A DNA stretch of 64,000 nucleotides from Monosiga brevicollis MX1 (lineage: Eukaryota > Opisthokonta > Choanoflagellata > Craspedida > Salpingoecidae): NCBI RefSeq assembly GCF_000002865.3, contig NW_001865045.1, forward strand, positions 206,685 to 270,684, given 5' to 3'. How positions within the stretch are numbered: position 1 is the stretch's first letter; every line of letters begins with the position of its first letter. Under the pieces are notes generated by a model. That model saw only the letters and a program-made list of their open reading frames with translations. It was not told the DNA's origin and made no database searches. Made by a program: the position numbers and the translations under genes. This document shows, in pieces, positions 1 to 64,000 of the stretch.

Positions 1-1114
1 TGCCGGAAATCACGTGCCGAATGCCCCAGGTGAATGCAGGAATCAAAGCGTCGAGGCCGCAAGCAAACTACCAAACTACCAAACAATTTTGAACGTGCTT
101 ACCAGTGGTACCGAGACGCAGGATATCCACAATCTGAATGAGACGACCCAGAGAGCTTAGGGGCGTGGCCACAAACTGTTGAAGGTTGCTGTGCAACTCG
201 CGGGGCACATAGACTACGGAACCGTGGCAAAGCGTAATTTGAGCCAAGTGAGCTTCCAAAAGGGGTCAGGCATGAGGGGCAACGGGGCGGGCCCTTTAAC
301 CGAGCGTGAGATGGCAAGGACCGTACGTGCGGGGTCGATCATCTGGAGGTGGCCCAGGAGACCAGCGACGGCAGTAGCGAAGATGATCAGAATGGGCGCC
401 ATCAAGAGGTGCTGCTTGTTGTAGTGCAGAATCAGAACGACCAGAATCACGAGCTGGATCAAGATAAAAAGGCCCTCGCCCCAAGTGCTGGTGGTGCATG
501 GAAAATTTGAAAGCAGCAGGGGATGAGAGAACGACCTGGAGCTGGCTGTAGGCTGATTCGCAGACAGCAGCGGTTTTCCATCCAGGCCGCCAAGACATGG
601 GTTCCAACCTGAAGGGGAGCTCCTCCTTGTAGTTGCGAGTGACGGAGATGGCGTAGACGGTGAGCTCGAGAAGGTGCGAGACAAGGCTCACGCCCTGTGC
701 AGACTTGGCGCGCAGGATTTTGATAATCTGCGGCACTTTCACTGAGCAGTCACATGTGTGCAGAGGGGTGGAATAAGTCAATGAGCCGCCGCATCCCACT
801 CGACCCCCAAGTCCCGTCTGGATGATGAGCAGCCGCCTCCCACTCGACTTCCAACCCCTGACTAGATCCTTCACAGCATTGCATTCGGGGACTGCGAGCG
901 CCGAGCGCCAAAGAGCAAGGGAATGTGGAGCCCAAAGACAAGACTGACCAATGGTGGCACCAACGACAACTCCATAGCCGAGGGCCTTGCTAAGGGTCAA
1001 ACGAAGGCATTGCTCATGGAAGATGTCCCCCTGGTTCACGAGGATATCCGCACAGTCGTGGGACACAATCAAAGCCACCACCTTGAAGATCAAGCCCAAT
1101 ACAGCCCCCAACAT
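1..1114 (-). CDS. MPDU1: MPDU1-like mannose-P-dolichol utilization protein (3' end beyond window)
   Basis: Multi-pass PQ-loop membrane protein. In animals MPDU1 is needed in the ER for use of dolichol-linked mannose and glucose in N-glycosylation and GPI synthesis. Four exons can be joined: 1114-949, 741-609, 487-327 and 213-103, about 190 residues. The first PQ-loop reads VKVPQIIKILRAKSAQGVSL, the family signature. It is followed by a segment ending LPFS/TWGEGLF and by a second half with LHSNLQQFVATPLSSLGR. The start is the ATG at 1114; the longer upstream reading runs through a GA microsatellite and is not needed. A donor at 102-101 (GTAAGC) leads to one or more terminal exons off the left edge, so the gene is cut by the window and not broken. 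The neighbour THOC7 is head to head, 416 bp away. Family identity is secure; exact exon edges are inference. Confidence 0.85.
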
Positions 1115-1170
1115 CTTGACGAGTGTCGCACCGACGCGACTGCCGTTTCCTCTCGCGCACAAACAAAAAA

Positions 1171-1208
<38 letters not shown>

Positions 1209-1530
1209 ACATGCAACGCATGCAACAAAAACTTTATGAAGCAAAACCAGTGGTAATTGTAGTTTTGTTAATGTCTCTTACTATATTAATCGATTCTATT
1301 ATCAAGTTTTACGTAGACGTTGAAGGGATCCTACCAATATGTCGCTGAAAGTGAAGTAAATGAAGTTTCCATCGGATCTAAAGAACAAGTTATTGCAGTG
1401 ATTATTCGAGTTGTTGTCGGTGTAGTTTTTCGGGTTTTGCGGTTTCAGACTCAACGTCAAAGTTCGATCGTTCCGAGGCGGCGGAGAGCGGCAGCTGGGG
1501 CGCTTTCTGGCGTGCAAGAAACCAAGGAGC
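1115..1530. promoter_or_regulatory. Divergent promoter interval MPDU1/THOC7 with GA tract
   Basis: This 416 bp stretch separates two oppositely transcribed genes, so both promoters must lie here. It holds a (GA)n tract at about 1177-1206 and an AT-rich stretch at about 1230-1320. No TATA box or other element can be named with confidence. Confidence 0.5.
1177..1206. repeat. (GA)n microsatellite
   Basis: Uninterrupted GA dinucleotides just upstream of the MPDU1 start codon. Confidence 0.95.
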
Positions 1531-2941
1531 ATGAGTGGTGAGAGTCTTATCAACCTCAATCGTTTGTGCGCTTCTTTGATGCTGGCTGTGATGTCCCTCG
1601 CGCCCCGTGCTCACGCACTGTACTCGTAGCAAACGCACATGTTGAGCGCCGGCTCGACTACAACGAGAATGACACGCGCCGCATCAATCGCCTCATCCTG
1701 CTCTCCATGAAGCTGCAAGGAGAGGATTTGCCGGCCGAGGACCGGTACGACAATGCCTCTTGTTGGCCAAGTCTCGCACAAGCCCAACTTCCTGGGTTTG
1801 ATTGTTTTCCACGTCCCAACTCACGTTATGCTGCCCTTTTTCGCCTCGGGTGGCTCTTGATCTGCAACCCGTCATCTCAGAGCCACCACAGTTGCGGAAA
1901 TGACCGAAGTGCTAGAGGTGCTGCACCACAACTTGAGCAAAGCTGATGCCATGGCGGGCATGTATGATGAGGAAGCCGAGTCCTTTCAGCAGTTGCGGCA
2001 ATCTCTCGGTTTGTTGGCCTATGCCCCATGCCTGACTTCCTATCCGTATCGTGGGCGCTGTGGCCATGACCCCAATGCATTACAATACTGCTGAACAGAG
2101 GCGCGCATTAAGCAAGTGGCTGCCGACACTGAACAAGCACGCGTGGATCTAGCCGGAGCACAACAACTCTTGCGCTACAAACAGGGTCTGTCAGAACATG
2201 CCTTGCCACAAAAACGTTCCAGCGCCCCTGCTCACCGAGTTGCGGCGGCCTTTGCAGAGTATGATCTGCGCGCGCGCGCCGTGGATGAGCTGCCCTCCCG
2301 CGCCAGCACCGAAGAGTATGTCACCATTCTGCTGCCACCAGATCAGATGATTTGACCTATATTTCGCCTCAAACTTATGATGGCTCTCCTCAGACAAATA
2401 CAGCGCGTCGAGGCCGAACTGGTCAACCTGTCAACAATCAAGAGCAAGTATGAAACCAAAGTGAGTCAGATCATCATTCTTCCCTGCCTTGCCCTTCCCA
2501 TCGTCTCGCTCCCCACCTTCTCTCGATGAATGGCAACTGCTGTTCGTGGACATTGATTTCTGCCACGCTTGTCGCTGACGCTCTTTTTCCGTAGCTGGCT
2601 GAACGCCAGCGGCAGTTTGCCCTCCTTCTGCGCACCGTTCAAGACCTCAAGACTGGTCTTCAAGGTACGCCCTTGTACACCCCACCCATGTGGAGCCCAA
2701 CGCACTACGCGATGCAGTCGACTCATTCTGGCTGTTTGCAGACGATGATCCCGTGGAACCTAGCCCTCCGAGTGGTCCCACCGTGTTTGGTACGTTGGTG
2801 CCCGCCCCAACTAGCGCGCTCATCAAAAACCCCTTGATGCATCTCATGGACATTGACTGGTCCTCATATGCCATCTCGCCTCAATGCTGCGCAGAGGAGA
2901 CAACCAACGATGACGTGGGCACCAACGTCGACATGGGCTGA
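1531..2941 (+). CDS. THOC7: THO complex subunit 7
   Basis: Subunit of the nuclear THO/TREX complex that couples transcription to mRNA export. Eight exons: 1531-1537, 1630-1744, 1881-2008, 2099-2315, 2394-2460, 2595-2664, 2742-2789 and 2895-2941. They sum to 699 nt (232 residues; human about 204). The first coding exon is only 7 nt (ATGAGTG), joined to a segment reading ERRLDYNENDTRRINRL, which matches the conserved THOC7 N-terminus. The middle is helical coiled coil. IQRVEAELVNLSTIKSKYET and RQRQFALLLRTVQDLKTGLQ align with the family's C-terminal coiled coil, and the tail is short and acidic, ending in DMG. The phase agrees across all seven introns (77-136 bp). The microexon start is the least certain part. 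Confidence 0.85.
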
Positions 2942-3133
2942 GCCCGTTGTTGGTCGTGTTGTAGCAAGGCGGATGAACCGAAACCCCCTCCCACCCTCAA
3001 AAATATTCAAGCTGCTGGCATCTTATGTTAGGCGCCGCTAGCACAATCCAATTGTCACGAGGACCCGTTTGACTGAAGATGACACGTTTCAATTGCTGTG
3101 AGGCCATGCTATGGACTGATTGTGTAAGGCACA

Positions 3134-3134
<1 letters not shown>

Positions 3135-3166
<32 letters not shown>
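3135..3166. repeat. (CA)n microsatellite
   Basis: CA dinucleotide run between the converging 3' ends of THOC7 and the P450 gene, 21 bp past the P450 stop codon. Confidence 0.95.
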
Positions 3167-3168
<2 letters not shown>

Positions 3169-3186
3169 GATACACATGCCAGAGCC

Positions 3187-5917
3187 TCAAGCACGCTTCG
3201 TAGGGGTGACAAGTAGACCATTCTTGAGGGGCATGGTGAGAGTGACAGTGTAAGTAAACTCCTGGTTGGGCTTGACCTCAAAGTCAAAGCGTTGCACAAG
3301 CATGGCAACCAACAGCTTGGCTTCAATGTAAGCCATGTGCATGCCCAGGCATAGACGTGGACCAGCGTTGAAGGCCGTGTACTGAAAGTGCGATGGTTCC
3401 GTCGTCTGGTTCAGCCAGCGCTCAGGATTGAAGCGTGTCGCATCTTCCCACAAACTGCACGATGGAAGCCATGAACCAAGCAGTAAGTCTGGCGCATGTT
3501 GGAGCAGAAGCATCGACAGTGCGACTCTGACAAACGTACCTTTCCATGCGACCCATAACCCAGGGCAAATAAATGACAATGGTGCCTGCCTTGATCACCG
3601 TCCCGTCCGGCAAAACATCATCCTTAACTGCAACCTTCCCATCCTGAAACACAATACATCATCATTGAGGGAGAGTGAGAGGGAGAGGAAGGGACAGCAA
3701 GACAAAGCAAGGTGGACGGGGATGGCACTACGCCAGCCTTGCTGTCGTAGGTCAGCTTACCTTGGGCACTGATGGATGCAGCCGCAACGTCTCCTTTACC
3801 ACAGCATGGAGGTATGGCATGCCTGGGAGTCGTTTAGGTGTGCAGCATGAATAAAAGAAAACACCTGACGCGCATCGGTGCTGTTTCGCAGTGGAACAGG
3901 CTGGGCATACCCGAATGCACTAGGTCATGCGTCGGCTCGGCCCCGTCAAGCACGGTATCAACCTCCTTCTTCAATCTAGTTGTGATGGGGTCCAAATGAG
4001 CACGTCAGACACGTGTTGTTCCTGCCAGCCGAGTGCACTACCTACTTGGCAAAAACCTCGGGGTGCTGGTGAAGTTCGTAAAACACCCAAGACAGACAGT
4101 TGGCGGTAGTGTCGCGGCCAGCAATGACAAAGCTCATGACAACGTCGCGAAGCCGCTCGTCATCCAAGGGCTTGCCCTGCTCATCCTTGACGGCCATGAA
4201 TCGAGAGAGCAAATCCTCGCGATCCGACAAGTCGCCGATTTTCCGACGATCTTGGATGATGCCCTGGGTGTCCATACCAACGGTTCATCAGAAAGAGTAA
4301 CATTCGAGTGGCAAAATACGATAATGCATCGTGCGGCGCGGCGGTGTGAGATGAAGCTCATACGTGCGCAATGCCGTCCAGTTTTTTGACGCAACGCCTC
4401 AGTTCAATCTCATCCGGGTGGATGAAGTTAAACCAACGCCGAATCTCCCTGTCGACAAAAAAATCATAATAAATACGAGGAACCACGTTACCACGTTAGA
4501 TGATAGATGGTTTTTTTTTCTCTGCTCCATCAAGAACATGAAGCAATCGCACTTTTACCCGTGGTGTTGAGAGGAGACAGGTACCTACCAGGCGGGATCC
4601 AAAACACGTTCCATGATGATGCGCTGGGCAGTATCAAAGTTGACGGCAAATTCGACGCGATCGTTCTCGAAGCAACCAAGATTGACACCAAACGCGATTT
4701 TGCCAATGCTTTCAAGAGTGTAACGATAAAACAGTTCCTAAGGACATGGACAAAACACCATCATGCCGGGCGGGTGTGCCATCGCCAGGCGCTTGACATT
4801 GCACATGGCCATTCCCTCAAAAATCCCAGACTCGGACTCAAGTGGTACCTGAAGATCAACTACGGTACCAGTGCGGCTGGCTTCGTCCAGCTTTTGGCAC
4901 ACTAGACGACCATGATCGGAAAATACTCTAAGAATGCGCTCCCAGGGCACGTTCAGCCGCGTGAGGTAGGTGGTGTTCGGCCGGCAAACCAGAACATGGG
5001 GATCAGGGGCCTCGAAACTGGCATGGGTTTGCATGCAAGGGCAGCGTGTGAAGGATGCATTCGGACGCACTCGGTCATGAACCCACTGAGCTCGCGGCGC
5101 TTGAAGAGGTGCGCCGCGGTTTTGCGCTGGTAAGACCATTCGGGGCCGTCCGCGTTGAAAATGCCCCGGCCCAATAGCTCGGTGAATCTGTCCCGAAAGA
5201 GTCGACCCTGTGGACACATGATCCGTTTGTCGAGGGTGGTTTGAGACGGGCCTTGGCCTCGAAGGACAGGCTTGAGATTGAACAATTGGACAGAATGAGC
5301 CGACCTTGATGTAATTATCAAAGTTGTCCTGAAGGACGTGCTTCACCACCACGGGGTCCAGCACGCAAACGTAAGGCGCTTGACCAATGATCTGTGCGCG
5401 CACCGTCCAGGCGGAACCATGAGCAGTCATCAGCACCCAGCTAACCAAGGACATGGGGAAGACCTGATGTATTGGGACGGCCCTTGTGATTTCCCATTCA
5501 ACGTGGTGCCTTTGTATTTACAGTATTTACATACCTTGAGCTGCCATGTTTTAAAGTTTGCCGCCTTGGAATTGGCCCAGAACTGCAAGGGCGAGGGAGA
5601 GCATTGCAAGGCAGCGAATGAGCACCAGTGCGCTGATGATCGCACGTTGGGGGCACCTGGTGCGGGCAAGACCATACCCATTCCAGAATCTTGGATAAAT
5701 GCTTCTGAACGAGCAAAGAGTGTCCCAGCAAGGGCACGCAACCAGCAGCCATGCTGCGAATCATGGACGAGGTGAGGATCTGGTGGGGATCAAGAGCACC
5801 ACACATAATCTCCGAGGGAGCATTCGGGACTGACTGAGCATTTGGCGACTCCAGACGCTTCTGCCAGATGTGCAACAGGCCCGCGATGGCCGCGATCAGC
5901 AAGAGGGGAATCAGCAT
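3187..5917 (-). CDS. Cytochrome P450, CYP86/CYP704-like
   Basis: Membrane-anchored haem monooxygenase. CYP86/CYP704 relatives hydroxylate fatty acids; the substrate here is not known. Thirteen exons: 5917-5805, 5753-5678, 5582-5535, 5463-5305, 5207-5071, 4927-4849, 4737-4589, 4448-4364, 4263-4046, 3975-3911, 3822-3761, 3643-3540 and 3454-3187. They sum to 520 residues, the usual P450 length. Visible motifs in order: an N-terminal hydrophobic anchor (MLIPLLLIAAIAGLLHIW), the I-helix oxygen-activation motif FVIAGRDTTA, the K-helix KETLRL (ExxR), the PERF-region FNPERW, and the haem-binding loop FNAGPRLCLG with its cysteine ligand. The start at 5917 puts the anchor first; an in-frame ATG at 5992 would add 25 residues. 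The first intron (5804-5754, 51 bp) is the weakest. All key residues are present, so the enzyme is probably active. Confidence 0.88.
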
Positions 5918-6883
5918 GATCCTGATGGGCGTGTGAGCTTCAAAACCACTAGGATGGACCAGCCCAGCATGCACCACCATTAGCCACACCATTGCATCAA
6001 AGGATCCAATACCCGATCCTCAAGGACAGCCAGTGCTCGCGCCCACACCATCCTAGCCAGGATGCATTTCTTCTCGGTCGACCCAGGCCAGTGACGTCCC
6101 CTGTACGCCCTCTCACCTCTCCCGAAAGAAAAGTCCGATGGGTGTATCCCTCAATTCTCTCTCTCACTCTCTCTCTCTCTCTCTCCAGAAAACAAATTGA
6201 TGACATTATAAACCAGCTGACATGCTGACAATTGGCCTCGTATCTGCAGAGAATGCTATGATTTACAAAGGATTAACCACTACAAAACAGTTCAGAGTTC
6301 TTCAAAAGTCGGTACTGGAATCATCATCTCCGCTCTTGTCCGCATTACCAAGTGTACCTGGTTCAGGCTTCGCATGTTTGTCGGCTTTGCAAACTTTGCC
6401 CCTTGTTAGGTGTTAGGTGTGTGTGTGTTCCTGTGACCGTGCCCTCATACCAGCCAGCCCGTCGCCGTCGCCGTCGCCGTGGGACCTCATTGGAGGGCAG
6501 TGAGAAGGGCGCATTACGCCCGAGGGATTGGAGCTGGAGCAGTGTTGCACGCAGAGCTGGCGGAGTGTGTGAGAAGACCTAGAGGTCTCGCCGATAGCTG
6601 CCCTCCGCCTGACACAAACCCCTGCCCTCGTTGAACTGCTCGTCGAGCTCGCAAGATTGATCGATTGTCCACTACGGAACGGTTGCCAGCTCTAAGACAC
6701 GCATCACCGCACGCCACTGACCCGCTCCGAGTGTGATTCAAGGACAAATTCGACAAAACACGACGCACACTCTCTGCTCAAAGCACACCCAACTGACCCT
6801 GGCGGTTCTTCATGCATGCACATCAAAACTCGGATCGAAAGTGCAACCCTTGACTTATTCAGGTATAACCCACTACCAAGGCC
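5918..6883. promoter_or_regulatory. Divergent promoter interval P450/methyltransferase
   Basis: A 966 bp head-to-head interval with no recognisable gene. It contains a CT tract at about 6152-6186, a short run of the 6-mer CGTCGC at about 6460-6480, and no supported ORF. It must hold the promoters and 5' UTRs of both flanking genes. Confidence 0.5.
6152..6186. repeat. (CT)n microsatellite
   Basis: Slightly interrupted CT tract in the divergent promoter interval. Confidence 0.9.
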
Positions 6884-9800
6884 ATGGCAGACTCTGCCAG
6901 TGACGCTGGCGATGCAACACAGCCTACAGCCTACCAGGCTGAGCACCGGACAGCCACTCGCGATGCCAATGACCTTCCATATCTTCAAAAGCTGGTGGGC
7001 CGTTTCCTGCAACGCTACTTTGGGGCCTACGGCCTCTACACAGCCCGTATCATGCAGGTCTTGCGCGACGACTGCGCCGCCCTGATCACCTACGAGGACG
7101 GTGATACGGATCGCCTCTACCTGGATCAGCTGCAGCGGCACCTCATGCCTCGAGGCTGGATCCCTCCTGCTGTGCAAAACGCCGCTGAACTGACCAGCAA
7201 GTTCAACTGCACGTGGCCTCCCCCCTCACTGAGTAGCAAGATGGTCATTGACGAGCCTCGTCGGCGTCGAAAGTCCCAACAAGCTGTCGAGCGCGAACTC
7301 TATGCCGCGACCTTGCGCTTTGAAAAGGAAATGCGTGCTCGCGAGAAGCAAGAGGCTCGTCTCATGCGAGAACAGAAACGTGCCGAAGCTGCTCAGCGAG
7401 CTGCGGCTGCAGAAGCACTCACTCACATGGGCATGACAGACAAGCAAGCCGCCCCTCAACCTGCAACCCAACAACAAGAAGCCACTGACATCAAACTAAA
7501 TCGGTCAACCGTCACCACCTCCAAAGCCTCGAAACCCACAAGGACGTCCAAGACGTCCAAACCAACTCAACCAACAAGCTCCGACATCGCCTCCGTTGCC
7601 AAGCGTCCAAAGCGAAATTCAGGTGGCGCTCGTGCATCAGCCCACACCCCTGTGGTGGAGAACGATCCTGGTTGGTCCCAAACACTGGATTGCCTGGGCA
7701 CACCACAGCATAGCACGGCAGTCAACCCCCATCAGCGGTTACCTTCCACTCACGCATCGCGTAGCTAGCTACACGGCCAACGGTCGAACCTCTTAGCCAT
7801 CCTCTTACCCACTTTGCACTTGTCATGTTTTTTGCAGATGCCATTCGAACCGTGCAAGTCGGTTCCGGCCGCGTCCTGGTTTCAGGCTTGTCTTTCCCGG
7901 TACGCTTTTGACCTGTCTGCACATCACAGGCCAGGTCGTCATTCACTCACATGCGGTCGCCACCCCGCTTGTTTCCGCTGTTGGCCTCTCGCTTTGAAAC
8001 CCTATTGCTCTTTGGACCCAACCCGGTTCTGCGTCTGCAAAGATCCGCATCAACGGCATTCATCGGCGAATCATGATTGAACATGATGCAGACACGCCTC
8101 ACGGCAAGCGATCCACGACTGGAATGAGAAAGCGAATCATTGCCTATTTTGCTGCCAACCAACCCTATCGGTACCGCATTCCCTTGTCAGATCTGACCAC
8201 GTATCACCACAAGGCCGTGTGCAAGCGCACCATCATTGAAGATTACGTACCCAATTCTCAGAATCACGACAGCGTTCATGCTGACAATGCCAGTGATGCG
8301 GGTCTCGTCATTACCGAGAGTAGCGACCATGAAGATTCCATGTCCGCCAGTAGAGATGCCAGAGCATCGCAAGGTCTTGAATCGAGAAAACGACGCAGCG
8401 ATGGGGGTACAAGCAATGGGCGTCAGTGGACGCGCTGCCCAACCTGCACCCGCAAGCACTGGAACGACCAAGACTGCGGTGACGTCATATTGCCCCCCTG
8501 TGGGGATGATCCTGAAACCCACCTTGAACAAGACAGGCCCAGATCCCGCTTTCTGACTGGGCAAAAGCGCTGGGGTGGCGCCACCACCACCAAGTTGTAT
8601 GAAACATTGCAGGCTCGCTGCAACAGCCAGCCTTCGGAAGGCTCCGAGTCAACACCGGCCACGCCAGGCGTTGCTACGCCTCTCGAAGCAGACACCCCAC
8701 CTCAACGCTCAGACTCACCCTCTTCAGATGCCAAGACTGAAGATCCGAATGAAGCTCTCAACCCGGACACGGCCAAACCCGAAAGCGGACCCCTCAACGA
8801 AGCGCGGATCATCAAGACCATGTACAAAATTGTCAACTCCAAGGCACGCAAAGTTTGACGAGAGATACTTGCCATCTCTGCAAATTCTCCTCTCTCCTTT
8901 GCCTTGCTGACTTTGCTGACCGCCAGCTGTTCTGTGTCGATTCTGTTTGCTTACTCCTGTAGCTGGACGTCACATGCGGAGCCGATGGGCGTTATGGCAT
9001 CACCGGCAACGTGACTCGAGTCAGTTTTCCTGATTGCACAATGTCGCAGTTCCCTGCCTCGCCAGCTTCGCTGCTCACAGAATCTGTGAACTTTTGCTAC
9101 GGGGCTGCCGATGACAGGGAAGCATGCATCACATGCTCGCATATCTGCGCCAGGAAGTCAGTTGGGTGCTTGCAGGACTTGAATTACCTTTGATGGCCAG
9201 TTGTCGCTTCCCGTGTGGCCCCTGATCGATAGCCTATCCCGTATGCAAACGTAGTGTGAACTGGATGAGAATGCAACCATGATTGATCTGGGCCACGGCA
9301 TGGGACGGCCCAATCTGCATGCTGCTGGCCTTGTGCCGCCCATCCGTGCCAGGTAGCCTGGGCAGCACGCCCGTCTGCCTTGACCGTCGAGGTGCTCTGA
9401 TTCGAATCTCTACTGGTCATCACTCACGCGGCTCAACTTTGGGAAATCATAGCGTCGGTACGGAGTTTAACCCACAGCTCTACAAACAATCCATGCTGGC
9501 TCTCTCCGAAGTTGTGGCCCAGTTTGAGCACCTGCAGGTATGATTTGTTGCAGCTAAGCTAGTTGTTGAGGTAGTTTGTCAATCCAAGCTGCATTTGCTC
9601 TCTCTCCCTCTCTCTCCCTCTGCGCGCCTCACACTCACTTCATACGTGACAACGACGCCGACCCAGAGCAAACCATGTCTCTTCTTTATGGACCACAACA
9701 TCAAGGACATTCGCTCCTTCAACGGTTTCTCTCATGTCTATGCCTTTAACATTGGTGTGTCTGTTGGCGCTGGCAAGCAAGCAGCAGACCACAATCCACA

Positions 9801-10972
9801 CTCTTTGTTTTTCTGTACCATTGACCAAAGCCCTTTGACCCTTTTTCTGACTCGCGCCTAGGCATGCCCGATGACGTGATTTCGCATATACTGGCGATTG
9901 TCAAACGTTCCCGCGACGTCAAGTGAGCACACTTGCCTTGCATCAAGGCCACAGCCATGTGCAAAAAGCCCACTCATGTGCATCCGGTTTTGTGTCCGGG
10001 TTTTTTTTAAATCCTTGTCGCGCGGCAGATACCTCATCATCTATCCCCATCGCAAGTGCAATCAGCGCAGTCTGGCCAAGATCGGCAAGGTCAGAAAAGT
10101 TGCAAGGCTCTCCCCCCTCTCTCTTCTTGTCCTCTTCCCTTTTTCTCCGGTCGCCAGAGTACTGCTCTGATCCGGTGGTTGCTTTGTCAGGTGATCCATC
10201 GAATGTCCATGCAAATGCCGGGCCAGCGGCGCTACGAGGCCAACATTGTCAAGGTTCAACACGATGACTCGGCCCGTGACGAACTGGACAGCGATGTCAA
10301 GCACGCCTTTGACATCTTGTCTTCAACCGACATGTACTCTGCCTACGTGCAGCAACTGGGTATCGTCACGGTATGGTCACTTGCCTTGCTCTGTACAGAT
10401 GGGCGACAATTCAATGCTGTCCACTCGCATTCGTTCGTACATGCACTCACGAGCCCCCTTGGTGGCACTGGAGCAGGTCCTGGATGACGAGCAGCAGCAA
10501 GTCAGGCTGTCTCGCTCATCGCGACACCAAGCCATCTGCCGTTACTTTTTGGAACAGAGCCCTTGTCTACCCGATATCAGCCTCGGCTTGCTGCGACGTG
10601 TTTGCTTGGCCCTTGGCGTGAGCACAACGGGTCATAAGGTCGACCTCTTGGCCAACATTCAGGTGAGTTACAAAACGATGATGCAAAAGGCTGACGGCCG
10701 AGTAGAAACTTTATTCACCTTTGATCCGTCCGATATGGCAGGCCTATTGTCCTCATACCTTTAGCATCTCCATCTTTGCCATTGGCGAAGACTATTCGAA
10801 TAGCACGATTGAATTCTTGGTGCAGAAGGTACGATACCTCTGATGGCCCGTGCAATCGCAGTTGTGCCAGATAGGGCCTCAGCCGTAGCTCACTCAATCT
10901 CGCCCCTTGCACTGAATGTCTCAGCTTCTAAAGCAACCGCCTAGCCGTCGCCAACCAGAATTGAGCATGTAG
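6884..10972 (+). CDS. Tudor-like / DOT1-like SAM methyltransferase / SAP-motif protein
   Basis: Probable chromatin methyltransferase of about 890 residues. Exons: 6884-7670, 7838-7899, 7935-7970, 8043-8852, 8963-9010, 9118-9156, 9255-9352, 9453-9537, 9667-9754, 9862-9922, 10029-10089, 10191-10370, 10477-10662, 10742-10828 and 10925-10972. Residues about 35-90 resemble a small Tudor domain (GRFLQRYFGAYGLYTARI, then YEDGDTDRLYL). A charged helix and a low-complexity linker follow. From about residue 565 the fold looks like DOT1: GRYGITGN, then the SAM motif I IDLGHGMG, an acidic strand end (VGTEFNPQLYKQS), and a loop with AFNIGMPDDV. A SAP-like motif (CLALGVSTTGHKVDLLANIQ) lies near residue 840. 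The edges of exons 2-3 are provisional because one intron would be only 35 bp. Exon 13 could instead begin at 10399, but that needs a 28 bp intron. The histone target is inference; another DNA- or protein-methylating enzyme is possible. Confidence 0.6.
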
Positions 10973-12526
10973 AACAAGTGGCCTGGACAAAAGGGTGCTT
11001 GCATCAATTCTTTTTACGGACTCGGCAGTTTTGCTGTTCCGTGTTTGCCTTTGTTTGTTCTTACTGAAGCCAAATGAATTAATTGACTCGACCAGCCCAT
11101 TTCTTTGCTTGAAATTGGATCATCCAAACGAGAGCGACATCTGTACAACATTCCCTTCTGCCCCGTTGCACCACCAATAGCCCGCTGCACCACCCAACGT
11201 ACACCACCCACCAAAAATTGTCTGCCCGCCTTTTTCTGACATGTGTTTTGTTTGTGTTTTGTTTTTTTCATGTGAGCACTCACACACACGAATTGATGAT
11301 TATGGTTTTGATGCAAAACCAGACGCTGGCGCTGGTTGCGACTCCTCTTGCCAGCCCTGGGCAGCGCAGGCCAGCGATGGCATCGAAACACGTGTTCTGG
11401 TTTGTCAATGCTCTTGGTGCATACATGGCTGATTGTGCTGATTGTGAACGCTCTACCCTCACTCCGATCTCTCTACTAGGTCGAGATCATGCACAGCACG
11501 TCGGACCCTGGAGGTCAGTGGCTCAAGTTTGTAGTAATAGGCGCCAGCACTGCAGGAGCAAGGTCAGCTTTTGTTGTGCATATACACAAACCCACGAGTG
11601 CCGCTTGTCCTCCCATCATGAGAATGACACGGCTCCGTGGCTATAGGCCTATACGCCATGGTGGGCGTATTGGGACTATGCTTTCCTGAATCGTTCGTAC
11701 TTGGAGAGTTGTGTGGCACTGCAGTGCAATGTAATGAGCGTTGTGTAGCGGCAATAGTGGGAAATTCGTGTGCACATAGTAACCCTGCAGCCTCGTCATG
11801 GCGATGGCGTGACAAGTAACGCAAGCAGAGGTGTTTGGGATGGTGCCTTCAAGATTTGAGCGACGCAATGGTGTGTCAGCTGTAACGGTTTCTTCAGTTC
11901 GTCAATCACGGTTGGCGATTTCCAACCAAGGTTGATTTCAGCATAAAAAGCAAGCAAGCGGCTCTCGTCTTATCGGCCCACTACCACGGAAACCGAAGTG
12001 CTTTTGTTTGTTTGATGTCCTCACTTCAAATGGGTCAGAAAAAAAAATGTTGAAAAATAGGAGGAAAATTAGCCAAAAAAAAAAAAAGTTCGTGCAAGCG
12101 TGGGAATTCAATTCCTTGCGAGCACAACCATGCGGGTGTATGAGTTCTTCCAAATGGGATGAGGCACAGGCTCTGACAGCCGTTTTCGTGTTTCTTTGTC
12201 TTTCTAATTGTGCATTGACATTGACAAACATGACCTCGCTCAAACAGGTGTGCAAGGCCAGGTGTCTAAACTTGTCCACTGATTCACCAAGCGTAGTAAA
12301 TTCAATCAAGAGACCTTGGCACGTCAAGTCCAAGCACAGTCACACACACACACACACACTCATATTCCCTCGTGCTCGTAGACCTAGGCATCAACGACCA
12401 CCAACCGCACCATCTCGCAGGTCTCGCTGCAAAGTCAATCCATATATAGCCTCCTCCACTTTAACAACATGCTGCTCGCCAAGCCACCACTGCTTGGCTG
12501 ACGAGAGGCAGCACGCAGTGATCACC
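10973..12526. other. Intergenic, no gene recognised
   Basis: A 1.55 kb stretch between converging 3' ends. It holds a short (CA)n run near 12337-12360 and A-rich runs near 12039-12087. Open frames here show no family resemblance and no coherent splice pattern. Nothing can be supported beyond 3' UTRs. Confidence 0.5.
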
Positions 12527-15500
12527 TCAAATATCAATCTCCCCGTCATCGGCCACCGGGGGCACAGCACTGTGGTTCAACTCAAAGGCCCGGGCCAATT
12601 CGGTCACACTCTTGCGCTTGCTCAGGACACCAGGGTCCATGAAAAGTCGGTTGGAGGAGGACCGCCGCGAGGCCTCCTGGGAGGTGGAAGCCTGAGACAT
12701 GCTTGAGGACAAGGTCGGCTCGGGCTCGACGCCCATCAAGAGTGCTAGCTTGTCCATGTCATCCAAATCATCGTGGTGGTTGCGGGTCAACATTGTCGTT
12801 GAGGGCACGCGTGACGGGTCGGCCTGATTGCTATTCAGACTCAATGCAGAGGAAAGCCGGCGCGAGAGCTCTGAAGCACCGCTGGGAGAGCGGCTTGACA
12901 GGCTGGATGTTCGAGTCTCCACAACCCGGGGCGGGGTCGTTGTGGTGAGATTTGTGACTCGTGAGACGTTGGTCAAGGCCGGCTGCACGGGCCGGGCCGA
13001 ACGGACATCATGATACTGGCCTTGTTGATCCCCTGCGGGTTGCGTAGACGCCAAAGAGCGTTGCGAGTCGGATTCTGCGACAAGCATGTCTGTCGTCGTT
13101 TCGCGCACATCGTCTTCGCCTGCGTTGATTAATCGCACCGCGCGGAAATCACGGGGATTGGGGCCGCGATGCACTCCAGCGGCTGGTTGTGGTCGTGGTT
13201 TTACCGGTGGGGGGGCCTTTTTGGTTTGCGCAGAGGAATCGGGCATCCTGGGTTGTTGAGATGGGGCTGCACACGCGTTGGCCTTGGCGTCTGCTCTGCC
13301 CTCGTCGCGTGCTGCCTCTTCGACCTCCGACAACACGGTCATGGCGTCAGTCTCATGGGCTTTGACAAGATTGTTTGCCAGAGACAACGCGGTGGTGGCG
13401 CCCTCACCCTCAACAAAGCTGTTCCGGCCATCTGGGGTTGAGTCGTCACTGGCCTGGGAAGATCGCGAGTGACGGGACACGCGCCGTCGGCGACCTCCAC
13501 TGGTTAGGCCTCCCGATGAGAGACGGCGATGCGTGCGCTGAGTCGTGCGGGGTGAGGCACCAGCTGACTGGGTGGGCAAGCGGTCCTGAGTGGTCTCACC
13601 ATCCAGAGCTGCCTCGGCAAAACGTGCTTCGTGAGCAGCACGCTCAGCCTCCTCCTCATCCAGGTCATGATCACTTTCGTACAGCGTCTCGGAGAGCTTG
13701 GGACCTTGATCGCAGCCCCGCTCATCATCTGACAAGGCCTCGTAGACCATGGAGCGCATAGACTTGAGCTTGCGGCGGCGATAGGAACGTGAGAAGCCCG
13801 AGTAGATGGAGCGCGAAGCTGATGTGAGGCTCTCCTCCTCGGCATCCATGAGCCACTGGTCTTCGTCCAAGTCATCATCCCCGCTGGCCTCGAGAAGTGT
13901 GCCATCCTCAGTCTCGTCATCGGGGTCGAGCGCCAGTGCTGGTGCACCGCTTTCAGCCACGTCGTCATCCAAGGATGAGACGGCAGCATCGGCCTCGCGC
14001 CCAGCCATGCCAGATTGATGGGCCTCCAAAAGTCGCTTGTAGTCGGCGACTTCCTCCTCTTGCAGCTCCATTAGGCACTCGTGCACTGTACAGCCGTCGG
14101 AAAAATTGGGATTGAAAAGAAAGCGCCCAGAGAAATGGGTTGTGAGAAAGCAAAGAATGCTCAGAACCGCTTCATCATTGTCCACCGCCATGGCTGTGCG
14201 TGGGGAAGCACAACTTGACCTACCGTATTCTGCCTGCTGCGCAGGGCACAGGTACACCTCTTGCATATGGTTGTAGAAAGGCGATGCAATGAGACTGAGG
14301 GGGTACTCGTCGTCGACCATGATGCGGCTGTGAACGCCATTGGCGCCCACCTCGACCAGCTCATACTCGGCGAGCTCAGTCAGGTCTATCGACATCAGCC
14401 ACCATGTAAAAGCAAGTGAATGGGAGATGCCGGACCTATATGCTTTGTTTTCGTCGGGTACAACGTTCCGGCCCAGTCTGTCTACACGTACCGATGCCAA
14501 GCTTTTTGAGGATGATGGACTTGACGCGTGCGGCGCGGTCAGCGTAGTTGATACGAACAGTCACGTGACGCTGCATGCAAAATGCGAAGCAAGGGGTGCA
14601 GACCCGTGGGTGAGATTCACGCTTCGGCTCGAGGTCAAGAAGCAAGCAGGGGATAACCATCGCACACCCACCTTCTCCTTGCACACTAGCAGGGTGTGAA
14701 CACGGAAAATGGAGGGCATGTTGGTGGGTTGGGGCCCACCCGACATGGGCAGTAGGTCACGGGAGCGCCGGCGCCCAAAGAACCAGGATTTGGCAGGTGC
14801 TTTGTGAACAGCCTTGCGCTTGCGCGGAAGGTGGCTACCCACGTTAACCTCCTTGATATTGGCAGCATCCAACTCTTTATGGGCCAAATTGATTTTCAAG
14901 CTGATCAGCTCATGAACTAGATCGTCAAAGTGTGGCCGTTGTTCTGCGGGGGTGCGCCAGCACTGCTGCATGATGTTATACAGCGAGTTGGGACAGTTTG
15001 AGGGACGTCCTGGCGTGTTGCCTTCTTTGACCGTTCGCTTTGCTTCCTGGAGTTGTGATCATCACCAGACAGGTTAGAGTGAGTGTCAGTGACGTATGTA
15101 TGGCACCAAGCGGGCAAGCAACGGCATGCAAAGCCTGGCATTCTATGCGTCTACGCCCAAGCCTTCCATCCTACTCGGGCCACTCTGCTTCAATGCCCGC
15201 ACGTCTTGAACACACCTTATTGGTCAAGCCTTCGTAGGGCACACCACCCTGAGTGACAACCTCCCATAAGGTGATGCCAAAGCTCCAGATATCTGAATAT
15301 CGAGTGAGCATTTGCTGTTGAAAAACTTCGGGGCTGGTCCAGCGGATGGGGAACTTGGCCTTGCTGCCCTTCAAATTGCACTCGGGTGAGTCCATCTTGC
15401 GAGCTAGACCTAGGTCGCCTAGGACCAGGCGGCCCGAGTTGGCCACGAGCACGTTGCGGCAGGCGATATCGCAATGGAGATAGCCCGAGTGATGCACATA

Positions 15501-16390
15501 TTCTAGACCAGCCGCAATCTGCAAGGCACAATCCAGGATATCTTTCTCCGACAGAGTGCAGCGCTTCAACAGGTCCAGGAAGCAGGCACCCATGAGCTCC
15601 ATGATCAGGAGCGGAGGATGCTGATTGAGCACGACACCGAGCAGTTGGATGACGTTTTGATGCTGCAGCTGACTCATGACGGCAGCTTCGCGGCGAAACT
15701 CGGCCAGAGCGGCGGGATCGCTCTTCTTGCGCATGGTTTTGATGGCCACCTTCTGGTCGTTGAGCAGACCCTCATAGACTTTGCCAAACTTGCCTCCCCC
15801 AATGGTTTGACCAAGTTCGAGGTCCTGGGGAAAGAGTTCCCAAGCTTCCATGACACCCAGACGCTTGCGGCTGGCCACCATGGCGTCCATCGTGTGTTCC
15901 AGCTGCTCCAGCGACATGGGCAGATCTTGCAAGTAGGCGTTCTCGCCCTGTGGAAGATGGTCGATTGACAGGCACATGAGAAAGGGATGCGGCGACCGTA
16001 CAATCCCTGTGCGGATACCATATTAGCGGAACCCACCCGGTGTCGACGAAAGCCCAAGGTTTCAAGACATTCATTGACCGTGGGGCTGGCCACAAGCTTC
16101 GCAATTGTCTGTACAAGGGAGATACGGCATATTGAATGGGACGTAGAGCGAAAACATGAAGTTCCTGCGAGGGAGCGTGAAGTCTAGGTTAAGAATGGGG
16201 GCAAAACATGAAGCAGGGGTCGCACCTCATTTTTGGTTTTGAGTTTTCGGTATTTGCTCTTGTCTGGGTGCTTGTAGAGGTTGTGCATGACGGTGAGGAG
16301 GAGGCGCGTGGCCTTCAAAAAGACGGGCTCTGCCAGCGTGGCCTCCATGGCCGCGAGCGCCCGCTCATAGTGCTCAAGGTCGGCTGGCAT
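12527..16390 (-). CDS. PUB domain - tyrosine kinase - RA-like domain protein
   Basis: Cytoplasmic tyrosine kinase of 1042 residues with no signal peptide or membrane segment. Exons: 16390-16226, 16108-16037, 15947-15216, 15046-14687, 14570-14492, 14385-14224 and 14085-12527. Residues 1 to about 100 look like a PUB domain (helices with FLKATRLLLTVMHNLYKHP and ECLETLGFRRH, then GENAYLQDLP). The kinase domain spans about 115-375: glycine loop IGGGKFGKVYEG, lysine in VAIKTM, catalytic loop HCDIACRNVL, metal-binding GDLGLAR, activation segment KFPIRWTSPE (tyrosine-kinase type), and C-lobe CWRTPAEQRPHFDDLV. Residues about 430-500 resemble an RA/ubiquitin-like domain (SIFRVHTLL, then VTVRINYADRAARVKSIIL, then VDDEYPLSLI). 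The last 500 or so residues are acidic and Ser/Arg-rich with no known domain. HRD is changed to HCD and DFG to DLG, but the catalytic and metal-binding aspartates remain. PUB and RA calls are weaker than the kinase call. Confidence 0.8.
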
Positions 16391-17134
16391 GGTGGTCGGT
16401 GCTTTGAGCGGGTCGTCAGGGGCGCCAGCAAAACCACTCTACCAACCACTCCAACTGAGTGGCTGAGTGGCAGGCAGCAGGCGGGCGTCGGCCCGAGTAG
16501 TTTAGTGCAGCCGGCTAGTGCACCGGGGCAGAGGCAACGGCCTGCAGGATGAATGATCGGGCGTGAGCGCGAGGCACCAACCCCGCAAGCGTGCTGGTCT
16601 GACTTTGTGTGTCAATGTGAATGCGTGCAAAGTCGAGGAACACTTTGGGCGATGAGGGAGGCGTGCCAGGGCCAATGTTACTCCTGGTTGCCAGCGTACC
16701 AAGCGATGCCGATTGTAGGCAGTCCAGAACAACAGTGTGCTCCTACTTGAAAGTGGCGGGTTTTGCACGACGAGGCCCAAACCGACTTGTGTGTCGTGTG
16801 GTGGCGGTGGCGGGAACTTTTCAACCAGCGCTGGCGGATCTTTGTTGTGGTTGGTCTTGCTCGTCTACCAGCCTGCTTGGCATTCCAGCGTTCCATCGTT
16901 CCAAGCTCCAAGATAGCGAGAGAACCATGTCCGCCAGTTGGCCAACACGAATTCGTGTCCGCCGCCATTCTTTCGTTTGTATGTGTGTGTGCACTCCGAC
17001 GCTGACAAATAGACGAAAGACAACATCTTGTCTTTATGGCATTAAGGGTGTTGGTTGGGTGGACGGCACTTTGATCGATCGAGGTGCCGAGGCGAGATTT
17101 AAATTCGATTACAATCAGGCGAGGGCGGTTTTAT
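16391..17134. other. Intergenic, upstream of the kinase gene
   Basis: A 744 bp interval between the kinase start codon and the RAP1GDS1 stop codon, both on the minus strand. It must hold the kinase promoter. No coding segment, repeat or named site is apparent. Confidence 0.45.
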
Positions 17135-19006
17135 TCACTTGCCAACCAGGGCGGGACTGGCCGCCTCGAGGGCAGCCAAGGCAACTTGCGTCTGTTGGCG
17201 TACCACCTCGTGCTCATGGTCCTGGTGGGAAGTAACTGCGGCCCGCAGCGTGGCTACGGCATCTGCTGTCAGGGCCGAGTCGGCATGGGAGGCTAGTTGA
17301 CTAATTACAGCCAAGCCATTGCAGAGCAGGTTGGGCATAGTGGCGCGCTTGAGGAAGGCTGCTATGCGAGGCACGACGTTATCTTCCATGAGCTGTTGCA
17401 GACAGGCCGCGCTACCGGCCGTGGCCAGTGCCAGGCCCACTACCGATTCTTGTTGCAGCAAGGGGTGTTCCTCTTCGAGCATACGCAGCAGTGCATCGAA
17501 AGCACCGGCAGCTCCGAGAGGCTCGGTCACCTGTGACGAGCCGGCTGCCTTGATGAGGGCGGCCAAGAGGCGCGTGGCCTCGGCACGTACGGCCAGCGTT
17601 TCGCTCTTGGAGAGGTGAACCAAGCGACTCGGTAGAGCTGGGATCTCCGAGTGGACCAGGTGTTCGAGGCGGTTACCATCAGCGCTTTGAACGAGGAAGC
17701 GCAGCACGCTGCATCCGAGGTATTGAAGCGGGGCCTGCGGGTCATCGATACACTTGTACACGGCAGCATAGCCCGTCGCATCCTGCAGCTGTGCGCGGTT
17801 GGCAGGAAGCTTGAGCAGGTTCTTCAGCGAGCTCAGGCCAGCGTGTTGCACAAAGCTGAGGTGCGAGGTGGCCAGTTGGGCCAGCTGGGTTATCAGCCCG
17901 GGCTGAGCGCCCAAGAGGGCGGCGTTGACATCGCTGCGGCATACATTGCCGACGGCAATGGCACCGGCGACCTTGAGCTCATCGTTGTCATGACGCATCC
18001 AGCGCACAAACTGCGTGAGAAGAGCATCTCGTGAGTCTTCCGTCCACAAGAGAGCCAGGCAGTCATCATCGCCCAGGACGACAGAGAGGCAGAGGGCAGC
18101 CACCTCCCCAGCTCGGTCAGTTCGGCTAGCGGCCACCAAGAGCTGGTTTAGCACGGTAGCATCAGCAAAAGCCTTGACAGCACGGTCTGATTTGCAGGTG
18201 GTGCGAAAGATTTGACCCAAGCACTGAAAATACTCCTCATCGGGGTCAGTCTCTGCCTCCTCTCCTTGGTTGACGGCTGCAGGGTCCAAGGGCGGTAGCT
18301 CCGGCAAGGCGAGCAACTGTTCCACCAGGCGCAGGGCCACAGCGGGTCGCAGTGCCTTTTCCATGGCCTCTTCCAGATCCGTGAACTGAGCCAGGGCTCG
18401 GACAGCCAGCTGCTGCTCCTGTTCGGTGCGGGCGGCAGTAAGCAGCCAGGCAAGCGAGTCCATCACCCCATGGGCCACCATGTCCTTGCGCAAGTCTGTT
18501 TCATCCGCTACTGTGTTGAGGAGAACGCCGGCGCTGATGGCACGGCTATTGTTGGAATCAGGCTCATCGGGGTTGCTCGCAGTCAATGCAGCCATGGCCG
18601 AGGCCAGCGCATCCACGCCATGTGCCTGGCGCAGAGCCTCCCGATTCGCACTATGGTCAAAGCACATGTTCCCCACCGCACGCAGGACTTGCACGCGGGC
18701 CGCCGTGTCCTCCTGTGTCACGCTGTAGTTGAGAGCGCGCAGCATGGCCTCCAACAGGCTGGTGGCCGTGGTCACGACATCGCGGGCCGCCTCATCCGCA
18801 AAGATTCGCGCACAAAGACGACCGGCGGCCTCGATGGCACGGGGCTCTCCTAGAAGTGCCTCGGTAATGGGTGCCAGACTGCTGCGCAACAGCAGAGCTG
18901 CATCGGCGTCCAGCTGTTCGTCAACCACGGAATCCCATGCCGTAGCGCCCTGCTGCAGATATGTCGCGACTGCCTCAGCAGCCAGTGCTCCTGTGTCCTC
19001 GCCCAT
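17135..19006 (-). CDS. RAP1GDS1: Rap1 GTPase-GDP dissociation stimulator 1 (SmgGDS), intronless
   Basis: Armadillo-repeat protein. In animals SmgGDS binds small GTPases with polybasic tails (Rap, Rho, Ras) and promotes nucleotide exchange or prenylation traffic. A single exon of 623 residues (human about 607) starts at ATG 19006. Helical ARM repeats run through the whole length. The most SmgGDS-like stretches are RAVGNMCFDHSANREALRQ, LAGAIAVGNVCRSD-type blocks (here KVAGAIAVGNVCRSDVNAAL), FVQHAGLSSLKNLLKLPANR and a C-terminal block with LLAALIKAAGSSQV. The absence of introns is unusual beside intron-rich neighbours and could reflect retroposition or intron loss. Other ARM proteins are possible, but length and repeat order fit SmgGDS best. 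It diverges from AP4B1. Confidence 0.8.
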   Translation of the reverse strand: MGEDTGALAAEAVATYLQQGATAWDSVVDEQLDADAALLLRSSLAPITEALLGEPRAIEAAGRLCARIFADEAARDVVTTATSLLEAMLRALNYSVTQEDTAARVQVLRAVGNMCFDHSANREALRQAHGVDALASAMAALTASNPDEPDSNNSRAISAGVLLNTVADETDLRKDMVAHGVMDSLAWLLTAARTEQEQQLAVRALAQFTDLEEAMEKALRPAVALRLVEQLLALPELPPLDPAAVNQGEEAETDPDEEYFQCLGQIFRTTCKSDRAVKAFADATVLNQLLVAASRTDRAGEVAALCLSVVLGDDDCLALLWTEDSRDALLTQFVRWMRHDNDELKVAGAIAVGNVCRSDVNAALLGAQPGLITQLAQLATSHLSFVQHAGLSSLKNLLKLPANRAQLQDATGYAAVYKCIDDPQAPLQYLGCSVLRFLVQSADGNRLEHLVHSEIPALPSRLVHLSKSETLAVRAEATRLLAALIKAAGSSQVTEPLGAAGAFDALLRMLEEEHPLLQQESVVGLALATAGSAACLQQLMEDNVVPRIAAFLKRATMPNLLCNGLAVISQLASHADSALTADAVATLRAAVTSHQDHEHEVVRQQTQVALAALEAASPALVGK

Positions 19007-19206
19007 GTCACAGGCGCCTCGGATCGTTTAAGTCAGATCTGGTCCGTCAGAACCGACTTGATGAAGGAAAAAAGGAAAAAAAACAAGACGAAGATAGCAG
19101 CCGCAATTCAATCTCCGTTGCCCTCCTCGCTTGCGCAGAGACAACCAACAGCGTCGCCGGCGTCGTTTCCGCCCTCCGTCTCAAACAGAAAAATGAATCG
19201 AGAGAG

Positions 19207-19321
<115 letters not shown>

Positions 19322-19371
19322 NNNNNNNNNNNNNNNNNNNNNNNNNNNNNNNNNNNNNNNNNNNNNNNNNN
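19322..19371. other. Assembly gap of 50 N
   Basis: Exactly 50 N, a conventional placeholder size. It lies directly after the GA array and before CT-rich sequence. Confidence 0.99.
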
Positions 19372-19815
19372 CTCTCGCTCGCTCAAGGAGAGGTGCTACC
19401 AAATGAAAGAGCTCTCTTTTGTCGACTTACTCCTTTTGACGTCTTTCTCTCTCTCTCTCTCTCTCTCTCGTGGCGCTGCGACTGGTTTTCTGGCGGTATG
19501 TGCTGCTGACCTTCTGCCCCCGCCGGGTCTCTGCCTCCGCTGGGTCTTCTGCCTCCGGTGGCCTTCTGCCACCTCTTCTTGCTGTGTGGATTCAGTCCAG
19601 TCCAGCTGGTATCTGTTGAACCAGGTCCAGTGGGGTTTGGGCATTTGAATGGCCAGAGGCAGAGTCGGGGTGGGATCGAGGATGAGGATTGGATGGGCCG
19701 ATCGAGCAGCTAGTGGACATCTGAGACGTGCTCAGCATGGTGCCTTATGCGTGATGCCTGGCTGTTCTGTGATCTAGGAGTGAGGCGGTGTAACGGCCCC
19801 GCAACACCATCCGTC

Positions 19816-22800
19816 ATGGCGACCAAGGGCTACGAAAACAAGCGCTCAGAGGTCAACGAGCTGCGCACCCTCTTGCGCAACCCGGAGGTCCAGCGCGACC
19901 CCCAGCGCTATTGCGAGGTGGTGGAAAAGGTCACGCTGTACCAAACCCTGGGCCTCGATGTCTCCTCCCTCTTCAGTGACATGGTTTTGGTGCGTTCTTG
20001 GCGCCTGATGATAAACCACCTCCCTGTAACCTTGTGCCTCGCGCACCATGAGGAGCGAAGGAACACATTGCGCCTTTTCAAGCTCATCGTTCTGGCACGG
20101 CACACCCATATTGGCTCTGCACTTGCTAGGCGTGCGCTACGCGCAGTCTGGTCCAAAAAAAGCTCGTGTACCTATATCTCTGCAACTATGCCCAATCCAA
20201 TTCGGATCTGACCCTCCTCACAATCAACACGCTGCAAAAGGATTGCCGTGACACCAACCCCATGATTCGGGGCCTCGCTCTGCGCTCCATGTGTGGTCTG
20301 CGGTGCGTTGTCGCCATTCATTTGCTCCGTACTTTGGTGGATCCTGGTGTTTCCCATGGCCACGACAGCGCCTTTTGCGATTGCTTTTGCTCGCGCCCGC
20401 CCATGGGCTATCACACCATCATTTTGGCATTTGAGCCCAGCGCCATGATTTGCGTCTTTGCCAATCGCAGCCGACTCATTTGCACTGCCTTGCTTGCCCC
20501 GCATTGCTCGCCCGCATTGCTCGTAGTGTGCCCAATCTGGTCGAGTACGTGTTGGTGCCTCTGAAAGACGGTTTGGCCGACAAAAGCCCCTACGTGCGCC
20601 AAACAGCCGTCATGGGTTGCGTCAAACTCTTTTACCTCGATCAGTCTTATGTCACGGACAACAATCTGGCCGAGAGCCTCCACGCCATGATCCATGACCG
20701 CGACGCACAAGTCGTCGCCAACGCCGTCATTGCCCTCGAGGAGGTGCGGCGGCGTCTTGGGCGGCGTTGATTCCTGATCCCTACTTTGAACCAGCTCTCA
20801 GCGCTGCCAAACAAACATAATACTGCCATCGACCTTTCTTGCCTCATCGTCTCTGTTTTGGCTTCGGTCACTGCATCTCTTCTGCCGTGCTTTCTTCAGG
20901 TCTTGGCTGCGCGTGGTGGCATCATGCTCACGCAGGAGGTTGCCTACATGCTGTTCAACCGACTGCGCGAGTTTACGGAATGGAAGCAATGTGCCGTCAT
21001 GAACGTTCTTCTCCGCTACAAGCCCGCTTCGGACGATGAGGTCTTTAGCATCCTGGTGCGTTACCGGCACGCCATCCGTTTGCCAATGTGCCTGTCAATG
21101 CATGCGGCACTCACCATCTCGGCACACCCACGGGTCTTCATGGCATCGATGTGCCTTACCCGTGTCTGGATCCTCCTGGCAGAACATTGTCGATGAACGA
21201 CTTAAGCACAGCAACACGGGTGTTGTACTTGGGGCTGCTCGCCTATTTCTGCACTTTACCGCAGAAATGGAGGACATTCAGGAAGACATTTACGAGCGTC
21301 TCAAGGTCTGTTCATAGCCCTACTGTCGTGCCCCATCCGCGTGCTTTCCATTCTCGAGACGTCTTGAGCAAAGGCTACCGCCAACTCCCCATTGCTCTGC
21401 TCTACCACAGCACTTGTCAATTTGCTCAGGCTGACCAGCGTTTTGACTGTGCTTGCTCTGTGCGCCACCGACTAGACACCCCTCATCACGCTCATGTCAT
21501 CAGCCCCTGCGGAAGTATCTTTCAGTGTTCTTCACCACCTGCACACGCTGGTCAAGAAGCGCCCCGATGTGCTCGGTTAGATTGGATACGTTTGTAACGT
21601 ATGGGATTGTGGGGTGTGTCACCCTATTGTTTGCTGCAGTTAAAGCCTGGGCTGGCCCTCACGGTCGCGGATGTGTGCGCGGCTTTGTATTTTTGCAGCC
21701 AAGGATTTCAAAGCCTTTTTCTGTCGTTTCTCCGACCCAGCCTATGTCAAGACCAAAAAGCTGGATGTGCTCGTGGATGTGGCCATGGAAAGCAACTTTG
21801 AGCCTATTGTTGAGGAGATGACCGCCTATGTGACAGACATTGATGTGGAGCGCGCCCGCCACGCCGTGCGTTGCGTGGGGCGCATTGCTGTTAAAGTGCC
21901 CGCGGCCGCCGAACACTGCACCACCGTGGTATGCCCTTACAAGTCAAGTGTGGCGCTTGCGCACCGACTGGATGCACCCTTATTGCACCTCTCTGCTTCA
22001 GAATGCTCACGTTTTCTTTTTTTGTTGTGGGTGTGGGTGTAGCTGCTCGCGTTCCTCGAACTGAACAGCGAATACGTCACGGCCGAGACCGTGATTGTGA
22101 TGCGTGACTACTTGCGCCACTCGCCGTCCGACGCCGTGGACCTGCTGCCCCAGCTCTTTGAGCTCATTTCACCCGATCTCTTCGATGATGAGTCGGATGC
22201 TCGTGCAGCTTTTGCATGGCTTCTGGGGGAATTTGGCGAACTTATTGAAGACGCCCCATATCTTCTTGAGGCTATGGTCGATGACGTCGAGGCTGAAGAG
22301 ACCGCTGCTGTTCGCCTGCAATTGCTCAACTCAACGCTTAAACTCTTCTTCAAACGGCCTCCCGAGTGCCAGAAAATGCTCGGCCGTCTCTTGGAGACGC
22401 TGACCTCGGATGAGATTCAGCAAGACGTCCACGATCGCGCGCTTCTGTACTATCGACTCTTGCGTAGTAATCCTGACGAGGCTCGGCGCGTCATCAACGC
22501 CACCTTGCCGCCCATCCTTGATCATGACCGCTCAGCCATGACCGATATGGAACTGCGCGAGTTTAACACGCTAAGCGTTATCTATGGCCAACCCAGCATC
22601 AACTTCACCGTTCAACAGCCGCCCTACTGTACTTTTGGTACCATTGACCCCACCGCCGCTCTCAAGCAGGCTCAGCAAGCCAATGATGAGGATGAGGACG
22701 AGGAAGAGGAAGCCGATGACACGCCTTCCTTCACGCAAAGGTGATCCCTCCCTCCACTGCCTTGTGTCCACGTGCGAATTCTCGCTTCCGCACCGGTGCC

Positions 22801-23418
22801 CTCACTGCTTTTCGCGTGCCTGCCCCTGTCACTCATTTATAGCTCGCTCCTGGCTTTGCTGCCTTCTCCCAAGATCACGCCAGCTCAATTTGAACAAATT
22901 TGGATGCAGAGTGAGATCAGGTACTTTTGAGTCACCCGCTGCCAGACCTGCTCACCCTTTGGTCCCCGGCTGAGCCTGGAAAGCATTTGGTTGCTGTTCC
23001 TGACCCGTCTGCCCCCCTCCCTCGCTAACTTGTGCATAGCGCGGTGGCCAAGGACATCATTGCGACAGTACCAACACCTTCGACGGCCTCAGAAATCGAA
23101 GCGGCCATGAGCAAGAGTGGTGTTGCCATGATGGCTTCCAGTCCACCTCAAAATAATGTCATCAAGTTTTATTTTTACGCCCAAGAGGTGCGTGCCGGGC
23201 TTCCATATGTCTTGTGGATCACCCTTACCGTGTTCCCTCACACCGCCGCTTCTTGTCTTTAGGCGGCTAGTGGTGCTTACCACTTGGTTGAAGCCACCCT
23301 CGAGCTTGACAGTCGCACCTTCTCAGCTAACATCAAGAGTACCGCACCTGAGAATGCACCCGTATTTGCGGCCGTCATTCGCGAAGCCCTCGCTGTCGGG
23401 CATTTGATTGAAATGTGA
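19816..23418 (+). CDS. AP4B1: AP-4 complex subunit beta
   Basis: Large beta adaptin of the AP-4 coat, which sorts cargo at the trans-Golgi network without clathrin. Eleven exons: 19816-19989, 20130-20302, 20527-20743, 20900-21055, 21183-21305, 21476-21575, 21699-21928, 22043-22740, 22843-22920, 23040-23187 and 23263-23418. They give 750 residues (human AP4B1 about 739). The N-terminal adaptin signature is clear: [28 protein letters not shown], then [20 protein letters not shown]-type helices follow ([41 protein letters not shown]). After an acidic hinge near residue 590 comes a short appendage with [12 protein letters not shown] and a beta-sheet ending in HLIEM. The short C-terminal domain favours AP-4 over AP-1/2/3 beta chains. 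An in-frame ATG at 19747 would extend the N-terminus, but homology starts at 19816. Confidence 0.85.
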
Positions 23419-23687
23419 AGCACGGCGATGCATCGCAGTGCGAATTGATGCCGTTCATCCCCAAATCGGTTTTCTTAGTCCTGCAAAACGTGATCAAGGC
23501 GAATCTTCATTCAGACTGAGAGTTTGGCTAGTCTTTTGCCAAAGAGAAAAGCGCGACGATCAAAGGTCATTTCACTAAATTCGACTCTTGTTTCGAACAG
23601 CTCATTTGTTCAGCGCAAGAGCACACTCGTACACACTCCGATGCTGTCAATCAAAAACAAGAAAACAAACACCGCCTCATGTCCAGT

Positions 23688-24371
23688 TTAATCCGAAGCA
23701 CAAGCCGAGCAGCGCATCAAACCATTTTCATTACAGGCGGTGCAACGAAGGGCCACCATATCGCCAAAGTGCGCCGTCATCGAGCGCTTGTCGCCGCCGC
23801 ACCAGGTGCACGGCACAAAGCGGCGATCGCCACATTCCCCACAAACGCCATGCTGCCCCAATTCTGTGCGCGGAACCGGTGCTAGCAAGGCAGCTAGCTT
23901 GCCCGTTTCATGCATACGCTCAACCGTCGAAGCATCACCGAGCAAATCACCATTGAAGAAGACAACCGGTGGTTGCACGCCTGGCGCCCGCTCCGAAAGT
24001 TCTTCCTGTATGTCTTTGCTCAGCGCCATGTCTCGCTCTTCAAAGGGCACGCGATAGCCTTGAAATAGACTGCGCATTTGACGACATGCTTGGCCTACGG
24101 CGCGCACTACTGAGAAAGAGGACGTATACAAGACGATTTTGCCGCCGAGCTCCTCTCCCACACGGGCTTCAAGATCGCGCAGAAGGTCTGCTTTGGAGAT
24201 TGTCGTCTTGAGGGAGCGCTCAGCTCTCTGCAGGAGATTGCTCTTGGTCTTGCGCACCAGTCCAGCAGTGGCTGGGATTGATGATCGCCGTCGCCGCTCT
24301 GATCGTGATAAAGGGCGCTCCAACTCCGATGGGGTCGTGGCTGGAGGCGCTGCGTATGAGAGAGCTAGTTG
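23688..24371 (-). CDS. GRXCR-type glutaredoxin domain exon, probably the last exon of the STAND gene upstream
   Basis: About 228 residues. An Arg/Ser-rich leader is followed by a glutaredoxin-like domain (KIVLYTSSFSVVRAVGQACR, PFEERDMALSKDIQEELSER, PVVFFNGDLLGD) and a C-terminal cysteine cluster with four CxxC pairs (CGECGDRRFVPCTWC, then CTACNENGLMRCSAC). This is the layout of GRXCR1/2 and of plant CxxC-glutaredoxins, which lack the redox CPYC active site; here the site reads TSSF. No in-frame ATG precedes the domain: the frame opens after a TGA at about 24428 and its first methionine is inside the domain. Acceptors at 24374-24372 and about 24425 are both phase 0. They fit a GTATGT donor (from 24653) in the preceding minus-strand gene, so fusion is likely. 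A separate gene with an unseen first exon is the alternative. Confidence 0.75.
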   Translation of the reverse strand, partial: QLALSYAAPPATTPSELERPLSRSERRRRSSIPATAGLVRKTKSNLLQRAERSLKTTISKADLLRDLEARVGEELGGKIVLYTSSFSVVRAVGQACRQMRSLFQGYRVPFEERDMALSKDIQEELSERAPGVQPPVVFFNGDLLGDASTVERMHETGKLAALLAPVPRTELGQHGVCGECGDRRFVPCTWCGGDKRSMTAHFGDMVALRCTACNENGLMRCSACASD

Positions 24372-24536
24372 CTGTACTCGTCCCACCAAAGGTAAAGAGT
24401 CACGCCGGCTGGAACGGCGCTGTCACATAGGTGCGAATACATGGAGTATGAGGGTCAAGAAGCTGGGGTTGAGCAGATCCGTTGGGCAAAGAGAAACCGA
24501 CAGTGCTCCTATGCCAATTCTTTCACATTTAACTTT

Positions 24537-24559
24537 TTTTTTTTTTTTTTTTTTTTTTT
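24537..24559. repeat. Poly-T tract
   Basis: T homopolymer in the stretch between the glutaredoxin exon and the last WD40-gene exon; a probable intron if the two are fused. Confidence 0.95.
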
Positions 24560-24653
24560 GTGGAGGGGCTGTAATTATTTATTTTTGACCCTGACTGTCT
24601 GATCTCATTTGTTTTAGGCACAACCACATCGCTTCCCGAGTCGTTCAACATAC

Positions 24654-27600
24654 CCGAGTGGGACTGTCCAAGCGTGCTGCAGGCGTTTGTGCTGGCTCTT
24701 GAAATGCCTCAAGGCCCGCTGCCGCATTGTACACGGCGAGGAGGACGGCTTCTTCAAAACGCCGGAATGGCCGGTCCGGCAAGAAGCTGAACGTTTCGGC
24801 ACATGCCAGAATAGGCTTGCCAAGGTCGGCAGCATCTACCAACTCTGCTACCTCCTATGGGCAATTGAATCACAAGTGCGGTACCCAGTCCGTATCAACG
24901 TAAACGTGAGATGAGACTGTGCTCAACAAATAAAAGCCTTTCCAGCAGAAAGGCCTGGCAAAGGTGGAGAAGACAACAACACAATGTCGCGAAAGTCGGC
25001 CCAACCTTGTAAATCAAGTCCCAAACCACCCAGCGTTGATCACCGTCGTCAAAGATGACATGACCCTCGTTTCCATTGGTCTGCCCAGAGAGACTGGCGT
25101 CCCATGCTGACTCAAACAGCGGATGGCGAGCCACAACGCGCGTCCCTTCAGCGCTTGCCTGGCCCTCGGCGGGTGTCAAGGGGTGGGAGGTGCGCAGTAC
25201 ATCTTTGCTTGGCAACCAGGCTAGCTTTCCCTGATCTTTGCCATGTGTATAGCGAACAAAAGCCAGAGGTCCGTCGGCCAGGCCCGCATGTTGCGGGGCC
25301 AGCTGGCCTCGAAATTGTTCCAGCATGTCGCGTGCAATGTCTTCCACCGTCATCGTACCCGGGACCAAAGCGATGATCGGCAACAACGAGAAAGCCGGTT
25401 GCTCCGGCGCCAGCGGTGAGGCCATGTCCTGCATACGAGCCGTACCTTGGCTAAAGTCTGCAATCATTGGCGCCGGCAACGGGATGGGCTGACGCGTCCA
25501 CGGACATACCACTGTGGCCTCGTAGTGGCCGGCAAGCTCGTTCCAGCGCTGTGCAGCCGTGCACACCAGCTTCTCATGCGGTGGCAGCAGACGGTGGATG
25601 GCTCCGGCATCATCCCCAGCCACCAGCTCTCCACCAGGACCGCGTAGCAATGCACCAATTGAGGCACCGATAAACAGACGGGCAACCGGCTCCTGCCGAT
25701 GAAAATGCCAAATTGTGACCGTTTGATCGTCACCAGCGCAAGCCAGATGACGACCGTCGCCGCAAAACACGGCGGCATATACGCGATCCGTATGCTGCAA
25801 AGTACCACGAAGCGAGAACGTGTGCAAATCCCACAACACCACGAGTCCGTCGTGAAAAGCAACGGCCAGGGTTGTATCATCAAGGCTGATGTCTATGCCG
25901 TAAATGGTCGAGTTGGGAACGCCTGCGGGTGCGCTGACCTCCCCCAGCAGTTGAAGAGGCTCGCATTGATAAATTTCCACCTTGCCTTTTGTGGAGATGG
26001 CCAGGCGCCGAGCGCTCTGGCTCACTCGCATTTGCTGACCGTTGACGTTGCCGGCCGTGGCGACCTGTTCATCGTCAAAGGCATCCACAATATGCAGGCC
26101 ATTGCCGCTGAACGCCAGGTGACGGCCATCCGGAAAGGCAGCCAAGCTACTCGTCACAACTCGCGATGATACTGCCGCCTGAGCCAGCCCCTCTGCGAGC
26201 CGCGTATAAACATCTGTGGCACGGTCGTGGGTGAAAACGGCCAATTGTCCTCTGGCGTCGGCAATGACCAGGCGTCCGTCGGCCAGCTCGACGGGGTTAT
26301 AGCCCAAGGCCACAAAGGGCGAGCCGTCGGCATTGCATAATCGACTGTGCAGCGAGAGTGCGGGGTAGTGCCAGAGGTAAACGCCGCGGGGGCCGAATTG
26401 GCCCGTGGTGAGGAGTAAGCGGGTTCCTTGCAGCCAGCAGGTACCCATGATGCCTTGGCCAAAGCCCTCTGGACCAGATCGGCCCTGAGTCGGGTGAGTT
26501 TTGGCCGCAGCTAGATCCCAAACGAGGGCACGTTTATCCCAAATGCCGCCGCCAGTCACCAGCCACTCGGCACTGAGATCCAGCCCAAAAATGGTCCAAG
26601 AGTGGCCATAGAGCTGCGCTTGGACTTCGCCAGAGCCAATGTCCAAGACGGAAATGCGCTTGTCGGCACCTACGGTAACGACAGTTGTCTCTCGCACAGC
26701 CAAATTAGTGATGGCACCTGTATGGGGCGTGGTCAAGTTGGGAGCGACCGGTAAGAGCTGGGTCCGGCTCTTCAAAGACATTCGACGCAAATCGCAGCCA
26801 TCCACGACATATAACACTTGAGACGACGCATGCCAGGCCAGCAGACGCAAGCCCAGGAGACGTTCACGCGCATCAAGACGATCCGGGGGTAGATGAGCCA
26901 GATCCGCATGGGCAATCTGCGTCAAAGCCTGGCCATCCCATTGAAGGGCTCGCACAGCTGTTGGTTGTTCCAGCAAATGACCATAGGAATATACAAAGAC
27001 CACGTTGGATGTGTGATCCACTGCCAAACCCAGCGGCGTGCCAACCTGAGGTACAGCCATACGCACGTACACATCTTGATGAAGACTGGGCGTTGTGTTG
27101 AAACAAAGCCGAACAGGCCAAATCAATGCCATTTAAACATGGCGTTGAGTCGAACTTACATCCGTAAAACGGGCAAGCTCACGCCGAGCCTGCAGGTCCC
27201 AGACCTGCACACAACCCGGCGTGACACGCGGGGTTGTATTGGCAAGAGCAGCCTGTGTCTCTGAGCAGGACACTACGGCAAGATTGTCACCTAGGAGGGC
27301 TACATCCTGACACGCGCTAAGTATCACAGCACCAAATACCACAAGCAGGCACATGTGAGCAGGAAGCCTTGCATTGCGCCATTACAACGACACTGGGAAA
27401 AAAAAAAAAAAAAGATGGCTGCCCTCTAATTGGATGGCATCGGCATACCCAGCAGCACAATCCAGGCGGTGAAGGATGGATAAATCTGCTGCTGCGACGA
27501 GGAGAACTTGACCATCATCAGAGGCAGCGAGCAAACGCGGAGCTGCTCCGGCTGGCTCGGACGGGGCAGGGGGAAGCACGGTCATGTTGTTGATAGCAGC

Positions 27601-30600
27601 ACTGGCAGCATCGCGTACGGCCTCCACACGACCCGTGGCCATGTTCCATCGTCGAAGCTGACCATCACGTGCACCCGTAATGAGTGCACCATGAGCAAGC
27701 ACGCACGCGTAAATAGGGGCTTTGTGGCCCGCCAGCTGCATGGAGCAGGCTGGCAATGCTTGAGGCTTATTCAACCATTGCAGCTGAGGGCCATCCTCAC
27801 GTGCTAAAAGCTGTGCTGCTTGCGGCTGTAGGTGGCACGAGTCTGGGGCATTGAACGCAGCACAGAGAAGGGCGCTTGGCTATCAACAAGCCGGAGAGAA
27901 AAGCGGCAGCGTGGGGACACAACGGTGCAAGCCGATACGGCCAAGAATGAAGTGAGCACAGCGCTTTGTCAGAGGAAAGCTTCCACAGGGCTGTGAAGAT
28001 GATCAAGCAAACAAACGCAGCCCGTGCATGCAAATCCGCATATATACGTACGTCGAAGCGCAGGAGGGGCAAAGTGTTGAGCAAGAGTTGCCAAGTTTCT
28101 TGAAGAGCAGCACGTTGTTGGTGCTGCAGGCATGCATGGATGTCGTCCAAAAGCTCATGCACCATGCCGTGCACGCACTTGGCGTCGAGAAACTCAAGCT
28201 GACAAAGAAGTGCAGCACAGTCATCATGTCGGCCTGCACGGGTCAGGTGGTACGGAAGTTGTGCGAGCTTTCGCACGTTGACCAGTGCATCGTGCTCTGC
28301 CTTGCCAGCGGGAAAAAAGAGTGGCTGCTCGCGTAACCCGTCAGCCAGCAGGTCATGAACCCGTGCCAATACAAGCGCATCGATTTGTGTCACATAGCGC
28401 TGCTGTACAGCCTGGCGAATGTAGTCATGAAGAAAGTTGAGGCGCCCTGCAAGAGGGCGCAGGGATGAGGATACGGTGGCACAATTGGAAGCATTGCACC
28501 AAGCCGGTGGGACGATGGGTACAGAGAAAACGGGAGGTTGACAAGGAAAAGAGATTGAAAATTGGCCCACTCACCGCCACGATCGATGAGCAGGTGACGA
28601 TTGACTTGCAGGGCCGCTGTGATCAGGAGCGGTGCTGGCTTGTGCGGAGAGCTGCGATGCCAAGCTTGCAGCAGATGATACACTTCAATTTCCGGCACAC
28701 CTTCCCGACTGACAAAAATGGCGCGCATGAGGGTTGGCACCAGCTCACGGTGCTCAGCAAAGGAATCATCGATTCGAGCCAACACCATATCCAGCAGCTC
28801 CGGCACAGCTGGCGCTGAAAGCAGTTGATCCAGCTTGTCATCAAGGCGGTAAAAATGACCAAAGGCAATCAGCTCTTCCAAAAGCAGTAGAAGATGAAGG
28901 GGATTACCACAAGCGGGGCTGGCCACAAGGCGCGCCAGTTGGTGTGGCGAGAGCTTTTTGCCGACGCGACCCAAAATTGTCTCTGCGATCGCAGTCTTAT
29001 TCGGCGCATCGAGTGGTTGGGTTTGAAGGGCCACGTAGTGTCGATGTTTGAGCTCGTCTTCGCAAGGGCCCGGCAGTGTGGACACGATGAGTTGCATGTT
29101 TGGGGGAAGGTCCACAGGCAGCCACGCAAGGCTGTGCACTGTGGCGCCTCCCAGCCAGGGCAACTCGTCATTATCCAACTGGTTGAGGGCATCAATGACC
29201 ACAAGTAGGCGGCCTTGGCCTTGGTCCTGGCAAGACTTGGCGGCCGAGCGCAAGAGTTCAGGCAACTGTTCAACCAGCGCTTCGGTGCTGGCACTGACGA
29301 GAAGCTGCGCGCGTTCAGGAGATGCGCATGCAGTGCACAGCCGCATCAACAGGTTGTGCAGGGCGGTGCTCTTGCCATCACAGCCACAAAAGTGGACAAA
29401 GACGCGGTCGCGGGGGTGGCGGGTTTCATGTGCCACGAGCCAGTTGGCTAGGAGTGCTGATTTACCACTGCCCGAGGGTCCGAGGACTGCCACGGGATTC
29501 TTGGCTGCTTTCACGAGATCTTGAAGATTCTGCCGCAAGGTATCGGCACCCAGAAAGAGAGAGCGTCGGGTGTTGGCAAAGTTAATGTGACTATTGGCTT
29601 CGTAGGCATCTACTGCGTGCGCGTCCGCGGCGGGGACGGGTAGGACGTCCGTGAGGAGGGCCTCAAGGAGGTGATACATCTGCTCGGCGGCTGCTTCGGG
29701 GACTGTATAGCTTTGCGTGTGGATCTGCAAGCTTGGTTGGGCGAGAGCGAGGTGCTTGACGTCCGTCTCAAGCTGTTCTCTAAGACGAGCGGACTCGGGA
29801 TCTGGGTTGACATAAGCATGTGCATCGTCGTGGCCAACCCGTTCGGTGGCGAGCCGGGCATCATAGGCTGGGTCGCGGAAGAAGAACATGGCGGGACGAC
29901 GGTCTGGGGCATTGAGGCAGCCATGACGAAACTCCAACTCGGTGATGGAGCGGGACGCCCATTGCATGACAAAAGGGTAATTGATGGCTGCGAGTTTGAG
30001 ATTGCCATCAAGCCACTCCGTGGCGGGGTTGCCTTCGATGCGATGAGAGCCGTAGCGTCGACCATAGAGACCGACAAAGACATCGGCACGATCAATTTCG
30101 CGGAGACAAATGTCGAGGGTGCGCTGCTGGCTTGCGTCCTCAGCCGTAATGCCCCAACGCAAGTCGGTGCAGGCCAGAGCCACGCCCGCAGCCTGGCATT
30201 GATGCTGAAGGAGTGGGAGGTAGCGCTCAACAAAGGCGCGGCGCTCGGTTTCCAGGCCGGCAAAGGGCGAAGAAAGAAAGACGTTGAGCGTGCGTTCACG
30301 CCGCAGCTTGCCAGCTAGGTGGCTGCGCATGGCTTTGGATCCAAGCTGGGTCATGACATGATCACCAGGTGAGCTCGTGGGAGCCGTGGCATGGGGCGTG
30401 TTCTGGGACTGGGACTGAGCAAGGGGGCCCGCCTGGTTGATGGGCGCAAAGTGGCTGACTGAAGTCTGCGCGGGGTCGGAGCTGGACCGAAGAACCTGCT
30501 CCGTGGCTCGGGTGGTAGCGGCTTCATATTCAGTTTGGACGCTTTGTGGGATCATGAGTCCAATGGTGGCATACAAGGGCAAGCGCTCGGGCCTATTCAA

Positions 30601-30861
30601 AACCTGAGCCAGCTCTCCTACAAACTGAGACACGTTGCGGCTTTGTACAAACACCTGAATGCACCGACTGATCACGAACACGCCGACAGGTGATGTGCAC
30701 AAATGCGGGTAGTGAGGGAGAGCGGTGAGCCGAGCGCGGTGTGCACAGTTGCTGGGTGACACGCAAGACGGGGTGCCGCACTTAATTTCAGCTGCCTCCA
30801 ACGGCGCAAGCAGCGTGCTCGTCTGTGCACGGAACAGCGCAAACTTGTCTCCCTGCTCCAT
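24654..30861 (-). CDS. STAND ATPase: harmonin-N-like, DUF4062, NACHT, WD40 (NWD1/TEP1-like)
   Basis: Very large signal-transduction ATPase, about 1800 residues before the probable glutaredoxin exon. Exons: 30861-30763, 30654-28575, 28446-28052, 27879-27449, 27316-27160, 27045-25006 and 24854-24654. The phase closes across all of them. The N-terminus (about 1-85) resembles the harmonin-N helical domain: VSQFVGELAQVLNRPERLPL, then TIGLMIPQSVQTEY. DUF4062 follows (LNVFLSSPFAGLETERRAFV, then DLRWGIT). The NACHT module has a P-loop near residue 425 (LGPSGSGKSALLANWL) and Walker B near 518 (LLVVIDALNQLD). A helical bridge reads AQLPYHLTRAGRHDDCAALL, and WD repeats (QVWDLQARRELARF, VVLWDLHTFSLRGTL, VTIWHFHRQEP) run to about residue 1735. 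The start is the first in-frame ATG. It is head to head with a second STAND gene. Confidence 0.8.
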
Positions 30862-31404
30862 GCCGTCGTTGTACAGCGCTGTCACTTGTTGTGGTCGCCC
30901 AGGCAGCCACCACCACCACCATCAGTACCATCAGCATCAGCACCAATGTGAACCGGCACCATCAGCACCATCAGCACCAGCACCAGCACCTTCAGCACCA
31001 GCATCTTCAGTAGCAAATGAGGCAACCATGTTTTTGTCAGCTTTTTAACAACAACAACAACAACGATGACCGCTCGATGTCAGATAAAGCTGGATCTTGA
31101 CAGCATGTGTGTGCGTGTGTGTGTGCGTGTGTGTGTGTGTGTGTGTGTTTGATCGCGAATTTCTGATCAGTGGGTTTGTTGAAAGTGGCCGAGAGGGGGG
31201 CGGGAGGGGGGCAGGAGGAGGGGATCTTGGGCAGAGGGGGGATCGGGGGCAAGTGGCATGATCGGATCGGATCTGTTCCCAAGGCTATTTGGCAAAGGTG
31301 GATTGGGTTCCTATAGGTGTATCTTATCACCGTGCGTGTTGCTCGCTCTTTGGCAGGCATTACCCCGCCCCACCCTCCAGCAACAACAACAACAAAAAAA
31401 GGAC
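30862..31404. promoter_or_regulatory. Divergent promoter between two STAND genes
   Basis: A 543 bp interval separating the two head-to-head NACHT genes. It carries CAC/CAG-rich simple sequence at about 30908-31010, (CAA)n at about 31049-31062, a (GT)n tract at about 31102-31149 and a G-rich stretch at 31190-31250. A shared promoter would allow joint expression; no specific element can be named. Confidence 0.5.
31102..31149. repeat. (GT)n microsatellite
   Basis: Interrupted GT/GC-GT run in the shared promoter of the two STAND genes. Confidence 0.9.
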
Positions 31405-34400
31405 ATGAGTGGGGCAACTAGCGCTGAGGCGCTGGGAGCCAACGGGCTAGAGGCTGCGCCTTACAGCGGCTGGCTCATGGTGAAGTTCAAGGGCCGCTTT
31501 TCTAAAAAACAAAAGTTTTTTCTCAAGTCATCGGCCCGAAGCATCGAGGCCTTTGTGCGCGATAGTGCTCAAGGCGGCGAGCTGGTTCTTGTTAGCGCGC
31601 TGGTGGCCCCGACAGCTGGCTTTCGGGCGCAACGCAAGGGGCGCAGCGCCGACGGGCCGTCGCGGCTCGTGGTCCGGGGCCGGAATGCTCAATGGCGCAT
31701 TACAGGCGATCATGCTGAGCTTGATGCCCTTCATGCCAGCCTTCGCGCTACCGATGCCCCGCTGGAGGCCGAGATGAATGCCACAGATGGAGATTCCCCG
31801 ATCGCTATTGCCGGTTTGTCACAACCCATACCGATTATGTGATTATGTGTCTGCATCTTGGCTTGGTTGGCTTTTGATGCACGCCTTGTGCCTGCGCTTG
31901 CAAACGAATCGGCTCGACCCTTGCTCTTGCCCTCACCGCTACGTTTTGTTGGCAACCCCGCCTTGGTCTCTTGGTCTCGGCATGAACGCTACACGTGCAG
32001 GAGAGGTGAACACGTCGCCACAAGAAGCTTTGATAGTGCCGCTTCCTTCCGCCGGCCCTGGTACAGGTACTGAAGCCGAAGAAGTGACGCCAGAGCAAAT
32101 TACTACTTTGCTGCATGGTGGCCTTGATCATGGCCTGCGTGCACCACAAACCGCACTCGCCCTATTCATCTCCTCCACCTTCACTGGTGCGTTGCCGCCT
32201 TGCGCAGCGGCCGTGCAACAGTGGTGATCCTGTGCTAGGTTAAGCCAGCTTTATGTGTGTCAGTTGCTTTTGTTGATTCATTTTTGATGGACGCCCGGTG
32301 GATAGATACCGAGCATGAGCGGAATGGCATGATCGGCCAGCTCCCGGCGCTCAAGGCGCTAGCCCGCAGTCTGAGCCTGGACCTTGAATTCTCCGAGATG
32401 CGATGGGGCGTTACCCCCATCCTTTCTGCCCATCACCAGACTACCGCACTCTGTCTTCAGGAGCTGCGTCGCTGTCAAGCTAAATCTCCCTCACTCAATT
32501 TTGTGGTGCGTATGAGTGTGCGGGCGTGTGTTCAGGAGCGCACACGGGGTCTGCTCAAATAGGGTCACGCATTCACGCCTCACACTCAACTCACACTGCT
32601 GTGTAGAGCTTGTTGGGAGATAAGTACGGCTTTCGCCCCTTTCCCAATCTCATTGCTGCCTCCGACTTTGAGCGGCTGGTTCCTCTTGTGCGCTCGAGTA
32701 CAACCCAGGAATTGCTGCGCGCATGGTTTCGAGAAGATGCCAACGCAGTCCCTGCCATGATGGTGCTATTGCCCATTCATGAGCGCCTGCCTGAGTATCT
32801 TGGCAGTCAAGACGCCGCAGCCCGACGCGCTGCGTCCAACGCCTGGTGGGCTCAGTTTGAAGAGATGCAGGGTGCACTGCGTCAGGCTGCCCTTGATCTT
32901 CAAACTCAGGATGAAACTTTCAACGCCCGCCCCTTTCTCATCTCCGGTATTCATGTCGCCCGCGCGGGGCGTGTTTTTGGGTTGCTTATTCAGTCAAGCT
33001 TTATGCTGTTGCCTGTGCATTCCTGGCTTGACTCACCCTGGTTATCCGGGTACCATCCTCCGTGTGTTTACCTCCCCCCTCGCAGTCACGGAAGATGAGG
33101 TGCAGACGCAGCTTGAGGAAACAGCCGATGCTGGGCAATGCAGCGTCTGGTATCGCCGTTGCTTCTCTGATCTGGCGCAGGTGCCTCCTTCAGATCGCTG
33201 CCTCAAGCGCTATGTTGACATGACTGCCGATGGTCGCGACCACGATGCCCAGACCTTGTTGGCTGGGTTGCACCAGCGCATGATGGCAGCGCTGCCCCAT
33301 ATTCATACTTATCCGCTCACTTACCACCCGGATGAAGGTGTGCATCCTGCTCAGCCAGCCCACCAGCAATACCTGGAGCAGCTCTGCACCGACTTTGAAC
33401 AGCTTGTCACCGGTGCTCTGCACCAACTCAACAAGTCCATTGCCCCACACCAGCGAGACCCTCTCTTGTTAGAAGTGGCAGCCCATTTGCAATTTGCCGC
33501 ACGTCGTGGCGTCAACCTGGTGGGCCGTGACACTGAACTTCAGAGTATCAAGGCCTTCCTGACTGCGCCCAGTCACGGACCCCTCGTGGTGGTCGGTGAC
33601 TCTGGTTCGGGGAAAACTTCAGTCATGGCCAATGCTGTAGCCTCGGCAGCCGTGGAGCGGGAGAGCGGTACAATGGTCATTGCTCGGTTCGTGGGCGTAA
33701 CACCTGCGTCGCGCACCGCACAGAGCCTCATGCACTCGATCTGCGAACAAATTATGAGGACGGGCCGATGGGCACCCAAGGGTGAAGGCAACGCCCCCGG
33801 TGAGCTGCCAACCCGATACTCTGACCTGGTGCCGCTCTTTTCAGAGGCCTTGGAAAGTTCCTCAGCCGAAACCCCTCTCATTGTGGCTATTGATTCTCTC
33901 GACCAGCTCTCAGAGAGCTCAAACGGTCGCAGCCTGGCCTGGCTACCCATTGTCTTGCCTCCCCACACCCACTTGATTGTGTCTACGCTCCCACAGGCGC
34001 AGTACAAGTGTCTCCCCAGCCTGGAAAGTGCAGCAGCACGGGCACGTGCCTCCAACACAGAATTTGAGCTGCAGAAGCTCACCGTCCTACCACTCAACGC
34101 CACGCAATGTCTGGAGGCCTGCATCATCTGGCTTCGCATGGAGCAACGATGCATCTCCGAGGCTCAGCGAGCTCGCTTGCAAGCTGCTTTTGAACAACTC
34201 TCTACGCCCTTGTATATGCGGGTGGCATTGCAGCTGGCACGCCATTGGTTCAGTTACACCGAGGTGGCCGCCTTGCCCGCGACAGCACGCGATGCCATCA
34301 ACGTACTCTTTGAGGAGTTTGAAAAGGAGCAGGGTGAAATTGTTGTTCGGCGGTTGGTGGGTTACTTTACTGCCACTGTGGGTGGTGTGAGCAGTGGTGA

Positions 34401-37400
34401 AATGCTGGATGTCTTGAGTTGCGATGATGAAGTGCTCAACCATGTCTTTGAGTGGTGGCTCCCACCCCGCCGCCTGTTTCCTCCATTGATTTGGACTCGC
34501 TTCCGCACACTTTTTGCTCCGTTTTTGGTACGTGCTTGCGCCCACCTCATACATCAGTCCTAATACACCGAGACCTTTCTTGCAATCCCCTTTTCATGCC
34601 ATCCGGGACTATCTTCCTAAGCTGTTGCCGTTTTTTTTTCTTTTCCTTTACTTCTCGCCCCCTTGCTACCCTGGACAATACGCAGACCAGCAGCACGGTT
34701 GATGGTGCGGAAATGATCTCGTGGCATCATCGCCAATTTTGGGAGGCAGCCGAGGCACGATACCTTGCCACAGCTGAAGATCGCCGACTGTGCCATGCTG
34801 CGTGGGCCGACTACTTTTGTGGTCACTGGCATGGTCGTCCCAAGCCTTTTCATTATACCCAAGCACAGCTCAGTCGTTTTGAAGAGACCATCGTGGAGAC
34901 CGAGGGCTCGGATCGGTTCGATGCGTATAAGCAAGGCGTAGCTGCCGAACAGTTTCGTGATGTCCTTGATCAACCCATCTTCTGGCCTCAAAATGGCACA
35001 CCTAATCGTCGTCGAGCTACTCAACAGGCCCATCATCTGCTGGCCGCTGGTCGATTCGAGGAAGTTGCTCGTGACATTCTGCTCAATTTTGAAGCCCTAC
35101 AGGCCAAAGTCCAGGCTCAGTCCGTCTGGGACGTCTTGCGCGAGGCTGAACTGGTACTGGCCGAGTCACTTGACGCTGGACTGAAACGCAGCGTGCAGCT
35201 CTTGCTCGAGTTCTTGACGCTCAAGTCCGTGGACCTCAATTCGTCGCCACGCACATTGCCCGGGTTGCTTCACAATCACATTGGTTTGAAGCAGTTGCAA
35301 GAGCGCGGCGAAACGGTCATGGAGATGGCTCGCTTGCTGCAAGCGGCTGCCACCTATGCTCGCGAGCATCAGCTGCTACTGCCCAATTATGCGGCGGGAA
35401 CACTTGTGGGCGGACCGCTGCATCAGGTCTTCCCACTTCCCTTCTCCAAACGCCAGTCCGTCCCTGTTACTTCAATCCGCCTATCCAGCTCGCGCGACAC
35501 ACTGTACGCAAGTTACAACAACAAGTTTTCCACCTTCGATCTAGCTTCTGGAGCACTTGTGGGCGAACTTGAGCTCTTCCGGCATGCTCGATGCCAATTG
35601 TGCGAGCCACAGCAGCGAGTCATCATGTCACACCACAACATTCATGTTGAGGGGCAGGGTTACCAGCGACTTGAATCTGGGCGCATCGTTTGCCTCGAGC
35701 TAGCCACTGGGCGCGAGTGCTGGGCCCGTGAGTTGGCACAGTTTCACGAACTCGTTGGTGTCAACGAGCAGGCTGGGCAAGTCATCTTTCAGGACGGCCA
35801 GCGCATCGTGTTTGTGCAGATTGAAGATGCCCAGGAAATAGTCTCCCAAGATCTGGATGAGGAGCAAAAGCTGACTGCTGTGGCTTGCAACGATGACGGC
35901 ACGTTCTTGAGCATGGCTCTTGAAACTCCGGTGGCTGATGGCGATGACGCCCTTCCCTCGACCGCCGTGTCGGTACTGCAGCTGCAGCAGCACAGCGTAA
36001 TTCTTAACCTCGTACTGACAGACTCAGTCAAGTCATTGGCCTTTGCAGACCAGGATCGAATTTTGTGCATAGCTACCTCTGCCGGCTGGCGTGCGGTGGA
36101 GGTAGCGAGCGGAGCTACTGTGTCGTCATCTTCGACGGGCGCGCTCAAGGCGCTTGTGGGCTCGCAGTCTCATTTGTGTGGTCTGCTACGCAATAACAAG
36201 GCCTGCTTAGCCGACGTTCGCACTGGTCAGGAAGTGCGTCAATTTCAGTGCGGTATGATGCCAGTGACAGCCATGAACCTTTTGAGTGACCCTTTCCTTT
36301 GTACGACCGCGGGGTATGATGGCCAGGTGCGCTTTTGGCTGAATCGCGACGAGCTTGCGCTTGATCCTACACTACACCACAACGAGATGCCACGCAAACT
36401 GTTCCACACGCAACACCATCTCATTTCATGGGCCAGTGAGCCATGCATCAAAGCGTGGTCCCGCCCTGGGCTGGCACACTATACTGATCTCAAGCTCGCA
36501 GAAGCCCCCGCCGATGCATGCGCATTGCCCAACGATCAAGTCTTGGTTGCGATTCGGGACAATTTGTTAATTTGGGATTTGCCAACTAAGAACTGTGTCT
36601 ACCAGCGCGCGATGCCCCGCCAAGTGGCGTCACTGTCCGCGCAGATCAGGCCAGCTGAAGCTGCCGGGGCCGAGGGTCCCGAAGGACAAGTTATTGTCAT
36701 TGTGTCTTTTCGCCAGGGCGAAGGCGGAGCGCAAGTCTGGGACCTAGCTGCCGAAATGGCTGTGCAAGAGCATTTGCAAAAGGTAAACCCCTTACAGCTG
36801 AAGCAAGCCAACGCCGACGAAGTGGCTGCACTGCCATTGCCCGAAACAGAAAACGGACGGCCTGCTTTGGCGCCTGCCTTGGTGGAGCGAGCGACACAAG
36901 ATCCATGGTTGCGACATGCGTGCTTTGCCAAGGATCGTTTGAACATCAGTCAGTGGTGCACGGCACACTTTCCGCATCTTCTGGCCGACCTTGACACAAG
37001 CCGAGCGGAGGTAGCCGTCAACAATCGGCATGCTGTCATGGCCGACAGAAGCGGCCACATCGTGGTACATGGCTGGGACCTCGAGGCTCCTGTGACTGGA
37101 ACCCACCCCTTCACAAATGCCCATGAAACTTACAATTCACTTCGGGTGCAGGTGAACGATCGCGTCGTTGTGCTGACGTACATCAATGCAGTGCTGATCT
37201 ACGACCTGTATTCGTTAGCCCTCTTGCGGGAGACAAAAACCGAAGGCCCCTACATCGTGGGCGTCGACGCCTGTGGTCCCGATCTATTTGTCTTGCAATT
37301 CCTGGGAGGTATCGTCTCTGTGATGAATGAGGAGGGCGAAATCCTCCTGACCGAGGCATCTCCATCGGGCCTTCCCTTTGATTTTCAGATAGCCGGACCC

Positions 37401-37658
37401 TTCCTGGTGGGCCGCCAGCTTCGTCGGGCGGCAGTTTTTGAGCGCTCATCGACAGGACAATTTCGCGAGGTGGCTGATTTCTTGGCAGGGGGCTGGTTGC
37501 CTGTCTTTGAGGCCATGTGGGTGGAGGCGGAGGCTGAGAAGAACGACGAGCAAGTCGCTAAATTGGAGGTGTTCACAATTACGGTGGAGGGTCAAGTTAT
37601 CCCGCTGACGCTATTGGCGCCCGCCAATGAGAATGCGACCGCTGTTTCGATGGCTTGA
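31405..37658 (+). CDS. STAND ATPase: PH-like domain, DUF4062, NACHT, beta-propeller (NWD-like)
   Basis: Second NWD/TEP1-type ATPase, 1849 residues. Exons: 31405-31813, 32001-32186, 32306-32505, 32607-32946, 33086-34527 and 34686-37658, with consistent phase. Residues about 18-125 look like a PH domain (YSGWLMVKFKGRFSKKQKFF, then WRITGDHAELDALHASL). DUF4062 starts LALFISSTFT, continues DTEHERNGMIGQLPALKAL and EMRWGVTP. NACHT: P-loop VVGDSGSGKTSVMANAV near residue 548 and Walker B PLIVAIDSLDQLS near 648, then LPPHTHLIVSTLPQ. A winged-helix/helical segment (ISWHHRQFWEAAEARYL) leads to about 750 residues of degenerate WD-like propeller blades. Compared with its minus-strand partner it has a PH domain in place of the harmonin-like one and no glutaredoxin domain. 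The shared core suggests an old duplication. Confidence 0.82.
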
Positions 37659-38070
37659 GGCATTTTTTTGTTTTTGTTTCTTCCTTTGGCTAATGATTCT
37701 TGCCTGTAATCGTGGGTTGTGCCGTTGTGGTAGTCGTGTGCTTTTGTGTCTCCTGTATGTCTGTTTCCCTATGTTGCTCTCTGCCACCACCATGCAATTG
37801 ATTTTCCCACTCTTGTTATTTTGCTGGTTTCGGGCCCGTTACAAGTGGTAGGTTGCAAGTTGCAGGCAGCTCTTTTGCCACGAGCAGTCACAATCGCATT
37901 TGAAGTTGTCGTCGCAGCCGCAGTCCATCCGACATCCTGAATGGACTCTTTTTTTTTTTTTTTTTTTTGGTGTGTTGTGTTGAAAAAGAAACAGAACAAC
38001 AAAATCACTGCAATTTATTTCGTCGTTTGTTCAGTTCAACGAGATCAAGACCCGACTCAGACTCGGCACG
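37659..38070. other. Intergenic, no gene
   Basis: A 412 bp T-rich stretch after the STAND gene stop, with T homopolymer at about 37950-37968. It holds the promoter of the downstream glucosidase. Nothing coding is seen. Confidence 0.5.
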
Positions 38071-39286
38071 ATGGGACGGTGGACGGTGATCCTCCTGTTC
38101 GCAGCACTGAGTCAGGCACAGGGTGGCGGCGTAAGTGGCACGAGGGCGCGTTTGCATTTGATTTGTGGTGTGTTTGACCCTCATGTGTGGCGCTTGAACC
38201 TTTGGGATGGGAGTGCAGATTCCACTGGCCTGGCAAGCTCGAGTGGCTGGGGCACATGGTCTCTACAGCAGTGACGGTGAGCGGTGATGCTAGAATCTCG
38301 GGGCACGCAGGATCATGCTAGTCAGGCTGCAATCATCTCACTGCCACTCTTGGGGGCGAAATGGCAACATTTCCTGGAACTTGGTAGTGGCTGACGTTTC
38401 CGACGCGCACGTGGGCAACGGATATGTGGCGTACTTCCCTGGCGCCGGTCAGGAGACAGTGGCTGGCGTCTTCAACGGGCAACAGGACCTGTCTATCCGA
38501 GCCATGTTGCCCTCTGCATTGACCACCGTCACACTCACGGGCAGCCCAGCAATGGCGCGGCTGGGTGCCTTGTTGGATTTGGAGCGTATGTCCTTCTCCA
38601 CCATGTACACCTTTAGCGACCTGGTCAGTGCAGCGAGTTGGCACGCTCGATGGTGACACGATCGATGATGAGCTCTTTTATGTGCCAATTGCATGGTATG
38701 GCAAGGCAAGTGTTGCCATTCACATTTTACCATGCTCAATTTTTTAACCGTGACATAGGTTGACGAGGGCAGCGTGGTTCCCGCGGGAGCCTGTGTTGTG
38801 GTAAGCTGACTGAGGGGGTAGAGTCTCAGATCTAGGCTTGATAAGAGAGAGAGAGTGTGTGTGTGTGTGCGCGTGCGTGCGTGCGTGCAATCCCCGCGTT
38901 CTCACACGAGACCCCACGTGCGATGGCTTGCCTGACGCATTAGCGGAGCTTGGCCCACCGAGCCTCGTATCACGTCACTAGCGTCGATCTGATGTGCAAC
39001 AATACCCTGGGCCAGGCCAGCATCTCGGTTCCTTGGAGTACCGCTGCCCAAAATTCATCCGACGTTAATGTGACGGTTGGTCATCTCCCTGCTTTGCTTC
39101 CACGGTCTCCTATGTTAAGACCCTGGAATACATCCAAGGTGCCATTCCATTCACAACATCCTGTGCAAACGCCTCGCCACGCCACAGACGTCAACAAATT
39201 CTGGTTATGCGTGCGTGCACATGACCACGCTGTTGGTGGAAGAGGTTGGGGTGCCGCATACCGAGGTGGGTTCAGGGTGCGGTTCG

Positions 39287-39324
<38 letters not shown>

Positions 39325-41193
39325 GCTCTTTTTGCGATTCGTCAATCTCCAACTCACGTTTCCATGTTGGTGGAGGATAGGTAGTGCAATGCGTGAATGA
39401 CAAGAATAGCACGGCACCTCAGGGTGTGCTGACCGTACCCGCGGGCCAGATGGGCAGCGTGCGGTTGCTCGCATCACGTGCCACCAGCGTTGATGACGAT
39501 CGCGCCGCGGCCAACGATAACGTACTGCAGCGCGCAGCGACAGCACTGCAAGCGGCCGAGCAGCAAGACCAAGACGCCTTCTATGCTGCTCATGTGGCAG
39601 CTTGTGCATCGCTGTACAGCAGTCGTATCGAGGTGGATGGCAACACGACGCTGGCTGCCATCGTCAACGCGTCCCTGTATGGCTTGATGACGGCCCTTCG
39701 TGGGGAAGTGACGTATAGCACCAGTCCTGGCGGGCTGGCCACCAACACATACCATGGGTGGGTGATATCGAGGTCTTGGATGTATTGCGTCCAAGCCGAA
39801 TCGCGTGCAGTGGCGCTGGGTTCCTAATCAATCGCCTTCTCGGGCGCTGTTTGTGTGTCATAGGCACACCTTCTGGGACGTTGAGACGTGGATGTGGCCA
39901 ACGCTGAATCTTTTCTATCCAGACATTGCGCTGAGCGTGTTGACCTATCGCAGCAACCGCTTGGGCGCCGCGGAGTCTATTGCTCGCTCACATCACATGG
40001 ATGGGGCCATGTTTCCGTGGGAATCGGCTTTTACGGGACAGGAGACGGATCCTGCACCAGGTACGCTGAATGAGGAGCACATTCAAGGAGACATTGCCTT
40101 TGCATTCCGACAATACTTTCAAGCCACGGGCGATGGCGCGTGGCTCAATTCCACGGGGTATGACGTGCTCGCCAAGGTGGCCGCCTTTTGGGCATCCAAG
40201 GCGCAGCGCAACTCTGATGGCTCGTACAGCATCCCCGATATCATGGGTCCGGTAAGCAGAGGATGTGGATGGGTGCAGGTGCAAGAAAAAAAAGAGGTGA
40301 AGATGGAGGGCGCGGCGCACGATCTCAAGCCACCTCATCCTCTTTCTGCGGGTTGTGTGCCCTCTCCACGGCAGGATGAGTATCATGGTGGTGTGACGGA
40401 CAGTGTCTACTGCAACGTCATTGCCCAATTGAGCTTGCAGACGGCCCATGACTGGGCGGCCCGAGTGGGTCGTGCGCCCAACGCGACCTTGCAGACAATT
40501 GCGCAAAACCTCCGCGTCTTGTTCAACGCGAGCACCGGCATCCACCCTGAATATCTGGGCTACGATGGCTCCACGGTGAAACAGGCGGATACCATCTTGA
40601 TTGGCTATCCGCTGGGCTATAACATGACCGCGGCTGTACGGGCAGCAGACCTGAACTATTACCGCGAGCGGACCGATCCCCATGGGCCGGCCATGACCTG
40701 GGGCATGTTTTCAATCGGCTACCGGGATGTGGGGCTGGCAGCAGAGGCGGACGATTTCTTCCAACAATCGTTCGAGGGGAATCTGGTGGGGCCCTTTCTT
40801 CGATGGGCCGAGGTTAAGGGAGGTGGGGGTGCCTTCAACTTTATCACGGGTGCGGGCGGGTTTCTGCAGACAGTGTGGGCTGGCTACGGTGGTGCCCGTT
40901 TGACCGACGATGTACTGGAGCTACGGGCGCCAAGCCCGCTGCCCGGCAGCACGGGCTTGCTGTTGCGCGGCCTTGCCTATCAGGGCGGCCGTTTCACAGT
41001 CGAGGCCCGGCAAAGCCCGGCGGGTTGGACCCTGACGCTAGCACACGGTGGAGATGCCTCGTCGTTTGAGTTGGCCGTGGTTGCCGCCGCTGGCGTGATT
41101 CCAACGCCCGACCAATGGCAGCCCCTACCCGCTGGCCAGCCTCAAGCCTTTCAGATTGGCAGTGTAGTGCTTGTTCGCTCCAAGTCAGCGTGA
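38071..41193 (+). CDS. Secreted GH65-like glucosidase, PGGHG/ATHL1-type
   Basis: Resembles protein-glucosylgalactosylhydroxylysine glucosidase (ATHL1), which removes glucose from the collagen disaccharide; acid trehalases are relatives. Nine exons: 38071-38130, 38219-38276, 38388-38623, 38759-38800, 38944-39075, 39188-39265, 39381-39757, 39864-40251 and 40375-41193. They give 729 residues (human about 737). Exon 1 encodes a signal peptide (TVILLFAALSQAQ). Conserved blocks: VGNGYVAYF, GVFNGQ, FWDVETWMWPTLNLFYPDI (candidate catalytic Asp), FPWESAFTGQE, DEYHGGVTDSVYCNV (candidate catalytic Glu), KQADTILIGYPL, GPAMTWGMFSIGY and FNFITGAGGFLQ. Several N-glycosylation sequons fit a secreted or lumenal protein. 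The small exons between 38388 and 39265 are the least certain. The true substrate could be another alpha-glucoside. Confidence 0.82.
39290..39320. repeat. Poly-T tract in intron
   Basis: A 31 bp T homopolymer within intron 6 of the glucosidase gene. Confidence 0.95.
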
Positions 41194-41797
41194 GGCAGTG
41201 AAGCGTTTCGTGCGCCCATCTGTTCGTTTCTGGCCAAAGCAGAATTGTTGTGATAACATGGGTCAATTGCATCATCTCATCAAGGCAGAAGCCCCGACGC
41301 GAGAGCCTCCATCCACCGCTGTCACACACCACAGGAGGAGGAGATGAGATGCGGATGTCAGAAATTCTTCTACCGTTCCAAGACGAACACCATCAGCAAA
41401 AAACCGTTTTGATGGGTATCACACCGAGCCCTATACACGTTGTGACGGGTGACGATATGTCCATCTTCAAGCAGGGCATTGCCCGTGCCCGTACCCGTGC
41501 CCGTTCAAATACGGCGGTCTTGGGCTCATTCCATCGACACAGTCGTGCCACCCATGCCTGAGTACCTTCGCATGCCCGCCAACACCCCTCAGCCACCTGT
41601 CAAATACAGAATTTAAAAGGCCCCCTACGCCAAGTGTGTGTGTAGCATGTGTGACTGATGCACGATCATCAAAAGCCCCCTACCCACCAATTGTGTGATG
41701 TCACCCTTGCCCCTTCGCCTCCAACCACGAAACGTTTGCGTACACACTGTTGTTGGTTGTTGGTGTTGTTCAAAATTTCTCTCTCTCTGTCTCACTC

Positions 41798-41803
<6 letters not shown>

Positions 41804-41840
<37 letters not shown>
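41804..41840. repeat. (GT)n microsatellite
   Basis: Uninterrupted GT run in intergenic DNA. Confidence 0.95.
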
Positions 41841-41841
<1 letters not shown>

Positions 41842-41950
41842 GTCGATCTGTCAGTCTGTCTGTCGGTCTCCCCAAACGCGAATCACAGCGTCTTGCGGCG
41901 GGGCTTGCCCACTGCAAACTACGCGGCGGGCGCGCCTGTCATTGGTCAAC

Positions 41951-42024
41951 GCTGCTGCTGCTGTTGCTGCTGCTGTTGTTGCTGCTGTTGCTGCTGTTGC
42001 TGCTGTTGCTGCTGTTGCTGCTGT
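41951..42024. repeat. CTG/TTG trinucleotide array
   Basis: About 24 trinucleotides of CTG mixed with TTG. It would read as poly-Leu, poly-Cys/Ala or poly-Gln depending on frame, but no gene model includes it. Confidence 0.93.
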
Positions 42025-42730
42025 AGGGGTTTGTTTTGTGTGTTTGGCAGCACGCTGGCTATACCCATTGCCGTCTGGCTGGAGCTGTGTCCACACGTTG
42101 GGTGAGAAGAAGCGGGCGTGTGCGCAGCAGGAAGTTTCTGACTCAGTGGAAGAGTCAAGGGGGTTGGCCCCCAAAAGCCCCAACACCAACACCAGGTCAG
42201 ACCTCATCCCAGAACGAACCGTTCGCTCGTTTCGTTCCACAACTTGCACACGCAGACCCCCCTTCGCTCGACCCACCATTCGCTCGTCCATCCCGGTTAG
42301 CCCACGCATTGTCGTCGGTCCCGGCATCTCCGACATCATTGCTCAGCCCCGCCCCATCGTATACCCATCTTGTTTGCTAATCTCGCGAACGAATGCAGGT
42401 GGAAATTCAGACTTCTCCTCCTTCCCCTTGATTCAGCGCTTATAACACACCTGGCGCTCGCTCAGATACTCGCCTGGCCAAGGTTAAGGCACGGTCACTC
42501 TGGCGGCCGTGTCTGCCTTGCATGGCCCGCGACCGACGACACACCAACCTGCATCAGCCCATCATGTACGTGAACTGAAGCCACTATCACCACAGCCCCG
42601 TCTCTTCATCAACGCTCCCAGCGAGTCCTTCCAGTTCTCCCACCACAACTCGCCGCTACGCGACGCCTTTCCCCCCGATGCCCGCGAAAAGCCAGGGTGT
42701 CGCCACTCACAAATCAACCCAGAATCTACC

Positions 42731-45561
42731 ATGGACGTCAGCGGTGATGGCCTGGAGATTCCTCTCCGACCAAAGGATGTCCAACTCGACAATGTGGTTA
42801 TAGACAGCGCCAACGACGACGGCGTCGGCCGCCACCTGCATGGCGGTGGCGATGGGCCCGACAATGAGGACAACGTCAGTGAAGCTGGGGACGACAGCCC
42901 CACACATCGCCTCCGCCAAGGCCTCGCTCGCTTCGGCGCCTTGCTTGCCAAGCACTCTTTCTTCGTGCTCCTCCTGGCCATTGCCCTTGGCTTGACCTTA
43001 TACTACGGGCAAGGAAATGAGCGTGATGTCACCTTTGAAGGGGCTGGTGCTGGTACCTGGTCTGGCTTTGCCCTCATTGTCATTGTTCTGTGGCCTGTCT
43101 GCCGTCTCCTGGTCTGGCTCTCCGTGCTTCTCGCCGGCAAATGCCTCCTCAAGTACTCCATCCACTTTGTCCTGGAACGTTCCCAAAAGGCTCTTGCCTA
43201 CTTTCTCTGGGCCCTTCTGGCCACAGTGGCCTGGCACGTCGTGTTCTACGAAATCAACCTCTTGGCTGGAACCCAAAGTGATGGCAGCTCAACGCACCGG
43301 AATCGCATGTCCTACATTCTTCGTGCCCTCATTATCAACGTCGCTATTGCTATTCTCCTCGTGCTCAAGCGTCTCACCGTTGTGCGCCTCAAGCTGCAGC
43401 GTCGTGTCGCCGACTACCTTAAGCGTGTCAATCGCGCCATCTCTGCCCAGGTCATCCTCGACCTTCTCACAGCCAACATCCGAGCCAAGGATTTTCGCAA
43501 GGCACACTTGGACCGCGTTCACCGCCGCGTTGTCAATTTGCTTCAGGCCAACTCGACCACCCGCTTGCCCCGCCGTGGTGCTGTAAATTCTGAACATGCT
43601 GCAGCGCGCCTCCAGTCCAAATTGCGTGAAATTATGGATGCCCGTCGCGCAATCCAAATAAGCCAATCCAAGCATTCCCGCGCCAACTCGCGCACGGTGG
43701 CCTTTTCAGAAGTGGAGGGCCCAGACAACGCCATCATATCTCCAACTCAAGAGTCAAATACTTCTGGTACCGGTGGCATTCTGCGCCGCCGCCGCATGCA
43801 GCCCCTCTCTACCATTAGCACGGATGGCTCCCGCACTCCGGACCGGTCTGGCCTGCAGACGCCCAAGGATTCCGACTCACCAACCAGCGTCACTCCACAA
43901 CCCAACCCCAGCATCGCCACATCCAAGGCGCCCACCCGTCGTTTTGCCTGTGCGTGACACCTTGCTGCCCTGCCCCCCCCCCCCCCCCCCTCATGGAACC
44001 CTTGCCCCTTTTCTGCCCGCGCGCCCTTGCCCGGTATGCGCATGGTGTGCGCATGGTATGCGCTTGAGCTGACGCGCCACATGTATGGGTTTTACTTTTT
44101 TGTAATTTTTCTTTTTCTTTTTCTCTTTTTAACAGATGCCATGCTGCCGACCACCAACGAGGTGTATGACCACACAAATCAAACAGAGAATGCATTTGAA
44201 GCACTCTTTGAGGAGCCCGAGGTCGATGACCTGCGGCAATTTCTAAAGGACACGGATACCATACAAAAAGATCCCATCATCGTGTGCCGAGGAGATGTCA
44301 AACTCGTCAAGAAGGACGATGCCGTGCAGCTGGGTCACTGCATCTTCAACCATTACTGCCAACTTAACCAGAAGCGTGAACTTCACGTGCCTATTACGCG
44401 CCTCGCTCGTGCCTTCAAGGGTCAAAAGGAGACACTTCAACACGAGATGTTTCAGATTGTGCGTCGTATCTTTGATCCCAATGACGTGGGTAGTTTGGAT
44501 CGTCAGTGGGTCATCAATCGCTGTCTGCGCCTCTTCACGGAGCGACGACATCTAGCCCAATCCCTGTCCGACCTGGACTCACTGATTCGCTCCCTTAACA
44601 CATTCCTCAACGCTGGCGTGTGTCTGCTGACGTTGATCCTCATTCTCATCATCTACTCGCAAGGCGTGCTGGCCGATTTCGTCGTTTCTGTCTCGGCTGT
44701 TCTGCTTGCTTTCAGTTTTCTCTTCTCCGACATAAGCCGTGTGACCATCAACTCGTTTCTCTTCACCTTCTTGCGGTATGTTGGCTCGAGCGGCGCAGAA
44801 CTGACAATATCAACAGCCCGGTCCGCATTACCTCACCTGAATCCCTACCATTTTCATGCAAAGCCATCCTTATGATGTGGGAGATCGCGTTGTCGTTCGA
44901 CCCGATCCAAATGAGCTGCTGGTCATGCGCATTAACTTGCTGACGACAACCTTTTACCACTGGAACGGCAAGCACGTGACATGGCCAAACCACCAGCTTT
45001 TTGACTCGGTCATTGAGAACATGCGCCGACCTAAATGGCACATTGGACTTCACGTCTTTTACGTCCCCATCTCAACCCCAGTCAAGCACATGGACGAGCT
45101 GGAGAAGGCTTTTTTCGCTCACATCCGCACCAAACCCAATGAGTTTGATTCCCAGCTATCACATGTCCAGATTTATGGTATCGAGGATATGTTTCGCATC
45201 AAGCTCGTGTTCCACACGGTTCAACGCACGAGCTGGCAGAATGCTGGTTGGTTATATCGTACTTCTGAGTGCGAGTCCCGTCATCCTCGCTGATTTCGAA
45301 CACGAGACTGCCGTTGTCTGCACCAAGGCTTTTGTATGTTCATCGATATCACGTTGTCTCTCGTTTGGCATGATAGAGTATTTGTGGCGGGCGACTGCTG
45401 TATTCAAGGTCATCAAGGCCCGAGCCGAGGAGCTCGGCATTCGCTTTAGCGCTCTGGAGCAGCCCGTATCTGTGCGCTACGAAAACATGGCCACGCCGCC
45501 AACCGATACCTCAAACCACGGAGCAAAGTCCGAACCAAGGGGTTCCACCACACATCTTTAG
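42731..45561 (+). CDS. MscS-family mechanosensitive channel (Msy1/2-like, with EF-hand-like loop)
   Basis: Ion channel gated by membrane tension; relatives are plant MSL and fungal Msy channels. Four exons: 42731-43949, 44136-44775, 44864-45246 and 45377-45561, giving 808 residues. The cytosolic N-terminus is acidic. Hydrophobic segments follow (FFVLLLAIALGLTLYYG, GFALIVIVLWPVCRLLVWL, ALAYFLWALLATVAWHVVFY, ALIINVAIAILLVL). A long Arg/Ser-rich loop leads to an EF-hand-like helix-loop-helix (FDPNDVGSLDRQW) and the signature ERRHLAQSLSDLDSLIRSLN. Two more membrane segments form the pore region (VCLLTLILILIIYSQG, then VLLAFSFLFSDISR). The beta-domain contains HPYDVGDRVVV, the Msy/MSL hallmark. 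The EF-hand lacks some usual calcium ligands. Intron 1 carries an 18 bp C homopolymer. The start at 42731 is chosen by length; a frame open from 42509 is an alternative. Confidence 0.85.
43973..43990. repeat. Poly-C tract in intron
   Basis: An 18 bp C homopolymer in intron 1 of the MscS gene. Confidence 0.9.
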
Positions 45562-46476
45562 GCCATGTGCCATCCCTGGAGTCCAATGTTGTCTTGCCAG
45601 GTCGCTCAGAGGGCCGATTTCCTTGAAGGATCTTGAGTTTTCTTTCCGTTTCTGATATATTTCGATCGTTTCCCCGCCCTCCGTTTCTCTTTCCATAATA
45701 ATCAGACTTGTGAGTGAGAAACAACATTCTATCGTTTTTCTGGCGCTGGATGTGGTGTCACATTCATTCTTACACAAGTTTGGAGTCCTAGACAAAGCGA
45801 AGGCAAGCATGGATTGGTTGGGGGCAAGCTTTGTTCACAAGTTGCCAAAACCAAAACCGACTAAATATGTCAACGACATGTGTAAAAGAGCACGGCAGAG
45901 TGATACAACTCCATAAGAGCCAGGCTGTGGGCTCTTGCTCGAGCACGGCCGTAATAATCAAGAAGGAGATTGGAAATGAGAGGTAGCTAACAACGCACAC
46001 ACATACACACAATGTATACACACGCACACAAACACACGCACACAGGTGCACGCAGACACTGGCAGTCCGTCAGGACCGTATATGTAGCAGAGCCATCAGG
46101 ATCAGGGTTAAAGCTAGGTCGCAAAGTATAAGAACAAGCGGGTTGGCCTGGTGCTCCCAGGCCACACCGGCGTCAACGCCGATCGCTTTATTGCACGTGT
46201 CCATAGACGTGGTTATCCACAACCACAGGCCCTGGGTTCGACACTGTTCCATAAATGCTGGCAACATTGCCGTTTCCGTTTCCGTTGCCGTTTGTCTATC
46301 AAGCGAGTGGTGGACAAACAAGACGCCGACGTGTGAGTCAAACTGAGGGATTCCATCTGTTTGCTCATTGTGTCAAAATTTGATAACAACAGTCTCAGAC
46401 CTGAGCGGGACCACCGTTACTCTGCAATGAGTCGAGCACCAAGCAGTCACGGCACACAATTTGATGAGTTCCTGTT
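45562..46476. other. Intergenic between converging genes
   Basis: A 915 bp stretch between the MscS and myosin 3' ends. It holds an interrupted CA/CACA-CG run at about 45990-46045. A minus-strand frame at 46070-46350 could be an extra last exon of the myosin gene; otherwise nothing is recognised. Confidence 0.45.
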
Positions 46477-49400
46477 TTACAACGCAACCCCCATTTTTCC
46501 TTTACAAGACCAAAAAGAAGAAGATGAAGAACGGACCTTGTTTGGGATGGGCATGGGCGTGCCATAAACACCAAGCGCTGCCTCAGATTGAACGGGACGG
46601 TTCATGGGCACGGCTTGGCCTCGGCCACGACCGCCTCGCATCGCCATGCCCTGACCCGGTCCAACCTGGCCTCGGCCACGACCTGTAGGCACGCCTCGGC
46701 CTCGTCCTTGAGGAGCCCCGCGACCACGGCCTGCGGAAGCAGGGCCCGCCGCAAGCTGGGGCCGAGCAATGTTGGGCTGGCCGCGGTTAGCGAGCTGCTG
46801 CTTAAAACGTTGGTAATGCTGCGGCACGGGAAGAGCAGGGCAAATGACTTCCAGCTGCTTCTCCTTGTTTTTCATAAACATGGTCTCCGGGCCCGTCTTG
46901 AAGATGATTTCTCCCTCGGTGCCATTGCGCCGCTTGTGACGAATGGTGTCCAAAATCTTGATGACGTGCACCTTGCGCGAGGCAAGTGCAATTTGCATGA
47001 CCGCCTCAATGACGTATGGCGTATGAAAGATCCAGTCGCCCTTGTCGCGATCAGCTTCGTGATTGGTATGCAACACAAAGATGCCGTCGAACAAGCGGCT
47101 CACGCTGATGCCCTGCGGAGCAGAAGCACCCCGAATCACCAAACACGTGTTGAACGTTAGGCAAAAGCCGGTTCAAGGGCAGCACAAGGTGTAACTTGGA
47201 TGAGTGGACTCGGTAGATCGAACGACATGAGCAAAAAGACAGGCATAGAACAAGGCGCGGCGGGAAGACGGGCACAGCGCTTGAGCACCAACCAGAAGAT
47301 CGGTAAACTCGATCCGGGTGTTGACCTTGAACGTGTCGGGGTAAAGCACGTAGAGCGCCTTGTTGGTCACAATAATGTTGTAGTTGCGAGGCTTGTAGCT
47401 CTGGCGATCAAACTTGGTCACGTTGGCCGCATACTTGACGCGGGTTTCCTATCAACCCCGAACCCCCATGCGCGAGCGAAGCAACATCAGGATAGACAGA
47501 GGCAGAAGAGACAAAAATCAAGTTCGACAAAAGATGACGGAATTGGACAAGAAATTTGTATCCCCATGTGTCGCTGACATACCTCGGCCGTTTTGAGCTT
47601 GCTGCTGTTGAAGATGGGTTGCAAAGGGTGCTGGGCAAATCGCACGGGCTCAAGGCGATCACTGACAAACCAAGTGGCAACCGAGTTGGGGTACGACAGC
47701 TTCTTCTCACGAAAGAGCTAGCGCCAGGCAAGCATCAGGCAACAGGGGTGCACAGGGCGAGCCAAAGGGGATGGATGAGTGAGTGGTGGGACGAAGAGTA
47801 AAAAGCGCTGGCTTTGAGCAGCGATCTGCCAGTTCGACGCTGGAAATCAGGCGGCGCACCTCAGAAGCCGCCAACTTTTGCACAAGCTGAGTCTTGATTT
47901 TGGGTTTGCGGTTGAGGTCATCCCGATACTGCTTGGCTTGATAGCGCTTGTGCAGCCAACGCAAGATATCCGAGGTTTCTTTGAGGTACGGGGGAACGTT
48001 GGGCATCCAACGGCGGTCCAAAATGGTGGGCGGCTACTCTCATTTCACGCGCATGTCCGTGAAGGCAGGCTGGGCTGCTCAGGGTTCAGCAGTGTTGCCG
48101 CACAAGCCTTTCGCATCCAGCCACAAGGACACTTGATAACACCATTGCACGTACCAGGTGATTGCACAGCTCAATGAGCCAGCGCGAGCGCACAAAGTCG
48201 AGAAACTCGGCATTCTCCAAGCAGCGGGGCTTGTGGCGCGCATTAAAGCCACGAATAAACCTGAGGACACAGAGAGCATCGCACGCATTGAAGGCCTTGC
48301 TTGTCGCAAGAGAGAGGGAAGGGGCGGGAGACGGGACCTCCGCACAGCTCTTTGCGCTCACTGCGCGCCAACTGCGTGCCACCCAACTCACTTCTCAATG
48401 ACGGCTTTGGCGTGTTGGCGCTTGCGGATCCATCGAATCATGCCCCTATAGGGGGTACATGGTGGTGCGTACATCAAGGTCAAGATAAAGGGTGAGCACC
48501 CACGAATTCATATGGGTCATTTCATTGGGGTGTGAGCATCACAGGTGACGAGCAGCACGCACAGCTTGACAGTGTGATTGGCAATGGCCAAACGACGCCG
48601 CGTTTTAATGGCCAAGAGTCGCCGCCAGTGGGTGACCAAGACCAAAGCTAAAAAAAAAACCAAACAGACAAACAAACAAACAACAAAAAAATAATTCAAA
48701 ATTCAAAATTCAAAACGAGCGTCAGAGCGGAAAGCGAGCACACGCAGTTAGTGGAAGCGCCATGTCAATAGAACACAGAAAGAAGGAAAGAAAGAAAGAA
48801 ACCGGAAAAACAAAAAAGACGTGGCCCATCGACAAGCGGTGAAGCTGACGACGTACTCGCAGCCTTGAGGTTTTGGTAGTGTTTGTGTTGCTTGTAGCCT
48901 TTGTATGAGGCTTGAATCTTGCTAGCAATCCAGTGACGCTTGTGCTGAAAGGCATCCTCAATGTCAAACAAAGTTTTGGGGTTGCTAGTACAGGGTGAGA
49001 CAGGATGAGGCAGGATGGGGTGGGTGGGTGAGTCGCGGCACACGACGGCTGGAAGTCAAGAGCTAGCGGGGAAGCTTCCGAAAGAAACGAAAATTGAAAG
49101 AAAGGTCAACGAGCAGGTGTCAGGAAGAGGAGGGCCTGACCGGATGAAGATTTTTGTTTTGCCCATGCGGTAGGCATCGGCTGGGACACGCAAAGCATCC
49201 ATAATCTTTTGGATACCTTCCCGGGCGCTGCCACGCCAACTAGGCCAGGTTGCGGTTGATAGAGATTTGTACCTATCCCGAGATGCAAGTGGCACATCCA
49301 AAAGTTATGCCACCTGAATGAACGATCTGCTCAACCGGCTTTGGGAGCTGACCTTTCCAAGAAAATCTCAAACGGCCGGCGGTAGGCGAAGCCAGCACGC

Positions 49401-52284
49401 CGCACACGCAGGTTTTCCATCAAACCAAGGTACTGTCAACGCGTTTCAATCATGATAAACAAACAGAGACGGCGGGGAGAAGTGAGCGGAGAATTTGCGC
49501 GGGTAGCTGCTCGTGGCTGTCAGCAGGTGAAAAAAATTAGGACGAAAACGTCCTTGGGGCGAGGTCGCACCTTGACTTGGTGATGCACGACTTCAGTGTC
49601 AAACACGCCTGCGCGCTTGTTATGATTGGGCTTGATGCAGCGCACGTAGGAAGGGGTCTTGGTGCTCAGGGTCTCAATGAGGCTGTTGAGAGACTGCTTG
49701 AACTGGGTGCCTGCTGTCAAGGGACGGCGCTTGGCCTCAAGCTCCTCACGCGGAAAGCAAGCTAAGCATAACAAAGGGATTAACACCGTCCACCAAGGTT
49801 GAGTCAGACAAAACTGAGCTGAAAATGCGGAGTTTGGAGGGCAATGGATAGTGAGGCCGGACCTTGCAGAATGGAGCTCGTGGATCGAGACATGGCATCC
49901 TTGAGATCGCGGAAAAGCTGGTCGTTGTTCTTGTCAAGGAAACCAGTGACAGTGTAGACCACATCGCCTAGCGGGCACGCACAATTGTGTGTATGTCAAG
50001 TTGCATTTGTGTGAGAATGGGCTTGCAGTCAGTTGCCCTGAGAGCTGGGGAGCAAAGCTCTTGGGTGGGTACCGAGGGCATACCGGCATAATGGCGAATC
50101 AAAAAGTCTTGGTACTTCATGTTCTTGCGCTGCTCCTTATCCGCGCTCTTGTGGGAGAGAAAGTGCTGATGATGCTTGAGTTGGTTATCCAGACGCTCCA
50201 GAAATGTCATATCAGAAACCTCGCCAGGGCGCAGACACTCCTCATCCAAGACGGCAATGATGCCCTTGTGGCGCTCCTCGACCATGTCGCAAATGATTTT
50301 ATTGTTGAAGTAGTCAATCTTTTCCCACTCAATGCCTTCGTTGCGGTATTCCTCCTGCTCCGACTTGAGTGTGAGCTCGATGAAGAGCTGCTGCAGCTTT
50401 TCATTGCAGTAATTGATGCAAAACTGCTCAAAGCTGTTGGTCTTCATGATCTCAAATCCGTAAATGTCGAGGAGGCCCATGACAGTCTGGCGGCCGTCAT
50501 GATTATACTCGAGGGAGCGGTTGATGCGCTCAACTAGCCACGAGAACATACGGTCGTACATGGCCTTGGCCAAGGCATCACAGGCGTACTGGGCCTGCTC
50601 CTGGGAGAGGTCACCGCGAATTTCCTGGCCACGAGCCACGACCGTCTTGTGAACGAAACATTGGGACAAGACATTGAGCTCAACACCGAGAAGCTTGGCA
50701 AGCTTATGCACGGGCTCCATATCCTGAATGCGCGATTCATCACGCGTGATGGCCTCAAACTTGAGTTCGCCCATGTGAACGATGGCACCAATGATGTTGT
50801 ACAACTCCTGTCAATGGCGAGCGCAAGGCGTGCGGTCGGAGTGTGCACACACAGTGAGGTCAGACCGGATTTCTGGCCGATGAAAAAAACAAAAAACAAA
50901 GAAAAAAGGGCTTGCGACGAGGTGGGTCAGGTAGGGAGGGCATGTGCTCACGTCGATTTCAGCTCGGTCAAAGGCAAGCTCGTCAAAGGCACGTTCCAAG
51001 TCTTGGTAGTCTCGCAGGTCGTCAATGGTGGCAACTTTTTCGGCATCTCCCTACCAGGCGAGGAATACACACGCATGCGAGCCTATCCGTGAGCCACTTT
51101 ACTCCAAAGTGCTGCACCACATGGCTCGAACCGAGGTAACATTGCGATTGCCGAAGCAGGAAGTATGGGCAATGTGTGGCGAGCCTACTTGGTTGGTGTA
51201 GCGGTACTTGCTGGGTTGCGGGTCCAGCTGGAGACGCTGAAGCAAAGCGGTGTTGCCCGAGGCCATGAGCATGTAGAAAATGTGAAAGTTGCGCTCGCCA
51301 GGCATCTGATAGACAACGCGACACTTCTCCAAGAGATAGTTGACAATCTATTAAGGCGGAGAAGGAAAGGAGGATAGGATGACACTGAGCACTAGCAGGG
51401 CTTGAAAAAGAGGGACGTGGCTCCATGCAGCATCCCACATACCTTGCCCGAGAGAGGCTCGCCCTTGAAGTCAAAGTTGCAGGCCATGTACTTGCCAAAG
51501 CGGGAACTGTTGTCGTTACGGATGGTTTTGGCGTTACCAAACGACTCCAGAATCGGGTCTAGATGAACACAGGCCACGGGTCACAAATGGCACACGTATG
51601 GGCAGGGGCAGGATCAGCAAGAAGATACAGCGACACAATACAAACAGCGGCGCAACAGGGGCTGCTGAAAAAGAATGGACAAGGGGGCTGCCTCGTACTG
51701 GATTGTAGGAGGCGGTCACGGATGTTGCCAGCCTTGCCCGTGTTCGTGGACGAAAGGGCTAAAAACTGCAAGATTTTCTTTGAGGCCTCGGTTTTACCGG
51801 CGCCCGACTCGCCGGAGATGAGGATGACCTGGTCAAGGAGCTCATCTCGCATCGAGCGGTATGCTTGGTCGGCAACGGCGAAAATGTGCGGGGGCAGTTC
51901 GTAGAGATTGACATTTTGGTACATTTCAATGTGATCCTTTGAGTAGATATCGAGCTGATGGTACGGGTTGACACTGACACACACGTTGCCAATATATCTG
52001 TGGAGCAGTGCGGCATGGCACAGCGCGGCCAGGTGAGTGGCTAGGGGAATGGGGGTTCGAGTTGGACGACGGGTTCGCTCAGGTGGGGTTAGGGTTAGCG
52101 TCAGAGCAAGCATGACGGGTGAGGGGGCGTACGTGTAGATGATGTCCTTTTGGAAGCGCTGCTTGAGGTTGTTCATGAAGGCGTCCTCATTCCGGAAATT
52201 CTCGAGGAGCACAAAGTCCTGCACACCAACATTGTCGTTTTCGCAGTGCGTCTCGCGCAGCGCGCGACCAGATGGACGCGGCAT
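46477..52284 (-). CDS. Class I myosin heavy chain
   Basis: Actin motor that links membranes to the cytoskeleton. Eighteen exons: 52284-52133, 51997-51699, 51558-51443, 51347-51189, 51050-50952, 50807-50084, 49967-49863, 49761-49571, 49432-49353, 49272-49141, 48984-48857, 48647-48563, 48445-48392, 48260-48155, 48033-47860, 47717-47583, 47448-47293 and 47112-46477. They sum to 1176 residues. Motor motifs in order: [14 protein letters not shown]-loop [12 protein letters not shown], switch [11 protein letters not shown], switch [22 protein letters not shown], and actin-binding [12 protein letters not shown]. The converter is followed by about three IQ-like motifs ([20 protein letters not shown] among them). 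The basic TH1 lipid-binding tail includes [14 protein letters not shown] and [17 protein letters not shown], then an RGRG-rich tail ([20 protein letters not shown]). No SH3 domain is seen, so it is a short-tailed type. An AAG|GTCCGT donor near 46540 could add a different last exon. Confidence 0.92.
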
Positions 52285-53052
52285 GGTTGGTCCTGCAACG
52301 CATCATACCCAGGGCAGATGACAGAGTCAGCGTATGCATATGTGAATGTGATACCACTGAAGGGTTGAAGGAAGATCGCGCGGGAGGCAGTCCGCAGTTA
52401 GCCCACCGAAAGCCTGAGAAGCACACCTGTTGGTGCCAGATGTTGTGTTTGGCTCGTCAAGAGAGCTGTACCTGGTGCGGGATTTCGGGAACCACGGGCG
52501 GGCGACCAAACAAGGGCACGCTTGACTGCACAATCGCCCAGAGGCTCTCTGTGCGCCGAAAGTCAAGCCCAGGGAAGAAATCTGCAAGTCGATGCGGGTT
52601 GGGAGGACGAGCAAGCGAGCCAGCAGTAAGCACGGGGTATCGCTGAGAATCGAGCATGAGAGAGATCGGGCTGAAAGAAATCCCCATGCCTACGAGCCAG
52701 GCTCGCTCAAGCTCCAGAAATCGACCGGAGCGTCTGATTCAAGGGCCTGCTCCGACACGGTCCTGCTTCGCCCGTCTCCGTGTCCCACTCAACCCCGTGC
52801 ACGATGGGCACCTCCATCAAACGCATTACTGCGGGGCCTCCCCCGAGCACTTGGGCTTGCGCACCATTGCGATCAGCGACAGCTATCGTGTCTTACCGTT
52901 GTTCTGCTCTGAGGGACCGAAGTAGAGCGTAGAGTCTAGTCGAGTCGAGAGAGTAGAGAGAGAGGAGAGAGAGAGAGAGGGCGGGGATGCCGGAGAGAGG
53001 GACAGTGGCGGCGGCAGTGCTGACCAACTGTAACTGCTGATAACGTTAACAA

Positions 53053-53120
<68 letters not shown>

Positions 53121-53341
53121 CTTTTTAAAACATCAAAGCAACATCAACAGAGAGAGAGGGAAAGCTCGAAGCTCCGCCCACCCTGCATGACAGTTGGTAA
53201 AAAAAAAAGTCCAGATTGTCAGCCTTTTTGGATAGCCAACTCGTGCACAAATGTGAATGGTTGAACGTATAAAATTCCGTTTATTTTTGTTTGATGATAT
53301 ACAAAGTAAAATCGGCTTCACTGCGTTCGTCAACTGGAATC
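52285..53341. promoter_or_regulatory. Divergent promoter interval, myosin/secreted protein
   Basis: A 1.06 kb head-to-head interval. It has GA-rich sequence from about 52955 and a long (GA)n tract. Open frames at 52457-52687 and nearby lack family resemblance. The promoters of both genes must lie here. Confidence 0.5.
53061..53117. repeat. (GA)n microsatellite
   Basis: Uninterrupted GA tract, preceded by shorter GA-rich runs from about 52955. Confidence 0.96.
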
Positions 53342-54370
53342 ATGATCGCAAAGCCGATGCGGCACGGGCCGTGCTCGGGCCTGCCCGCGGCTTTCCTCCT
53401 CTTCCTCGGTCTTGTTGCTCTTGGGTTCGCAGCGCAGGCTGCACACGGCTTTGTTGAGATGGGCGTTCTGCAACCGGGTGGTGCGGGACAACCAGTGCAA
53501 CTGGTCAGCCTCAACGCGAATATGACCGTGGCGCACACGCAGCAGTCGTTCTCCCTCGGGGCGGGAGTACAGGAGGTGCTGCAGGTCAATGGCTTCCGCT
53601 GCCGACCCACGGGGCCCTTCTGCCTCTTCACCACCTTTGACGGCAGCACATCGCGCCTGTACAACGTGACTTTAGCCACCGCCCGTGTCACCAGCATCTT
53701 TGCTCTCGAGGGTCAACTCCGCGACTTGCACGTTGATCTAGCCACGGGAGCTGCCATCGCCGTGTTGACCAGCTCGGATGAGGCCACCGTCGTGCAGATC
53801 TTGGATGGAGAGCGCTCAGATGTTGTCCAGCTCGGTCCTTTGGGAGGCAATGCTTCCACCTTCCATCCTGGCTTTTCAACCCATTGCTCTGATCTTCAAA
53901 TTCTTTGGGTGCAGCTCCATGATCCGGCCGCCTCGACAACCAGCGGAGCCACTCTGCATCAAATTGATCTCGCAGCAAGTCGCTTGGTACAATCCACTAA
54001 CCTAGACCAACCATTTGCCGCGCTGTGGGCCAGCTGCATTGATCAGATCAACCTGAACCAGGTTGCTGGTGCCTTGCTAAGTCGCAACGGGTCACAAATT
54101 GCCTTTGGACTCGTGGCGAAAGGCTCGGGCCATGTCGAGACAGTGCATGTCACCTCCAGTCCGGACCCTCGCTTGCGGCTGTCAGGCGTCATCACCGAAG
54201 GCGCTGATACCGATTATGTCTTTCTCATGGAACTGCCCCCTGCAGAAGGCCGCGATGCCCGTGCGAGTACCAATACGGGCGTTGCCGTTCGGGGTAACTT
54301 TCATGGCACAGGTTCACTCGTCATCTCCAAGCTCACGGCCCAGCTCATAGGAGCCGCCCGTCTCTCTTAA
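53342..54370 (+). CDS. Intronless secreted protein of unknown function
   Basis: A single open frame of 342 residues that I do not recognise. The N-terminus is a signal peptide or anchor (LPAAFLLFLGLVALGFAAQA). The rest is rich in beta-strand-like segments with NxS/T sequons. Several strand-turn repeats read like degenerate propeller blades (VQLVSLNANMTVAHTQQSF, LYNVTLATARVTSIFALEG, VVQILDGERSDVVQLGPLG, LHQIDLAASRLVQSTNLDQ). A secreted beta-propeller is a reasonable guess, not a demonstrated fold. No catalytic motif or C-terminal membrane segment is evident. The start at 53342 or 53357 gives the same signal; the ATG at 53291 would bury it. The gene diverges from the myosin gene. Confidence 0.65.
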   Translation: MIAKPMRHGPCSGLPAAFLLFLGLVALGFAAQAAHGFVEMGVLQPGGAGQPVQLVSLNANMTVAHTQQSFSLGAGVQEVLQVNGFRCRPTGPFCLFTTFDGSTSRLYNVTLATARVTSIFALEGQLRDLHVDLATGAAIAVLTSSDEATVVQILDGERSDVVQLGPLGGNASTFHPGFSTHCSDLQILWVQLHDPAASTTSGATLHQIDLAASRLVQSTNLDQPFAALWASCIDQINLNQVAGALLSRNGSQIAFGLVAKGSGHVETVHVTSSPDPRLRLSGVITEGADTDYVFLMELPPAEGRDARASTNTGVAVRGNFHGTGSLVISKLTAQLIGAARLS

Positions 54371-54718
54371 GCAATTGTGGGTCAGGAAAGACTTTTTATG
54401 TGTTGTCCGGCTGTTGGCATGAAGGGCACAATTTTATCTAGAACTTGCTTTGATGAAACAGCTCTTTGCCTTGGTGTTTTGCACGCGGTTGCTCACCACT
54501 AGTGTCGGATCGCATAAGGCCTTGAGACCATAATATTATGCATTCGGGTGTAGCAAGACACCAGGGCAACCTCACGTGAGAGGAACGAGCTCGAACAAAA
54601 GGGGCATTCAATTCTAAACTGTGGCACACAAACAAGCTGTGCTCTGCAACGGTGTGCTTTGAACCCGCCCAGCGGGCGCAGAGCATGCTAAGGGCCAGTG
54701 ATACGGGAACCAGTGGCC
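54371..54718. other. Intergenic between converging genes
   Basis: 348 bp of 3' flanking sequence between the unknown secreted protein and the ParB-like gene. Nothing is recognised. Confidence 0.5.
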
Positions 54719-56291
54719 TCAGTACTTGGGCTGTGCCCAGACACTTGTGTTTCCACAGTTGGGCTCATCAACAATGCCCAAGCCATAACCGGGCAAGGCT
54801 GTGGCTGCGGCACTACGTGCCAGCTGCAGCGCCGGGCCCAGAGCTATGCATGCCCCCGCCCCCCATTTTGATATCAAGCATACACCAAAAGAGTCAAAAG
54901 AGTGATTGAATGAGTTGGCCGGCACGCGCTCGAGACGTGTTACCAAGAGTAAGAGAACCAGAACAATTCAGGCTTACCAGCACCAATGTACTCGGCATCG
55001 CGGGGATAGCAAAAGGCAATGTTATAGGGGTTGAGATCGCAGTAGGATGGATTGGCGGCGCCCGTGCTGTTGGGCTTGGGCAGCAAGTTGTACGAGGCGA
55101 AGAAGCGAGCCCAGACAAAGTCCGCAAAAGACTCATCCGTCTTGCCTGTCCTCATCCCATGTTGTCCAGTCGTGAGGAGAGGAAGAAACGTTGGTTCATG
55201 AGGTCATCAAGCAGGACTGGGTGACACGACGGCCCTTGCAGACGCACAGATGCGTGTGTACATACCGTAGCCAGCGTTGTTGCGCACTGCCCATGCGAGG
55301 GAGCGGTACGGGTTGTTGACGAGGTGGGTAATGTTGGTGGGCATTGTGTGAGGGTTCAAGAGTCGCATGTTGGTCTCATCATAGAGCCAGATCTATGCGA
55401 CAAAGGCCAGCTCGAGTGTCTTGAGACGAGGGACGGGAGATATCGAAACAGTTGGCAGTGCGAGAGGCGGCTGCAGATAAAGTGTTAAACCATGGCTTGC
55501 TGTACCTTGTTGAGCTCCACCATGCGCCGGAAAAACTCGGGCAGGTTGTCAGTTGCAAAGTTGGCCTGGACGTTGATGGCAACAAAGCGCAACGAATTGT
55601 CAATGTCGGCCTGGAACAGCGCCAGCACCAAGTGATGGTGATCCTATGCACGTTCAAAGCAAAAGTGGCGGTGAGCTTCCGAGCTCGGCGTCAATCTCAG
55701 ACGGAGGCAAGTGAGACGGACCGTCAGATAAAACCCATCTGGGCCAACATAGGCCGGAACCGGATGATTCTCGAGATAATCGGCCAAATCACTTTTGCTC
55801 ATGGCGCCAAAGTTCTTCTACAAATGTTCAAAATTAACAAGCGGGAATGCGAGCATCGATGCGTCAATCGACCGTGAAAAAAGGAACAAGAAAAAAAAAA
55901 AAGGCGCAGGGTCCCGCGGAAAAGTCAAGGAGCTGCTCCGAAGGTAGTGGACGTACTGCTTTACAAAAAACCTCTTGATAGCCAGCCGAGTTTTGCGTAG
56001 TGTGGACATCGCCGGCATAGAGCAAGCAGGTATCGCCTGGGCCGTATTCGGAGCGTTATTTCAATTGGGAGACGAGGTGCGGTGAGCATGTCGAGTCTGA
56101 TAAGGCAGCCGCTTTGGGTTTGACAACAAGACAATGAAAGCCACAGAAAAGGAAAGAGGAGCGGAAGGTGTCATGGAAACCTTACCGGCGACATTGCTCG
56201 TGGTGCAAAGGTCCAGATGTTTGGCAACAGCGAGGATGGACCCCGTGATGAGCGCAAGAAGGGCAGCACCGAGAGATTGAGACACCATCAT
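54719..56291 (-). CDS. Secreted ParB-like nuclease-domain protein (ParBc_2 type)
   Basis: 279 residues in seven exons: 56291-56186, 56036-55957, 55817-55722, 55643-55506, 55392-55266, 55145-54978 and 54843-54719. The N-terminus is a signal peptide (LGAALLALITGSILAVA). The body matches the putative ParB-like nuclease family as I know it: VPAYVGPDGFYLTDHHHLVL (the DHHH motif), then a second half with LPEFFRRMVELNK, WLYDETNMRLLNP, NNPYRSLAWAVRNNAGYGK and SFADFVWARFF. Cysteines (DTC, VFC, SYCDL, FCYP, NCG) suggest disulfides in a secreted protein. Such domains are mostly known from bacteria, so old horizontal transfer followed by intron gain is possible. Nuclease activity is not proved for this family; its role here is unknown. 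The apparent start at 56306 is a TTG, so the ATG at 56291 is used. Confidence 0.72.
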
Positions 56292-56877
56292 TCGGGTCTG
56301 TGCCAAGAAAAAGCAAATTATCTGCCAGGCAGGCTGCTGTCCACTTGGCCACTATACCGAGGTTGCTCAGGCAATTGTGCCGTCGTACGCAGTTGTCTTC
56401 CAGCCAACAAACTCACCCGCTGTTTCCGTTGCTCTCCGCCTCCTCTGTCGCTGATCCCATGGTGGCAAGGCAATAACGAGCCAAGTCCCAAGGGCAAGCG
56501 AGCTGCATGCCTTGCTCAAGCCCCTTGACCCTGGGCTATCTGTCAAATCTCTCTTGCTGGTCTGTCTGTCTCTGTCTCTGTCTCTCTCTCTCTGTCTGTC
56601 TCTCTCTCTCTGTCTGTCTCTCTCTCTCTCTCGTCTTGCTCAAGACAGACTAGCCAGAAGTCCCAAGCGAGCTTCCCTCTGTCTCTCTCTGTCTCTCTCT
56701 GTCTCACACGCATTGCATTACCCAATACACCACCCATCGTGACAGGTTGGGCAAACATCAAACATCAATAAAAGCACAAGTGTTGAGCAACTTCTCAGAG
56801 AGTGTGTGTGTCCGCAATTTGAAATAAAAGAACAGAAATTAATATTGGAGTTGGGTACGATCATCAGAAACGAAAAG
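56292..56877. other. Intergenic with CT/CTGT simple repeat
   Basis: A 586 bp interval upstream of the ParB-like gene and downstream of the FG-GAP gene, both on the minus strand. Interrupted TCTG/CT repeats run at about 56557-56705. No gene is seen. Confidence 0.5.
56560..56705. repeat. Interrupted (CT)n/(TCTG)n repeat
   Basis: Two blocks of CTCTCT/GTCTGT simple sequence separated by about 40 bp of unique DNA. Confidence 0.85.
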
Positions 56878-58239
56878 TCAGCCGAAAACGTAAATGGTGC
56901 CCTCGTTGCTGGTGGGGCGATCGGCCGAGGGGCTGCCGGCGTAGATGAGACCGTCGAGCGGGGAGTGGGCCAAAGCCGCACCGAGAGCATCCGACGTGGC
57001 TGCGTTGCTGGCCTGGAGGCGCCTTTGCAAGACATAGGTATCCACGGCGTGTTGGGCAAAGACATAAATGCCCCCGCTATTGCTGGGACCCGTCGCCATC
57101 TTGTGTGCCCCCACGAGGAGATGACCATCCGCTAGCGCCAAGCCCAGGCCAAATTGCGTTTCTGTGGAGGCATCGGGCGCCAGAACACGATGTTGCCACA
57201 CTGACCGTGCTGATGGATGCGTGAGGTTGGCTGTGATGCGGAAGACATCGACGGCGCCGCGACGAAAAATGGAGTCGGAGTAAAACGGCGCGCCCACCGC
57301 CAACAATCCAGCGTGTAGGGCCACACTAAAGCCAAAATAGTTGGCCGTCGTGCCTGGCTCCGGTGAAAAGACGCGCGCTTGGAGCCCAAATATGCCGTTG
57401 GGGCCAGGGCGAAACAAGTAGACGCAGCCCGGGCCCTCGTCCAAAACCCCACCTACGGCAACCAGGTCACCATCCACGGCCACGGCAGTGCCGAAATTGC
57501 CAGTTGTACTCAGAATTTCAGAGCCCATCAGGAATTGGGGTGCTCGGAGCGTGGGCCAAGATGAAGTGATGTAGATGAAAACAAACCCACTAGCTGCGGT
57601 GGGCTCGACCGGGCCCGGTGCCCCGACGACCAAGTATAGATCATTCAGCGCCAGGGCTTGGCCAAAGCGTCCCGAGAGTGCTGAGGTGCCTGGGTCTGAA
57701 ACGGCGTTCAACGCAGCGTAGCGTGGCAGGGCCGTCCAGTTGGAAGTCCCTTCCGGGGAATCTGCCAAACGCCCAAAGAGATAAATGCGCTCCTGACCCG
57801 GGGCTCCGACCACGAGCCGGTCTCCAGATATGGCCAGGCTGCGACCGAGTCTGCTCTGCTGGGACTGTGGGACAGAAGGGAGTTCCACCTCACCCAAATC
57901 GCGAAGCGTGTTGGGGCTGCAAAGGCGCATGCGTGCGAGGCGGGTGTGCAGATCAGCCTGATAGCCAGTCAATGCGGCAAGCTGTTGATTGAGATGCGTC
58001 AGGTTTGCCATCAACGCCTCGCTCTCCGAGCGCAACGCCGCAACTCGACGTTGAGCGGCAGCCAGCCCTGCCCCGGCAACGTCCACTCCTTGCACTACCA
58101 AGCCCGTGGACCGTTCCGAAACAGTGCTCCGAATGTGAAGGTTGCTCGCATAATCACTCGTCACCTCCACCTGACCATGCGCACCAGCGCTTAATAGCGC
58201 CCACAACAGCAAGAGTCGAGGTCCCGGCCACCTGGCCAT
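56878..58239 (-). CDS. Intronless secreted FG-GAP (integrin-alpha-like) beta-propeller protein
   Basis: 453 residues in one exon, start ATG 58239 (the open frame continues upstream only through a GTG). A signal peptide (RLLLLWALLSAGAHG) is followed by a short coiled coil (about 60-105: AAAQRRVAALRSESEALMAN, then LNQQLAALTGYQADLHTRLA) and about six FG-GAP-type repeats. Each has a phenylalanine/leucine-G start and a VVGAP-like strand: SLAISGDRLVVGAPGQERIY, RFGQALALNDLYLVVGAPGP, NFGTAVAVDGDLVAVGG, YFGFSVALHAGL followed by LAVGAP, and FGLGLALADGHLLVGA. There is no transmembrane segment, so it is not an integrin; a secreted adhesion or matrix protein is likely. Calcium-binding DxDxDG loops are not evident. 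Confidence 0.75.
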   Translation of the reverse strand: MARWPGPRLLLLWALLSAGAHGQVEVTSDYASNLHIRSTVSERSTGLVVQGVDVAGAGLAAAQRRVAALRSESEALMANLTHLNQQLAALTGYQADLHTRLARMRLCSPNTLRDLGEVELPSVPQSQQSRLGRSLAISGDRLVVGAPGQERIYLFGRLADSPEGTSNWTALPRYAALNAVSDPGTSALSGRFGQALALNDLYLVVGAPGPVEPTAASGFVFIYITSSWPTLRAPQFLMGSEILSTTGNFGTAVAVDGDLVAVGGVLDEGPGCVYLFRPGPNGIFGLQARVFSPEPGTTANYFGFSVALHAGLLAVGAPFYSDSIFRRGAVDVFRITANLTHPSARSVWQHRVLAPDASTETQFGLGLALADGHLLVGAHKMATGPSNSGGIYVFAQHAVDTYVLQRRLQASNAATSDALGAALAHSPLDGLIYAGSPSADRPTSNEGTIYVFG

Positions 58240-58242
58240 CTT

Positions 58243-58283
<41 letters not shown>

Positions 58284-59301
58284 CAAGGCGGCCTCACGTA
58301 GTTTCACTGTTTTCGCCTTCTGTTTCCCATTTATCTGACATGCTGACTTTTGGGAATTGCGGACATTGACCACGACCGCCGTGATCGCCAACGCAGGTTT
58401 CACGCGAGCGCAGCTTGGAGGCCACATGGGCTCCGTATGCGTGTGCGTTTGTATTGGCGTCACGATCGTCAACATACAATCGACATTGGCGCTGTGGTAT
58501 GCCCGTACCAAGTCGAAAAAAGCATGGGTTGTGCTCGTCGGTGATCAGGCTTACTCATGCAAGGACACGTTTGAGATGCGTCACGAAGCCCTGCAGCGCC
58601 ACTGCGGCTGGGCCAGCCCAACTTCAGCTGAAGCGCTTTTTGGGACAAGATGAGCCCCCTGGTGAAGGCGTCACCAAGCCCACTTCTTCTTAAACCCGTT
58701 TTTGCGATTTGCACTCGTGTTTCTTCTACACACGCCTTGCCTCATCGACGAGAGCTCCCCAGCTACCCCTCTGTCCGCTTGGTTGCATCGGCCACACGCC
58801 CGCAACCCACTCTCCAGCGTCCGCCCAAGAGATCAATCAACATAGCAAGTGACCACAGATACCCAAACCACACTTTAAGCTGATTGGCTCCGACCAAAAG
58901 TCCCGGCGCTGCATCTTGCACACCAAATGCACAGCCAATGATGATGGCCTAGAACACGATCTCCGTGATCACGTTGATCGTGTACCGCGTCTCATGCGCT
59001 TCCCACAAGCGGGCGCCTATACGATCGTGATCGCGATCCTTGCCCCACCCGTCTCAAGCAGCATGATGTTGCGCGTGTGCCCTCGCCTCCTCTTGCCATC
59101 CTGCACTTGAGCTCCATGCCCAGCCGAGCCAAGCGACGCCAGTCCGGGGCAACCCCGGCTATATCTGTCCCGCGGCTCGTCTTGGTTGTCATTTTATTAC
59201 TACACCTCAAGCAACTCAACAGCAACACGATCTACTGAGCACTTGACCTGTTTGACCTTCTTTGCGTGACTTCAACGAGCACTACTACCTCAACACCCAA
59301 C
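58240..59301. promoter_or_regulatory. Divergent promoter interval, FG-GAP gene / coiled-coil gene
   Basis: A 1.06 kb head-to-head interval with an A homopolymer at 58252-58280 just upstream of the FG-GAP start. No supported gene, GA tract or named element was found. Confidence 0.45.
58252..58280. repeat. Poly-A tract
   Basis: A 29 bp A homopolymer (plus-strand sense), 13 bp upstream of the FG-GAP start codon. Confidence 0.95.
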
Positions 59302-60946
59302 ATGGCGACCGCTATCAAGCACACCGACTCGGGCCGCCCCGCCCCCGTCAAGGTTGATGCCAATGGCAGCAAGATGAAGTCGATGTTCTCCAAGACCAGC
59401 GAAGAGCAGAAAATCAAGGGCGAGACCATGGCCATCTCGTCGACCTTTGAGAAGTACCTTGCTGAACGCGAGCAAGCCATCAAGTATGTTGTGACTGCGC
59501 TGCCTGGCCCTTGCTACAACACCGTTGCCCGCCCACCTACTGCTTACTCACACCATCTGCCACGGCAAAACTTGTGCTTGACTGCTTCTTGTCGCGCAGG
59601 TTGGCGCAAAAGTGGAGCCTGAGCGAGAACTCTGAAATGCGCCACTTGATTTCGGCGTGCACGGATAACGTGACGCAGGGCAATGATGTCATGCGTTACT
59701 ACGACCAAACCTTTGAGCGTCTCTTCAGCACGATTGATCGCTGCATCAAGGAGAAGAAGCACCTTCACTCGCTGAACAAGGACCTGCAAAAGCTGGACAA
59801 GCGCATGGACAAGCTTGAGAAGGAGGCAGCCGAGGACCAATCGTCGGCGTAAGTACCCGGGCACCCAGCCCTCGCTTTGCCAAGCTTTCGGCCCAGCGAC
59901 CCTGATCTGCCACTCATTGCTAGCTCGTGGTTGATGCACTTGTGCTGTATGGTTAGGTCCAGCCAGGAATCAGCCAGCGACATTCAGCAGAACCTGCACT
60001 TGGCCGAAGCCGTACGTTGTACACCTGGCAGGCTAATTTGTTTTCAGCTTTTTGCCGCGCAGATGCGCGTTCACGTGTTCTCACCTTTGTTGTTGTTGAA
60101 ACCCGTTTGAACGCGTGCACAGACCCAGAAGGAGGTTTTGAAGACGTACCGCAACATGCACATGCGTATTCGTCGTGCCCTTTACAACCTGACGGTGGCT
60201 CGCATTGAGCAGCACCGCAAGATTGTGGCCCTCGACATCAAATTTTTGGAGGACTTGAACGAGTTCAAGTACCCTTCGGCCGTTCACGATGACGGTCACA
60301 TGGAGTAAGTGTCACTGCAGCTTTGTTGCCTGAGCCTGTCACACCGGTCATGACTTTGCTCACGTATCTTGGTCACTGTTACTCTGGTTGGGCGTAGTTT
60401 CTCGAGCTTCAAGAACGAGCTACCCATTGCTGAGGCCACGAGCTGGTACAACAACGACTGGGCTCCCCCCAGCTGGTTGGGTGATGATGTCATTGCCCAG
60501 CTCGACGTGAGTGCTACCACGGGCTCAGGATTTTGCGTCGCTGCGATGGGTGCTAGGGCAAGGCTGGCGCGCTCGGCGATGCTTTGCAAAAAGCTTGTGC
60601 AGCTCATTTCATTTTGACCTGGTGTCGGCTATTGTAGGATGAAGAGGATGGCAACATGTCTTCGCCCGGCACTTCCCCCGGTGGTAGCCCCGCGCCACTG
60701 CTGCCCCATGACCACCACGTGGCTCCCCTGGAAAAGGGCCTGTACCCTGGCACGACGGGCATTCGCTCCATGAAGGCCGGCAATCATTACGACGACCCCA
60801 TCGAGCACCCCAATCGCCCTGTGGCACAGCACGAGACAAACCGTGGCAAGGTGGATGCTACCTTCGACAAGCCCGTCCATGATTCAGACCGCGGCGAGAT
60901 CGTTGAGCGCACGCCCAGCGGCCGTGTCAACAAGACGCAAATCTAA
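59302..60946 (+). CDS. Coiled-coil protein, possibly BAR-like
   Basis: 361 residues in six exons: 59302-59483, 59600-59848, 59957-60011, 60123-60304, 60398-60506 and 60638-60946. The first two thirds are long amphipathic helices (STFEKYLAEREQAIK, YYDQTFERLFSTIDRCIKEK, HSLNKDLQKLDKRMDKLEKE, TQKEVLKTYRNMHMRIRRAL, ARIEQHRKIVALDIKFLEDL). Spacing and basic content recall BAR-type membrane-bending dimers, but I cannot assign a family. The C-terminal third is polar and low in structure, with acidic and Pro/Ser/Gly stretches. No SH3 or PX domain is seen. All introns are in agreeing phase. It diverges from the FG-GAP gene. Confidence 0.6.
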
Positions 60947-61338
60947 GCACGGCACGTACGTGCTCACCCCTGAGTGCCCGGATCTACCATGGTCGTGTGG
61001 CCTCTTTGCTTGTATGCATTGGCTGTGCCAACGCTGATCGTGCGCTGCCATGCAGTCGTGTATTCTATGTGTGTACATGTAATCGATCACCCGAGTTTTG
61101 CTGTGAGCATTTGAGGTGATGGTGTTGTTGTATGGAGAGAGTTTTCCCCATACTGGCCTTTGTGTCAGTTGAACCAATTCAATTGATGAAATTGCAATAC
61201 ATCACTGTTGATTCTGGGAGTTTGGATGGTGTGGTAAAAAGTCTTCAGTCTTGTGTGCGTGGGGCGGGAAAGGCATCCGAGGATCGCACAGGTAAACTCA
61301 CTCAAACGGAGACAAGCGCGGGTCATGGCTTGAGACAA
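60947..61338. other. Intergenic between converging genes
   Basis: 392 bp of 3' flanking sequence between the coiled-coil gene and glyoxalase II. Nothing is recognised. Confidence 0.5.
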
Positions 61339-62677
61339 TTAGCGAGCGTCCTTGATGGCGCGCAGGTCTGCCAGATCCTGCGAGGTGGCACATTGGAAAA
61401 AAAGGTTGTGTTGGCGCTCAGCACCGAGGGTGGATGGAACGGTCGGGGCTTGTTGGCTGCGTCGCTCCCGTGCCCATTCCAACTTGGCCTGAATCTCCGA
61501 ACTGGAGGGGAGCATGTCCAGGGCAAATTCCAGGTTGGCCACCGTGTATTCGTGGCCTAGACAGCGCGTCCAACCCGGCAGAAAGGGGGGAGGTAATGGT
61601 GAACGGTGGAGTCGACAAAGGTCAGGCAGGGGATGGCGGATATGAGGTATGCATTCACCGATGAAATGTTGGCTGAGGGGTGCTTACCACAATACAAGAC
61701 AGTGTCTGAAGGGAGTTGTTGATAGCGGGCAAAGGTATCAAAAAGGTCGTCGGCAGTGCCTTCGAAGAGGCGGCCACAACCACCGACAAAGAGGGAGTCA
61801 CCGGCGAAGAGGGCGCCCGGGGCGCTGGGGTCGTTGGGATCGGTCACGTAAAAGCTGACATGATTGTGGGTGTGACCCCCCGAGTTGATTGCCTTGATTT
61901 GAAGACCATCAAACTACGCAGCAGCGACGAGCCAGTTTTTTCGAGAGCGAGAAGAAAAGTGAGCAGCGTGCAAAGACACGCGTCTCGCGGGCAAGCTGTC
62001 CATGGCCAGCAGCTTGGGGCACCAGCAACCAACATTTGGCTCGAATCAGTGACGAGCCCACTCACGTCGAGGGTGGCGTCGGGTTGGAGCAAGGTGTCCA
62101 GCTTATCGATGCGTTCATCACCACCATATACGGTAATGTCCGAGACCAGCTCTTGGATGGCCGCATTTCCACCATCGTGGTCGTGGTGGTGGTGTGTTGT
62201 CAGGACGGTGTCCAGGACCAGGTCCAGCTGCTCGGCCTAGGGTGGGTGTGACGGCAAGCAGCGAAGCGATGGGAGAGCGCTGGTCAGAATGCTGGTCAGA
62301 ATGCTGGTCGCAATGGTACCGAGGCTGAGCATACGAGTGGCAGGGCTTCGGGCTGGGACAGAAAGCAACGCCGTCGGTACCTCGCGCACGAGGCTGGCGG
62401 GCTGGACGGGGTCGACGGCCAAGGCTCGGCGCGTGTGGCGGTTGAAGAGCAGAAACATGAAGTTGTCATCCAATGCGGGCAGTACGCGCACAATAAAGCT
62501 CTGGCCATGCGTGCAGGTGACGGGCCGCGAGTGGGCAGAGGCACTCGTCCCACTCAGGGTGCGCGTGACGCCGGGAGAGGAGACAGCCTTGCGCGAGCCC
62601 GCCACTGCCAAGGCATGCTGCGGTCGCAACCGGCAGCTGGCTGCTAGCCGTGCACGAAGAGCGGCCCAAGACACCAT
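61339..62677 (-). CDS. HAGH: Hydroxyacylglutathione hydrolase (glyoxalase II)
   Basis: Hydrolyses S-D-lactoylglutathione to D-lactate and glutathione, the second step of methylglyoxal detoxification. Four exons: 62677-62381, 62236-62066, 61913-61688 and 61556-61339, giving 303 residues. The metallo-beta-lactamase metal motif is intact (TTHHHHDHDGGN), followed by the further ligands in NSGGHTHNHVSFY, the GDSLFVGGCGRLFEG loop with its metal-bridging Asp, and the C-terminal GHEYTVANLEFAL with the last His. The C-terminal helix with the glutathione-binding region is present, with a variant end (HNLFFQCAT). The first 45 or so residues are rich in Arg, Ala and Ser with no acidic residues, typical of a mitochondrial targeting peptide. 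All catalytic residues are present, so the enzyme is probably functional. Confidence 0.92.
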
Positions 62678-64000
62678 GCTATATTTCTTTCAAATCAATC
62701 AAAGACGGCCGCCAGTGTTGTCGTCGCCTTGACGCAGTGACCCGAGACAAAGCCGTGCAGTGTGACCCGGAAGCGAGTCAAGCAAGTTGCGACCGTGAGA
62801 AACCAGCGCAAAAAAAAAAAGCACAAAAAGCACAAAAGTAAAATACAAACTGCTCATACTCGGAAGGCGAAGCCAGTGTTGGAAAAAGTTCAAGTATCGA
62901 AATGACGTAAAAGTGTTGGTGTGGCTGTCCTCCTACACCTGCTTTTTTGTTCTCATCAGCAAAAGGAGGAGTGATGAACCTTGCTCAACCGTCAACCCAT
63001 CAAGGAAGGAGGATTCTGCTCCCAACTCCACAACCACCACGAGCGCCCCCACACGTCACGAGCAGTAGCAGCTGCTGCTGCAAACACAAAGAAAAACACA
63101 GGAAAAACACGGCCTTTGGTAAAACACAAACATTGCTTGGTGTGTGTGAATCTGTGTTACACGTGGCAGCACACGATGATTTCACACAGCTTGCGACCCA
63201 CATCCTCATGGTGTGTGCGTATGTGTCACCTATACCTGAACGCGCCTTGCCAAGCCAATACCAGCCCCAGGTGCCACACCCGACGGTACGCACACCTTTT
63301 GCGGTCCCTCAAAGAATGAGGATGCTGCTGATTGGGTGTTGATGTTTTCTTTTGTCCGACGTGGTTCATTCGAATCCTGCTGCCCACGGCGTGGGTGACG
63401 TTTGGTCATACGAAAGGCGCATACGCAGGGACGAGACAACCCGAACCATCGCTTGCCGAATTGGTTCGAGACAAAGTCGGGATGGATGGCAGCCGGTGAT
63501 GAATTTGGTGGAGGTGATGATGGCAGCAAGCGGCTGGGACGGTCTGGGGCGACCACTTGCTTTGTGCCGCCCTACAAGTCGTGGTGACCCCAAAAGTCAG
63601 GGTGTGCCCTAGCAAGGCGAGACCTGACTGTGATGAGCTTGACCACGACCCCACCCTAACACAGAAAACCCCCAACACCTCGCACACCACTACTTGAACC
63701 ACGCCATCAGCGCCACCTCACTCAAGCCAGCCGACCAAACCAAAACCAAACGAGCGAGCAATAGGACCACCACCATTCCTGATCAACGACGCCACGCCGA
63801 CCACGACGCTCGGGACGCTGGGACGCTTGGCTTGTTCGCCCGGCACCACGAGCATCGCGCAACGACGACAACAACAACAACAACAACAAGGTTTTGAATC
63901 ATCATGTCCGTACTGATGATCTGACACGTCACCATCTCCTCCATCACACGCCCACACCAACAAAATTATTGATGACAAACACATCAACAACAATAACAAC
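62678..64000. other. Upstream of HAGH to window end, no gene supported
   Basis: 1.3 kb containing the HAGH promoter. It has an A-rich run near 62810-62830 and a (CAA)n run at about 63867-63890. Short open frames show no recognisable domain or splice pattern. A gene starting beyond the right edge cannot be excluded. Confidence 0.45.

Follow-up and report, generated by a model that had tools for sequence, protein, structure and literature searches.

In Monosiga brevicollis MX1 (GCF_000002865.3), the window analysed, a stretch of 64,000 nucleotides of contig NW_001865045.1, contains two large, multi-exon STAND genes that diverge from about 31 kb, gene A on the minus strand and gene B on the plus strand (Table 1). 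We suggest, while giving this reading not quite an even chance, that they encode two STAND ATPases of separate descent, A being a signal-gated TIR-like NAD(P)ase and B an NWD1-type protein that acts more probably as a scaffold or regulator. The gene models were made by hand with frame- and phase-consistent GT-AG introns and contain no internal stops, and both proteins have a Walker A motif. The head-to-head arrangement is real, as the original prediction had it. The description of both genes as NLR-like holds for the STAND architecture and the Walker A motif but not in the strict sense, since the Pfam families listed for the two proteins (25 of 26 for one exon of A) include no LRR, Death, CARD or PYD, and WD40-type propellers are present instead. 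Several choanoflagellates have NACHT together with LRR according to excerpts of Richter et al. (PMC6040629), and neither Death nor CARD is reported in any of those studied.

Table 1. Coordinates of the gene pair and its features, numbered from the first letter of the window.
Feature	Position	Strand	Basis
Glutaredoxin + GRXCR1/2 C-terminal domain ORF	23688..24422	-	PF23733 48.8 bits, PF00462 30.3 bits
Gene A	24645..31029	-	8 exons, 1832 aa, hand-made phase-consistent GT-AG model
Gene A exons 1-4	31029-30954, 30878-30782, 30667-28575, 28446-28052	-	
Gene A exons 5-8	27879-27449, 27316-27160, 27045-25006, 24854-24645	-	
Gene A harmonin homology domain, limits approximate, intron 30781-30668	30496..30861	-	PF21219, PDB harmonin
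Gene A DUF4062, TIR-like	29851..30294	-	PF13271 50.5 bits; TEP1 chain 11gz_A E 6.1e-16
Gene A Arg262 (TEP1 R976 position)	30057-30055	-	residue table
Gene A Glu303 (TEP1 E1008 position)	29934-29932	-	residue table
Gene A NACHT NTPase, Walker A GPSGSGKS	29026..29496	-	PF05729 38.4 and 39.2 bits, above cut-off
Gene A APAF1_C-like helical region, across intron	27799..28258	-	PF17908 23.7 bits, cut-off 22.8
Gene A WD40 propeller region, limits approximate	25560..27750	-	Pfam
Spacer between simplest start codons, 543 bp	30862..31404	.	
Gene B	31405..37658	+	6 exons, 1849 aa, hand-made phase-consistent GT-AG model
Gene B exons	31405-31813, 32001-32186, 32306-32505, 32607-32946, 33086-34527, 34686-37658	+	
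Gene B PH-like domain, putative	31462..31749	+	low-confidence model, paralogue C26
Gene B DUF4062, intron-interrupted	32156..33155	+	PF13271 31.1 bits after splicing; 11gz_A E 6.3e-9
Gene B Lys271 (TEP1 R976 position)	32622-32624	+	alignment
Gene B Glu383 (TEP1 E1008 position)	33097-33099	+	alignment
Gene B NACHT/AAA_16, Walker A GDSGSGKT, then NWD1-type winged helix	33517..34527	+	Pfam
Gene B WD-like propeller region, weak repeats, limits approximate	35457..37500	+	Pfam

The 543 bp originally given for the spacer are exact if gene A starts at Met 30861, but only 375 bp are left if its Met is 31029, in the upstream exon. Exon 1 of gene A is uncertain, and Met 30861 is the simplest start. The spacer contains (GT)n and (AAC)n microsatellites, and as a common 5' region it could allow both genes to be expressed together. 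A sigma-70 type promoter scan of the DNA is not meaningful for a eukaryote and was set aside. The extent first assigned to the pair (23688..37658) is doubtful at its 23688 end, which includes a glutaredoxin/GRXCR ORF adjoining gene A on the downstream side that may be a separate gene. An AATAAA is found at 24583, past the unspliced stop of gene A, and the first Met of the ORF is residue 116 of 244; a phase-0 splice is possible, generating a fusion of 2074 aa.

Gene A encodes, in this order, a harmonin homology domain, a TIR-like DUF4062, NACHT, an APAF1-like helical region and WD40 repeats. The harmonin-like N-terminus, already predicted for this gene, was recovered with PDB harmonin (2kbq, E 4.6e-6) and, after splicing, with Pfam (PF21219, E 4.3e-5), although the 23.9 bits are under the cut-off of 27. 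In an exon-by-exon search, no other sequence of the genome matched this domain at E<=0.1. DUF4062 is above its cut-off of 24.7 bits in both genes (50.5 bits in A, 31.1 in B), and a single-sequence AlphaFold model of the gene A domain has a pLDDT of 43 and does not confirm the fold. The propeller matches of gene A are clear, with 45 bits for WD40 (PF00400) in the larger exon plus several propeller models.

The domain order in gene B is PH-like, DUF4062 with an NWD-type insert, NACHT/AAA_16, HTH_NWD1 winged helix and WD-like propellers. AAA_16 reaches 57.3 bits and NACHT 25.6, just below the cut-off of 26.7, and the NWD1-type winged helix is present after NACHT (PF25469, 48.5 bits, cut-off 27), starting at 34288 and resuming past the intron 34528-34685. 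For the propellers, the models matched were WDR36/Utp21 and WDR3, all under their cut-offs. The PH-like N-terminus proposed earlier has no Pfam match and no meaningful PDB sequence match (the best, E 0.74, is an unrelated enzyme), and its model (pLDDT 49.8, six strands and then helices) retrieved nothing in Foldseek at E<=0.001. On the other hand, paralogue C26 has a PH domain at the same position (PF00169, 40.2 bits, above cut-off, two exons joined in phase), and a PH domain is plausible for gene B.

Both genes were said to share the same core, and this stands at the domain level, where the cores are homologous. However, A and B have 29% identity over 241 aa, and in the trees they fall into separate subfamilies and are not mutual nearest relatives. 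This goes halfway to the refuting result named at the outset, cores unrelated in phylogeny. Gene A grouped with paralogue C47 in the NACHT tree of eight own-genome rows (99/99) and in the DUF4062 tree (100/100), while gene B grouped with NWD-like paralogues (100/100). In an alignment-based search of prokaryotes, 409 of 422 matched, and the best 80 were kept, corresponding to 79 loci that are the best matches to A. Bacterial DUF4062-NACHT proteins are collinear with the core of gene A, the best of them at E 9.9e-86; 52 of the 79 proteins fetched, themselves the best of the 409, match this core over more than 600 aa with 25-33% identity. The core of gene B likewise matches all 79. The C-terminal parts of six bacterial relatives are TPR (3), WD40 (2) or unassigned (1) by Pfam. 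With gene A alone as query, no relative was found among 41 stretches. Judging from these comparisons, the cores are homologous but of different subfamilies, A going with the bacterial DUF4062-NACHT proteins and C47, and B with NWD1-like proteins. When bacteria were included, the best NACHT tree did not unite A and C47. That clade was not rejected (p-AU 0.194). A single clade of all six own-genome NACHTs was not rejected either (p-AU 0.186), so a very old duplication may have occurred. Transfer of gene A from bacteria is a candidate reading.

An inverted duplication of one gene, with the different N-termini gained later, would agree with the equal domain order and the close lengths of the proteins (1832 and 1849 aa). 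We consider it very improbable, and a recent one is disfavoured by the trees, which separate A from B, and by the repeat scan, whose only inverted repeat of at least 30 bases is a T/A homopolymer match.

DUF4062 was described in a 2026 preprint (PMC13174449) as a TIR-like NADase, active in the bacterial antiphage Swarozyc (KpSwz) and in human TEP1. The same source reports no NAD+ hydrolysis for purified human NWD1, NWD2 and NPHP3, and lower activity for TEP1 with R908 mutated to Ala. The residues given there fix the TEP1 numbering uniquely, and positions 908, 954, 976 and 1008 align with Ala, Arg, Arg and Glu in gene A and with Thr, Gln, Lys and Glu in gene B. From GDKYG to SVTEDEV there are 104 residues in gene B against 33 in gene A. 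That gene B has no catalytic Glu was considered and dropped, as splicing revealed its SVTEDEV. In the 79 prokaryotic relatives kept as the best of 409, the catalytic Glu1008, not included in the search patterns, is always present, R908 is found in 62, and position 906, which is Pro in gene A, is Thr in all 79; the search patterns themselves account in part for the invariance of Arg976 and RWG among them. The Ala at 908 and the Pro at 906 count against NADase activity of gene A. Calls for residue 1008 are relied on only for A, B, C47, C56 and TEP1, and the automatic alignment seems to have the motifs of C35, C55 and C26 in the wrong columns. On inspection by eye, the Glu is apparently retained in C35 (VTEDET) and C55 (VTSMEI), and not clearly in C26.

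The residue differences would fit executor and regulator roles for A and B, respectively, but the asymmetry is only of degree, since gene B still has the catalytic Glu. By comparison with APAF-1, the WD40 propellers and the helical region of gene A would hold the NACHT ATPase closed. A ligand would free it, NACHT rings would gather the DUF4062 domains, and these would cleave NAD(P)+. The effector is likely to be DUF4062 itself, contrary to the suggestion that the N-terminal extensions (harmonin or PH-like) have this role, and the harmonin homology domain may be an added docking module. With its PH-like domain and a modified DUF4062 that is presumably weaker, gene B would more likely be a membrane-linked scaffold or regulator than a NADase.

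It is a realistic possibility, though one we doubt, that chance or an old local history made A and B neighbours and that each works on its own. Gene A would then be a sensor of the TEP1/Swarozyc kind and gene B a scaffold like NWD1, serving for example purine-enzyme assembly, and the small gap between the divergent genes would reflect only a compact genome. The different subfamilies of A and B in the trees are consistent with this, and in the 11 further own-genome loci fetched, each of 9-10 kb, no second family gene adjoins the first, so pairing is no rule of the family. Chance adjacency among 8-12 family loci in 9,200 genes would have a probability of 0.6-1.5%, and about a quarter of that for a divergent pair, which argues against independence, although the estimate ignores that the striking pair was picked by eye. 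According to an excerpt of PMC7186558, the DUF4062 region of mouse Nwd1 binds Paics, and Nwd1 regulates purinosomes, as expected for an independent gene B.

A functional pair in which B would sense and A would cleave NAD+ in a mixed oligomer, by analogy with CHS3-CSA1, seems unlikely to us. The head-to-head order, the TIR-like domain in both proteins and the residue asymmetry speak for it, and the relevant portion of PMC11298796 assigns the NADase sites of CHS3-CSA1 to the executor CSA1. However, gene B retains its Glu, and the NACHT domains of A and B are distant, with a raw score of 169 between them and medians of 327 (A) and 187 (B) against 67 bacterial NACHT segments. We give little credence to the idea that paired TIR-NLRs have a counterpart outside plants, a head-to-head pair of executor and regulator made from DUF4062 NADase STANDs. 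In it, an NWD1-type partner would control a DUF4062-NACHT core of bacterial type with a harmonin docking domain, in a unicellular eukaryote that is probably related to animals. Returning to the two STAND ATPases of separate descent that we favour, if A is a NADase, NAD+ depletion by TIR-like STANDs would occur in this lineage in a protein other than a TROVE-bearing TEP1, giving a testable link between the DUF4062 defence proteins of bacteria and the STANDs of eukaryotes.

Among known systems, TEP1 resembles gene A in having DUF4062 beside NACHT, a helical domain and WD40, and gene A keeps the Glu, R954 and R976; it differs by its harmonin homology domain and the lack of R908. No TROVE match was found on the contigs of gene A or C47, the own-genome matches being on C13 and C51 only; the C51 locus has no match to A or B, and DUF4062-type matches are on contigs other than C13. 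In the DUF4062 tree, TEP1, with a long branch, is outside the group of A and C47. Orthology of gene A with TEP1 is thus not supported. The defence link originally proposed becomes more concrete with the description of DUF4062 as an antiphage NADase (PMC13174449) and the conserved Glu and collinear core that gene A shares with bacterial DUF4062 proteins. However, KpSwz has an HTH/winged auxiliary domain and not NACHT-WD40 (PMC13174449), and gene A differs from the bacterial proteins by its introns and harmonin domain. A full-text literature search, judged by titles and the start of abstracts, found no harmonin-NACHT protein, and a survey that looked for harmonin homology domains in UniProtKB reports, in the text excerpted (PMC8048344), no significant new architecture, but 79 of its 2939 hits could not be placed in a known family. 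Gene A may be among these 79 unplaced hits, and its harmonin-STAND fusion looks like a new architecture. APAF-1 shares with gene A the STAND NTPase, the APAF1_C-like helical domain and WD40, but has CARD where gene A has DUF4062. Gene B is similar to NWD1/NWD2 in its DUF4062, AAA_16/NACHT, HTH_NWD1 and WD-like repeats, a likeness at the level of domains, and differs by the PH-like N-terminus. Finally, the plant TIR-NLR pair CHS3-CSA1 has the same head-to-head order, a TIR-type domain with a STAND NTPase and one active site better kept than the other, whereas A and B have WD-type propellers instead of LRR and DUF4062 instead of a canonical TIR, and we presume an independent origin.

Hand-spliced models with GT-AG introns and matched phases gave 1832 aa for gene A (minus strand) and 1849 aa for gene B (plus strand), the two head-to-head STAND genes, both with 0 internal stops. 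The 543-bp spacer of the original prediction is kept between the gene B ATG at 31405 and a candidate gene A Met at 30861, and becomes 375 bp if the alternative upstream Met at 31029 is used. In Pfam, gene A has DUF4062 (50.5 bits), NACHT (39.2 bits) and APAF1_C (23.7 bits), the last two exceeding their cut-offs, and WD40 (45 bits). Its harmonin homology domain falls below the cut-off of 27 (E 4.3e-5, 23.9 bits); PDB harmonin matched it with an E value of 4.6e-6, and it was the sole genome match at E<=0.1 in an exon-by-exon search, which can miss others. In gene B, DUF4062 (31.1 bits), AAA_16 (57.3) and HTH_NWD1 (48.5) are above the cut-off, NACHT (25.6) is slightly under it, and the propellers show weak WD-like matches.

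The N-terminus of gene B had been called PH-like, which stays a fair guess, since its N-terminal exon had no match in the Pfam profile search, nothing meaningful among PDB sequences and no Foldseek match at E<=0.001 with a single-sequence model of low confidence (pLDDT 49.8; six strands, then helices). The support comes from the paralogue on contig C26, which has a PH domain of 40.2 bits at the corresponding position when two exons are joined in phase (13.8 bits for the second exon by itself), even though BLAST gave no alignment between the two stretches. This paralogue (locus L057, 820-6351, minus strand) has a PH-DUF4062-NACHT-WD40 arrangement, mainly in one open frame of 1843 codons, and its PH domain starts in an upstream exon.

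Several other ORFs lie in the window (table). The first Met of the glutaredoxin/GRXCR ORF is residue 116 of 244, within or next to the Pfam glutaredoxin match (113-160), and an exon further upstream is therefore required. Splicing onto gene A is possible, but the unspliced stop of gene A is followed by an AATAAA at 24583, and GRXCR-type proteins usually stand alone. This ORF is the one genome match to PF23733 above the cut-off, with three weaker partial ones among the matches listed. Both the glutaredoxin-GRXCR and the harmonin-domain families are known from animal hair-cell bundles.

ORFs neighbouring the gene pair or elsewhere in the window
Feature	Coordinates	Strand	Location
Adaptin N-terminal ORF	22043-22744	+	window
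Glutaredoxin/GRXCR ORF, GRXCR1/2-type Cys-rich C-terminus	23688-24422	-	adjoins harmonin-domain gene A
Glycosyl hydrolase family 65 protein	39766-41193	+	just past gene B
Myosin head ORF	51559-52302	-	window
FG-GAP repeat ORF	56878-58293	-	window

In own-genome searches covering 39.5 Mb in 57 contigs, the nearest paralogue to the gene A core was on C47 (47% in DUF4062), with no harmonin domain found there exon by exon. The gene B core matched C56 (34% over 650 aa), C26, C55 and C35, with more NACHT or NWD-type matches on C48, C40 and others. Downstream of the C56 paralogue, a TPR-like stretch seen by eye (L056, 7686-8363, plus strand) suggests an NPHP3-like layout.

In a NACHT tree built from eight rows of the genome itself, gene A and C47 group at 99/99. 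In the DUF4062 tree with 79 prokaryotic rows, which has few columns and long branches, support is 100/100 for A with C47, 99/89 for B with C56, and 97/88 for the latter two with C55. In a NACHT tree that included 22 of 67 bacterial segments, B, C56, C26 and C55 were split from A, C47 and bacteria at 100/100, and A and C47 were not joined in the best tree. We make no claim of bacterial transfer for gene A, since neither one clade of the six own-genome rows (p-AU 0.186) nor an A and C47 clade (p-AU 0.194) was rejected. The NACHT score of gene A has a median of 327 (142-438) against the 67 segments, a set picked by similarity to gene A and thus favouring it, with 232 against C47 and 169 against B; for gene B the corresponding median is 187 (72-274), and its score against C56 is 335. 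By these scores, each gene is closer to other sequences than to its neighbour.

The 79 prokaryotic DUF4062 relatives, from the best 80 of 409 matches to gene A, all match both genes at E<=1e-3, and 52 match gene A over >600 aa with 25-33% identity (best E 9.9e-86). Of the 58 complete proteins, a Walker A motif follows the DUF4062 domain in 46. Pfam, in six proteins examined, revealed TPR repeats in L067, L084 and L105, WD40 in L066 and L129, DUF4062 not appearing among the 25 matches listed for each, and C-terminal parts with no assigned family in L132.

DUF4062 is described as a TIR-like NADase in a preprint (Osinski et al. 2026, bioRxiv, PMC13174449), where human TEP1 acts through E1008, R908A and R976A reduce activity, and purified NWD1, NWD2 and NPHP3 had no activity. 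With the single offset of chain 11gz_A, TEP1 has R, R, R, E at 908, 954, 976 and 1008; the alignment gives A, R, R, E in gene A and T, Q, K, E in gene B, which has 104 residues between the last two motifs against 33 in gene A. Glu1008 and Thr906 are kept in 79/79 prokaryotic relatives, R908 in 62 and R954 in 7. Part of the invariance of the RWG and RYG motifs comes from the search patterns, which included both; Glu1008, R908 and Thr906 were outside these patterns. Position 906 is Pro in gene A and C47, and the C47 locus (L055, about 6232 to 700, minus strand) reads SSPF at the SSTF motif. Judging from these active-site residues, gene A makes a good NADase candidate, if an imperfect one, and gene B a poorer one.

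The genome encodes the major vault protein (MVP_shoulder, E 1.7e-51, C37:633562-633924). TROVE matches occur at C13:112549 and C51:388k with no DUF4062 core found there. The exon-by-exon searches, with their limits, thus turned up no TEP1 that combines TROVE and DUF4062, and the vault may be without canonical TEP1 here. A literature search linking choanoflagellates with TEP1 and the vault found no paper.

With 8-12 family loci placed at random among 9,200 genes, which we take to be the gene number, at least one adjacent pair would be expected in an estimated 0.6-1.5% of cases. This low chance is modest evidence for a meaningful pairing, weakened as the pair was picked by eye. No second family gene was seen at 11 other fetched own-genome loci of 9-10 kb each. 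Choanoflagellate papers report STING and cGAS-like pathways (PMC8592570, PMC6040629, PMC12424679); excerpts of the first and the last mention neither NLR nor NACHT, while PMC6040629 describes NACHT combined with LRR and found neither Death nor CARD domains. Plants have head-to-head TIR-NLR pairs in which one member is the sensor and the other the executor, and the NADase sites of CHS3-CSA1 come from its executor (PMC11298796); genes A and B may offer an attractive parallel to such pairs.
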